Positions 1 through 44,460 of a stretch of DNA of 44,460 bases are shown here, in pieces. Source of the DNA: Cryomorphaceae bacterium (GTDB lineage Bacteria > Bacteroidota > Bacteroidia > Flavobacteriales_D > Cryomorphaceae); the NCBI GenBank assembly GCA_003565555.1, contig PXBH01000199.1, positions 1-44,460 on the forward strand, given 5' to 3'. A program made the translations under genes and the position numbers. How positions within the stretch are numbered: the stretch's first letter is position 1; each line of letters begins with the position of its first letter. The notes under the pieces were generated by a model that worked only from the letters and a program-made list of their open reading frames with translations, was not told where the DNA came from and did no database searches.

Positions 1-55
1 AGTACTACATGGCAGGTCACAGATCCTGTCTTCAGCAGGGCGGGGCCTTGTCAAT

Positions 56-180
56 CGCTTGATTTTTACTCAGTCCTTGTTTGTTTTAAATGGTCTTCGT
101 GAGATCACTTTCGCTTAGTTGGTTACTTTGCATCAAGGCAAAGTAGCAAGAAACTCGCCGCGCAGCGGCCACACTTTACC
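56..180. repeat. interspersed repeat, copy A
   Basis: Direct copy of the element at 475-610, about 419-421 bases away. The match begins at CGCTTGATTTTTACTCAGTC and continues, with scattered differences, through AAAGTAGCAAGAAACTCGCC. It contains an inverted repeat, ACTTTGC at 125-131 and GCAAAGT at 138-144, around the loop ATCAAG. The sequence is non-coding and resembles the hairpin-bearing intergenic repeats common in Bacteroidota genomes; that family assignment is from memory. Confidence 0.8.
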
Positions 181-474
181 GTCACGAAGTCGGCCGCGAA
201 ATTTCACCGTTGATGAGAATTTACAGGCTGCCGAAACGCCGTTTGATTTATCAGCGCCCCGGCGTTCCTCGCGCGCGGCCCGCGAAAGGTACAGCACTAA
301 GCCTCCCCCTGAGGGGACAGGGATTTTTTGACGCAACATTCTTGTCATACAACTCTGTCATCTATGGATCGGAAAAACCATCCCACTAAATACACGGTCA
401 AAAAATCATGGGTGGTTTGGCCGACGCGACATCGTTTAGAAGAAACCGGTTGCCGCCAAAAGTGCCTTTCCTTT

Positions 475-610
475 CGCTTGATTTTTACTCAGTCCTTGTT
501 TGATTTTCAGCGGTCTTCGTGAGATCGCTTGCGCTAAGTTGCGCTACTTTGCATCAAGGCAAAGTAGCAAGAAACTCGCCGCCCGGCGAGCTGCCGAACC
601 ACACTTCACC
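475..610. repeat. interspersed repeat, copy B
   Basis: Second copy of the element at 56-180. Its hairpin is longer: GCTACTTTGC (543-552) pairs with GCAAAGTAGC (559-568) over ten bases around the same ATCAAG loop. Copy A has lost the outer pairs, which suggests that the stem decays outside a conserved core. After the shared core the two copies drift but realign at CACACTT(T/C)ACC. No transposase is nearby, so any mobilisation would have to be in trans. Confidence 0.8.
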
Positions 611-804
611 CCTCTGCCGTCTGTGAGCGAGAACCTCCCGTCACTTCGATTCCTGTCCGTCCCTCCGCCCGAGTGTGCGGTCGACTTTTACACAACTTTT
701 CCGCGGGCGGGGATGACGTATTGGGCGCTTTAACCCCGGGCACGCAACTTCAGCCGGCAGGGTACACGCTACTGACTTAACCCATGTCTGTCGGCCTTCC
801 CGGA

Positions 805-1092
805 TTACTCAGCTTCGTTCCTGAGCAGGCGTGCCTCGGCCACAAAGGGCCCGAAGGGCAGGAGGGCTGCAAGAAAAAAGAGGAACATCTTCCACAGGCT
901 CCATTTTCTCTCCGAGCCTGCCACAATGATGGCCGCCACATAGAGCACGAAGAGCAGCCCGTGCGCCCAGCCGGTGTACTTCACGGCGAGGGGCATATCC
1001 GCCATATATTTGAGCGGCATGGCGATGAAGAGGAGCAGGAGGTAGGAGATACCTTCCGCCCGCCCGATGAGGATAAAGTTGCGGAGCTTCAT
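805..1092 (-). CDS. DUF3817 family membrane protein
   Basis: A 95-residue integral membrane protein with three hydrophobic segments. The N-terminal half has the family hallmark, a glycine-glutamate pair followed by ISYLLLLFIAMPLKY (residues 13-29), and a conserved HG in the second helix. The family is widespread in bacteria and has no established biochemical role. The gene starts 15 bases after the TolC stop, so it is very likely the last gene of the efflux operon, although this genomic pairing does not prove that it takes part in transport. The length is normal for the family. Confidence 0.85.
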   Translation of the reverse strand: MKLRNFILIGRAEGISYLLLLFIAMPLKYMADMPLAVKYTGWAHGLLFVLYVAAIIVAGSERKWSLWKMFLFFLAALLPFGPFVAEARLLRNEAE

Positions 1093-1107
1093 GGCTTGTT
1101 CATTTTT

Positions 1108-2445
1108 TTATTCGAGCAGTGTACCGGCTTCGAAGAGGAGGCCGGTTTCTGCGAGCTTTACGGCGATGCGCCGCGTGCTGATCTCATTTCGCGCGCGGAT
1201 CAGGTTGAGCTGGGCCTCCCTGAGTTCGATGCCCGTAATCTGCCCGTTGGCGAATGCATCCCGACTTCGGTCGTAATTGGCTTCCGCTAAATCGAGGTTG
1301 CGCTCGCTGAGTTGAAGGAGCTTTCGCCCCGTGATGTATTCGTCGTAGGCATTGCCGATCAGGGCGGTAATTTCGTTTTCGGCACGTTCTTGCTCTACTT
1401 CCGCGGCGCGCAGGGAAAGCCTGGCGTTCTCGATATTCCGCCTTACGCGCCCTCCGTCGAAGAGGAAGAAGCGGAGGGTAAGTCCGGCGTTCCATCCGTA
1501 ATTTTCTTGGGTGTTCAGGAAGTTGGCCTCAAAATCACTGAAGGCGTAGCGGTATCCGCCTTGTGCATCCAGAGTGGGATAGCGGTCTGCTTTCGTGGCG
1601 CGGAGGGCTTGTTCGGCCCCGTACACCTCATTGCGGGCCCTGAGGTATGCGGTGTTTTTTGATCGGGCTTTATCGAGGAGCGGCGATTTATCGGGCAGGT
1701 CCGTAAAGGCGAAGACAGAGTCTGTGGTGAGTGCGGTATCGGCGGGGATACCGATGGCCAAAAAGAGGTCGCGGCGTGCGCGCACATAATCGAGGTTGGC
1801 CTCGGCGAGGGTTATGCTGTCGGTGCGGAGGTCCACTTCTGCATTGAGCACCTGCAGACGTGTGAAGCTCCCGAAAGAATAATTTTCGCGCGCCCTTCGG
1901 AGTCTTTCCTCAGAGAGGTCCGTGGCCTCTCGGGCAATGGCTTCCGCATCGCTGTAGCGCAGTGCTTCGAGGTAGCGTGAGATCACGGTGAGGGCAGTAC
2001 TCTCCATGGCGAGTTTTTCGCGCAAGCGCGCATCTTCACTTCTGCTTTCGAGTTCGCGCAAGGTGTAGAGTCGCCGGCCGCCGTTGAAGAGGGTGTAGTT
2101 TACCGCAGCCGCGGCATTGTAACTCACGGTCTGCGCATCTTCTGCACTGATGGGCGCCTGTTCGGGGTTGGGAAAGGTGATGTCTGTATTCTGCAAAAGG
2201 TACTCTGCTCCGCCGTCGAGAAATACCGTGGGCAGCAAACCGGCATTGCCGGGCTCAGCGAGATTCTGATCGATCTGCTTGCTCAGCGCAGCGGTGCGCA
2301 CGTCATAATTGTGCTCCAGCGCCAGGATTACGGCATCTTCGAGACTGATCGTTTGCGCTTTTGCCGACGACACGGGAGTACATACGCAAAACGCTGAATA
2401 AAGCACGACGGCGGTGATGTACACAGTTTTGTTCATGTTCCTCAT
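1108..2445 (-). CDS. TolC-type outer membrane efflux channel
   Basis: A 445-residue outer membrane factor of the TolC/OprM family, expected to trimerise into the exit duct of the tripartite pump encoded just upstream. The N-terminus is a signal peptide ending near AKA-Q (about residue 31). The first mature segment, ISLEDAVILALEHNYDVRTA, is the classical start of an OEP repeat. The rest is long amphipathic helices in two internally similar halves, rich in Glu, Arg and Asn, as in this family. The ATG overlaps the pump's stop codon by four bases (ATGA, 2442-2445), so translation is coupled. A second methionine at residue 4 is an alternative start. The substrate cannot be read from the sequence. 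Confidence 0.92.
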   Translation of the reverse strand: MRNMNKTVYITAVVLYSAFCVCTPVSSAKAQTISLEDAVILALEHNYDVRTAALSKQIDQNLAEPGNAGLLPTVFLDGGAEYLLQNTDITFPNPEQAPISAEDAQTVSYNAAAAVNYTLFNGGRRLYTLRELESRSEDARLREKLAMESTALTVISRYLEALRYSDAEAIAREATDLSEERLRRARENYSFGSFTRLQVLNAEVDLRTDSITLAEANLDYVRARRDLFLAIGIPADTALTTDSVFAFTDLPDKSPLLDKARSKNTAYLRARNEVYGAEQALRATKADRYPTLDAQGGYRYAFSDFEANFLNTQENYGWNAGLTLRFFLFDGGRVRRNIENARLSLRAAEVEQERAENEITALIGNAYDEYITGRKLLQLSERNLDLAEANYDRSRDAFANGQITGIELREAQLNLIRARNEISTRRIAVKLAETGLLFEAGTLLE

Positions 2446-5400
2446 ATTTCCGCTTCCTCCCTTTTTTCGCGCCTGATCACTTGCTCCACGTGTTCCGGAC
2501 TCGGTTTTTCACCTTCCCACAGCCAGCGCAAAAATACCTTCAGTCGATTGAACATGGTCAGGGTGACCGGCAGCAGGAGCACGACGAAAAGGGAGCCCAG
2601 CAAAAGCCCGTAGGCGATGCTGATGGCCATGGGGATGAGAAACTGCGCTTGGAAACTTTTTTCCAAAATCAGCGGTCCCAAACCTGCAGAGGTGGTCACC
2701 GTGGTGAGAAACAGCGGACGAAAACGGCTCAGTGAAGTCGCCTTCAACGCAGCATTGTAAGATTTGCCCGCTTTGAGGTAGCCGTTGAAGGCATTGATGA
2801 ATACCAGACCGTCATTGATCAGCACCCCAAGCAATGCAATGATACCCAGAAAGCTCAATACGCTGATGGGCTGATCGTGAATGTAGTGGCCCCAAGCCGC
2901 CCCGATAATACCGAAGGGAAGGAGCACCAGCAGGGCAAAGGCCTGCGTGTATGACCTGAAGCTGATGATCATGGTGATGAGAATGATCAGCAGGATGATG
3001 GGCCCTACGCGTTTTACGGAGTTTTGGAGTTTTCCCGTTTCCCGTTGCTGCCCTTCATAGCTTACGCCCACACCCGGATAGCGGGCCAAGATCACGGGCA
3101 CCATTTCGTCTTGAATTTTTGAGAGCAATTCGGGGGTGCTTACTTCCAGTGAGGCCACTTCGCCCTCCACGGTGATTTCGCGCTTGCCGTCGCGGTGGTT
3201 GATGCTGATGAGTCCGTCCTGCGGTCTCAGTTCCGCCACATCGCTCAGGGTCACGGCCTCCCCGTTGGGTGCGCGGACGCGCATTTGGCTGAGCTGCTCG
3301 ATGTCACGCCGGTCGTCAATGGCATAGCGGACCCATACCTTCACTTCCTTATCGCCGCGTTGCAGGCGCTGGGCCTCGTAGCCGAAGTATCCGTTGCGCA
3401 CCTGCGAGATAAGCTCCATTTCGGTAAATCCGAGTGCGCGTCCCGCGTCATTGAGCGCAAGGTTGAGTTCGGGGCGGTCAGCGCGGTCGTTGGTTACCAG
3501 ATCCTTCACGTCGCCCGTTTCGGAAAGCATTCCTTTGAAATCGTCCACGGCAGCGCGCAGACGTTCAAAATCCTGGCTTGAAAAAGAGACATTCACGGCT
3601 TTTCCGAAAGGGCTGAAGGCTACAAAGCTGAGCTTTTCGGCCCCCGGCACCCCGCCTACGGCTTTTCGCATATCGGTGGTAATGTCGAAGCTGCGCAGGG
3701 TTCTGTTTTCTGAAGATACGAGGTAGAAGGTGGCCTTCCCTTCATTGCTGTTCGGGCCGAGTACCACTTCTACATCGGTGTACATGTTTTTGCCCACGTC
3801 TTCCCGCACTGCGTATTCCTCATTGAGGGCATCAATGCGGCGCACCACGTACTCCATCGCTGCACGGGTTACGGACTCCGCCGTACCCGAGGGAAGTTCG
3901 AGGCTTACGGTAATTTCATTTTGCTCGATATTCGGGAAAAACGTGCCCCGAATCATCCCGCCCCCTATGGCACCGACGGTCAATACAAAAAGGGCAGTGC
4001 TCACGAAAAAGGTGAAGACCTTGTAGCGCAAACAAAATTCTAAGGCAGGCTGAAAAATATTGTCGCGAAAACGGATGAGCACTTGTTCGATGGCGTTTTT
4101 GACCTTGTTCGGTTTTCCCGCTTTGCTCAGGTCCTTGCTGTGCGCGAGGTGAGCGGGCAGAAAGAGAATAACCTCCACGAGCGAAAAGGCGAGCGCCGCG
4201 CTAACCACCACAGCTACATCGCTGAAAAATTCGCCCAAGCGTCCTTCGACGAAGTAGAAGAAAGAAAAAGCTACGCAGGTGGTGAAAATAGCGGAAAATA
4301 CGGAGGGGAAAACCTCCACGGTACCGTCGATAACGGCGCGAAAGGGCTTCTTGCCCCGCTCGTAGTGCTGAAATATATTTTCCCCCACCACAATTCCGTC
4401 ATCGACCAGGATACCGATCACCAAAATCATCCCGAAAAGGGAGAGCACATTGATGGTGATGCCGGTGAAGTAGATGAGAATGAACATCCCCAAGAAAGAA
4501 ACGGGAATGCCCAGGGCTACCCAGAAAGCCAGCCGGATGCGAAGAAACAGGCCCAAGATCACAAAGACGAGCAAAGCACCGAGCAGACCGTTTTTTTGCA
4601 AAAGGGCGATCCGTTCCTTGAGATTTACCGTACCGTCTTTCACCAATACGAGCTGCACGCGGGGATTGTCTCCCGAAAATTCCGCTACGTAACGCTCCAC
4701 TTTCTCAGCAGCCTCCAAGATGTCTTCTTCGTTCAGGGTGTTGACGGTGATAAAGACTGCGGGGCGGCCGTTGAGAAAACCTGCGTCGGTAGATTCATCC
4801 CAATCGTCGCGCACATCGGCGAGTTCGCTGAGGCGGAGCTGCGATCCGTCAGAAAAGGTTTTGACCGCTATATCTCGGAGCTCATCGGCGGTGTACACTT
4901 TGTGGTCGCTGCGGATGATGGTTTCCTCCGGACCGCGTACCCGCCCGCCCGTGATCTGAATGTTTTGTGCGCTTACGGCTTCTGCAAGATCTGCGAAGGT
5001 CAGGTTATAGGCGCGGAGCTTGTCCTCCTTCACGGCCACTTCAATTTCGGGGTCGGGGTAGCCGGCAACTTCGATTTTTGAGATGCCGGGCAAGGCGCGT
5101 AGCTCGTCTTCCACCCTTGTGGCCACCTGCTCGAGCGCCGCCAGCGATACATCGCCGGTCACGGCCAGTTTGGAGGTGAAGTTTATGATCTCTTGCTTGA
5201 ATGTCACGATGCGCTCCGTTCCTTCAGGAAAATTCGAGATCTGATCCACGGCATTTTTCACATCTTGGAGCACCACATCCGCATCGGCGCGGAGCAGAAT
5301 TTCTACGGTAATTCGGGCGGTGTTCTCCGTGCTTACCGAGGTGACCCGGTCTATACCCGATACGCTTTTCAGGTTGTCCTCAATCTTGAGGGTGATGCCC

Positions 5401-5585
5401 TCCTCAATTTCTTGCGGGGAAGCGCCGGGATACACCGCCTCCACAATGATGAATTTTTCCTTTTCGGCCGGAAAGAACGAGGTGTTGAGACGGCTTCCGA
5501 GGGTAAGTCCGAAGATGACCGTAACGGCCAAGGCGAGGTATACGAGAAGCTGATTTTCGATGAAAAATTTAACGAGCCGCTTCAT
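2442..5585 (-). CDS. RND-family efflux pump, inner membrane permease
   Basis: A 1047-residue RND (AcrB/HAE-type) proton-driven transporter, full length for the family. It begins with a short cytoplasmic stretch and TM1, followed by the porter-domain start PGASPQEIEEGIT and a glycine-rich, multi-helix membrane block. The fourth membrane helix has GILVDDGIVVGEN, whose paired aspartates are the expected proton-relay residues. The second half repeats the fold and contains the matching GVLINDGLVFINAF. The C-terminal tail is charged. It sits between the adaptor and TolC genes with ATGA overlaps on both sides, making a complete tripartite system. It resembles multidrug pumps rather than CusA-type metal pumps, but no methionine-relay analysis was done and the substrate is unknown. 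Confidence 0.95.
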   Translation of the reverse strand: MKRLVKFFIENQLLVYLALAVTVIFGLTLGSRLNTSFFPAEKEKFIIVEAVYPGASPQEIEEGITLKIEDNLKSVSGIDRVTSVSTENTARITVEILLRADADVVLQDVKNAVDQISNFPEGTERIVTFKQEIINFTSKLAVTGDVSLAALEQVATRVEDELRALPGISKIEVAGYPDPEIEVAVKEDKLRAYNLTFADLAEAVSAQNIQITGGRVRGPEETIIRSDHKVYTADELRDIAVKTFSDGSQLRLSELADVRDDWDESTDAGFLNGRPAVFITVNTLNEEDILEAAEKVERYVAEFSGDNPRVQLVLVKDGTVNLKERIALLQKNGLLGALLVFVILGLFLRIRLAFWVALGIPVSFLGMFILIYFTGITINVLSLFGMILVIGILVDDGIVVGENIFQHYERGKKPFRAVIDGTVEVFPSVFSAIFTTCVAFSFFYFVEGRLGEFFSDVAVVVSAALAFSLVEVILFLPAHLAHSKDLSKAGKPNKVKNAIEQVLIRFRDNIFQPALEFCLRYKVFTFFVSTALFVLTVGAIGGGMIRGTFFPNIEQNEITVSLELPSGTAESVTRAAMEYVVRRIDALNEEYAVREDVGKNMYTDVEVVLGPNSNEGKATFYLVSSENRTLRSFDITTDMRKAVGGVPGAEKLSFVAFSPFGKAVNVSFSSQDFERLRAAVDDFKGMLSETGDVKDLVTNDRADRPELNLALNDAGRALGFTEMELISQVRNGYFGYEAQRLQRGDKEVKVWVRYAIDDRRDIEQLSQMRVRAPNGEAVTLSDVAELRPQDGLISINHRDGKREITVEGEVASLEVSTPELLSKIQDEMVPVILARYPGVGVSYEGQQRETGKLQNSVKRVGPIILLIILITMIISFRSYTQAFALLVLLPFGIIGAAWGHYIHDQPISVLSFLGIIALLGVLINDGLVFINAFNGYLKAGKSYNAALKATSLSRFRPLFLTTVTTSAGLGPLILEKSFQAQFLIPMAISIAYGLLLGSLFVVLLLPVTLTMFNRLKVFLRWLWEGEKPSPEHVEQVIRREKREEAEI

Positions 5586-6703
5586 TCCCGAATATCGGTT
5601 GGGTTAACCTTGGTGCCTTCAAAGGCTTCATTGTGACGATCGGTGATGAGGTGTCCGGGGGCTTCCACACCGCTCACCACCGCGATTTCCGAAGTTTTGT
5701 GCAGAATGTCTACAGGCACGAGTGCGGCTGTACTGTCTCTTACCATATACACATATCGATCCGCCACCAGCGCTCTCACGGGCACGGTTACAGCATTGTC
5801 AAAAGTCTCGGCAGGCGTTCTTCCTTCGAGATAGATGCCGCTTTTGGCACGGTCACTCCTCACGGTAGCGTAAACTTTTACCTGCTGGGTGAGGGGGTCT
5901 ACCGCATCGTTGATCCTGGCAATTTCGGCCGTGTACTCGCGGCCGGTATTCACATCCCGCATAGCGAAGCTGAGTCCCTTTTTCAGAATCTCGGCATCGC
6001 GGTAGCTCACGCCTGCTTCGAGCTCGTAGCGTCCCGTGCTGATAAATTCACCCAGGGGCTGCCCGGTGCGTACCAAAGATGAAGCATCAATTTCAGCGGA
6101 AATCACCGTTCCCGAAAAGGGAGCGCGAATCACGTGCTTGGCCAGCCGCGTTTCGGATTCTCTGATGGAGTAGTAGGAGGTGAAAATATTGCGCCCGCTC
6201 AGGAAGAGCCGTACCTGCCTGTCTTCAATGTCGGGCAGTTCGGGGAGGGGTTTGGTAATATCCAGGTCTTCGAGGTAATTCTTCCAAGTTTCCGCCTCAT
6301 CGGGGAAATCGATTTTGAGATCGGGGATTACACCCGCAAGGAGACTTTGCAATTCGCTGCGCGCCGCAGATAAGCTGCTTTCAATCTCATCGGCATTGAT
6401 CTTGAGCAGCACCTCACCTTTGCCGAAGCGCACGCCCGGCTTGAAGGGCTTTTCGCCGAATTCGGCCATGCCGCCGACTTCTGCAAAGATGCTTACCGTG
6501 CTCTCGGGCACGAGACGTCCGGTGATTTTTACGCTGCGCTCTACGGGTCCGGGTTTTACATAGACGGCATTCACGGCGGTGGCAATGTTCAGGGAATCGC
6601 CTTCACGCACACGCGGCTCTTTTTTCAAAAATCCGGAGAGGTATATGCTCAATGCCAATATGGCCAAGCCTGCGAGTGATACCGCCAGTTTTCGCTTATT
6701 CAT
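5582..6703 (-). CDS. RND periplasmic adaptor (membrane fusion protein)
   Basis: A 373-residue HlyD/AcrA-type adaptor with an N-terminal membrane anchor (residues 7-26). A split lipoyl-like domain follows, around GRLVPESTVSIFAEVGG and later HVIRAPFSGTVISAE, then a beta-barrel segment near ARINDAVDPLTQQVKVYATV. The hairpin between the lipoyl halves (about residues 105-190) is not a regular heptad coiled coil. It contains proline-rich and acidic stretches such as KPLPELPDIEDRQV, so it differs from the AcrA pattern. It is the first gene of the efflux operon, and its stop overlaps the pump start by four bases. I found no clear promoter motif in the upstream intergenic region. Confidence 0.9.
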   Translation of the reverse strand: MNKRKLAVSLAGLAILALSIYLSGFLKKEPRVREGDSLNIATAVNAVYVKPGPVERSVKITGRLVPESTVSIFAEVGGMAEFGEKPFKPGVRFGKGEVLLKINADEIESSLSAARSELQSLLAGVIPDLKIDFPDEAETWKNYLEDLDITKPLPELPDIEDRQVRLFLSGRNIFTSYYSIRESETRLAKHVIRAPFSGTVISAEIDASSLVRTGQPLGEFISTGRYELEAGVSYRDAEILKKGLSFAMRDVNTGREYTAEIARINDAVDPLTQQVKVYATVRSDRAKSGIYLEGRTPAETFDNAVTVPVRALVADRYVYMVRDSTAALVPVDILHKTSEIAVVSGVEAPGHLITDRHNEAFEGTKVNPTDIRE

Positions 6704-6931
6704 TTGCTTGTAACATCACTGTTTTACCACTGCGCCCCGTGTCGAGGGTTCTGTTATTTCAGCGCGACGGTGGTCCGAAGCGTCCCTCCTTCCGGGAAAA
6801 GGGAACTCCCGCGCGCGATTTATTTACATCACATCGCAAGGGCGCGAAGGTCGCAAAAAACGAGAGATACCGGGGTAACCTTCGTCACTTTACGACAAAA
6901 TAATCAGCTATGGGCATCGGGCCCGCCAAGG
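6704..6931. other. intergenic region upstream of efflux operon
   Basis: About 230 bases between the receiver-protein stop and the adaptor start, with no gene. Around 6834-6866 it contains CGCAAGGGCGCGAAGGTCGC, a degenerate internally repeating CGCAAGG/CGCGAAGG pattern. This resembles short interspersed repeats I recall from Bacteroidota intergenic DNA. The promoter of the efflux operon should lie here, but I cannot identify a good TAnnTTTG element. Confidence 0.45.
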
Positions 6932-7324
6932 TCAGGCAGGATGAGCCAGGGCCTTAATTTCGTGCAGATCAGCTTCGGTAAGGGGCTTTGCAATCATGCC
7001 TCTGACGCAGGGAAAGGTTTCAGACTTTTCCCGGTCTTCCCTGTTGATACTGGAGGAAACCACCACCACAGGTATGCGTTGGTTTTCGCGAAATATTTCG
7101 GGGTACTGCCGCAGAAATTCCCAACCGTCCATACGCGGCATGTTGAGATCGAGCAGTATAACATCGGGCAAGATGCCTTTCTTGCTTACACAATCTCTCA
7201 GGTATTCGAGGCCGGACTCCCCGTCATCCGCCTCGGCGATGATTTGGAGGATTCCCGACTTCTCGGTGATCATTTTTGCAATAAAGCGAAAGGTCGAATC
7301 GTCATCGATCAACAGCACATTCAT
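6932..7324 (-). CDS. stand-alone receiver (response regulator) protein
   Basis: A 130-residue CheY-like receiver with no output domain. The acidic pocket is formed by the D7-D8-D9 cluster. The phosphoacceptor is D59 in the strand-loop VILLDLNMPRMDGW. S90 (VVVVSSS) is the switch hydroxyl residue and K113 (IAKPLT) the conserved lysine. It lies 128 bases downstream of the histidine kinase on the same strand, so it is probably that kinase's partner, relaying phosphate or acting through protein contacts. Single-domain receivers of this kind often pair with PAS/GAF kinases in Bacteroidota. The output target is not visible. Confidence 0.93.
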   Translation of the reverse strand: MNVLLIDDDSTFRFIAKMITEKSGILQIIAEADDGESGLEYLRDCVSKKGILPDVILLDLNMPRMDGWEFLRQYPEIFRENQRIPVVVVSSSINREDREKSETFPCVRGMIAKPLTEADLHEIKALAHPA

Positions 7325-7452
7325 TTGAAAGCGAAATGGTTTGGAAAGTTTGTCCCGTTTTTAGCGGTGCAAATGTCCGAACTTTAAAGCACTTTGCCCG
7401 AAAGAAATCCGTTAAAATAGACCAACGGACCCTGTGAATCGAGGAAACCCTT

Positions 7453-9435
7453 TTATGCCTTGCTCGAACCGGTCGTCTCGGCGCCTTCTGAAAGCTTTAA
7501 CCGCAAAAAGAAGGTTGTACCTTCTCCCGATTTACTTTCTACACGGATACTTCCCCCCATACTTTTCAGTTGTGCATGCACGAGATACAAACCGATCCCT
7601 CGGCTGTCGGGATGGTTGTGAAAGCGCTTGTACATCCCGAAAATATCTTTTCCGTGGCGCTTGAGGTCTATGCCTATGCCGTTGTCGGCAAATATCAATT
7701 CAGCCTCATCACCGTCTGTCCGGGCCGAGATGAGAAGCTCTGCGGGGCGGTTCGGGCTGCGGTACTTGATGGCATTGGACACCAGATTGAAAAAGAAATT
7801 TTCGACATGTGCACGAACGTATCTGATTTCTTCCGTTCTGAAATCTGTGGTGATATCTATTCCGGATGAATTGATTTCATCGGCCAGTACGGTGCAGGTT
7901 TTTTCCAAAATTTCCGGCAGGTTGATCATCCCGAATCGGTGGCTTCGATCGGCGCGCATGCGCAGCACGGAGTGCATCTCTTCAAGCGTCGCTGAGAGGT
8001 TTTTAACCGCTTTTGAGATCGATTTTATCACCTTTTTATTCAGCGGCGGTGCTTCCGCTTTAGTATCGTACAAGTCGAGCAGGCCGATCATATTGCTCAC
8101 GGGCGCGCGCAGGTTATGTGATGCCAATTGGGCAAACTGCCTGAGCTCTTCGTTCCTTTCGGAGAGTTCGGTATTCATGGATTTCAGCCTTCGCTCTGAT
8201 TCGAGCATTTCGGTGATGTCAAGTGCTATGCCGATGGTATAGGGCCCCCGCTCGTCCTCAAGAATTACGGTATTGATCGTCACACTCCTGATTTCACTGT
8301 GTTTAGAAATCAAATCCAAGTGATAAGATTTGGGAAGCCGGTCGCCGGCCGCACGGGCACGCATGGCTTTGACGCCTTCTCTTTCTACCGAGTGAATCAG
8401 AATCTTCGGATCAAAATCCGGGCTGAGCATTTCCTTCTCGCTGTATCCCGTGATGGAGCAGAACACGGCATTCACCATCTCAAAGCGGTTGTCCCGCAAA
8501 ATATAAATCCCTCCGAAAGCGTTTTCGATCAGGGTTTTTGTCTTCTCCTTGCCGGCTTCTGCCAATTCGGTAGTCCTGATGCGCTCTATTTTTGTGGCAG
8601 CCATGGAGGCAATAGTCGTCAGGATGCTCAGATCGTCTTCGGAGTAAAAATTCTTCATTCTGTGCTCCGAATCGATGATGCCGATCACGCGATCACCGTC
8701 GAGAATCGGTACCGCAATTTCAGAACGGCTCAAAGCGCCGTTGCGGATGTAGCGGGGATCTTTGGAGGTGTCGTTGACAATTTCACCCTTTTTCGTGCGT
8801 AACGCACTTCCCGCGATACCTGCTCCCGGCCTTACAGCGCGTGACTCATTCACGGTTTTATCCCCGCGACTTCGCCCCCCGTGGGCAGCGTATTCCACGA
8901 AGGAATTTCCGTCTTCGGCGGGCAGAAAAACCGCGCAGTCTTCATAGCCCAGCTTTCCCACTGCCTGCTCTACAACGCTCCGAGCCACATCTCCGATCGT
9001 TTCGGCCTCGAGAAGTGCCGTAGCAAAGGCAGACTGAACTTCGAAGTAATTTTTGATCTTCAGGCTTTCCGAAATCTCGGTGAAGTAAAGATCAGCGTAA
9101 TTCTTATCAGCGGGAGCATGGGCTTTAATTCGGTAGCCCGCACCGTTGATGTCACAATCCGCTTGTTCTTGCCCGCCTTTTCTGAGCGCGTTTCTGACAA
9201 TTACCGAAAGACGGTACAGCTGCAGGCGACGCTCTTCCGGCGACATGCTGTTAAGCAGTTCTTTCGCTTTTCGGTTTTTAAAAGCCGTCCGTCCGCTGAC
9301 TTCCATACGCAAGACGGGATCGGGCAGATGATTCAAAATTTCTTCATGCAGTGATCTGATGCCATCCTCTCCTGCACCCTCACGGATCTTCGCCTCAAAA
9401 GTCTGCTTTTCGTGTCGTAAATTTTTATTCATCAT
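7453..9435 (-). CDS. GAF-PAS sensor histidine kinase
   Basis: A 660-residue, apparently soluble kinase with no hydrophobic membrane segment. Order of domains: a degenerate N-terminal PAS-like region (about 20-125), a GAF domain (about 130-290, with the typical IVNDTSKDPRYI and SEIAVPI segments), a PAS domain (about 295-410), a short coiled linker, HisKA with phospho-accepting H440 in LASHNLRAPVSN, and HATPase_c (about 540-648). The HATPase domain shows the N-box asparagine N554, the G1 box DNGIG at 584-588 and the G2 box around RGIGLYL. All catalytic motifs are present. The GAF and PAS domains imply a cytoplasmic signal such as a small molecule, redox state or light, which cannot be specified. 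The receiver gene follows directly. Confidence 0.93.
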   Translation of the reverse strand: MMNKNLRHEKQTFEAKIREGAGEDGIRSLHEEILNHLPDPVLRMEVSGRTAFKNRKAKELLNSMSPEERRLQLYRLSVIVRNALRKGGQEQADCDINGAGYRIKAHAPADKNYADLYFTEISESLKIKNYFEVQSAFATALLEAETIGDVARSVVEQAVGKLGYEDCAVFLPAEDGNSFVEYAAHGGRSRGDKTVNESRAVRPGAGIAGSALRTKKGEIVNDTSKDPRYIRNGALSRSEIAVPILDGDRVIGIIDSEHRMKNFYSEDDLSILTTIASMAATKIERIRTTELAEAGKEKTKTLIENAFGGIYILRDNRFEMVNAVFCSITGYSEKEMLSPDFDPKILIHSVEREGVKAMRARAAGDRLPKSYHLDLISKHSEIRSVTINTVILEDERGPYTIGIALDITEMLESERRLKSMNTELSERNEELRQFAQLASHNLRAPVSNMIGLLDLYDTKAEAPPLNKKVIKSISKAVKNLSATLEEMHSVLRMRADRSHRFGMINLPEILEKTCTVLADEINSSGIDITTDFRTEEIRYVRAHVENFFFNLVSNAIKYRSPNRPAELLISARTDGDEAELIFADNGIGIDLKRHGKDIFGMYKRFHNHPDSRGIGLYLVHAQLKSMGGSIRVESKSGEGTTFFLRLKLSEGAETTGSSKA

Positions 9436-9611
9436 TTTTCTCTGTTCATCTCGATACCGCTGCCTTCTCGAGTTGTAGCAGAAGCGATATGCATACGGTC
9501 TGAATCGGGTTTTGTTTGCCCTTTGTATTTTTTTCGATACGGCTTCGCATGAGGCGAAAAAACCTGCCCCAAAATCTACGCTAATTCAGGAAATAATGCA
9601 GACCGAAATAT

Positions 9612-10322
9612 TTAAAATTTTCCTAAAACGAAGATCGCAGGATGCTTGTGCAGCGTCGGTTTTTGCTTTTTCCAAAAGGAGAGGGGTGCCGTTTTTATAA
9701 ACTCCGTATCGCCCGTAATATCACGTGCAATGCAGAGATGTGTGCTCGGGCGGCACACGTGCAGGAGGTCATTGAGCAGTTTATCATTTCTGAAGGGAGT
9801 CTCCATAAAAATTTGTGAAATCCCCTCATCTTCTGCGCTGCGCTCCAATTTTTTTAAATATTTCTTTCGAGCGCTCGCATCAATGGGCAGGTAGCCGTGA
9901 AAGGTAAAATGCTGCCCGTTGAAGCCCGAAGCCGTCAGCGCAAGAAGGATGGAAGAGGGTCCCGTAAGCGGCTTCACGGTGATACCGTTTTGGTGGCACC
10001 AAGCGGTTACTGCCGCGCCGGGATCTGCGATTCCGGGCATGCCCGCTTCACTGATCAGTCCCGCATCTCGGCCTTCGAGCAGCGGGGCGCACAGGGCAGG
10101 CACTTCCTCGGGCCGGGTGTGCTTGTTCAGAACGGCAAATTCTAAGTCATTCAGCGGAACGGAAGTGCCCGCAGCTTTCAGGTAGCGCCGTGCGGTCTTT
10201 TCATTTTCAGCGATGAAAAACGACAAGCGCCGGGTGACAGCAAGCACCGCCGCCGGGACGACTGCCTCCGGGGGCCCGGGGGCAAGCAAGGTAGGAATCA
10301 GCCATAAGGTTCCCCCCTTCAT
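9612..10322 (-). CDS. RsmI-type SAM-dependent methyltransferase
   Basis: A 236-residue member of the tetrapyrrole-methylase fold family to which RsmI (16S rRNA C1402 2'-O-methyltransferase) belongs. The family signatures are present: GLISEAGMPGIADPGA at about residues 87-102, the SAM-loop segment PLTGPSSILLALTASGFNGQ, and FMETPFRN followed by ARDITGDTEF. The protein is shorter than typical RsmI (about 280 residues) and corresponds to the short Bacteroidota variant, so the exact substrate is uncertain. Its ATG overlaps the phosphatase stop (10319-10322), which indicates a two-gene coupled unit. Confidence 0.85.
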   Translation of the reverse strand: MKGGTLWLIPTLLAPGPPEAVVPAAVLAVTRRLSFFIAENEKTARRYLKAAGTSVPLNDLEFAVLNKHTRPEEVPALCAPLLEGRDAGLISEAGMPGIADPGAAVTAWCHQNGITVKPLTGPSSILLALTASGFNGQHFTFHGYLPIDASARKKYLKKLERSAEDEGISQIFMETPFRNDKLLNDLLHVCRPSTHLCIARDITGDTEFIKTAPLSFWKKQKPTLHKHPAIFVLGKF

Positions 10323-10774
10323 GAGATGCGTTTCAGTGCCGCATCACAGGCGGCGTCGAGCATTTTATACACGCGGTCAAAACCTTCGTCTCCCCCGAAA
10401 TAGGGGTCAGGCACCTCCATATCGCGGTTGGGTTGGCTCTCGTTGAGTATGAGTCTTACTTTGCCGCGGTCGTTGTCATTGCGGGCGAGCGACAAGATAT
10501 TGCCGTAATTCGATGCATCCATGGCATAAATGAGGTCACAATCATCGAAGTCTTGCACTTGAAATTGCCGCGCGCGCAGGTCCGTGATATCATGTCCGCG
10601 CTTTTTCATGGCAGCCACTGCTCTGTGGTCGGGCGATTCGCCGATGTGGTAATCTCCCGTTCCGGCAGAGTCTGTTTCAATCTCAATTTCGGCGGCAGCC
10701 GCCTTGTCGCGCATGATGCCTTCAGCCATCGGGCTTCGGCATATATTGCCCAAGCAAACCATCAGTATCTTCAT
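10319..10774 (-). CDS. low-molecular-weight protein tyrosine phosphatase
   Basis: A 151-residue LMW-PTP. The P-loop CLGNICRS near the N-terminus is the C-x5-R-S motif, with nucleophile C7 and R13. The general acid lies in VPDPYFGG towards the C-terminus. The frame is open upstream, but the start is set at 10774 because the P-loop must sit a few residues from the N-terminus and because a perfect TATTTTTG element ends five bases before this ATG. Such enzymes dephosphorylate tyrosine kinases of exopolysaccharide systems or arsenate-like substrates; no such system is nearby. The stop overlaps the methyltransferase start by four bases. Confidence 0.93.
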   Translation of the reverse strand: MKILMVCLGNICRSPMAEGIMRDKAAAAEIEIETDSAGTGDYHIGESPDHRAVAAMKKRGHDITDLRARQFQVQDFDDCDLIYAMDASNYGNILSLARNDNDRGKVRLILNESQPNRDMEVPDPYFGGDEGFDRVYKMLDAACDAALKRIS

Positions 10775-10779
10775 AGGGG

Positions 10780-10787
10780 CAAAAATA
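10780..10787 (-). promoter_or_regulatory. -7 element of the phosphatase/methyltransferase unit
   Basis: TATTTTTG on the minus strand matches the Bacteroidota -7 consensus TAnnTTTG at every fixed position. Only five bases separate it from the ATG at 10774, so the transcript should start at or within a base or two of the start codon. I see no good -33 TTTG at the 19-base spacing. Confidence 0.6.
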
Positions 10788-10846
10788 GTCAACCCACCGA
10801 TATGGCGATTTCTCAGCACCGCATACCTGCCCGCGCCGAAGGGATT

Positions 10847-11590
10847 TTACTCGGCGTACCTCTGCGATACCGCGTCCCAGTTGATCAAATTGAAAAAACC
10901 GTCGATGTATTCTGCCCTTCTGTTTTGATAATTCAGGTAGTAGGCATGCTCCCATACATCCAGTCCGAGAAGCGGTTTTCCCGTGCGTTCGGCGATTTTT
11001 GCCATCAGGGGGTTGTCCTGATTTTCGCTTTGCGCAATGAAAAGCCCGTTTTCATCCCGACAAAGCCAGGCCCAGCCCGATCCGAAAACCCCGGCTGCCG
11101 CTTTGGAAAACTCCTCCTTAAAGCTGTCAAAACTTCCGAAGGCGGTCTTTATTTCAGATTGAAGCGAGGCTGCGGGTCGGTTGCTGCCTCCCGGGGTAAG
11201 AATTTCCCAGAAAAGGCTGTGGTTGTAGTGGCCCCCGCCGTTGTTGCGCAGTGCGGTATTTTTTTCCGAATCGTCCGCAACGGCCATCAGGGCTTCGAGA
11301 CTCTTCCCGTGCAAATCGGGATGGTCCTCGAGGGTGGCGTTCAGCTTCTTCACATAGCCCGCGTGGTGCTTGCCGTAATGCAGGTCCATGGTGCGCGCAT
11401 CGATGTAAGGTTCGAGGGCATCTGAGGCAAAGGGGAGAAGGGGCAGAGCAAAGGGTTCAAAACCGGCCGACTTGCCGCCCGAGGCATCACTGCGGGAGGG
11501 TGCGTCGCTCCCGCAGAAGGTGAGCAGAGGGGCTGCCGCGACGCCGGCGGCTGCAAGTCCGGTAAGTCTGAGAAATTCTCTTTTCTTCAT
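10847..11590 (-). CDS. sodA: exported Fe/Mn superoxide dismutase, Mn-type residues
   Basis: A 247-residue protein converting superoxide to oxygen and peroxide. Metal ligands are H71, H124, D211 and H215, the last two in DVWEHAYY. NNGGGHYNHSLFW (glycine, not glutamine, before the second ligand) and Q191 in ENQDNPL favour manganese-type or cambialistic enzymes over iron-type. Unlike cytoplasmic SODs it has an N-terminal export signal, MKKREFLRLTG followed by a hydrophobic alanine/leucine stretch. The KR-x-F-L motif is a twin-arginine-like variant, and C26 after LLTF could be a non-canonical lipobox. It therefore probably acts in the periplasm or at a membrane surface. It is monocistronic, with TACTTTTG upstream. 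Confidence 0.93.
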   Translation of the reverse strand: MKKREFLRLTGLAAAGVAAAPLLTFCGSDAPSRSDASGGKSAGFEPFALPLLPFASDALEPYIDARTMDLHYGKHHAGYVKKLNATLEDHPDLHGKSLEALMAVADDSEKNTALRNNGGGHYNHSLFWEILTPGGSNRPAASLQSEIKTAFGSFDSFKEEFSKAAAGVFGSGWAWLCRDENGLFIAQSENQDNPLMAKIAERTGKPLLGLDVWEHAYYLNYQNRRAEYIDGFFNLINWDAVSQRYAE

Positions 11591-11612
11591 AGTGCGAAAT
11601 TCTGAGGGTTGT

Positions 11613-11620
11613 CAAAAGTA
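11613..11620 (-). promoter_or_regulatory. -7 element of the superoxide dismutase gene
   Basis: TACTTTTG on the minus strand is a full match to TAnnTTTG. It lies 22 bases before the ATG at 11590, giving a short leader of about 15 bases. No -33 TTTG is found at the expected spacing. Confidence 0.5.
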
Positions 11621-11659
11621 AACAATGCCTCACCCGATTGTTTAGAACGGCACGGGAGG

Positions 11660-11893
11660 TCAATCGTTTTTAGCGATTTTTTGGGATTCTCGCACTTTGA
11701 GCACCACCGCCGATCCGAAAACCGAAAGCCCGGCATTGAACACCACCAAGGCTGCGGTGCCGTAGGTGATCCACACTGCGGGTGCGCTTCCGCTGAATTT
11801 GACCAATGCGGCATCGGCGGTCAGCGCCAGCCCCATTCCCGTAAGCGCTAAGCCGAAACCCGCGCGCACAAAGCTCGATTGAAAGTTCAGCAT
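11660..11893 (-). CDS. small two-helix membrane protein, unknown function
   Basis: A 77-residue protein with two hydrophobic helices (about residues 8-30 and 40-66) joined by a short loop, and a basic C-terminal tail (VRESQKIAKND). Helix-lining glycines and alanines are frequent. It resembles short conserved hypothetical membrane proteins of Bacteroidota, but I cannot assign a function. It is encoded alone between the superoxide dismutase and the divergent membrane protein gene at 11994. Confidence 0.75.
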   Translation of the reverse strand: MLNFQSSFVRAGFGLALTGMGLALTADAALVKFSGSAPAVWITYGTAALVVFNAGLSVFGSAVVLKVRESQKIAKND

Positions 11894-11957
11894 TTTCTTC
11901 CTGTTTGATATTTCGGCTAAGTTCGCAAATTACAGCGACCCGCTTTCGCACACAGAT

Positions 11958-11988
11958 TTTGTCGAAAAGCTTGCGTTTCATATCTTAG
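11958..11988 (+). promoter_or_regulatory. Bacteroidota -33/-7 promoter
   Basis: TTTG at 11958-11961, exactly 19 bases, then TATCTTAG at 11981-11988, which has one mismatch to TAnnTTTG. Five bases later comes the GTG start at 11994. The spacing equals the consensus for the primary sigma factor of the phylum. The transcription start would coincide with the start codon, so the message is predicted to be leaderless. Confidence 0.65.
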
Positions 11989-11993
11989 TAACT

Positions 11994-12644
11994 GTGTCAC
12001 GGTTGCGCCATAAATTTTATGAAAAGGAGCCCCGAGAACAAGCCGCTTGGCTGCGGAGAGTTTGGATGCTTTTCCTGCTCGCCGCGGGAATTCTTGTTTT
12101 GATCGCATGGCTGATCGGATGGTGGATTCTCGCCGTCGGCGTATTTCTCCTGATGTTTTTTGCACCTTTCATCGATACTCCGGGCGGCTACCGCAGCGGA
12201 AAGCTCGAATATTACGGGCCGCTTCTCATCGGTGAAAAGGAGCGCAGGGGCAAGATTGTCCTGCACGGGGGAACTTTGTTTGATTACATGTTCACCTTGG
12301 ACGGGCTCAAACCGGGTCGCGAGCGCAAGTCAGCTGTACTCAGGGAGCTCGGATACGGCCTGGAATCATTGGCGCACAGCGATCTCGATGACAGCGTGGT
12401 GCTCGAAGGGACCAGCTATTTTCCGGGAGAGCGGAGCCTGGGTCGCTACGGTTTCAGGACCGAGCCGATTTCGTTTTTTCGTTTCGCGATTTTAGTTTTC
12501 AACTATCCGCTTCTCTTTTTGTCAAAGCGATACGTTACAGGTCGTTGGGAATTTCTCTCCCTGCGAAATGTCCGCACATTCAGGGGCACCGTCGGGTCTT
12601 TGAGGCGCAGCCTGAAGAAAAAGCAATCCGGGCAACCGTCCTGA
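11994..12644 (+). CDS. membrane-anchored protein of unknown function
   Basis: A 216-residue protein starting at GTG. After a basic N-terminus (MSRLRHKFYEKEPREQ) come two closely spaced hydrophobic helices, about residues 23-59, separated by GWW. The C-terminal two thirds are soluble and basic at the end (RRSLKKKQ). A second hydrophobic patch at FFRFAILVFNYPLLFLS (about 162-178) could be a re-entrant or third segment. The conserved-looking block YYGPLLIGEKERRGKIVLHGG does not match a family I recognise. The start is supported by the promoter ending five bases upstream. It lies 53 bases before the Mrp operon on the same strand, but that operon appears to have its own promoter, so a functional link is only suggested. 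Confidence 0.75.
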   Translation: MSRLRHKFYEKEPREQAAWLRRVWMLFLLAAGILVLIAWLIGWWILAVGVFLLMFFAPFIDTPGGYRSGKLEYYGPLLIGEKERRGKIVLHGGTLFDYMFTLDGLKPGRERKSAVLRELGYGLESLAHSDLDDSVVLEGTSYFPGERSLGRYGFRTEPISFFRFAILVFNYPLLFLSKRYVTGRWEFLSLRNVRTFRGTVGSLRRSLKKKQSGQPS

Positions 12645-12662
12645 ACCGGCTGCCGAAATTGC

Positions 12663-12692
12663 CTTGCCCGTTTCGCATTTCGGTTATCTTTG
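12663..12692 (+). promoter_or_regulatory. promoter of the Mrp antiporter operon
   Basis: TATCTTTG at 12685-12692 is a perfect -7 element, and CTTG at 12663-12666 is a plausible -33 element with an 18-base spacer. The ATG of the first subunit follows after five bases (12698), again predicting a leaderless message for the whole operon. Confidence 0.65.
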
Positions 12693-12697
12693 CGCCC

Positions 12698-15016
12698 ATG
12701 CTCACAGCAGTTTTGTCGGGATTCGTTGCCGCCTTGGTATTGCCGCGCGTGATGCACGTTTTGCCGCGCTTGCAAAACCTGCTTTGGATCGCAGTTCCGT
12801 TGGGGTTGTGCGCATGGTTTGCCACCAAAATCCCGGCCGTTGCCCGCGGAGAAGTGCTCCGCGAGTCTGTAGCCTGGGTGCCCTCCCTCGGGGTAAACCT
12901 CGACTTTGTCATCGATGGTTTGTCGCTCCTTTTTGCACTGATGATCACGGGCATAGGCAGCCTTGTGTTCATTTACACAAGTGCGTACATGAAAGGGCAC
13001 AGGGAGCTCGACAAATTTTATGCTTACCTGAGCATGTTTATGGCCTCCATGCTCGGTCTTGTTCTGGCGGACGGGCTTATGCTCATGTTTGTTTTTTGGG
13101 AGCTCACGAGTATAAGTTCTTTCTTTCTGATCGGGTTCAAGAACAGCGAAGAAGCCTCCCGAAAATCAGCGCTCACCGCCCTCGCCGTCACGGGAGTGGG
13201 AGGGATGGGCCTGCTGGCCGCAGCGGTTATCGCCAAATCGGCCATGGGCACAGACAGTCTTGAGGCCCTATCTGCTTCGGGCGAGATCCTCCGCGAGGGT
13301 CCGCTTTCGGGCTTGCTGATCGCATTGGTTTTTCTTGCGGCATTTACCAAATCTGCCCAGTTCCCGTTTCATTTTTGGCTCCCGGGAGCCATGAAGGCAC
13401 CCACGCCGGTGAGTACATACCTTCACTCAGCCACGATGGTAAAAGCCGGGATCTTTCTTCTGCTGCGCTTCAGCCCGGGTCTCAACGGCGCACCGCTCTG
13501 GAATGATGCCCTGATGATAGTCGGCGGATTTACCATGGCCTATGCGGCTGTTACGGCCCTCTTCAAGACGGATATGAAGTCCATTCTGGCCTACACCACC
13601 ATATCGGCCCTCGGCGTACTCACCTTTCTGATCGGGATCGGAACCTCTGCGGCGCTCACGGCAGCTCTCGTGTTTATATTGGTGCATGCCACCTACAAGG
13701 CTACACTCTTTTTGGTGACCGGCATTGTGGACCATGAAACGGGTACGCGGGATGTAACCGCCCTCCGCGGCCTGCGAAAGGTGATGATGCCCGTGGCGGC
13801 GGCCGCTGTCATCGCCGCGCTTTCGAGCGCGGGCCTCCCTTTGAGTTTCGGATTCATCGGCAAAGACCTGATTTACGAAAGCACACTCGAATTTTGGGGA
13901 AACGGCGCCCTCAACCTCGGCTTGGTTCTGACCGCCGTGGCTTTGATCACCAATGTCTTTCTCCTCCATGCAGGTTTTGTAGTCGGGATTAGGCCCTTTT
14001 CGGGAAAAATGCCCGACCGCTTCAGTGATCTCCACTTGCCCTCGCCGCTCATGTGGGTGCCTCCCCTCATTTTGGCGGTGCTTTGCCTGCTGTTCGGGTT
14101 GGTGCCGGCATTGCTCGAGAGCGGAATCGTGCACCCCTCACTTGCGGCATTGGGTTTCGAAGCAGAACCGGCACTCAAGCTGTGGCACGGATTTAACACG
14201 GTGCTCTTGCTGAGCGGTGTGACCCTCGCACTCGGTACCGCCGTCTACTTTGCCGTAAGGCCCTCTGAAAAATTGGAAGCAGCGCTCGATCGGTGGGCAC
14301 ATATCTCTCCCGAAACGGTCTTCAGAAAGGGAAGCCACCTCTTTCGGCTTTTTTCACGAAAGTGGACACTCTTTTTCCAAAACGGATACCTCCGCTATTA
14401 TGTGCTCATGATCCTTATCGTTCTCACGGGGCTGATAGGGAGTAGGATGTCAGGTGCCATTGATCTCAACGTGAACATTCTCACACTGCTCAACCTGAGT
14501 GCCTACGAGATCGCTATTGCCATTCTGCTGATCATCGGGATTACCGTAACGGTCTTCACCGGCTCGCGGCTCACTGCCGTGCTCGGGATGGGCGTGGTGG
14601 GGTATTCCATTTGCCTGTTTTTCGTTTTTTACAGCGCTCCGGATCTGGCCATGACGCAGTTTACCATTGATACCCTCACCGTGATACTGTTCGTTTTGGT
14701 GCTTTACCGTTTGCCGCGGTACCTGAAGCTGTCTGATATGCGTTCACGTGCGCGGGATTGGGTGATTGCTTCGGTATTCGGTTTTATGCTGACCTTGATT
14801 GCCCTGGCTGCAGTGGAGGAGGGCACCAACCGCGAGACTTCCGAATACTATGCGGACAATGCCTACCTGCTCGCCAAGGGAAAGAACATTGTCAATGTGA
14901 TTTTGGTCGACTTTCGGGGCACTGATACGATGGTAGAAATTGTGGTGCTCGGAGTGGCGGCCGTCGGGGTATTCAGCCTTTTAAAACTTCGATTGAAAAA
15001 ACCTGATGTAAAATAA
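12698..15016 (+). CDS. mrpA: Mrp cation/proton antiporter subunit A
   Basis: A 772-residue polytopic protein homologous to NuoL, the largest subunit of the Mrp Na+(K+)/H+ antiporter complex. It shows the NuoL-like core, with FWELTSISSFFLIGF holding the essential membrane glutamate, then FTKSAQFPFHFWLPGAMKAP and STYLHSATMVKAG. The long C-terminal extension of further helices (beyond about residue 600) is the MrpA-specific part that mixes MbhE-like and NuoJ-like features. The length fits the family. The start at 12698 is preferred to an upstream in-frame methionine because the family begins directly with a hydrophobic helix and because a -7 element ends five bases upstream. It is the first gene of a complete A-to-G set. 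Confidence 0.93.
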   Translation: MLTAVLSGFVAALVLPRVMHVLPRLQNLLWIAVPLGLCAWFATKIPAVARGEVLRESVAWVPSLGVNLDFVIDGLSLLFALMITGIGSLVFIYTSAYMKGHRELDKFYAYLSMFMASMLGLVLADGLMLMFVFWELTSISSFFLIGFKNSEEASRKSALTALAVTGVGGMGLLAAAVIAKSAMGTDSLEALSASGEILREGPLSGLLIALVFLAAFTKSAQFPFHFWLPGAMKAPTPVSTYLHSATMVKAGIFLLLRFSPGLNGAPLWNDALMIVGGFTMAYAAVTALFKTDMKSILAYTTISALGVLTFLIGIGTSAALTAALVFILVHATYKATLFLVTGIVDHETGTRDVTALRGLRKVMMPVAAAAVIAALSSAGLPLSFGFIGKDLIYESTLEFWGNGALNLGLVLTAVALITNVFLLHAGFVVGIRPFSGKMPDRFSDLHLPSPLMWVPPLILAVLCLLFGLVPALLESGIVHPSLAALGFEAEPALKLWHGFNTVLLLSGVTLALGTAVYFAVRPSEKLEAALDRWAHISPETVFRKGSHLFRLFSRKWTLFFQNGYLRYYVLMILIVLTGLIGSRMSGAIDLNVNILTLLNLSAYEIAIAILLIIGITVTVFTGSRLTAVLGMGVVGYSICLFFVFYSAPDLAMTQFTIDTLTVILFVLVLYRLPRYLKLSDMRSRARDWVIASVFGFMLTLIALAAVEEGTNRETSEYYADNAYLLAKGKNIVNVILVDFRGTDTMVEIVVLGVAAVGVFSLLKLRLKKPDVK

Positions 15017-15073
15017 CGAACATTCTGCATGAAAGCTTTACCGCCGTTCCGTGCAAATCAATAAAATCTCACC

Positions 15074-15487
15074 GTGAATACACTGATTCTCAAAACAGCA
15101 TCTAAGTTTTTATTGCCCTTGCTGCTGATGTTTTCCGTATTTCTTCTTCTGCGCGGGCACTACCTTCCGGGCGGCGGATTCGTGGGCGGCTTGGTGGCTT
15201 CGATAGCCTTTGTGCTCCATGCTTTTGCTTATGACATGCAGAGCAGCAGGCGCCTGTTGCGGGTACATCCGGGATTCCTTATCCCGGCGGGACTTGCCCT
15301 TGCCGCCCTCAGCGGCATATTTCCGATGGTTTACAGCGACCTGCCTTTTATGACGGGGGTGTGGTATCCCGAATCGGTGCCTGTGATCGGATCCATCGGC
15401 ACGGCACTTTTTTTTGACATCGGCGTGTACCTTGTTGTGGTGGGATCGGTACTTACCATAATCATGACCTTATCTGAATCAGCCTGA
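15074..15487 (+). CDS. mrpB: Mrp antiporter subunit B
   Basis: A 137-residue membrane protein with four helices. The conserved loop [13 protein letters not shown] (about residues 28-40) identifies MrpB. The start is GTG. The 57-base gap after subunit A is the only sizeable gap in the operon and shows no promoter or hairpin. The separate A and B genes place this among group 1 operons. Confidence 0.9.
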
Positions 15488-15840
15488 TGCATCTACTTCT
15501 GGCCATATTTACGGGTATTTTGTACGCTGCGGGGATTTACATGATTCTCCGCCGCAGTTTGGTGAAACTGATCATCGGATTGGTGCTGCTCGGCAACGGG
15601 GTGAATCTGCTGATTTTCCTTATGGGAAGTTTGGTGAAGGGCGGCCCGCCGATTATTCCCGAAGCGTCAAAGGTGATCGAAGGGCCTTTCGATGACCCCA
15701 TTCCTCAGGCATTGATCCTCACGGCTATCGTGATCAGTTTCGGCTTGCAGAGCTTCGCCATTATCCTTTTGAAACGCACGTATCAGGTGGTTAAAACTGA
15801 CGACTTGGACGAGATTAACACGACTGACGAATTCGCATGA
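15487..15840 (+). CDS. mrpC: Mrp antiporter subunit C
   Basis: A 117-residue, three-helix NuoK homologue. The family hallmark [17 protein letters not shown] (about residues 29-45) carries the conserved asparagines, and [17 protein letters not shown] forms the third helix. The start codon overlaps the subunit B stop by one base (TGATG). The C-terminal tail is acidic and cytoplasmic. Confidence 0.92.
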
Positions 15841-17363
15841 GTCCCCAACTGATCTTTTGGCCGGTCTTGTTTCAACTCCTTCTTGCAGTTGCGCTTCTGT
15901 TTCTTTGGCGAAAAGTGCAGGTGCAGCGTGCAGTGAGTATTGCCGGAAGCACAGTGGCCGTGGTGCTCAGTGCCGCGCTTTTCACGCTGACCCTGCGCGA
16001 CGGCATCGGGACGGTGCAAGCGGGAAATTGGCCTGCACCGTTCGGGATTGCCTTGGTTTCCGATACCCTGTCATCCCTGCTCGTGCTGCTCACTTCTCTG
16101 GCGGGTCTCGCCGTTTCGGTATTCTCCTCGGCCTCCGTTACGGGTGCGCGGCTCAAATTCGGTTATTTTCCGGTATTCCATATCCTTTTGATGGGCCTCA
16201 ACGGCGCTTTTCTCACCGGCGATTTGTTCAATCTCTACGTTTGGTTTGAGGTCATCATCATCTGCAGTTTTGTGCTGATCACCCTCGGCACGGAACGAAA
16301 ACAGCTGGAAGGTGCCGTGAAATATTTCACCCTCAACATGCTGGCCTCAATCATTTTCCTTACCGCCATCGCCGTAATTTACGGGTTGACAGGTTCCCTC
16401 AATCTCGCCGATATTTCAATCCAAATCGCAGCCATCGAGAATCGCTTCCTCGTTGAGATTGCCGCCGTTCTCTTCTTTGTCGGATTCGGTATTAAGTCAG
16501 CCGTTTTCCCGCTTTATTTCTGGTTGCCGGCCTCTTACCACACGCCGCCGGATGCGGTTTCGGCGATTTTCGGCGGACTTCTGACCAAGGTGGGGGTGTA
16601 TGCTTACCTTCGAATATTCACCCTGATTTTTGCCGGAGACGCCTTTATTCGCGAGCTTTTGGTTACGGCCGCCATCCTTACCATCGTCAGCGGAGCACTC
16701 GGAGCGCTGATTCAGAACAATCTCCGCAAGGTTTTCTCTTACCTTATCGTTTGCCACATCGGCTTTATGATTGTGGGCATCGGACTGGGTACGGAGACGG
16801 CCTATGCGGGCACGGTGTCTTACCTCATTCACGACATTGTGGTAAAAACGAACCTTTTTCTTGTGGCGGGATTGATTTTCAGAGTAAAAGGCTCCGTGAG
16901 CCTACGAGATATCGGCGGCTTGTACAAGCGCTATCCTTGGCTCTCCCTTTTGATAGCGGTTCCGCTTTTTTCGCTGGTCGGTATTCCGCCGCTTTCCGGA
17001 TTCTGGCCCAAGATATCCCTTTTCGGCGCAGCTACGGAAACGCGTTCCTTTTGGGTTTTGGGTGCCTTGATTTTCGGGAGTGTGCTCACCCTGATCATCG
17101 TCGCCAAGGTATGGGCCGCGGCGGTTTGGAAGGAACCTTCCGGAAAAAACCCGCCCGTCAAAATGGTGCTTTTCGATCAGATTTCGAAGGAGCGGCGAAT
17201 TCTCTATGTGCTTCCGATTGTTTTGCTGAGCTTGGTATCTTTGTACATCGGATTCGGAGCAGAGCACATTCAGGAAATCGCCGGCCGAGTAGCCGCAGAC
17301 CTTATCAACCCGGATGCTTACATTGAGGCGGTTCTTTATCCCGCCGGAAAATCATCGCCGTGA
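15837..17363 (+). CDS. mrpD: Mrp antiporter subunit D
   Basis: A 508-residue NuoM/NuoN-like proton-translocating subunit with about fourteen helices. Motifs include [19 protein letters not shown] with the membrane glutamate, [25 protein letters not shown] with the conserved lysine, and [13 protein letters not shown]. Full length for the family. It overlaps subunit C by four bases (ATGA) and subunit E by four bases (GTGA), so translation of the membrane complex is tightly coupled. Confidence 0.93.
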
Positions 17364-17836
17364 GAAGTCGCTTTTTGATAAATATATTGCTCACCCTCGT
17401 CTGGGTCGCCCTGACGGGAAGCTATGATGCCACCACATTCCTCTTCGGATTTATACTGAGTTTTTTGGTGATCTGGATCATAGGACGGGATGAAGAAAGC
17501 AGAAAGTATGCAGCCTTTGCACCGCGCATTGTCTCATTCTTTTTCTTTTTTCTCTATCAATTGGTCAAAGCCAATATTCAGGTGGCCTATGACGTGGTGA
17601 CGCCTACATTTTACATGAAGCCGGGAATCGTCAGGGTTCCCCTCGACGCGAAGACGGATTTGGAAATCACACTGCTCGCGAATTTTATAAGCCTCACCCC
17701 GGGCACCCTGAGCCTTGATGTGTCGGATGACCGAAAGGTGCTTTATGTGCATGCCATGTTTGTGAAGGATAAAGAGGAATTCATTCGTGAAATCAAAGAG
17801 GGCTTTGAGCGGAAACTCTTGCAAATATTGAGATGA
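17360..17836 (+). CDS. mrpE: Mrp antiporter subunit E
   Basis: A 158-residue protein with two to three N-terminal helices and a soluble C-terminal domain. The family signature is visible as KANIQVAYDVVTP and NFISLTPGTLSLDV, followed by a cytoplasmic alpha/beta tail. GTG start within the subunit D stop. MrpE is needed for complex assembly and full activity in characterised systems. Confidence 0.9.
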   Translation: MRSRFLINILLTLVWVALTGSYDATTFLFGFILSFLVIWIIGRDEESRKYAAFAPRIVSFFFFFLYQLVKANIQVAYDVVTPTFYMKPGIVRVPLDAKTDLEITLLANFISLTPGTLSLDVSDDRKVLYVHAMFVKDKEEFIREIKEGFERKLLQILR

Positions 17837-17837
17837 G

Positions 17838-18170
17838 ATGACGTTGTACGACTTCCTGTATTACTTCATCCTTCCCGTCTTGGCCGCTTCTGCCTTGTTG
17901 GTTTTCGTGCGCTTTTTCATCGGGCCTTCCATTGCCGACCGCGTGGTAGCCTTCGATCTGCTCATTGTGATCGGGACGGGGCTTATTGCCATATACAGCA
18001 TCATCACTGATCAGCCTACAGCCCTGGATATCGCCATGATATTCGCCCTTATTGCTTTTTTGGGAACCACGGCCATGTCGTACTACCTCAAGAAGTCGCA
18101 ACGTAAAAAATCGCACAGAGAGAATCTCCCGCGAAAACCTAAAACCTCCGCCGCCCGTGACAGCAAGTGA
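17838..18170 (+). CDS. mrpF: Mrp antiporter subunit F
   Basis: A 110-residue, three-helix protein. The motif FIGPSIADRVVAFDLL with the conserved membrane Asp-Arg pair identifies MrpF. The C-terminal tail is unusually long and basic (KKSQRKKSHRENLPRKPK). The start lies one base after the subunit E stop, and the 3' end overlaps the subunit G start by 14 bases. Confidence 0.9.
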   Translation: MTLYDFLYYFILPVLAASALLVFVRFFIGPSIADRVVAFDLLIVIGTGLIAIYSIITDQPTALDIAMIFALIAFLGTTAMSYYLKKSQRKKSHRENLPRKPKTSAARDSK

Positions 18171-18549
18171 AATCGTTATTGCCGTGCTGGCCTCCTTCGG
18201 GGCTCTGTTCAGCTTGCTGGCGGGAATCGGAATTATCCGCATGCCCGATGTGTACCTCCGCATTTCCGTGACCACCAAGGCCGCCTCTCTCGGGGTGGGT
18301 TTGCTATTGGTCTGTGCCGCACTTTACTTCAGAGAACCTTCGGTGACTACCAAGGTCTTGGCCATCATTCTTTTTGTGCTGCTCACAGCACCCGTCGGCG
18401 CCCACCTCATCGGCCGTGTGGCCTATATGCTCGGGGTTCCCCTTTGGGAGAAGTCGGTGGTTGACGACCTGAAAGGCAAGTACAAAGGGCGTTCGCAGGC
18501 TTTGCAGAGCAGTGAGGGTACAGGGGGTGCTGATTCTCGGGAAGATTAG
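18157..18549 (+). CDS. mrpG: Mrp antiporter subunit G
   Basis: A 131-residue, three-helix protein with the MrpG hallmarks LAGIGIIRMPDVYLRI and SVTTKAASLGVG. The start is taken as the GTG at 18157, since the frame further upstream encodes only subunit-F-overlapping basic sequence and MrpG normally begins at the first helix. It ends the operon. Its TAG shares bases with the convergent PBP1A stop. With subunits A to F it completes a hetero-oligomeric antiporter for sodium and alkaline-pH homeostasis. Confidence 0.88.
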   Translation: MTASEIVIAVLASFGALFSLLAGIGIIRMPDVYLRISVTTKAASLGVGLLLVCAALYFREPSVTTKVLAIILFVLLTAPVGAHLIGRVAYMLGVPLWEKSVVDDLKGKYKGRSQALQSSEGTGGADSRED

Positions 18550-20963
18550 TTTTTCGACCCTCCGTCGTCTTTTTTCAGCTTATCGAGCAATCGGCGCATC
18601 CAACCGCCTTTCTTTTTCCGTTCTTCTCTGCGTTCCTCACGCGCCTCACGGCGCAGTTCGCGGCGCTGCTGCCGTTCATCGCGGTCATAAAGGCTCCTGA
18701 ACAGCTTATTATCTTCGGCACTCCGGTAGAGCGGGCAGAAACTTTCGTACCGGATTCGGGCTGAAATTTCCGGAAAGGCACGCCCTGTAAATTCACGCAG
18801 ATCGGGATCGGTTTCCGCTTTTCGCAAAAAGGTTGCAACGATGGGGAGTGCCGTGCGGGCACCCTGTCCCAGAGCCGTGGTCCTGAAGCGCACCAAGGGA
18901 GAGGCTCCTCCCACCCAGGCGCCGCACACCATGCCGGGGGTTACTGCCATGAACCGCCCGTCTGCATTGTTTTGCGTCGTGCCTGTTTTGCCCCCGAGCG
19001 GCATGCGTACGCCGTAGACCGACCGCAGGCTCCGTGCCGTTCCGCTGTCGGCTACCGTTTCGAGCATGTGGAGAAGGGTGAGGGCCGTCTCCCGATCCAT
19101 GGCCCGCACGGGGGCGGACTGCGGCGCGCGGTAGATGATTTCCCCTTCGCGTGTTTCGACAGAGGTGATATAAGTCGGGGCGATGCGCATTCCGCCGTTG
19201 GCAAAAACTGCATAGGCTGCGGTGAGCTCGCTCAGCGGAATATCTGCCACCCCGAGGCTCACGGCCGGGCCTTTCGGCAAATCTGCTTCGATCCCCGCCC
19301 GCTTGGCGAAATCCAGGACCGGTTCAGGCCCTGTTTCGGCAATGAGCCGAGCGGTCACCGTATTGACAGAGTATGCCAGGCCGCCGCGGAGGCTGTACTC
19401 TCCGCCGTATTTTCCGTCGGCGTTTTCGGGCGCCCAATCGTCGTGCCCGGCAAAAATGATTTTCTCGTTTTCGATATAGTCGCAGGGGGAAAAACCGTTT
19501 TCCAGTGCGGCGCCGTAAACGAAAGGCTTAAAAGTGGATCCCGACTGTCGCGCCGATTGGACATGATCGTGGGGAAAGCGGCTGAAATCGACGCCGCCCG
19601 CATAGGCCAGCACATGCCCGTTTTCGGGGTCGGTAACGATGAATCCCGCATGGAGGATCATTTGATGGTATGCCACCGAGTCGAGCGGCGACATCTCAAC
19701 GCGCTCGGGCCCGGCATAGCTGAAACGCATCATGGGAACGGGCGTTGTAAAAATCCGGTGTATGTCTTCCTCACTTCTCCCGTAGGTTTTAAGTCTTTTG
19801 TAACGCACTGATTTCCGCGCTTCCTTCCAAAGGAATTCATCGTTTATCCCGACGGGCAACGCGCCGTCCCGGTGGCGGTCAAAGGAGGCTTGGAGTTTCT
19901 CCATTTGCTCTCGTAAGGCCTCCTCTGCATAGCGCTGTAGCTTGGCATTGAGCGTTGTCCGAATGATCAGTCCGCCGCGGTAGAGGTCGTATTCACTCCC
20001 TGATTCCTGCAGTATGCGCCGCACCTCTTTTTCTGCAAAGGCGTGAAAGTAAGGTGCCGGTGCGTCGCGTCCTTCTTTCTTACTGTACCGCAAGGCAATC
20101 GGGGTTTCGGAGAGCTGACGGAGGTCTTCCGGATCGAGAAATCCCTCTTTTACCATCAGTGCCAGCACTGTGTTTCTGCGTTCCTTAGCGGCTTCGGGAT
20201 GGAGCCGGGGATTGTAGGAGGTATTTGCCTTGAGCATCCCGATGAGTACGGCGGCTTCCGGTACTTCGAGCCTGTCGGGGGTCTTACCGAAAAACCGTTG
20301 GGAAGCGGCTTTGATTCCGTACACGTTTTCGCCGAAGCTTACCGTGTTCAGGTAGAGGGTGATGATCTCTTCTTTGGTGTAAACCTCCTCCAGCTTGAGC
20401 GCGGTGACGTTTTCTTTCAGCTTGTTGACGGGCATGGACAGGGCGCCGTGGTCCGTGCGTCCGAAAAGGTTCTTGATAAGCTGTTGCGAAATGGTGCTCC
20501 CGCCGCCTGCAGAGCGGTCACCCAGAATGACTGATTTCACTACCACGCGCGGAATGCTGTACAGGTCTATGCCTTCGTGGTTGAAAAATCGGCTGTCCTC
20601 CGTTGCCACCAAGGCTTGGATGACAAACTCGGGAATCTCGTCGTAAGCAATACTCGACCTGTTCTCGATGTAATATTTTCCCAGCAATTCACCGTCGGCA
20701 GAGTAAAGCTCAGAAGCGTCGGCATTCTTGAGGCCGCGCAGCGTCTCCCCATCAGGCAGTTTGCCGAAAAGGCCTATATACACGGCGCCGAAGAGGGCGA
20801 AGAGCGCCAGAATGCACAGTCCGATGCCGACCGCGGCATACTTGAGCAGGCGCCGCCTTATCGACGGAACAGATTTTTTCTTCTTTTTCCTCGATGCGGC
20901 CTTCCTTTTTTGCGGAGCCTTTCGCGTCGGTTTTTTACGGGGAGGACCTTTCTTGGATGTCAT
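18546..20963 (-). CDS. bifunctional penicillin-binding protein 1A
   Basis: An 805-residue class A PBP that polymerises glycan strands and cross-links peptides. The cytoplasmic N-terminus is extremely Lys/Arg-rich (residues 1-42), followed by one membrane anchor (about 45-69). The GT51 domain carries VATEDSRFFNHEGID with its catalytic glutamate and GGSTISQQLIKNLF. The transpeptidase domain has SxxK in SGSTFKPF, SxN in AYSVNTV and the KTG triad in GKTGTTQNN. The C-terminal 50 residues are again rich in Arg, Glu and Lys. A TAAATTTG element lies about 30 bases upstream, within the end of the M23 gene. Confidence 0.93.
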   Translation of the reverse strand: MTSKKGPPRKKPTRKAPQKRKAASRKKKKKSVPSIRRRLLKYAAVGIGLCILALFALFGAVYIGLFGKLPDGETLRGLKNADASELYSADGELLGKYYIENRSSIAYDEIPEFVIQALVATEDSRFFNHEGIDLYSIPRVVVKSVILGDRSAGGGSTISQQLIKNLFGRTDHGALSMPVNKLKENVTALKLEEVYTKEEIITLYLNTVSFGENVYGIKAASQRFFGKTPDRLEVPEAAVLIGMLKANTSYNPRLHPEAAKERRNTVLALMVKEGFLDPEDLRQLSETPIALRYSKKEGRDAPAPYFHAFAEKEVRRILQESGSEYDLYRGGLIIRTTLNAKLQRYAEEALREQMEKLQASFDRHRDGALPVGINDEFLWKEARKSVRYKRLKTYGRSEEDIHRIFTTPVPMMRFSYAGPERVEMSPLDSVAYHQMILHAGFIVTDPENGHVLAYAGGVDFSRFPHDHVQSARQSGSTFKPFVYGAALENGFSPCDYIENEKIIFAGHDDWAPENADGKYGGEYSLRGGLAYSVNTVTARLIAETGPEPVLDFAKRAGIEADLPKGPAVSLGVADIPLSELTAAYAVFANGGMRIAPTYITSVETREGEIIYRAPQSAPVRAMDRETALTLLHMLETVADSGTARSLRSVYGVRMPLGGKTGTTQNNADGRFMAVTPGMVCGAWVGGASPLVRFRTTALGQGARTALPIVATFLRKAETDPDLREFTGRAFPEISARIRYESFCPLYRSAEDNKLFRSLYDRDERQQRRELRREAREERREERKKKGGWMRRLLDKLKKDDGGSKN

Positions 20964-20991
20964 AGCCCGCGGAGCATATTCAGCGGTACCG

Positions 20992-20999
20992 CAAATTTA
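20992..20999 (-). promoter_or_regulatory. -7 element of the PBP1A gene
   Basis: TAAATTTG on the minus strand is a full TAnnTTTG match, 28 bases before the ATG at 20963 and between the M23 stop and the PBP start. It suggests that PBP1A can be transcribed independently of the upstream peptidase gene. The expected -33 element would lie inside the M23 coding end and is weak. Confidence 0.45.
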
Positions 21000-21005
21000 A
21001 GGGGA

Positions 21006-21872
21006 TTAATTGTAACGCAGCACCTGGCCGATGCGCAAAACCGAAGTGCTGCGCATTCCGTTGAGACGGCAAAGTGTAGTGACTGACGTACCGTAGCGGC
21101 GGGCAATGCCCGAAAGTGTGTCGCCGCTGCGCACGCGGTGATATTTCTTGGCGCGTGCCTCCTTGAGGTAGGCAAAGTGGGCTGCGTTCAGGTAGAGGGT
21201 ATCGGTGAGCAGGGCGCCGGATTCGAAGTCGATAAGGTCATTCGGATTGATGGGCTCGCCAAGGTAGCGCGCTTCAAAGTGCAGGTGGCTTCCCGTGCTG
21301 CGGCCGGTGTTTCCGCCCAGGCCCACAATATCCCCGGCTTCCACCCGGTCTCCGCGCTTTACGTTTAGCTTGGACAAGTGGGCATAGAGGGTTTCCAGGC
21401 CGTTATCATGCCGTATCACTACCACTTTACCGTAATCTCCGTCATAGTGCGCCACGCGCACCACACCCTCAAAGGCTGCCGAAATCGGGTCGCCGGTGTA
21501 TACTTTGATATCCACCCCGTAGTGGTGGCGGTATCTGCGCTGACCGAAATCGGAGGTCTTGCGGCCTATGAAAGGTGGCGCAAAGCTACAGGTGTCGTAG
21601 GAGAGGGGGAGCACCACGGTGTCTTTCATCTCTGAGAGGTCATACCTGTAAGGATGCACTTTGTCGGTCACCCAAGAGCAATAGGTGTCATAGGCCGGAA
21701 TGTAGGCCAAAGAGTCGTTAATTTCCCACTCGGGCACATCGCTCTCAGCGGGACTCAGGGCTTTTTCCCATTCGAAAATATTCCGCATTGCGGCGGCCTC
21801 GGCAATCTGTGAATGTGCATGAAGGGTGCTTGTAATTAAAGCGATAAGAGCGATTGCAGGGCGGATATTCAT
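21006..21872 (-). CDS. secreted M23 peptidase with LysM domain
   Basis: A 288-residue exported protein. The signal peptide covers about residues 1-21. The LytM/M23 zinc metallopeptidase domain (about 105-205) shows the H-x3-D pair in YRHHYGVD and the HLHFE motif holding the other ligand and catalytic residues. A C-terminal LysM repeat (about 240-287: VRSGDTLSGIARRYG) binds peptidoglycan. It probably acts as a cell-wall endopeptidase or, if degenerate, as an amidase activator, but the visible zinc ligands argue for activity. It sits 42 bases upstream of PBP1A, linking wall hydrolysis and synthesis. Confidence 0.92.
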   Translation of the reverse strand: MNIRPAIALIALITSTLHAHSQIAEAAAMRNIFEWEKALSPAESDVPEWEINDSLAYIPAYDTYCSWVTDKVHPYRYDLSEMKDTVVLPLSYDTCSFAPPFIGRKTSDFGQRRYRHHYGVDIKVYTGDPISAAFEGVVRVAHYDGDYGKVVVIRHDNGLETLYAHLSKLNVKRGDRVEAGDIVGLGGNTGRSTGSHLHFEARYLGEPINPNDLIDFESGALLTDTLYLNAAHFAYLKEARAKKYHRVRSGDTLSGIARRYGTSVTTLCRLNGMRSTSVLRIGQVLRYN

Positions 21873-21897
21873 TGTGCGTTTTATCGGATTAATTTTA

Positions 21898-21905
21898 CAA
21901 AAGTA
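21898..21905 (-). promoter_or_regulatory. -7 element of the M23 peptidase gene
   Basis: TACTTTTG on the minus strand, a full match to TAnnTTTG, 25 bases before the ATG at 21872. No good -33 box is present at 19 bases. Confidence 0.5.
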
Positions 21906-22091
21906 AGCGCATTGCGGTAAACCGCATTTTATCGTCTACGCAGATGCTAACATCGGGGTTTTCATTTCGCCCGAAAGGTCAATATAACAACCGAGGGAGC
22001 CGATTTATTGCAGCGGTCCCTTGTCGCTGCTGCTCGGCAACAAATTCGGGTAAAGACGCGCGCATTGGCCGAAGCTTTCTATTTTCACGCC

Positions 22092-23702
22092 GTGAAAAAG
22101 ATTTTAGGCCTTCTTGCGGTTCTTGCGGCCGTATCTTGTGCGCGTCCCGATCGCCACGATGATCTGATGGTGTTTCGGTACAATGAGTCTGCCGGGATCT
22201 CTTCGCTCGATCCCGCTTTCAGCAGAAATCTGGAGAACATCTGGGCTTGCCGAATGCTTTACAACGGGCTTACCGAGGTGGGTGATGACCTTTCGGTAAA
22301 TCCGTCAGTGGCTGCATCGTGGGCGGTGGATTCCGCGGGAATGCGCTATACCTTCAGGCTGCGGCGCGATGTTTATTTTCACGACAGTGAAGTGTTTCAA
22401 GACTCAGTGGGAAGGAGGGTTACGGCTGATGACTTCGTGTATAGCTTTAAGCGAATTTTGGACCCGAAACGCTCGAGCCCGGGAAGTTGGGTATTCGCAT
22501 CCGTAGCAGATGAGGAGCCCTTTACCGCTCCGGACGATTCCACTTTGGTGATTCGGCTCCGTGAGCCTTTTCCGCCCTTCATCGGGCTGCTCGGAATGCA
22601 GTACTGCTCCGTGGTGCCCCGAGAAGCCTCGGAGCGATACGGAGATGATTTCCGAAGCCGACCCGTGGGGACGGGGCCCTTCAGGTTTCACTTTTGGCTG
22701 GAAAATTCGCGATTGGTGCTGCGAAAAAATGAGCGCTACTTCGAAACCGATTCGGCGGGCAATTCCCTGCCTTACCTCGATGCCGTATCCGTATCGTTCA
22801 TTCCCGATAAGAGTGCGGCTTACCTCGATTTTCTCAAAGGCAATTTCGATTTTATGTCGGGGCTGCACAGCAGCTATAAAGATGAAATGCTCACGCCCGA
22901 CGGGGCTTTGAATCCGCTGCGTGCCGATCGTTTCTATCTTGAAAAGCACCCTTTTTTGAAAACGGATTACTTGGGCTTTGTGACAAATCCGCCCTCAGGT
23001 GCTGCCACACCGTGGGCCGATGTGCTCCTGCGCAGAGCCGTGAGCTACGGAATAGACCGAAAGGCCATGGTTCGGTTCCTGCGCAATGATGTGTACACCG
23101 CAGCCGAAGGCGGCTTTATTCCGCCCGGAATGCCTGCCCACGTCGCCGATGCGGGCTACACTTACCGCCCTGATTCCGTGCGTGCACTGCTGCGCAGGGC
23201 GGGCTATCCCGGAGGCAAGGGCCTGCCTCCGCTCGTGCTCAGCACAACGAGTGATTATGTGGACCTCTGCGAGTTCGTTCAGCACAGGCTCGGTGAGTTC
23301 GGCATAGATGTGAAGGTGGACGTATTGCCGGCTTCTGTGCACCGCGAGCGCTCTGCCCGCGGCGACCTCGAATTTTTCAGGAAGTCGTGGCTGGCCGATT
23401 ATCCCGACAATGAAAATTTCATGGCCCTCTTTTACAGTGAAAACCTGAGTCCGCGGGGTCCCAATTATTTTTTTTGGTCTCGGCCCGAATTTGACAGCCT
23501 CTACACAGAGGCACTCCGCATCACGGATCCCGAAGCCCGAAATGCCCTCTACCGCCGCGCCGACAGCCTTGTGATGGCAGAGGCCCCCGCGGTTCCGCTG
23601 TATTATGACGTGGTGATGCGTTTCGTCTCGCGCCGTGTTTCGGGTCTCGACGCCAATCCGATGAACTACCTCGACTTGCGGCGGGTGCGCGTGGAGGATT
23701 GA
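22092..23702 (+). CDS. peptide-binding lipoprotein (SBP_bac_5, ABC-type)
   Basis: A 536-residue solute-binding protein of the oligopeptide/dipeptide (cluster C) family. The start is taken as GTG at 22092, giving MKKILGLLAVLAAVSC with a lipobox cysteine at residue 16. The extra upstream frame is not signal-like. Typical segments follow: SLDPAFSRNLE, WAVDSAGMRYTFRLRRDVYFHDS, DFVYSFKRILDP, and a late GIDRKAMVRFL region. No permease or ATPase genes adjoin it, so it either uses a distant ABC transporter or binds ligand on its own. It would be anchored on the periplasmic side. Confidence 0.88.
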   Translation: MKKILGLLAVLAAVSCARPDRHDDLMVFRYNESAGISSLDPAFSRNLENIWACRMLYNGLTEVGDDLSVNPSVAASWAVDSAGMRYTFRLRRDVYFHDSEVFQDSVGRRVTADDFVYSFKRILDPKRSSPGSWVFASVADEEPFTAPDDSTLVIRLREPFPPFIGLLGMQYCSVVPREASERYGDDFRSRPVGTGPFRFHFWLENSRLVLRKNERYFETDSAGNSLPYLDAVSVSFIPDKSAAYLDFLKGNFDFMSGLHSSYKDEMLTPDGALNPLRADRFYLEKHPFLKTDYLGFVTNPPSGAATPWADVLLRRAVSYGIDRKAMVRFLRNDVYTAAEGGFIPPGMPAHVADAGYTYRPDSVRALLRRAGYPGGKGLPPLVLSTTSDYVDLCEFVQHRLGEFGIDVKVDVLPASVHRERSARGDLEFFRKSWLADYPDNENFMALFYSENLSPRGPNYFFWSRPEFDSLYTEALRITDPEARNALYRRADSLVMAEAPAVPLYYDVVMRFVSRRVSGLDANPMNYLDLRRVRVED

Positions 23703-23703
23703 T

Positions 23704-24468
23704 TCAGCGCATCCGCTTAATGAGGCGCATTTTGTGGGTGTATTTTTTCAAATCTTCGTTGAAGATGCCCTCGTGGTCAATTTGATCAATGCGCACGCAT
23801 CCGCTTGCGTGAATCACCTTGCCGTCCCCGGTGGCTATCCCTACGTGGTTGATGTGGCCCTCGTCATTGTCGAAGTACAGGAGGTCGCCTTTTTCCGCGA
23901 GGGCAATGAAGTCTACAGCCTCTCCCTTTTCGGCTTGTTGCCACGCATCCCGCGGCATCTGTATGCCTGCACATGCGAATACCACCTGTACAAAACCCGA
24001 GCAGTCGATACCGAAGGCTGATTTTCCGCCCCAGAGATAGGGGGTGTGGAGAAGCCTGTGTGCATGCCGCATGATGCTGTCGCTGTCGTGACGGGCGATC
24101 CTGCCGTCGTACTTGTAGCTCTTCCCGCACAGTTTTACAAAACCTTCGCCATAGCCCGGAAATACAGCACTGCAAGGTACGGCAAGTCTCTGCCCTGATT
24201 TGTCGGTCAGCCGGCCTATGGCATCGCCGCAACGCTTTTTTTCCTTGCCGTCCAGATCGGCTTTTTGAAGGTCGGACAGGGGAGTGTGTTGCTTCCGGTC
24301 AATCCAACAGGTGTACCCGTCGGCTTCATTTTTTATGAAAAGCCATTTGGGCTTTTCTTCGAGCACTTCATAACACTCTCCGAAAAGGAGTTGGGTGACC
24401 ATTTCGGCCTTGTCGGAAGGTTCCTTTCGGGCGGGAATCAATGCCTGTAGTGCAATACCGTATGTCAT
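23704..24468 (-). CDS. NlpC/P60 (C40) cell-wall peptidase with SH3-like region
   Basis: A 254-residue protein. An SH3b-like N-terminal region (about residues 10-65, with LLFGECYEVLEE and WLFIKNEADGYTCWI) precedes a C-terminal NlpC/P60 domain. The catalytic cysteine is in FGIDCSGFVQ, the histidine in HINHVGIATG and the third polar residue near VIHASG. It resembles the gamma-D-glutamyl-diamino-acid endopeptidases (YkfC-like) used in murein peptide recycling. No signal peptide is obvious, which fits a cytoplasmic recycling role. That role would match the neighbouring peptide-binding lipoprotein, although the two genes are convergent and only one base apart. Confidence 0.9.
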   Translation of the reverse strand: MTYGIALQALIPARKEPSDKAEMVTQLLFGECYEVLEEKPKWLFIKNEADGYTCWIDRKQHTPLSDLQKADLDGKEKKRCGDAIGRLTDKSGQRLAVPCSAVFPGYGEGFVKLCGKSYKYDGRIARHDSDSIMRHAHRLLHTPYLWGGKSAFGIDCSGFVQVVFACAGIQMPRDAWQQAEKGEAVDFIALAEKGDLLYFDNDEGHINHVGIATGDGKVIHASGCVRIDQIDHEGIFNEDLKKYTHKMRLIKRMR

Positions 24469-24473
24469 ATCGG

Positions 24474-24481
24474 CAAAATTA
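24474..24481 (-). promoter_or_regulatory. -7 element abutting the NlpC/P60 start
   Basis: TAATTTTG on the minus strand matches TAnnTTTG fully and ends five bases before the ATG at 24468, predicting a leaderless transcript. A -33 box is not recognisable. Confidence 0.55.
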
Positions 24482-24513
24482 GCGATTTCAATCTCGTGAA
24501 GGGTGCGGTGCAG

Positions 24514-24544
24514 AAAAAAGGCCGCATCCTCAGCGGATGCGGCC
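24514..24544 (-). terminator. rho-independent terminator of the acyltransferase gene
   Basis: On the minus strand GGCCGCATCC (24544-24535) pairs perfectly with GGATGCGGCC (24529-24520) around a five-base loop, and is followed by six T residues (24519-24514). It lies 30 bases beyond the stop of the 24574 gene and insulates it from the NlpC/P60 gene. Confidence 0.9.
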
Positions 24545-24573
24545 CCTTGGTTCTTTTAAAAAATTGTTGAATA

Positions 24574-25821
24574 TCAGCGCCAATCAACGATTTCATTGGC
24601 ATGGTATTCTCCCGCCTTCAGCTTGACCGCCATTTTTTTGAAGGTCTCGATGGTGTAGGCTACATCTTCAAGCGTGTGCACGGCAGTAGGGATCAGCCGC
24701 AGCATGATTACGTCTTTCGGTACCACGGGGTACACCACAATACTGCAGAAGATGTTGAAATTTTCTCTGAGGTCCATGGTGATATTTGTGGCCTCTCCGA
24801 GGGTTCCCTTGAGAAAAACCGGGGTGACCACAGAATTGGTCAGGCCCAGATCGAAGCCGGCTTCACGCAGCCCTGACTGAAGGGCGTTGGCGATTTTCCA
24901 TAGATTTTCTTTGTGCTGCGGCTCGTTGCGCATCATCTCCAAGCGCTTGATGGCCCCTGCTACGATGGGCATGGGCAGAGACTTGGCGAAGGTTTGCGAG
25001 CGCATATTGTAGCGCAAGAACTCGATAACCTGCTCATCACCCGCCACGAAGGCACCGATGGTAGCCATGGCTTTTGCAAAGGTGCCGAAGTACACGTCGA
25101 TTTGGTCCTGAACGCCCTGTGCAGACCCGGCGCCTCGGCCGTCGCGGCCTATGGTTCCGAATCCGTGGGCATCGTCTACAAAGAGGCGGAACTTAAAAGC
25201 CTCCTTCAGTGCGGCGATTTCGCGGAGTTTACCTTGATCGCCGGCCATTCCGAACACACCTTCCGTTACCACCAGAATTCCTCCGCCGGTATTTCGGGTA
25301 AACTTTTGCGCGTGCTCCAGCTGCTTGCGGAAGCTGTCCATATCATTGTGCTTAAAGACGAATCGCTTCCCTTGGTGCAGGCGCACCCCGTCGATCATAC
25401 AGGCGTGAGATTCCGAGTCGTAGACAATGACATCATTTCGATCCACGAGGGCTTCAATGGCTGATTGGCACCCTTGGTAGCCGTAATTGAGCAGGAATGC
25501 GTCTTCTTTTTCCATAAAGTCGGCCAGATCGCTCTCGAGCTTTTCGTGCAGCGAGGTTTGACCTGACATCATACGAGCGCCCATGGGATAAGCCATACCC
25601 CATTCGGCTGCCGCTTCTGCATCTGTCGCGCGCACTTCCGGATGGTTGGCGAGCCCGAGGTAGTTATTTACGCTCCACACGAGCACTTCCTTTCCGCGAA
25701 AGGTCATTTTGCGGTCGATTTCGCCCTCGAGCTTGGGGAAAGTGAAGTAACCGTGGGTTTCCTTGGCATATTTCCCCAAAGGGCCGCGGTTGTTTCTAAT
25801 TTTGTCGAAAATGTCTTGCAT
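24574..25821 (-). CDS. serine-palmitoyltransferase-like PLP enzyme
   Basis: A 415-residue PLP-dependent alpha-oxoamine synthase. The start at 25821 (MQDIFDKIRNNRGPLG) matches the usual N-terminus of the Bacteroidota enzymes; the open frame extends much further upstream but crosses the divergent bamD promoter and gene. Key segments are WSVNNYLGLANHPEV, YPMGARMMSGQTSLHE, VDDAHGFGTIG (PLP-contacting Asp/His) and GTFAKAMATIGAF with the Schiff-base lysine. The likely reaction condenses an acyl thioester with serine to start sphingolipid synthesis. Cysteate as amino donor (sulfonolipids, common in gliding Bacteroidota) or glycine (Kbl) are alternatives I cannot exclude. It has its own promoter and terminator. 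Confidence 0.88.
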   Translation of the reverse strand: MQDIFDKIRNNRGPLGKYAKETHGYFTFPKLEGEIDRKMTFRGKEVLVWSVNNYLGLANHPEVRATDAEAAAEWGMAYPMGARMMSGQTSLHEKLESDLADFMEKEDAFLLNYGYQGCQSAIEALVDRNDVIVYDSESHACMIDGVRLHQGKRFVFKHNDMDSFRKQLEHAQKFTRNTGGGILVVTEGVFGMAGDQGKLREIAALKEAFKFRLFVDDAHGFGTIGRDGRGAGSAQGVQDQIDVYFGTFAKAMATIGAFVAGDEQVIEFLRYNMRSQTFAKSLPMPIVAGAIKRLEMMRNEPQHKENLWKIANALQSGLREAGFDLGLTNSVVTPVFLKGTLGEATNITMDLRENFNIFCSIVVYPVVPKDVIMLRLIPTAVHTLEDVAYTIETFKKMAVKLKAGEYHANEIVDWR

Positions 25822-25851
25822 AGTACAGTGGTCGTCACTTGATTTAAAGCG

Positions 25852-25882
25852 CGAAAGTACTGCTTCCCCGTGACCCGGCAAA
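25852..25882 (-). promoter_or_regulatory. Bacteroidota -33/-7 promoter of the acyltransferase gene
   Basis: On the minus strand TTTG (25882-25879), exactly 19 bases, then TACTTTCG (25859-25852), one mismatch from TAnnTTTG. The start codon is 30 bases further on, so this gene, unlike several neighbours, has a normal short leader. Confidence 0.7.
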
Positions 25883-25956
25883 ATGCAATAAAATATCATC
25901 GACATCTTCACGTTCACAAAGCGTTGACAATACTTTATCAATCGTCCGGTTAATCC

Positions 25957-25964
25957 TATCTTTG
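25957..25964 (+). promoter_or_regulatory. -7 element abutting the bamD start
   Basis: TATCTTTG, a perfect match to TAnnTTTG, ends four bases before the ATG at 25969. Transcription would begin at the start codon. The -33 position holds only a weak T-rich match. It is divergent from the acyltransferase promoter, with about 75 bases between the two -33 regions. Confidence 0.6.
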
Positions 25965-25968
25965 CGCG

Positions 25969-26778
25969 ATGTTTTTTAAGCCTGTGCGCACCATTCCCGT
26001 TCTTTTGTTCCTGCTGGTTTTCTCGGCATGCTCTGAGTATGCTAAGATTCTTAAGAGCAGCGATGTGGAGATGAAATACCGCAAAGCCGTGGAGTACTAC
26101 GATGCAGGTGAATACAGCAAGGCACTTTCCCTTTTCGACGAGTTGGGCACCCTGTTTCGCGGTACAAGCCGCAGTGAAATCGTACATTATTACATTGCCA
26201 ATTGCCACTTTAAATTGGGAGACTATTATTTCGCGGGGTATTATTTCAAAAATTATGCGAAAACATATCCCAAAAGTCCGAAAGCGGAAGAAGCGCTCTA
26301 CAAAAGCGCCTATTGCAGCTACCTGAACAGCCCTACGCACAGCTTGGATCAACGGGAGACGGAGCAGGCCATCGAAGAATTTCAACTCTTTCTGAACCGA
26401 TATCCGAAAACCGAACTGAAGGACAGCACCAATACCATGATCACGGAACTGCGGTCAAAACTGGAGCTGAAGTCGTACGAAAATGCCAAGCTCTACTACC
26501 AAATGGAAGAGTACAAATCGGCCACGGTAGCCCTGAAGAATCTTCTGAAAAAATTTCCGGAGAGTCCCCACAGGGAAGAAATCGAGTTTTTGATTGTCAA
26601 AAGCTCTTATCTTTTGGCGGTCAACAGTATTGATTCTAAGAAGGAAGAGAGGTTTGCCGATACCATCGAATCTTATCATAAATTTGTGGACGAATTCGGG
26701 AGCAACAGCAAATACGTAAAAGAGGCAGAAAACCTCTATTCGAATGCCTTGCGCGAACTCGACAAGATGAAATTTTAA
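25969..26778 (+). CDS. bamD: outer membrane assembly lipoprotein BamD
   Basis: A 269-residue lipoprotein of the BamD/YfiO family, part of the machinery that inserts beta-barrel proteins in the outer membrane. The signal peptide ends in the lipobox VFSAC with C21. TPR-like helices follow, including KAVEYYDAGEYSKALSLFDEL, YYIANCHFKLGDYYFAGYYF and a repeat near YQMEEYKSATVALKNLLKKFP. The length is normal. First gene of the bamD-rpoZ-coaBC-DUF4835-recN cluster, an arrangement known across Bacteroidota. The barrel proteins at 30957, 31936 and 36884 would be among its clients. Confidence 0.92.
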   Translation: MFFKPVRTIPVLLFLLVFSACSEYAKILKSSDVEMKYRKAVEYYDAGEYSKALSLFDELGTLFRGTSRSEIVHYYIANCHFKLGDYYFAGYYFKNYAKTYPKSPKAEEALYKSAYCSYLNSPTHSLDQRETEQAIEEFQLFLNRYPKTELKDSTNTMITELRSKLELKSYENAKLYYQMEEYKSATVALKNLLKKFPESPHREEIEFLIVKSSYLLAVNSIDSKKEERFADTIESYHKFVDEFGSNSKYVKEAENLYSNALRELDKMKF

Positions 26779-26791
26779 ACAAACGAAGCAC

Positions 26792-27133
26792 ATGAACTTC
26801 AAAAACACGAATGCCGCGCGTACCACGATCACCCGTGACGTGAAAGATCTGGAAGCGCAAACGGGAAATATCTATGAGTCTATCGTGGTCATTTCCAAAC
26901 GCGCCAACCAAATCAGCTCCGAACTGAAAGAAGAACTCAGCCTCAAGCTTGAGGAGTTCGCTACGTCAACAGACAACCTTGAAGAGGTATTTGAAAACCG
27001 CGAGCAAATCGAAATTTCGAAATTCTACGAGCGCCTGCCCAAACCCCACGCTATCGCAGTGCAGGAAATGCTTGAAGACAATGTTTACTTCCGCAGGTTG
27101 GGTGAGGATCCCGGAGCGGAAGGAGAGAAATAA
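26792..27133 (+). CDS. rpoZ: RNA polymerase omega subunit (Bacteroidota type)
   Basis: A 113-residue protein with the omega core GNIYESIVVISKRANQIS (about residues 25-42), which corresponds to the conserved helix contacting the beta-prime C-terminus. The tail is longer than in Proteobacteria and has a KFYERLPKPHAIAVQEML block typical of the phylum. It starts 13 bases after bamD and is followed nine bases later by coaBC. Omega supports polymerase assembly, and in other phyla ppGpp binding. Confidence 0.85.
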   Translation: MNFKNTNAARTTITRDVKDLEAQTGNIYESIVVISKRANQISSELKEELSLKLEEFATSTDNLEEVFENREQIEISKFYERLPKPHAIAVQEMLEDNVYFRRLGEDPGAEGEK

Positions 27134-27142
27134 TCTCCCGGC

Positions 27143-28345
27143 ATGGGAATGCTCGAGGGCAAGCGGATTCTACTCGGAGTTTGCGGCAGTATTGCGGCTT
27201 ACAAGTCCGCATATATCGTAAGAGAGTTTGTAAAAAGAGGAGCCGAGGTGCAGGTAATATTGACCCCCTCGGCTTTGCGCTTTGTTACGCCGCTCACCTT
27301 GGGTACCCTCAGTAAGCATCCCGTTCTGTCCGACCTGGTGGCCGATGAGCAGCGGGGCGTTTGGAACAACCACGTAGATCTGGGCAACGGCGCCGATCTC
27401 TTTTTAATCGCGCCCGCATCGGCGCATACCCTCGCCAAAATGGCGGGCGGAGAGGCAGATAATTTGCTGCTTACCACCTACCTGAGCGCTACTTGCCCCG
27501 TATTTTTTGCACCGGCCATGGACCTCGATATGCATGCCCACCCCGCGAATGCCGAAAACATAGCACGGCTCGAAGAACGGGGGCACCTGCATATCCCTTC
27601 TGAAAGCGGCGAACTCGCCAGCGGGCTCTCAGGCACAGGGAGAATGGCCGATCCGGAGCATATTGCTGACTATGTAGAAGCCTATTTTACCGAGAAGGCC
27701 CCCTTGCGGGGAAAATCAGTGGTGGTTACGGCAGGCCCTACTTACGAGGCTATTGATCCCGTGCGGTTTATCGGCAACCACAGCTCGGGAAAAATGGGGT
27801 ACGCCCTCGCCAAAGCTTTTGCTGAAGCCGGCGCCCGTGTCACGCTGGTATCCGGCCCGGTGAGCCTGCCCGCCCCCGGAGGGATCCGCCGGATTTCGGT
27901 GACTTCAGCGCAAGAGATGTACCGCGAAACCCTTCCACTTTTCCGGGAAAGTGATATCGGTGTGGCCGCAGCCGCAGTAGCAGATTACAGGCCTGCCGAG
28001 CCCGCGAGTACCAAGATGAAGAAAAAGGATGCCAACCTCAGCATCGAGATGGAACCCACGGAAGATATTTTGAAATCCATGGGCGCTGAAAAGAAGTCGG
28101 GGCAGCTCCTCGTAGGTTTTGCCTTGGAAACCGACAACGCAGAAGCCAATGCGCGCGGGAAGCTCGTTGCCAAGAATTGCGACATGATCGTGCTGAATTC
28201 CCTTGCCGATCAAGGTGCCGGATTCGGCCACGATACCAATAAGATTACTCTCATGACGGGCAATAAAACCGTGCATTCCGAGTTAAAAACAAAAGAAGAA
28301 GCAGCATCCGACATCGTAGCTTTTTTGGTGACCGAATTTTTATGA
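27143..28345 (+). CDS. coaBC: bifunctional CoaBC (phosphopantothenoylcysteine synthetase/decarboxylase)
   Basis: A 400-residue coenzyme A biosynthesis enzyme. The N-terminal flavodoxin-like decarboxylase (CoaC, residues 1-180) has ILLGVCGSIAAYKSA, the active-site histidine in WNNHVDL and the substrate-binding PASAHTLAKM. The C-terminal synthetase (CoaB, about 188-400) starts at VVVTAGPTYEAIDPVRFIGN followed by SSGKMGYALA, and has the lysine-rich STKMKKKD. Two CoaC hallmarks differ from E. coli-type enzymes: PAMN is PAMD, and the mobile-flap cysteine (ACG) is ASG. The second looks shared with other Bacteroidota from memory. Cotranscribed with rpoZ and the DUF4835 gene. Confidence 0.93.
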   Translation: MGMLEGKRILLGVCGSIAAYKSAYIVREFVKRGAEVQVILTPSALRFVTPLTLGTLSKHPVLSDLVADEQRGVWNNHVDLGNGADLFLIAPASAHTLAKMAGGEADNLLLTTYLSATCPVFFAPAMDLDMHAHPANAENIARLEERGHLHIPSESGELASGLSGTGRMADPEHIADYVEAYFTEKAPLRGKSVVVTAGPTYEAIDPVRFIGNHSSGKMGYALAKAFAEAGARVTLVSGPVSLPAPGGIRRISVTSAQEMYRETLPLFRESDIGVAAAAVADYRPAEPASTKMKKKDANLSIEMEPTEDILKSMGAEKKSGQLLVGFALETDNAEANARGKLVAKNCDMIVLNSLADQGAGFGHDTNKITLMTGNKTVHSELKTKEEAASDIVAFLVTEFL

Positions 28346-29247
28346 GACGTCTCTCAGCCCTTTTTACTTTTCTCTTGCTGCTGAGCTACGCTTCGCGTGC
28401 TCAGGAATTAAACTGTCAGGTAGAGGTGATCACTCCCACCATTCAGGGGGTGAATCCCGCTATTTTTGAAAGCCTGGAACAGATGGTTTTTGAGTTCATG
28501 AATAACCGCAAGTGGACCAAGGACCAATTCACCATCGAAGAGCGGATTCGGTGCAATATTTTGATCAATATTAACGAAGCCAGCGCCTCTTCTAACCGAT
28601 ACTCAGCCACGCTTCAGGTAATCTCGGGCCGACCGATTTTCAATACGGATTACTACAGCCCCATTCTCAATATACAAGACAACAATTTTCAGTTTGAATA
28701 CATCCCGAACACCCAATATGTATTCAATCCCGACAATTTTCAGCACAATCTGCTGCATGTATTGGCCTTCTATGCCTATCTGATCATCGGCTACGATTAC
28801 GACACCTTCTCTCTGCGCGGCGGCACGCCTTATTATCAGCAGGCCCAGCGGATCGTGCAGGCGGCGCAAACATCCAATGCATCCGGCTGGAAGGCCTTCG
28901 AAGGTGACAAGAACCGCTACTGGCTGGCAGAAGACATTATGCACCGCACCTTTGAACCCATGCGCGAGTGTCTGTACGAGTACCACAGGCTCGGAATGGA
29001 CCTCATGAGCGAGAAGCTCCCGAAAGGACGAACTGCCTGTATGCGTGCACTTCTCAAGATGGACAAGGTGCATAAGGTAAAGCCGTTGGCATACAATACA
29101 CAGTCTTTTTTTCTGGCCAAGAGTGATGAGATTGTCAACCTTTTCTCCCAGGCTGACCCGCCGGAGCGCAACCAACTCTTCGAGGTGATTTCTAAGGTAG
29201 ATCCCGGAAATCTCAGCAAGTACGAGAAGATGCAGAAAGGGAAATAA
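28342..29247 (+). CDS. DUF4835 exported protein
   Basis: A 301-residue protein with a signal peptide ending near SRAQ (about residue 20). It then shows the DUF4835 beginning, ELNCQVEVITPTIQGVNPAIFESLEQ, and a conserved FQHNLLHVLAFYAYLIIGYDYDTF block. The family is nearly restricted to Bacteroidota and has no established function. Its location in the bamD-coaBC-recN cluster is conserved in the phylum to my knowledge. The ATG overlaps the coaBC stop by four bases. Export and genomic neighbourhood suggest a role in outer-membrane or surface assembly, but this is inference. Confidence 0.88.
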   Translation: MRRLSALFTFLLLLSYASRAQELNCQVEVITPTIQGVNPAIFESLEQMVFEFMNNRKWTKDQFTIEERIRCNILININEASASSNRYSATLQVISGRPIFNTDYYSPILNIQDNNFQFEYIPNTQYVFNPDNFQHNLLHVLAFYAYLIIGYDYDTFSLRGGTPYYQQAQRIVQAAQTSNASGWKAFEGDKNRYWLAEDIMHRTFEPMRECLYEYHRLGMDLMSEKLPKGRTACMRALLKMDKVHKVKPLAYNTQSFFLAKSDEIVNLFSQADPPERNQLFEVISKVDPGNLSKYEKMQKGK

Positions 29248-29277
29248 AGTTCTCGCGGATTTTCCCGTGCGATTTTG

Positions 29278-29285
29278 CAAATTTG
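29278..29285 (+). promoter_or_regulatory. possible -7 element in front of recN
   Basis: CAAATTTG differs from TAnnTTTG at one fixed base and ends four bases before the recN ATG at 29290, the same geometry as in front of bamD. It would allow recN to be transcribed separately from the cluster. No -33 box is seen. Confidence 0.35.
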
Positions 29286-29289
29286 TGCC

Positions 29290-30948
29290 ATGCTGCGCAC
29301 CCTCTCCGTAAAAAATTACGCCCTCATTGAAAACCTCGATATTCAGTTTGATGCGCGGTTGAATATCTTGACGGGTGAAACCGGCAGCGGTAAGTCCATT
29401 ATTCTGGGCGCCATGACCTTACTTTCCGGTGAGCGCGCGGATACTTCATCTGTGCAGGAGGGCAAAAAGAAATGTATTGTTGAAGGGGCCTTCGACATGG
29501 AAGGACTCAACATGGAGCCCTTATTCGAAAGTGTCGACCTCGATTATGAGCCCCTGACCTTGATTCGGAGAGAAATCAATGCCAACGGGAAGAGCCGTGC
29601 CTTTGTGAATGACACCCCGGTGAACCTGAAGGTGCTTCGTGAAATCAGCTTGAAACTCATCGACCTCCACGCCCAACACCAAACCCTGAAGATCAATGAT
29701 CCCGGGTATCAGCTGGGCCTCTTGGACAGGTATGCCGGAGTGACGGATGAATTGAGCACCTACCGCGAAGCCTACCGCCTCTACAGGCAGCATGCCGAGG
29801 CGCTGCGGGAAGCAGAGGAGGAGGGAAGAAAGAACCGGCAAAACTCGGATTTCATGCGTTTTCAGCTTGATGAACTCGAGGCTGCCCGGCTCGATGAGAT
29901 TGACGAGGAGGCACTCGAAGAGGAGTTGAACCTTTTGGAAAATGCCGATGAAATTTCCGCCGGTTTGTCCAAAGCCGTTTATGCTCTTTCCGAAGCAGAG
30001 ATCAACGCCGCATCCGCCCTCCGCGAGGCCCGCGAAGCATTCAGCGTTTTGGCGAAATACGGGAAGGCTTATGAGGAGCTCGGTGAGCGGTGTAAATCTG
30101 CCGAAATTGAGACCCTCGATATGGCCGCTGAGACCGAAGCCCAGCTCAGCAATACCGAGTCGGATCCCGCCAAACTCGCCAAACTGGAGGCCATACGCGA
30201 TACGCTCTACAGGCTTGGGATGAAGCACGACACGGAGGGTGTGCCGGGCTTGAAGGCACTTCGCGACTCGCTGAGGAAGTCGGTATCGGATGCAGATAAT
30301 TTAGACGATCGACTCGGGGAGATGCGCGCTGCAGCGGACGCGGCACTGCGGGAAACGGAAAAGCGCGCCCGCGTGCTCACCGAAAAACGCAGAAAAGGCG
30401 CACAACCGCTTTGCCGGGAGATTATGACCGTATTGAAAACCTTGAACATGAAGGATGCGCACCTTGAGGTGAAGCTGATGCCGACAGCATCTCCCGGTCC
30501 TTCGGGAGCCGACCGTGCTGAGTTTCTCTTCAGCGCCAATGCCGGCCGAAAGCCCGCACCCTTAAAAGATACTGCCTCGGGAGGAGAACTGTCCAGACTC
30601 ATGCTGGCCGTAAAGCAGATCGGTGCGCGAAACGCGGGGAGGTCAACCATCGTTTTTGACGAGATCGATACAGGGGTGTCCGGTGAGGTGGCAGACAGCA
30701 TGGGGCGCATCATGCAGGCCATGTCTTCCGGAATTCAGGTGATCAGCATTACCCACCTCCCGCAGATTGCCGCGAAGGGGGATGCCCATTTTAAGGTGTT
30801 TAAAACCAAGGAGAGCGGCGCCGCTGTTACAAAGATTTCACCGCTGCAAGAAAATGAACGCCTTACTGAAATCGCACAGATGCTCAGCGGAGCGAAGACC
30901 ACCGACGCGGCCATGGCCAATGCGAAAGCACTGCTCTCCGCAGAATGA
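29290..30948 (+). CDS. recN: DNA repair ATPase RecN
   Basis: A 552-residue SMC-like protein for double-strand break repair. Walker A is GETGSGKS near residue 33. The long middle part (about 150-380) is charged coiled coil rich in Glu, Ala and Arg. The ABC signature is in TASGGELSRLMLAVKQI, Walker B in STIVFDEIDTGVSG and the H-loop in ISITHLPQIAAKGD. The start is placed at ATG 29290, since family members begin MLRTLSVKNYALIE; the upstream TTG adds only five residues. It is convergent with the barrel protein gene, with eight bases between the stops. Confidence 0.93.
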   Translation: MLRTLSVKNYALIENLDIQFDARLNILTGETGSGKSIILGAMTLLSGERADTSSVQEGKKKCIVEGAFDMEGLNMEPLFESVDLDYEPLTLIRREINANGKSRAFVNDTPVNLKVLREISLKLIDLHAQHQTLKINDPGYQLGLLDRYAGVTDELSTYREAYRLYRQHAEALREAEEEGRKNRQNSDFMRFQLDELEAARLDEIDEEALEEELNLLENADEISAGLSKAVYALSEAEINAASALREAREAFSVLAKYGKAYEELGERCKSAEIETLDMAAETEAQLSNTESDPAKLAKLEAIRDTLYRLGMKHDTEGVPGLKALRDSLRKSVSDADNLDDRLGEMRAAADAALRETEKRARVLTEKRRKGAQPLCREIMTVLKTLNMKDAHLEVKLMPTASPGPSGADRAEFLFSANAGRKPAPLKDTASGGELSRLMLAVKQIGARNAGRSTIVFDEIDTGVSGEVADSMGRIMQAMSSGIQVISITHLPQIAAKGDAHFKVFKTKESGAAVTKISPLQENERLTEIAQMLSGAKTTDAAMANAKALLSAE

Positions 30949-30956
30949 TGTAGCTT

Positions 30957-31523
30957 TCAGATTTTGATCGCGACCCCGATATTGGCGAAGGTGACTCCCC
31001 ATCCGAACTCGCCCATCGCCGCAATTTTTTCTTTGAACCAATAGCGCCCGCCTACGAACAGGCTTAATCCGATGCCGCTGCTCGCGGGAGACAGTTCGGG
31101 GGGTACATTGCCGAACGCAGCAGAGGAGAGGCTGTTGATGCTCAACATGGCGCCCGCGTAGGTATCCAGATCGTCGATCAAGGGGTAGTGGAGGGCACCG
31201 CGTACGCCGATGATCGTATAGTTGTACCTCCATCCGTATTCGTTCGGACCTCTCGGCCCCGCCCGAAACCGAGAGCGTGAATATCCGATAAAACCGCCTA
31301 CACCGAGGGTGATGCCCTCTTCGATGAAGTCTTCGATCAGTGCGTACTCTCCGGATACGGAAATCGGCGGAACCTGCATGGTGTAGAAGCGTCCGCTGTA
31401 GATGGTCGATCCGAAGCCTACACCGGCATTGATCACGATATCACCTTGATTGAAGGTGCTTTCCTGTGCGCGCACGGACCACGCTGTTGCGCAGAGGGCG
31501 AGGATGAAGAGAAACTTTTTCAC
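30957..31523 (-). CDS. small outer-membrane beta-barrel protein
   Basis: A 188-residue exported protein. The start is set at GTG 31523, giving MKKFLFILALCATAWSVRAQ as signal peptide; the frame is open upstream, but a promoter with perfect spacing ends five bases before this GTG. The mature part alternates hydrophobic and aromatic residues with glycine-rich turns (GFIGYSRSRF, GLSLFVGGRYWF) and ends in a beta-strand, as in OmpX/OmpW-like eight-stranded barrels of the outer membrane beta-barrel superfamily. The function is not predictable. Confidence 0.82.
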   Translation of the reverse strand: MKKFLFILALCATAWSVRAQESTFNQGDIVINAGVGFGSTIYSGRFYTMQVPPISVSGEYALIEDFIEEGITLGVGGFIGYSRSRFRAGPRGPNEYGWRYNYTIIGVRGALHYPLIDDLDTYAGAMLSINSLSSAAFGNVPPELSPASSGIGLSLFVGGRYWFKEKIAAMGEFGWGVTFANIGVAIKI

Positions 31524-31528
31524 GGATA

Positions 31529-31559
31529 GAAATTTACGGGTCTCGGAATAGGCGGCAAA
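31529..31559 (-). promoter_or_regulatory. Bacteroidota -33/-7 promoter of the barrel protein
   Basis: On the minus strand TTTG (31559-31556), exactly 19 bases, TAAATTTC (31536-31529, one mismatch), then five bases and the GTG start at 31523. This supports both the GTG start and a leaderless message. Confidence 0.65.
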
Positions 31560-31935
31560 GGTAAAAACCAAAGTGAACGCGGCCTTATGCCGCGACAAAG
31601 ATTTTGTTCGGGTCCGAAGAAAAATTCAAAACGGACAGAAGCGGATCAAAAATGGTATCGACGGAAGGAGATGGCAGGTTTGCCCCGGATTTCCTCATGG
31701 AAAAGCAATAGATAACCGTGTATTTCCTGTCTGCTCATTTTTGGTTAAATGCGTCACTGTAATATGCGTGAAATTTTTTAGGATGTTGAAATACATTATT
31801 TTGAAAATATCACTTTTACTAAATGAATATTAAAACAGGTAAGATTTACAAAGTATAACCATAACAAACAGTAAAAATATAAGACGATAACCGAAACTAT
31901 GTTTGTCCCGCAATTAGACCTAAACAAACAAACCA
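31560..31935. other. AT-rich intergenic region before the Oar-like receptor
   Basis: About 375 bases with no gene, between the promoter of the barrel protein and the start of the Oar-like receptor. The right half is markedly AT-rich compared with the rest of the window. A TATGTTTG element at 31898-31905, with a weak -33 region, is the best candidate for the receptor's promoter and would give a leader of about 25 bases. I see no clear inverted-repeat operator. Confidence 0.5.
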
Positions 31936-34900
31936 ATGAAAAGACAATTACTAAGATTAGCAGCGATTTTGTTCCTTTCGATTGCCGGGCTTACCTCGGT
32001 GAGCGGTCAAGGCTACACTTCGTCGAGCATGTCAGGCACGGTAGCGTCAGAGGACGAAACCTTGCCCGGAGCCACGGTAACCGCCGTTCATACCCCTTCG
32101 GGAACCACCTACGGAGCCATTACCAATGATCGGGGAAGATTTAATTTCAGCAACATGCGCGTAGGGGGTCCTTACGAAGTGAAAGTGACTTATGTGGGCT
32201 TTCAGGAACGCACATTTCAGAACATTAACCTTTCCCTCGGCCAAAACTATGTGCTCAATGTGCGGATGAGCCAAGGTGTGGATTTACCGTCTGTTGACAT
32301 TTCCGCTTTCAGCAACGAGCAATTGAACAGTGAGCGTACGGGAGCATCAACCCGTATCGGGAATGAGAAGGTTCAAACCATGCCTACCATCGACAGGGGG
32401 TTCAATGATTTCACCCGTCTTACGCCGCAGGCCAATATTTCCGGAGGGGCCATTTCAATAGCCGGAGCAAACAACCGATTCAATCAGGTTACCATCGACG
32501 GAGCGGTGAGCAATGATGTATTCGGGCTGTCCGCAACGGGTACCAACGGCGGACAAACGGGAACTTCTCCGATATCACTCGACGCCATTGAGGAATTCAA
32601 CGTCCAAATCGCACCTTACGATGTGCGTCAGGGAGGCTTTGGCGGCGGTGCAATCTCTGCCGTCACTCGGTCGGGAACCAATGAGGTGCAGGGTTCTGTA
32701 TATTATTACCACCGGAATCAAGACCTCACAGGTAAAACTCCCGGAAGCATTGAGCGCTTGAACCTTCTGAACGATCCGGAATTTGAAAGACAACGCTTTG
32801 ATAATTTTACGGATGACCAATGGGGTGCACGAATCGGCGGAGCGCTCGTAAAGGACAAGCTGTTCTATTTCGCGAACTTCGAACGCACCCGCAACGTAAG
32901 TCCCCTCGCTTTTGCACCCGGCACGGCGGAGTCTGTGGTAAGCGCCGATGATATCACTGCGGTTGAAAACATCGCCCGCGAAGTGTACGGTTATGACCCC
33001 GGAAATGCACTCGGCAGGCAAGAGACCACGAATGAGTCGATCAAAATTTTCGGACGTTTGGATTACAACATCAACGAAAAGCACAAGCTTACCCTGCGGC
33101 ATGCATATACGCGCGGTGAAGCCGTTCAGTTGTCGAGATCGCGAAATTCCGTCACTTTTTCAAACGGCGCCATACTGCGAGAAAGCACCACAAACTCAAC
33201 CGTGGCTGAGCTTAGCAGTGACTTCGGAAACGGCATGAGCAATAACCTTGTGGCCGGATTCACTTCTGTGAGAGAGCCGAGAACCACTCCGGGCGATCCC
33301 TTTCCCCGAGTGACCATCGCCCTCGGCGATGTTGCTACCGTCCGTTTGGGTGCCGAGCCTTTTTCAACGGTGAACCAACTTGATCAAGATATTTTCACCT
33401 TGACCGACAATTTCACGTTGTCCGGAGGTCGCCATACCATGACTTTCGGAACACACAACGAATTTTACAGTATTTACAATGCATTTATCGGTCAGGCCTT
33501 CGGAGATTACAGCTTCAGAAGCATTGATGATTTTGCAGCCGGACAGGCCAATGCCTTTACCGCCCAGTACAGCCGAACCGACAACCCGCGGGAGGGCGCT
33601 GAATTCAGGGCGGCGCAGTTCGGTATCTATGCGCAGGACGAGTTCCAAGTGACGGATCGTTTTAAAATGACTTACGGGGTGCGTTTTGATATGCCCGTGT
33701 ATTTCGATGATCCGCTTCGCAATGATGATTTCAACGAATCGGTGATCGGAAGAAACCTTACAGGTCAGGACAACAATGACCTTCCGAGGCCGGTGATTAT
33801 GCCTTCCCCCGGGGTAGGTTTCAACTGGGATGTTACCGGTGACCGCAGCACACAGTTGAGAGGTGGTACAGGGTTGTTTACCAGTAGGTTTCCTTTTGTG
33901 TGGGTGAGCGGTGCCTTTACACAGAATGGAATTCTCCTCGACCGCATCCAGCAATTCACCGGTCCGGATGATACGCCCGACATTCCTTTCGTTTCAGATC
34001 CGAACAACCAGCCCCGTCGCGACCCGGAAGCGTTCTCACCCGGCGGGAACATCACCGTAATTGATGAGAACTTTAAGCTTCCGCAGGTGTGGCGTACAAA
34101 CCTCGGAATCGACCAAGCTTTCGGTAACGGTTATGTGGCGACCCTCGACGCGATGTATTCGATGAACTTTAATTCCTTCAGGTTTACCAATATCAACCAA
34201 GCGGGCCCCATCGGTACCCTCAGCGGTGCTGATAATCGACTGATTTGGGCATCGGCCGGCGGAGACCGCAGGATGGTGCCGGCATATTCAGAGGTGGTCT
34301 ACGTGGACAATGTCAACGAGGGCTACTCTTGGAACATCACCGCGCAAGTGCAAAAGGCATTTCCCTTCGGACTTTTTGCCTCACTTTCGTATAGCTACAC
34401 GCGCTCAACGGATCTGTTTCCCGGTACATCTTCCCAAAACCAGTCGAACTACTACCGCGTGGCTACGGTAAACGGGAGCAACTTCGCACAAACCGCTAAC
34501 AACCCCTTCGATTCACGCAGCCGGGTCACAGGTTTGGTATCCTACAGGAAAGAGTATCTGAATAAAGCGGCCACCACGGTATCCGTATTTTACAACGGAC
34601 AAACCGGTGCGCCTTTCTCCTATGTTTACGGCGGCCGAAACGGAGGGGATGTGAACCGCTCTGCCTTCAGCGGTAGCTTAAGCAACCACTTTTCTCTGAT
34701 TTACGTTCCCAACCACGCGGGGGAGATCAACTTTACAGAATCGAACGGATTGAGTCCCGAAGAGCAATGGAGCCTCTTCAATGCTTACATTAACAACGAT
34801 CCATACCTGCGCGGCAGAAGGGGAGAGTATGCCGAGCGAAACGGTGCCCGAGCGCCCTTCACACATCAAATTGATGTGAAAATCCTGCAGGATATTTTCA

Positions 34901-35184
34901 CCGATATCGGACCCAACAGGAATACCCTGCAGCTCTCTTTTGACATCTTCAATTTCGCTAACCTGCTCAACCGAAATTGGGGGCGGCAATTCAATTTCGG
35001 GGAGAGCTTCTTCGATAACACTTCTCGCATCTTGAACCTCGAAGGCTACACCGATGACCTCGAGCCTGTTTTTTCTTTCAATACCAATGCAGCACCATTC
35101 GGCGAGCCCTATGAGACTTCTGACAGGCCGATCGGCGGTTCGCGCTGGGTGGGTATGATCGGTGTGCGCTACATTTTTAACTGA
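31936..35184 (+). CDS. Oar-like TonB-dependent outer membrane receptor
   Basis: A 1082-residue outer-membrane protein. The signal peptide ends near SVSGQ (about residue 24). A CarboxypepD_reg-like domain follows (about 29-110: SGTVASEDETLPGATVTA, GRFNFSNMRVGGPYEVKVTYVGF). The plug domain (about 130-240) has NRFNQVTIDGAVSNDVFG and GGAISAVTRSGTN, and the rest is a large beta-barrel ending in the aromatic strand VRYIFN. The layout matches Oar (Myxococcus) and its Bacteroidota relatives, which transport or display unknown substrates. There is no SusD partner next to it, so it is not a classical polysaccharide utilisation locus. A strong terminator follows. Confidence 0.9.
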   Translation: MKRQLLRLAAILFLSIAGLTSVSGQGYTSSSMSGTVASEDETLPGATVTAVHTPSGTTYGAITNDRGRFNFSNMRVGGPYEVKVTYVGFQERTFQNINLSLGQNYVLNVRMSQGVDLPSVDISAFSNEQLNSERTGASTRIGNEKVQTMPTIDRGFNDFTRLTPQANISGGAISIAGANNRFNQVTIDGAVSNDVFGLSATGTNGGQTGTSPISLDAIEEFNVQIAPYDVRQGGFGGGAISAVTRSGTNEVQGSVYYYHRNQDLTGKTPGSIERLNLLNDPEFERQRFDNFTDDQWGARIGGALVKDKLFYFANFERTRNVSPLAFAPGTAESVVSADDITAVENIAREVYGYDPGNALGRQETTNESIKIFGRLDYNINEKHKLTLRHAYTRGEAVQLSRSRNSVTFSNGAILRESTTNSTVAELSSDFGNGMSNNLVAGFTSVREPRTTPGDPFPRVTIALGDVATVRLGAEPFSTVNQLDQDIFTLTDNFTLSGGRHTMTFGTHNEFYSIYNAFIGQAFGDYSFRSIDDFAAGQANAFTAQYSRTDNPREGAEFRAAQFGIYAQDEFQVTDRFKMTYGVRFDMPVYFDDPLRNDDFNESVIGRNLTGQDNNDLPRPVIMPSPGVGFNWDVTGDRSTQLRGGTGLFTSRFPFVWVSGAFTQNGILLDRIQQFTGPDDTPDIPFVSDPNNQPRRDPEAFSPGGNITVIDENFKLPQVWRTNLGIDQAFGNGYVATLDAMYSMNFNSFRFTNINQAGPIGTLSGADNRLIWASAGGDRRMVPAYSEVVYVDNVNEGYSWNITAQVQKAFPFGLFASLSYSYTRSTDLFPGTSSQNQSNYYRVATVNGSNFAQTANNPFDSRSRVTGLVSYRKEYLNKAATTVSVFYNGQTGAPFSYVYGGRNGGDVNRSAFSGSLSNHFSLIYVPNHAGEINFTESNGLSPEEQWSLFNAYINNDPYLRGRRGEYAERNGARAPFTHQIDVKILQDIFTDIGPNRNTLQLSFDIFNFANLLNRNWGRQFNFGESFFDNTSRILNLEGYTDDLEPVFSFNTNAAPFGEPYETSDRPIGGSRWVGMIGVRYIFN

Positions 35185-35213
35185 GGCACATATTCTTGCT
35201 GTTAAACGCGCGA

Positions 35214-35251
35214 AAAGGCCGCGGATCTCTGATCTGCGGCCTTTGTTTTTT
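35214..35251 (+). terminator. rho-independent terminator after the Oar-like receptor
   Basis: AAAGGCCGCGGATC (35214-35227) pairs with GATCTGCGGCCTTT (35231-35244), one G-U wobble, around a TCT loop, followed by GTTTTTT. It lies 30 bases past the receptor stop and just before the convergent gene at 35262. Confidence 0.9.
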
Positions 35252-35261
35252 CGCAGATTTC

Positions 35262-36659
35262 TCAGCGCAGCCGCTCCCTGAGCAATTTTCTGAACTCTCG
35301 GCTGTTCGGCTCCCGGTAGGTGTAGTACACGTAGCCGTTATGGATGCGGATATTTTCGGGAAAGCTGTTTCTGAGCTTCATCGGCTTCCCGGCCCCTCCT
35401 GTATTTACATGGATCTCGCGGATAAAGGCCGCTCCGCCTTTATTGTGCAGCGCGTAACATTTTCCCGTGTAGCGGTCCTGAATCATTCCGCGGTAGCGCT
35501 CCCCGTCAAAATTGTGGTGGTACATGTATAGTGAATCCGTGGGGAATCCCAAACTGTCATGATAGTAGATTCGGCTGTTGAGCACGTCGAAAATCACAAG
35601 TGTGCGGTCCACCCCGAAAGCTTGGGTTTCCGGTCTTTTGTATTCTCCCGGATTGGGTTGAAACGAACCCCGACGCCACTCGGCATTGTGGCCGCGGTCA
35701 TTTTTGCTCCGCACGTAGGGGGCAAAAAATATGCGGTCGATTTTATATTCTTCTTCGAGCTCTTCCGCCTGCCTGCGCTGGGCATCGGTCAGCATGCGGT
35801 AGTCTCCCGGGGCATTTTTGAAGTATTCGTCATTGCGGATGTAGCGCACGGGATAAATATCCTGCGTAGATTCCAGATATACCCGATAGGTTACCTGAGG
35901 AATCAGAGGAAGCATCTCCGAAAAAAACCTGCTTCCGGGCATTACGGCGGCCAGTTTTTTCACTGTTTCCTCATAAAACTCGCCGGAAACATTTCGGGTA
36001 TAGATCTCGTCCCTTTCGCGGATCACCTCGAGTACGAAATTTACGCCGATCACCCAAAGACCTCCTGCCGGATCATGGTACAGCCCTGTGACGTGGTGGG
36101 GTAGGGTTATCCTTTTGAAGTCTTCACCGTAGAGATTGAAGTTTAGCGTGTTATTGAGATATGCCTCGCGGTATCGCGAGGTGCGCGGCTTGAACTCCAT
36201 GAAGTTGAGCAATACCAGAGTGTCACCGAGGAAAGCATAATCCAAGACGTTTTCAAAATCTTTTTGGTAGACGGTTTCTGATTTCGGTGCGGTGTAGATA
36301 TTAGAGGTTCGCGCGGATGACGGAGACATGTAGATCGTCATGGAATCCGTCCTGCGAAAATCTCGGTACAGTAGCCTGCGGTCGTGGTAGTCGGCATGGG
36401 TCGCTGTCAATTGCTCCCCGCGAACAATGTCAAAAGAAAATCTTCCGAAGGCGTCCGTGCGATCCGAATAGCGGCCGGAGCGCACTTTGGCACGGGTTAC
36501 GGGGCGCTCGGTTTCCGCATCCAGAAGAACTCCCGAAAAGGTTCTGCGCGACTGGGCTTCTGCCTCCGTACAGGAAAGCGGAATTAAAATTAAAAGCAGA
36601 ATGATTGCAGCCGGAATTTTCACGCAGGTAAATCGTTTTTCTGTAGCTGATATACCCAT
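35262..36659 (-). CDS. exported protein with carboxypeptidase-regulatory-like domain, unknown function
   Basis: 465 residues if started at ATG 36659. A GTG at 36623, giving MKIPAAIILLLILIPLSC, is an equally good start for the signal peptide, which ends near AEAQ. A CarboxypepD_reg-like beta-sandwich follows directly (RRTFSGVLLDAETERPVTRAKV to GRFSFDIVRGEQL). The remaining 350 residues are rich in aromatic and charged residues, with recurring short strands (LWVIGVNFVLEV, TLVIFDVLNSRIYYHDS) that suggest a beta-propeller. I do not recognise a family for that part. It is convergent with the Oar-like receptor and divergent from the second receptor. Confidence 0.78.
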   Translation of the reverse strand: MGISATEKRFTCVKIPAAIILLLILIPLSCTEAEAQSRRTFSGVLLDAETERPVTRAKVRSGRYSDRTDAFGRFSFDIVRGEQLTATHADYHDRRLLYRDFRRTDSMTIYMSPSSARTSNIYTAPKSETVYQKDFENVLDYAFLGDTLVLLNFMEFKPRTSRYREAYLNNTLNFNLYGEDFKRITLPHHVTGLYHDPAGGLWVIGVNFVLEVIRERDEIYTRNVSGEFYEETVKKLAAVMPGSRFFSEMLPLIPQVTYRVYLESTQDIYPVRYIRNDEYFKNAPGDYRMLTDAQRRQAEELEEEYKIDRIFFAPYVRSKNDRGHNAEWRRGSFQPNPGEYKRPETQAFGVDRTLVIFDVLNSRIYYHDSLGFPTDSLYMYHHNFDGERYRGMIQDRYTGKCYALHNKGGAAFIREIHVNTGGAGKPMKLRNSFPENIRIHNGYVYYTYREPNSREFRKLLRERLR

Positions 36660-36836
36660 CTCTTGCCGCCTTTGGACCGGGGGCCGGCAGAGGAAGGCAT
36701 AAGCATCTCCGAAAGATAGAAAAATGCCGGCGGTTCTCAACAGTATTGTCTCACCGTTGTTAGCACCGTGTCGCACATTAACTTTACAATACCGTTAGCA
36801 TAAATGATGTGAAACATGTTGATACATTGGTTTACA

Positions 36837-36890
36837 ATGAAGACCTTTGACCATTCGCTGAAAATAATCATAAAGACCTTATTTTGCTAA
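36837..36890 (+). other. possible 17-codon leader ORF upstream of the second receptor
   Basis: ATG AAG ACC through TAA encodes MKTFDHSLKIIIKTLFC in another frame and overlaps the putative TTG start of the receptor by seven bases. A TACATTGG sequence (one mismatch to TAnnTTTG) ends six bases before its ATG. It could be a translated leader, or the real N-terminus interrupted by a one-base difference, because the two frames joined together would read as a basic, hydrophobic signal sequence. Confidence 0.3.
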
Positions 36891-39310
36891 GAAGCAAAAT
36901 TCTGTGTCTGGTCATGACGGTTTTATGTTTCGGCATAAACGCCTCTTTTGCCCAAACCGGATTTAAAGGAAAAGTCTCCGACGGAGACTCCGGTGAACCC
37001 ATGCCTTTCACCAATGTGACACTGCTCAACCTCCCTGATTCGTCACTTGCGGGCGGCGCCACCACGGATGCAGACGGGAACTTTGAAATATCCTCAACTC
37101 CGGGCAATTTTCTGATCCGCATCACTTTTGTGGGCTACCGCGAGTACTACCGAGAGGTAGAAACGGAGGAAGGAAAGGTTAATAACCTCCGAAATCTGAA
37201 AATATCCCCGGACTCGAAATTACTGGACGAGTTTGAAGTTCAGGCCCTAAAATCCACCTTCAAGTCTGATATCGACAAGCGTGTATTCAACGTTGAGAAC
37301 AGCATTGTTGCCGAGGGCGGAACGGCCATAGATGTGCTTGAGACCTTGCCCTCCATACAAATTGATGAGGAAGGAGGCATCAGCATGCGGGGCAGCGGGG
37401 AGGTGATGATTTACATCAACGGACGCCCCACCAACCTCAGCGCCGATGACGCCGAAAGTATTCTTGCACAATTTCCCGCGAACAGCGTAAAAAATATTGA
37501 GTTGATTACCAACCCTTCTTCGAGATACGACGCCGCAGGCGCCGGGGGTATTATCAACATCATATTGAAAAAGAATACGAAAACCGGATTCAACGGTCAG
37601 ACCAATGCGGCCGTGGGAACGCGAAACAAATACACCTCAGGCCTGAACCTCAATTACGGCTCCGGAAAAACCAATTACTACCTTTCATACGCTTTCGACT
37701 ACAACGAACGCTTCGGAAAAAACGAAACAAGTCGGGAAAACTTCGGCGACGATGCCTCCCGCTTTCTGGACCAAGACTACTTTACCCTGACCACACGGCG
37801 AAACCATATGGTAAGGGTGGGAGCGGATCACAATTTCACTGAGCAGACCAACATCGGTTTCTACGGCAGGGCGAGTGTAGATAACAGGATTCGAAACAGG
37901 GACTACAACCAACTGCTGAGAAATTCTGAAGGACTTACCGACAGTTTGATTTTCAGAAATATTTGGGAAACCAACTTTCAGCAAAACTATGAGGCGGGCC
38001 TCAACTTCACCCACGAATTTGATACGGCCGGCACCAAACTCACGGCGAGCGCATCCTATGCGTACGATGACCGCGACCGGATGGAGGTATTCACCCAAAA
38101 TATCACCTACGGGAGCGGTGCAGCGGCTCCCTCGCGCAGGACTTTAGAAGAATTCGGCAGGCCGCGCAGCAATACGCTCATTCAGGCCCAAGCTGACTTT
38201 GAAAAATATCTCGGAGAATCGGGCAGGATAGAGGCCGGTTGGAAAACTACGGTTTCCTCCGAGCTACGCCCTCAGACCTTTGACATCTTTGACTTCGAGA
38301 CGGGTACCTTCAGCCGTGACCCGGAGGTCACCAACGAAGTCAGCCTCGACCGCCAAATTCATGCGCTGTATGCCATTTACCGCGGCGAATGGAACAAGGT
38401 AGGTTACCAATTGGGTTTGCGTGCAGAGCAAACCATAGATGTGCTTTACGATGAGAACAGCGATCAAAATTATGACCGCGATTATCTCGATCTTTTCCCG
38501 AGCGTCTACTTCACCTATGCCACAGGTGACAACAGTGATTTTATTGTGAATTACAGCAGACGTATTAACCGACCGGGGCTGTGGGGCTTGGCTCCCTTAC
38601 TCAATTTGCAAGATCCGCTGAATCAGCGAATCGGAAATCCGAACCTGAAGCCTTCATACACGGATAGTTACGAAATCGGCCAAGCCAAATCGTGGAAGAA
38701 TTATTTTATGACGGCTACTGTATTTCATCGAAGGACTTATGATACCATGACGCGAATTTTCGTAAGTGACGGAACGAGTACCGTGATGACCAGAGAAAAC
38801 CTGAACAATGAGTTCTCCACCGGCCTGGAAGTCATCAATCAGGTGGAAGCCGGGAATTGGTTTGACGCTACACTTACGGCAAATGTCTTTTACGCCGAGG
38901 TGGTGGGCGCGGTGGGAGAGGACGAATTTCGTCGCAGCAACTACAGTTGGACCGTCAGCCTCCTGTCAAACATTAAGCTGGGGGATATCGGTACGGCACA
39001 AATCACGGGAAATTACCGCGGGCCTATTGTTCGCCCGCAAGGGCTGATCAAGCCGCTCTACGGTATCAACGTGGGCTTCAGAAGAGAAGTACTGAAAGGC
39101 AAGGGCACCCTGGCCTTAAATGTTACCGATGTATTTAATACCCGCAGGTTCATCATCGATATCGACGATCCTCTTTTCGTGCAAAACCGGACTTTTGACT
39201 GGGAAACACAGATCGCCACAGTATCTTTCACCTACAGGTTCGGGGGATATAAAGAAAAACCGGGAGAGCGACGCGGCGGAGGCGGAGGGCCTGACGAGGA
39301 CGCATTTTAG
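36884..39310 (+). CDS. TonB-dependent receptor-like barrel protein (OMP_b-brl_3 type)
   Basis: An 808-residue outer-membrane protein starting at TTG. The signal peptide is LRSKILCLVMTVLCFGINASFAQ. A CarboxypepD_reg-like domain (about 27-110: FKGKVSDGDSGEPMPFTNVTL) and a plug follow, the plug having DVLETLPSIQIDEEGGISMRG and GRPTNLSADDAESILAQFP, then GAGGIINIILKKNT, typical of the PF14905-like family. The rest is barrel, ending with FTYRFGGYKEKPGERRGGGGGPDEDAF. The glycine-rich acidic tail lies after the last barrel strand, which is unusual. The TTG start is uncertain, since no ATG gives a full signal peptide. Substrate unknown. Confidence 0.85.
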   Translation: MLRSKILCLVMTVLCFGINASFAQTGFKGKVSDGDSGEPMPFTNVTLLNLPDSSLAGGATTDADGNFEISSTPGNFLIRITFVGYREYYREVETEEGKVNNLRNLKISPDSKLLDEFEVQALKSTFKSDIDKRVFNVENSIVAEGGTAIDVLETLPSIQIDEEGGISMRGSGEVMIYINGRPTNLSADDAESILAQFPANSVKNIELITNPSSRYDAAGAGGIINIILKKNTKTGFNGQTNAAVGTRNKYTSGLNLNYGSGKTNYYLSYAFDYNERFGKNETSRENFGDDASRFLDQDYFTLTTRRNHMVRVGADHNFTEQTNIGFYGRASVDNRIRNRDYNQLLRNSEGLTDSLIFRNIWETNFQQNYEAGLNFTHEFDTAGTKLTASASYAYDDRDRMEVFTQNITYGSGAAAPSRRTLEEFGRPRSNTLIQAQADFEKYLGESGRIEAGWKTTVSSELRPQTFDIFDFETGTFSRDPEVTNEVSLDRQIHALYAIYRGEWNKVGYQLGLRAEQTIDVLYDENSDQNYDRDYLDLFPSVYFTYATGDNSDFIVNYSRRINRPGLWGLAPLLNLQDPLNQRIGNPNLKPSYTDSYEIGQAKSWKNYFMTATVFHRRTYDTMTRIFVSDGTSTVMTRENLNNEFSTGLEVINQVEAGNWFDATLTANVFYAEVVGAVGEDEFRRSNYSWTVSLLSNIKLGDIGTAQITGNYRGPIVRPQGLIKPLYGINVGFRREVLKGKGTLALNVTDVFNTRRFIIDIDDPLFVQNRTFDWETQIATVSFTYRFGGYKEKPGERRGGGGGPDEDAF

Positions 39311-39357
39311 CGTCCCCGTATTACCTTCCGCGCGGTTTGAAAATGTCGAACTGAGTA

Positions 39358-40428
39358 TCAGTACCGCGTAACCAAGGCCAAGCCCGAAAAATCTTCCATC
39401 GCTTCCGGATCGGCAAAGACCACATCGCCTCCGTGTTTGATTTGTGCGGAGATGATTTCGTCTACCAAATCAGCAACGGCATCGGGTCCTGAGGTGCTGC
39501 CGTCATCTGCAATTTCTATGTTGGTGCCGTTCATTTTGCCCGGTTGATGGTATCCTTCCGCCACAAAGACCGTTTTACCCTTGCCCTCGTGTATGGCGCG
39601 CCACACTTGATTGAGATCGCTCTCGAGCAGGTTGGAACCTTTCGCTTTGTTCAGCTCTTCAAGACGCGCTTTATTCTTTTCTGCGATGTGGCGCTCCAAT
39701 ACTTTTCGGGCCTCTTTGATGACCTCATAAGCGGTGTAGTCCATCCTGTTTTTGTTCAGGTGTCCCGCTACGGCTTCCTTGTAGCCTGTTACATTCATGT
39801 AATGGTGAAAATTGCGCTCCTCTGTGCATACCACCACGGGAAGAACTTCTTTTTTCAGGATTTCCTGCATGGAGCGGTCCACCTTGCTGAAAAATTCTTC
39901 AATCATCTGCTCCGTCTTTCCCGCCATGGTTGATTTGAGCTTGTCGTCCACGTAATACATTTCGTTTTCAACAGGAAATTCATCTTCCACTTCAATAATT
40001 TCTTTCCCTTGTTCCGCTTTCAGAAGCCGTGCCGAATCTCTGCTCAGCACCAAGGCATAAAAACTCTGTCTTCGGTGCATGGCCTTCACGATATCCCGCA
40101 TGGCAAAACTCCGGTCCACCACGGCGCGGTTTTCCACACTGACGTCAAGGCGGACGAAATCGTGAAACTTCTCATTTACAAATATCAGCATGCTGTCTCG
40201 GTTGAGATTGTGGTCAATGTCTTCACCGAGTTGTTCCAGCTTTTTTTCTATAGCTTGCGCTGCGCTTTTCTCGCAGGTTTCTTTGACTTTTTGCAGTGCC
40301 TCCTTGGCGAAATTTTTATACTGAATGCTGTCCGCCTGATTGTCGGGGGCGGTGCGGTGGGTGTTAAAAATCAGTGTGACATTACAAGCCGTTGCTTCAG
40401 TTTGAAGCTTTGATATTAAGTCTTTCAT
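39358..40428 (-). CDS. aeRF1-like protein (baeRF, Balon-type hibernation factor candidate)
   Basis: A 356-residue protein of the bacterial archaeo-eukaryotic release factor (baeRF) group. The N-terminal part (1-100) begins with helical MKDLISKLQTEATACNVTLIFNTHRT. The middle domain has SFYALVLSRDSARLLKAEQGK. The C-terminal L7Ae-like domain ends GGDVVFADPEAMEDFSGLALVTRY. No GGQ peptide-release motif is present, so it is not expected to terminate translation. The group includes Balon, which binds the ribosomal A site and protects idle ribosomes in stress; a similar role is inferred here from fold and family resemblance only. It follows a small gene by 39 bases on the same strand, probably as an operon. 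Confidence 0.8.
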   Translation of the reverse strand: MKDLISKLQTEATACNVTLIFNTHRTAPDNQADSIQYKNFAKEALQKVKETCEKSAAQAIEKKLEQLGEDIDHNLNRDSMLIFVNEKFHDFVRLDVSVENRAVVDRSFAMRDIVKAMHRRQSFYALVLSRDSARLLKAEQGKEIIEVEDEFPVENEMYYVDDKLKSTMAGKTEQMIEEFFSKVDRSMQEILKKEVLPVVVCTEERNFHHYMNVTGYKEAVAGHLNKNRMDYTAYEVIKEARKVLERHIAEKNKARLEELNKAKGSNLLESDLNQVWRAIHEGKGKTVFVAEGYHQPGKMNGTNIEIADDGSTSGPDAVADLVDEIISAQIKHGGDVVFADPEAMEDFSGLALVTRY

Positions 40429-40467
40429 GAGGTGATTATTAAGGTTAGAGAATAAAATGAAGTCGGG

Positions 40468-40782
40468 TCAGATGCGCCCCCGAATATCGAGTTTCTTCAA
40501 CATCTCGGGCGAATATTCTCCCGCGTAGGCGCCGTATGCATCTACAAGGATACCGCGCAAATCGTCGTTTCCTTCAACCGCATATACAACGCTGGTGTCA
40601 CCGGGATTGCTTTTCCCCTCAAAACGGTAAAATTCAACGATTTCAAAATCTTCGGGATTCAGAGATACATCTGCGTCCTGATTGCAAATGAGCCGATTTC
40701 CCTCTTGCCGAAAATCGAGTTCGAAACCCCGCTTTTTGAGGTCGTCTGTAGCTTGTGATAAGGAGTCGTAGTTCTTAGGCAT
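40468..40782 (-). CDS. small conserved protein, often mislabelled PRPP synthetase
   Basis: A 104-residue acidic soluble protein. The start is at ATG 40782 (MPKNYDSLSQATDDLKKRGFELDF); the longer open frame upstream is unlike any homologue. Recognisable blocks are LNPEDFEIVEFYRFEGKSNPGD, VVYAVE and GILVDAYGAYAGEYSPEMLKKL. Databases often call such Bacteroidota proteins phosphoribosylpyrophosphate synthetase, but they are far too short and have no PRPP-binding motif, so that name should be ignored. Cotranscription with the aeRF1-like gene suggests a related stress role, which is inference. Confidence 0.8.
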   Translation of the reverse strand: MPKNYDSLSQATDDLKKRGFELDFRQEGNRLICNQDADVSLNPEDFEIVEFYRFEGKSNPGDTSVVYAVEGNDDLRGILVDAYGAYAGEYSPEMLKKLDIRGRI

Positions 40783-41069
40783 GTTTTTGGTTTGGCATGA
40801 AATTACACAGAATATTTCATAAGGAAGTTTGCCTCCTCCTGATTTAACGAAATTTCGATCTGCGGAATTCTTCTGAATCGCCCTTGACACAAGCGTTCGT
40901 TGTGTGCAGCGCAAAATGTTTGGCACCGTCAGGTAAAGGAAATGTTTGTGTGAAACCGGTTCTCAAGCGGGAGCAGGGCGCGCCTGTCTCGGGTGGGTTG
41001 GAGCCGGAGCGCAAGGCAGCTTGGGGTCTTTTCGCTCCGGAATTGCGCTGCGAAACGCACAGACAACCT
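40783..41069. other. intergenic region with two inverted repeats
   Basis: No gene is visible in these 287 bases. One inverted repeat, ACACAA (40887-40892) and TTGTGT (40900-40905), could be an operator for the small gene and aeRF1-like pair. A second, CCGGAGCG (41004-41011) and CGCTCCGG (41033-41040), has a 21-base loop and no T-run, and lies downstream of the exported orphan; it may be a weak terminator. I cannot find a convincing TAnnTTTG element. Confidence 0.35.
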
Positions 41070-41768
41070 TTAATCGCAGGCTTGCTCCGCTTTGCGCAGA
41101 CGTTTATTGAGCCTCTTCACCGCCGCTGCAGGGCTCCGCTTAAAAATGAAGTGGTCAAAGGTTCGAACAGAATAGGGAAAAGGGCGACTCAGCCCTTGAA
41201 AGCGGTGGTTCATGATGTGAAGGGCTTGATAGCCGCCGGCTGCTTTCGTGGGATTGTCACGTGTTGTTTTTTCCGTCTTTCCCTTATCGGAAAGATACAT
41301 GACCTCAATTTTCTCAGAAGGCTTCGAAGGAACGGTGCCGAATTCGGCGGTATAATAAATTCCCGAGGGGTAATCGATGTGTGCGTCGCGCTCGAGCTTT
41401 TCACCGAGAAAAAAAACGTTTTGCAAACGTTCTTCCCGCACATCTCGGCTCGATTCCGCCTCAAAGAAATAAACGGGACAGAAATCCCAATGCTTGTCAA
41501 AAGCTTCCTGAATCTTCCGGTTCCGCCGATTCCGTGCTTCGGCAAACTCATTCGCTTTGAGCTCTTTTCCCTCGCGCCGCAGGGCTTGAGAAACCTTACT
41601 GATGCTGTGAATGCGAACGAGGAGTGCACCGCTTTTCAGGGCACATATGTGGTGTGCTGCCAATTCCTTGTCCGTAAGCGCGCGAATCTCGCGGGCAGAA
41701 TGCACAGCTTGTGCCCCGACATATCCCGCTTGAAGCATTAAAATAAACAATACGGAGCCTCTGATCAA
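41070..41768 (-). CDS. exported protein of unknown function
   Basis: A 232-residue protein with a signal peptide (MIRGSVLFILMLQAGYVGAQ). The mature part is strongly basic and helical at both ends (RREGKELKANEFAEARNRRNRKIQEAF; RSPAAAVKRLNKRLRKAEQ). It has a beta-rich middle with VYFFEAESSRDVREERLQNVFFL and YYTAEFGT. Three cysteines could stay reduced or pair in the periplasm. I do not recognise a family. It is preferred over a long open frame on the opposite strand because it has a signal peptide and a balanced protein composition. It appears monocistronic. Confidence 0.7.
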   Translation of the reverse strand: MIRGSVLFILMLQAGYVGAQAVHSAREIRALTDKELAAHHICALKSGALLVRIHSISKVSQALRREGKELKANEFAEARNRRNRKIQEAFDKHWDFCPVYFFEAESSRDVREERLQNVFFLGEKLERDAHIDYPSGIYYTAEFGTVPSKPSEKIEVMYLSDKGKTEKTTRDNPTKAAGGYQALHIMNHRFQGLSRPFPYSVRTFDHFIFKRSPAAAVKRLNKRLRKAEQACD

Positions 41769-41838
41769 AACAAGCGCATATTTTCGGTCAAGATAAGGGA
41801 AATATATCGCGCCGCGAGCGCACGCATTGCTTATCGCT

Positions 41839-42225
41839 CTATTCTTTGTGGGCGTATTTGACCAAAGTAGCCAAAGGGATGTAGTCTATTGTGCGTTCAT
41901 GGGTCGCTTCGGGAACAATATTCGGCGCCACGCCTGCCTCGTAAGCCTCCTTCCATCGCAGCGCACAAAGGCACCATCGGTCACCGGGTTTTAGTCCGGG
42001 AAAGCGAAATTCCGGACGGGGTGTAATGAGATCGTTTCCGCGTGAACGTGAAAATTCAAGAAATGCATCGGTAACCACCGCGCAAACCGTATGCGTGCCG
42101 TGGTCTGAGCTGCCTGTACTGCAGCACCCGTCGCGGTAGAACCCCGTCATCGGGTCTTCGCTGCAGAGGATGAGTTTCTCCCCGAATATATTCTTATCGG
42201 GCTCCTTTTCGAAGTCTTGTGCCAT
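41839..42225 (-). CDS. DUF2237 family protein
   Basis: A 128-residue soluble protein with the DUF2237 signature KNIFGEKLILCSEDPMTGFYRDGCCSTG followed by GTHTVCAVVTDAFLEFSRSRGNDLITPRPEFRFPGLKPGDRWCLCALRW. The start is placed at ATG 42225; an upstream in-frame ATG would add a hydrophobic leader not expected in this cytoplasmic family. The conserved CC and CxC cysteines suggest metal binding or redox chemistry, but no activity is established for the family. No operon partner is evident. Confidence 0.88.
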   Translation of the reverse strand: MAQDFEKEPDKNIFGEKLILCSEDPMTGFYRDGCCSTGSSDHGTHTVCAVVTDAFLEFSRSRGNDLITPRPEFRFPGLKPGDRWCLCALRWKEAYEAGVAPNIVPEATHERTIDYIPLATLVKYAHKE

Positions 42226-42352
42226 AAGGTGAAGTAAAATCAGGATGGTGTAAATGTAGCCCATGGGAAGGGATTTTAATTCCTGCGTTTCTGCCGGAGC
42301 GAAAATTCAACGTACCCCCGTCTCTTTTGTTTTCAGTCACCGAAGCCTTTGC

Positions 42353-44460
42353 TTACTGCTTGACCAATTTCTTGATGCTGCGCTCCCCGCTGTCAAAAAC
42401 CAACTCCGTAAGATATACGCCCGGACTCAAAGCGCTGATGTCCGTGACCGCTCCCGAGCTGATTACCGCCACCTGCAAAACTGTTCTCCCGCGGAGGTCA
42501 TACACATTAAGTTGCGCATTGCTCTGCACGCCGTCCCATTCCGTGCGCACCGCAGTGCTCGCCGGATTGGGGAAGAGCCTTACCTCGCGCTCGGCAAGGG
42601 TGGGAGCGGTACCTGAAGTGAAATCGAGCTGAATATTGTCTACAAGGAGATTGTTGCCCCTTCGGTTGTGCCCCGTGAAAATCGGGAATATACCTTGTGT
42701 CAAATTGGCCCCCTCGAGGTCTTGCGGGCTGAATGTGAGGCTTACACTCGCCCATTCATCTGCAGTTTCGGGGAATGCGTTCGGAAAATGCACATCATTG
42801 GTATAAAGCTCTTCGCCGCCTTTTCTCCACAGTTCGAGCTTTTCCTCGCCGCAATTGTATCCGATGGCCACGCTGAGCGTGTCAAAGTTGTTCGGATTGT
42901 TGGTGCGTCGTCGGTAGTAATAATCGAAAGTTAGGGTGTAATCTTCTGCAGGATCAATTATTGACGGACCGATCAAAAGGTCTTCCTGTCCTGCGGCGGG
43001 AGCGTAATTCCCGAAGCGCATCCAAGCGGCATAGCCCACGGAACCGTCAGACTGAACCACAAGGGCGGTATCCCAGGTAATGTCGTTGTCAGGATTGTAC
43101 ACCGTCCACAGTTCGGGCCCGAAGCCGTTTTCGAAGTCTTCGAAAAAGGTGAGCAAATCATCCTGCGGTGCTGATTTCTGCAGCCATCGCTTTACTGCGT
43201 TGTTGTTAAAAAGGTCGTACTCATTCTCAAAGGGAACGATACGTGCGTGGAGTTCATTTTTGCCCGGACCGGCTGTTTCAACAGAAGGCAGGGCTACTTC
43301 GGTATCGGTGTCGGGGGCAAAAACTGTCCCGGGGTCTTCATAGACAGAGGTTTCACCTCCGTTGATGCGGTATTCTACAGTGATTCCCGTTACGGGATCG
43401 GTCCCCGCATTGCGCACCACAATCACGGGCTCAACTTCCGATGCACCTGCTGCAGAGCAGCGCCAGGGTGCACTCGGCTCGGCTATGGTGAGGATCTCAA
43501 GATCGAAATCATTCTGCGCGGGAGGCACAGGGTCGTGGGTTTCCGCAAGTTGGTCAAAAGCGGCTTTGACGTTGATCAGCCCCATGCCGTACGTATTGTC
43601 TTCTCCGGGTTCGCCGAGGTCGGTGGCGGAGTGGTAGAGCGCGAGGAGAATTTCCTCACCCGTTACCTCGGGAAAGGCCTCTTTGAGCAAAAGCACCGCC
43701 CCGCTCACGTGGGGCGAAGCCATGGAAGTACCACTTGCGAATGCGTAGTCACCCGAACCTATTGCCGAGCGAACACCTACACCGGGAGCCACCACCTCGG
43801 GTTTGATGAGCAAGCTGCCCTCACCGTCGCAAAAGCCGGGCCCGCGACTTGAAAAGACAGCAATCGGAAAATCATCTTCGGGCAGGTTGCCGTTCACTGC
43901 TCCCACAGCGAAAGTGTTCACAAGGCCGGTATTGGTGTTTTGAGGCACGCCTATCGTCATTTGCCCGGGTCCGTTGTTTCCTGCGCTAAAAACATTGGCT
44001 ATGCCTGCTGCTTCCACTGCATTGAAAATGGGGACCACAAAGGCGGGGCAAGGTGGCATGCTCCATTGAGGAAGTCCCAAGGGGTCGGGATTGAAGCTCC
44101 AAGAATTGTTGATCACATCGGGCACATCGTCGACGGTATCCTCATCGCCATCGGGGTTCAAAGCCCACTCGAAGGCAGCCATATAGTCGGCGAGCACTTG
44201 CTCGGGGAATATTACATCGTTGGCATAGTTGCAAGCGATGAAGTGCGCTCCGGGGGCCACGCCGATTGTGTCGTTGGTGGCCTGTTCCAGCCCCAGTACG
44301 GTTCCGGTAACGTGGGTGCCGTGGCTCCCAGGTTCATCCGTGGGTGCGGGGCTGTTGATCCCCAGCCAAGTTTGGGCTGCCGGGAGCATTTGGTAGAGGA
44401 AGCGCTCGCCTACGGCAGGGTGTTCCGGCCATACCCCCCCATCCAAAATCATGGCCATGC
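42353..44460 (-). CDS. subtilisin-like S8 peptidase with T9SS sorting domain (5' partial)
   Basis: A partial gene whose start lies beyond the right edge; at least 701 residues are visible. Numbered from the methionine at 44458, the catalytic triad is D6 (MAMILDGGVW), H46 (GSHGTHVTG) and S245 (GTSMASPH), with oxyanion N161 in SAGNNGPG. After the protease domain come a CARDB-like beta-sandwich (about 320-430), a MAM/jelly-roll-like region around the FFEDFENGF segment (about 440-605), and a C-terminal type A T9SS sorting domain (LFPNPAS, then LSPGVYLTEL, ending KLVKQ). It is therefore exported by the type IX system and probably attached to the surface or released. All catalytic residues are intact. 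Confidence 0.95.
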   Translation of the reverse strand, partial: MAMILDGGVWPEHPAVGERFLYQMLPAAQTWLGINSPAPTDEPGSHGTHVTGTVLGLEQATNDTIGVAPGAHFIACNYANDVIFPEQVLADYMAAFEWALNPDGDEDTVDDVPDVINNSWSFNPDPLGLPQWSMPPCPAFVVPIFNAVEAAGIANVFSAGNNGPGQMTIGVPQNTNTGLVNTFAVGAVNGNLPEDDFPIAVFSSRGPGFCDGEGSLLIKPEVVAPGVGVRSAIGSGDYAFASGTSMASPHVSGAVLLLKEAFPEVTGEEILLALYHSATDLGEPGEDNTYGMGLINVKAAFDQLAETHDPVPPAQNDFDLEILTIAEPSAPWRCSAAGASEVEPVIVVRNAGTDPVTGITVEYRINGGETSVYEDPGTVFAPDTDTEVALPSVETAGPGKNELHARIVPFENEYDLFNNNAVKRWLQKSAPQDDLLTFFEDFENGFGPELWTVYNPDNDITWDTALVVQSDGSVGYAAWMRFGNYAPAAGQEDLLIGPSIIDPAEDYTLTFDYYYRRRTNNPNNFDTLSVAIGYNCGEEKLELWRKGGEELYTNDVHFPNAFPETADEWASVSLTFSPQDLEGANLTQGIFPIFTGHNRRGNNLLVDNIQLDFTSGTAPTLAEREVRLFPNPASTAVRTEWDGVQSNAQLNVYDLRGRTVLQVAVISSGAVTDISALSPGVYLTELVFDSGERSIKKLVKQ

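Follow-up and report, generated by a model that had tools for sequence, protein, structure and literature searches.

Whether the gene for a putative ribosome hibernation factor and the small gene immediately preceding it form a conserved functional pair is the question raised by a locus of a Cryomorphaceae bacterium (GenBank assembly GCA_003565555.1). The locus lies within what we refer to as the window, i.e., the whole stretch of 44,460 nucleotides of contig PXBH01000199.1 analysed here. A preliminary description of this DNA had proposed that a 356-residue protein of the Balon group is encoded together with a 104-residue protein and that, if the pair is conserved, the latter could be a partner or regulator in ribosome protection. 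To answer the question, we consider the identity of each protein, the distribution and history of the arrangement, and the explanations that could account for it.

Organization of the two-gene locus

Both ORFs are present as described previously, on the minus strand with the small gene first and 39 bp between them. The features are as follows.

36884-39310, plus strand: OMP beta-barrel/TonB-like protein, 808 aa (PF14905, 1.3e-98), convergent to the Balon-type gene; the flank that marks the putative insertion point
39358-40428, minus strand: Balon-type (baeRF family 3) ribosome hibernation factor, 356 aa (PF18845, NF052287, 8rd8_B, tree)
40429-40467, minus strand: intergenic gap, 39 bp, without significant sequence conservation relative to the sister species G001
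40468-40782, minus strand: 104-aa member of a Bacteroidota family as yet uncharacterised (motif YRFEGxSNPxD; profile matches, 103 of 395 phylum genomes), often carrying an erroneous PRPP synthetase label
40783-40860, minus strand: conserved stretch preceding the small gene, containing ATTCTGTGTANTTTCA..CCAAAC (local alignment to G001); candidate promoter or leader

Each gene occurs in one copy in the 3.7-Mb genome (hereafter G000), and the orthologues in G001 share 75% (356-aa protein) and 69% (104-aa protein) identity. We consider both ORFs to be real genes because they are conserved in the sister species, where the proportion of differing sites is some five times lower at non-synonymous than at synonymous positions (pN/pS between G000 and G001 of 0.16/0.79 for the 356-aa gene and 0.17/0.86 for the 104-aa gene). 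An alternative upstream GTG start would extend the small protein to 152 aa; its homologues begin near the inner ATG.

Elsewhere in the window, a DUF2237 protein (41839-42264, E = 5e-55) is encoded upstream in the same orientation, in G000 as well as in G001. The G001 equivalent (L094, 11676-12340) of a 232-aa ORF at 41070-41768 seems split into two ORFs, which may reflect a draft-assembly frameshift or a decaying gene. Positions 1108-6703 and 12545-18549 hold ordinary RND efflux genes (outer membrane efflux protein, AcrB type) and a Mrp-type antiporter operon.

Identity of the 356-aa protein

The HMM search against baeRF families proposed in the preliminary description matched the 356-aa protein to Pfam PF18845 (baeRF_family3) with 114.5 bits (E = 8.7e-33), well above the cut-off of 31.5. 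NCBIfam NF052287, a model named for AOC03_06830, aligned to residues 5-355 with 321.3 bits (E = 1e-95), missing its curated cut-off of 330 bits by 9 bits; we therefore file the protein as a baeRF family 3/Balon-clade member rather than as a strict NF052287 equivalog, a threshold passed in only 3 of 395 phylum genomes. We take AOC03_06830 to be the locus tag of Balon in Psychrobacter urativorans. The sole PDB match was a chain of 8rd8/8rdv/8rdw (8rd8_B; phmmer 3e-42, residues 9-356), presumably the published Balon, though deposited under the name 'Methyl-accepting chemotaxis protein'. Since a single-sequence structure model of the 356-aa protein was too poor to use (pLDDT 39), this solved chain, with its full-length homology, stands in for the aeRF1 fold. 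Sequence scanning found both GGQ and NIKS missing. In a 34-row tree, whose midpoint root gives no direction, the protein groups with those of G001, G008 and G446 (support 100/99) and falls with P. urativorans Balon within one nine-row clade (support 99/98). Judged by these profiles and the tree, the 356-aa protein is an unexceptional representative of the established Balon family, so that the previously suggested aeRF1-like factor without GGQ is borne out, and Bacteroidota gains a family member close to the experimentally solved Balon. In G446, which belongs to another order, the Balon gene of this same clade (L098, 7493-8560) is interrupted in the assembly by a TGA codon, which might represent a pseudogene, a sequencing error or recoding.

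The 356-aa protein and Balon have in common a THRTxPDNQ segment and a C-terminal LALVTRY. Aligned, the segment reads THRTAPDNQ in the window, THRTSPDNQ in G001 and THREHPAND in Balon, and we infer that THRxxP corresponds to the HP motif of Balon. The residue before Pro is variable, being Ala in the window, Ser in G001, and Phe or Lys in other family members. In Balon, the HP motif contacts A1492 and A1913 at the decoding centre (PMC10901736); with the His of the putative motif replaced by Ala here and by Ser in G001, ribosome binding of the 356-aa protein may differ in detail. Balon binds the A site independently of mRNA, with EF-Tu-GDP and an inert catalytic centre (PMC10901736). By homology, starvation or stress would lead the 356-aa protein into the ribosomal A site in an mRNA-independent manner, probably accompanied by EF-Tu-GDP, and there it would block translation without peptide release.

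The 104-aa protein and its family

The family of the small protein is marked by a YRFEGxSNPxD motif in which R, F and G are invariant, and a profile search detected this family in 103 of 395 sampled Bacteroidota genomes, at times in several copies. None of 25 members matched Pfam or NCBIfam; with the 104-aa protein itself, a PDB search returned no significant match and a PHROGs search only weak single-member matches. Structure prediction for the 104-aa protein placed five strands between two helices (alpha-beta5-alpha, pLDDT 82). Neither Foldseek (best E 0.08, TM-score 0.36) nor VIA-align (Z of at most 3.8, for SH2 domains, with many rows tied) gave a significant match to this model, and we treat these structure searches as uninformative and do not read the predicted model as a new fold. 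No literature on the protein was found with the terms tried.

Two Flavobacterium plasmid homologues with 41% identity, for example that on NZ_CP092371 (across 91% of the 104-aa protein), carry the label 'phosphoribosylpyrophosphate synthetase'. The preliminary description had called this label untenable, and we agree: it is found on homologues without Pfam or NCBIfam support. An identity of the family as PRPP synthetase was rejected, as Pfam and NCBIfam detected no phosphoribosyltransferase-type domain in the 25 members. The annotation of a '100-aa PRPP synthetase' in Bacteroidota is thus empty, and the family is still uncharacterised. In Marivirga and a relative (L012-L015), the main small-family copy is immediately preceded, at about 4611-5276, by a diverged tandem paralogue that the profile matched weakly (E about 5e-4 to 9e-4); genes of the cysteine synthase, pyrB and pyrR types are nearby.

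Adjacency of the two genes across Bacteroidota

The Balon model matched in 105 of 395 phylum genomes, the same sample in which the small family was surveyed. Both families were present in 34 genomes versus 27 expected, which is near chance (Fisher p = 0.09 across 395 genomes, relatedness ignored). They lie within 5 kb of each other in 1 of these 34 genomes, namely the window's own, and the next closest pair is 48 kb apart; this survey covers pairs on one contig, and 1 of the 103 small-family genomes was without a listed place. An order-level sample of 399 genomes contained 10 with both families, adjacent only in G000 and G001 and 2.7 kb apart in G542. G000 and G001 were also the only genomes in which profile scans of short flanks (mostly 1.5 kb) recovered both together. 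No Balon gene was found beside the small gene at 13 homologue loci from a scan of genome contigs, one of which (L003) appears to be the G002 locus. Within the same taxonomic family, G003, G005 and G006 carry the small family without Balon. The genome of G008, which holds the nearest Balon outside the genus, encodes no small-family protein.

Adjacency is limited to this genus, in two (G000 and G001) of its three species. A recurrent operon of Balon and the small protein is not supported; the adjacency is a genus-level event. The proposed role of the small protein as a conserved partner or regulator in ribosome protection is likewise not supported because adjacency is confined to two species of one genus. 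For the survey across Bacteroidota, the preliminary description had set adjacency limited to this single genome against its own claim, and the distribution found here comes close to exactly that. A tempting functional link is thereby removed as unsupported.

History of the arrangement

The third species, G002, bears directly on the claimed pair: its small gene, OMP-barrel gene and next gene follow the same order as in the window, and the site of Balon is a 0.2-kb spacer of short tandem repeats, in which no Balon remnant was found. The Balon of G002 sits elsewhere in the genome, is 28% identical to that of the window and falls in a different clade, together with other families. In the tree, the proteins nearest to the window's Balon, its own genus aside, come from other families, and no Balon was found in the other sampled family members, G003-G007. 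Given this patchy distribution and the tree, the simplest history is probably a gain of Balon in the ancestor of G000 and G001, likely by lateral transfer, which fits the reported lateral spread of baeRF genes (PMC6514570). In that ancestor, the Balon gene would have arrived directly 3' of a resident small gene. Such a history would make the locus a clear-cut case of a hibernation-factor gene turning up downstream of one already resident.

It is conceivable, if doubtful, that the genus instead inherited Balon at this site from its ancestor and that G002 subsequently lost it, a reading that concerns only the history of the pair. The polarity rests on few genomes, with three species of the genus, and the tandem repeats of the spacer could mark a deletion; set against this, G003-G007 are without Balon, and both the patchy distribution and the tree favour transfer.

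Shared transcription and competing explanations

About 75 bp in front of the small gene are conserved between G000 and G001, with an alignment score of 43 against a shuffled mean of 19.5, a score reached by 1 of 500 shuffles. The gap between the two genes measures 39 bp in the window and 45 bp in G001 and is not significantly conserved. Taken together, the conserved upstream block, the short gap and its lack of significant conservation fit a single promoter before the small gene that probably serves both genes. A sigma-70-type promoter scan of the region yielded no more than shuffles, a consensus that is of little use for Bacteroidota promoters.

The explanation we favour, with a probability of roughly 0.8, is that a Balon-type factor was placed downstream of a resident, unrelated small gene and probably shares its transcription unit. 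The small protein would then have a function independent of Balon, and the two genes would now form a short transcription unit with its promoter upstream of the small gene. The pair has been kept since G000 and G001 split, with synonymous sites saturated and purifying selection on both genes, so that expressing the two together may bring this lineage some advantage. The same-strand arrangement with 39-45 bp spacing, kept in two species, could also be expected of a dedicated Balon partner or regulator (e.g., an anti-hibernation or loading factor) forming a functional module, for which one might add that G542 carries a small-family gene 2.7 kb from a distant baeRF gene, with a catalase gene between them. 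We regard such a module as very improbable, given that each family is common in the absence of the other (for the small family, in G003, G005 and G006), that the 33 other genomes with both show no adjacency, and that the nearest Balon outside the genus (G008) occurs without the small protein. Less credible still is a composite in which a small-family stress protein is occasionally recruited with baeRF/Balon genes and would act here as a true accessory of a Balon minus its decoding-centre His.

A tentative refinement, compatible with the favoured placement of Balon behind an unrelated gene, is that the small gene belongs to a general stress regulon and that the insertion brought Balon under stress control, the two genes being mechanistically unrelated and usefully co-expressed. 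We consider this plausible for a minority of outcomes. The neighbours of the small gene vary between clades: thiol peroxidase, globin, hemerythrin-like and cupin genes lie near it at five loci, and a thioredoxin-like AhpC/TSA gene at five loci, while catalase, SDR and baeRF genes accompany it in G542. The names of these stress-type neighbours, in the five-locus groups as in the G542 cluster, were assigned by inspecting the sequences rather than by searching for domains. Published Balon genes are also typically found in stress operons (PMC10901736). Against the refinement, no stress neighbour general to the whole small family was found, and seven queries from the G542 cluster gave 0 matches in 20 small-gene regions versus 3 (one SDR query) in 19 control regions. 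As the stress queries used showed no enrichment over control regions, a stress-type role of the small protein is a mild best guess and a lead only.

The G542 locus (L161, C23:40001-60000) is the only place outside the genus with a small-family gene and a baeRF gene within 5 kb. Two small-family paralogues flank its stress-type cluster, which comprises the baeRF gene (11173-12342), a catalase gene (12599-14734), a general-stress SDR and a DUF4180-like protein.

Comparison with known Balon and baeRF systems

The genomic setting of the window's Balon differs from those published. Balon neighbours reported elsewhere include RaiA and Hsp20, none of which adjoin the gene here. Several families of the baeRF-1 clade, which includes baeRF family 3 (PF18845), adjoin an HPF gene (PMC6514570), whereas the family 3 gene of the window has no such neighbour. 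Two S30AE/HPF genes are located on contigs other than that of the window, indicating that hibernation partners are present in the genome, though not as neighbours. At the protein level, the THRxxP segment ends in His-Pro in P. urativorans Balon (AOC03_06830; PMC10901736) and in Ala-Pro in the window protein. In other respects the two are alike, with full-length homology within the same clade, neither GGQ nor NIKS, a loop of similar length before the middle-domain helix and the same C-terminal end.
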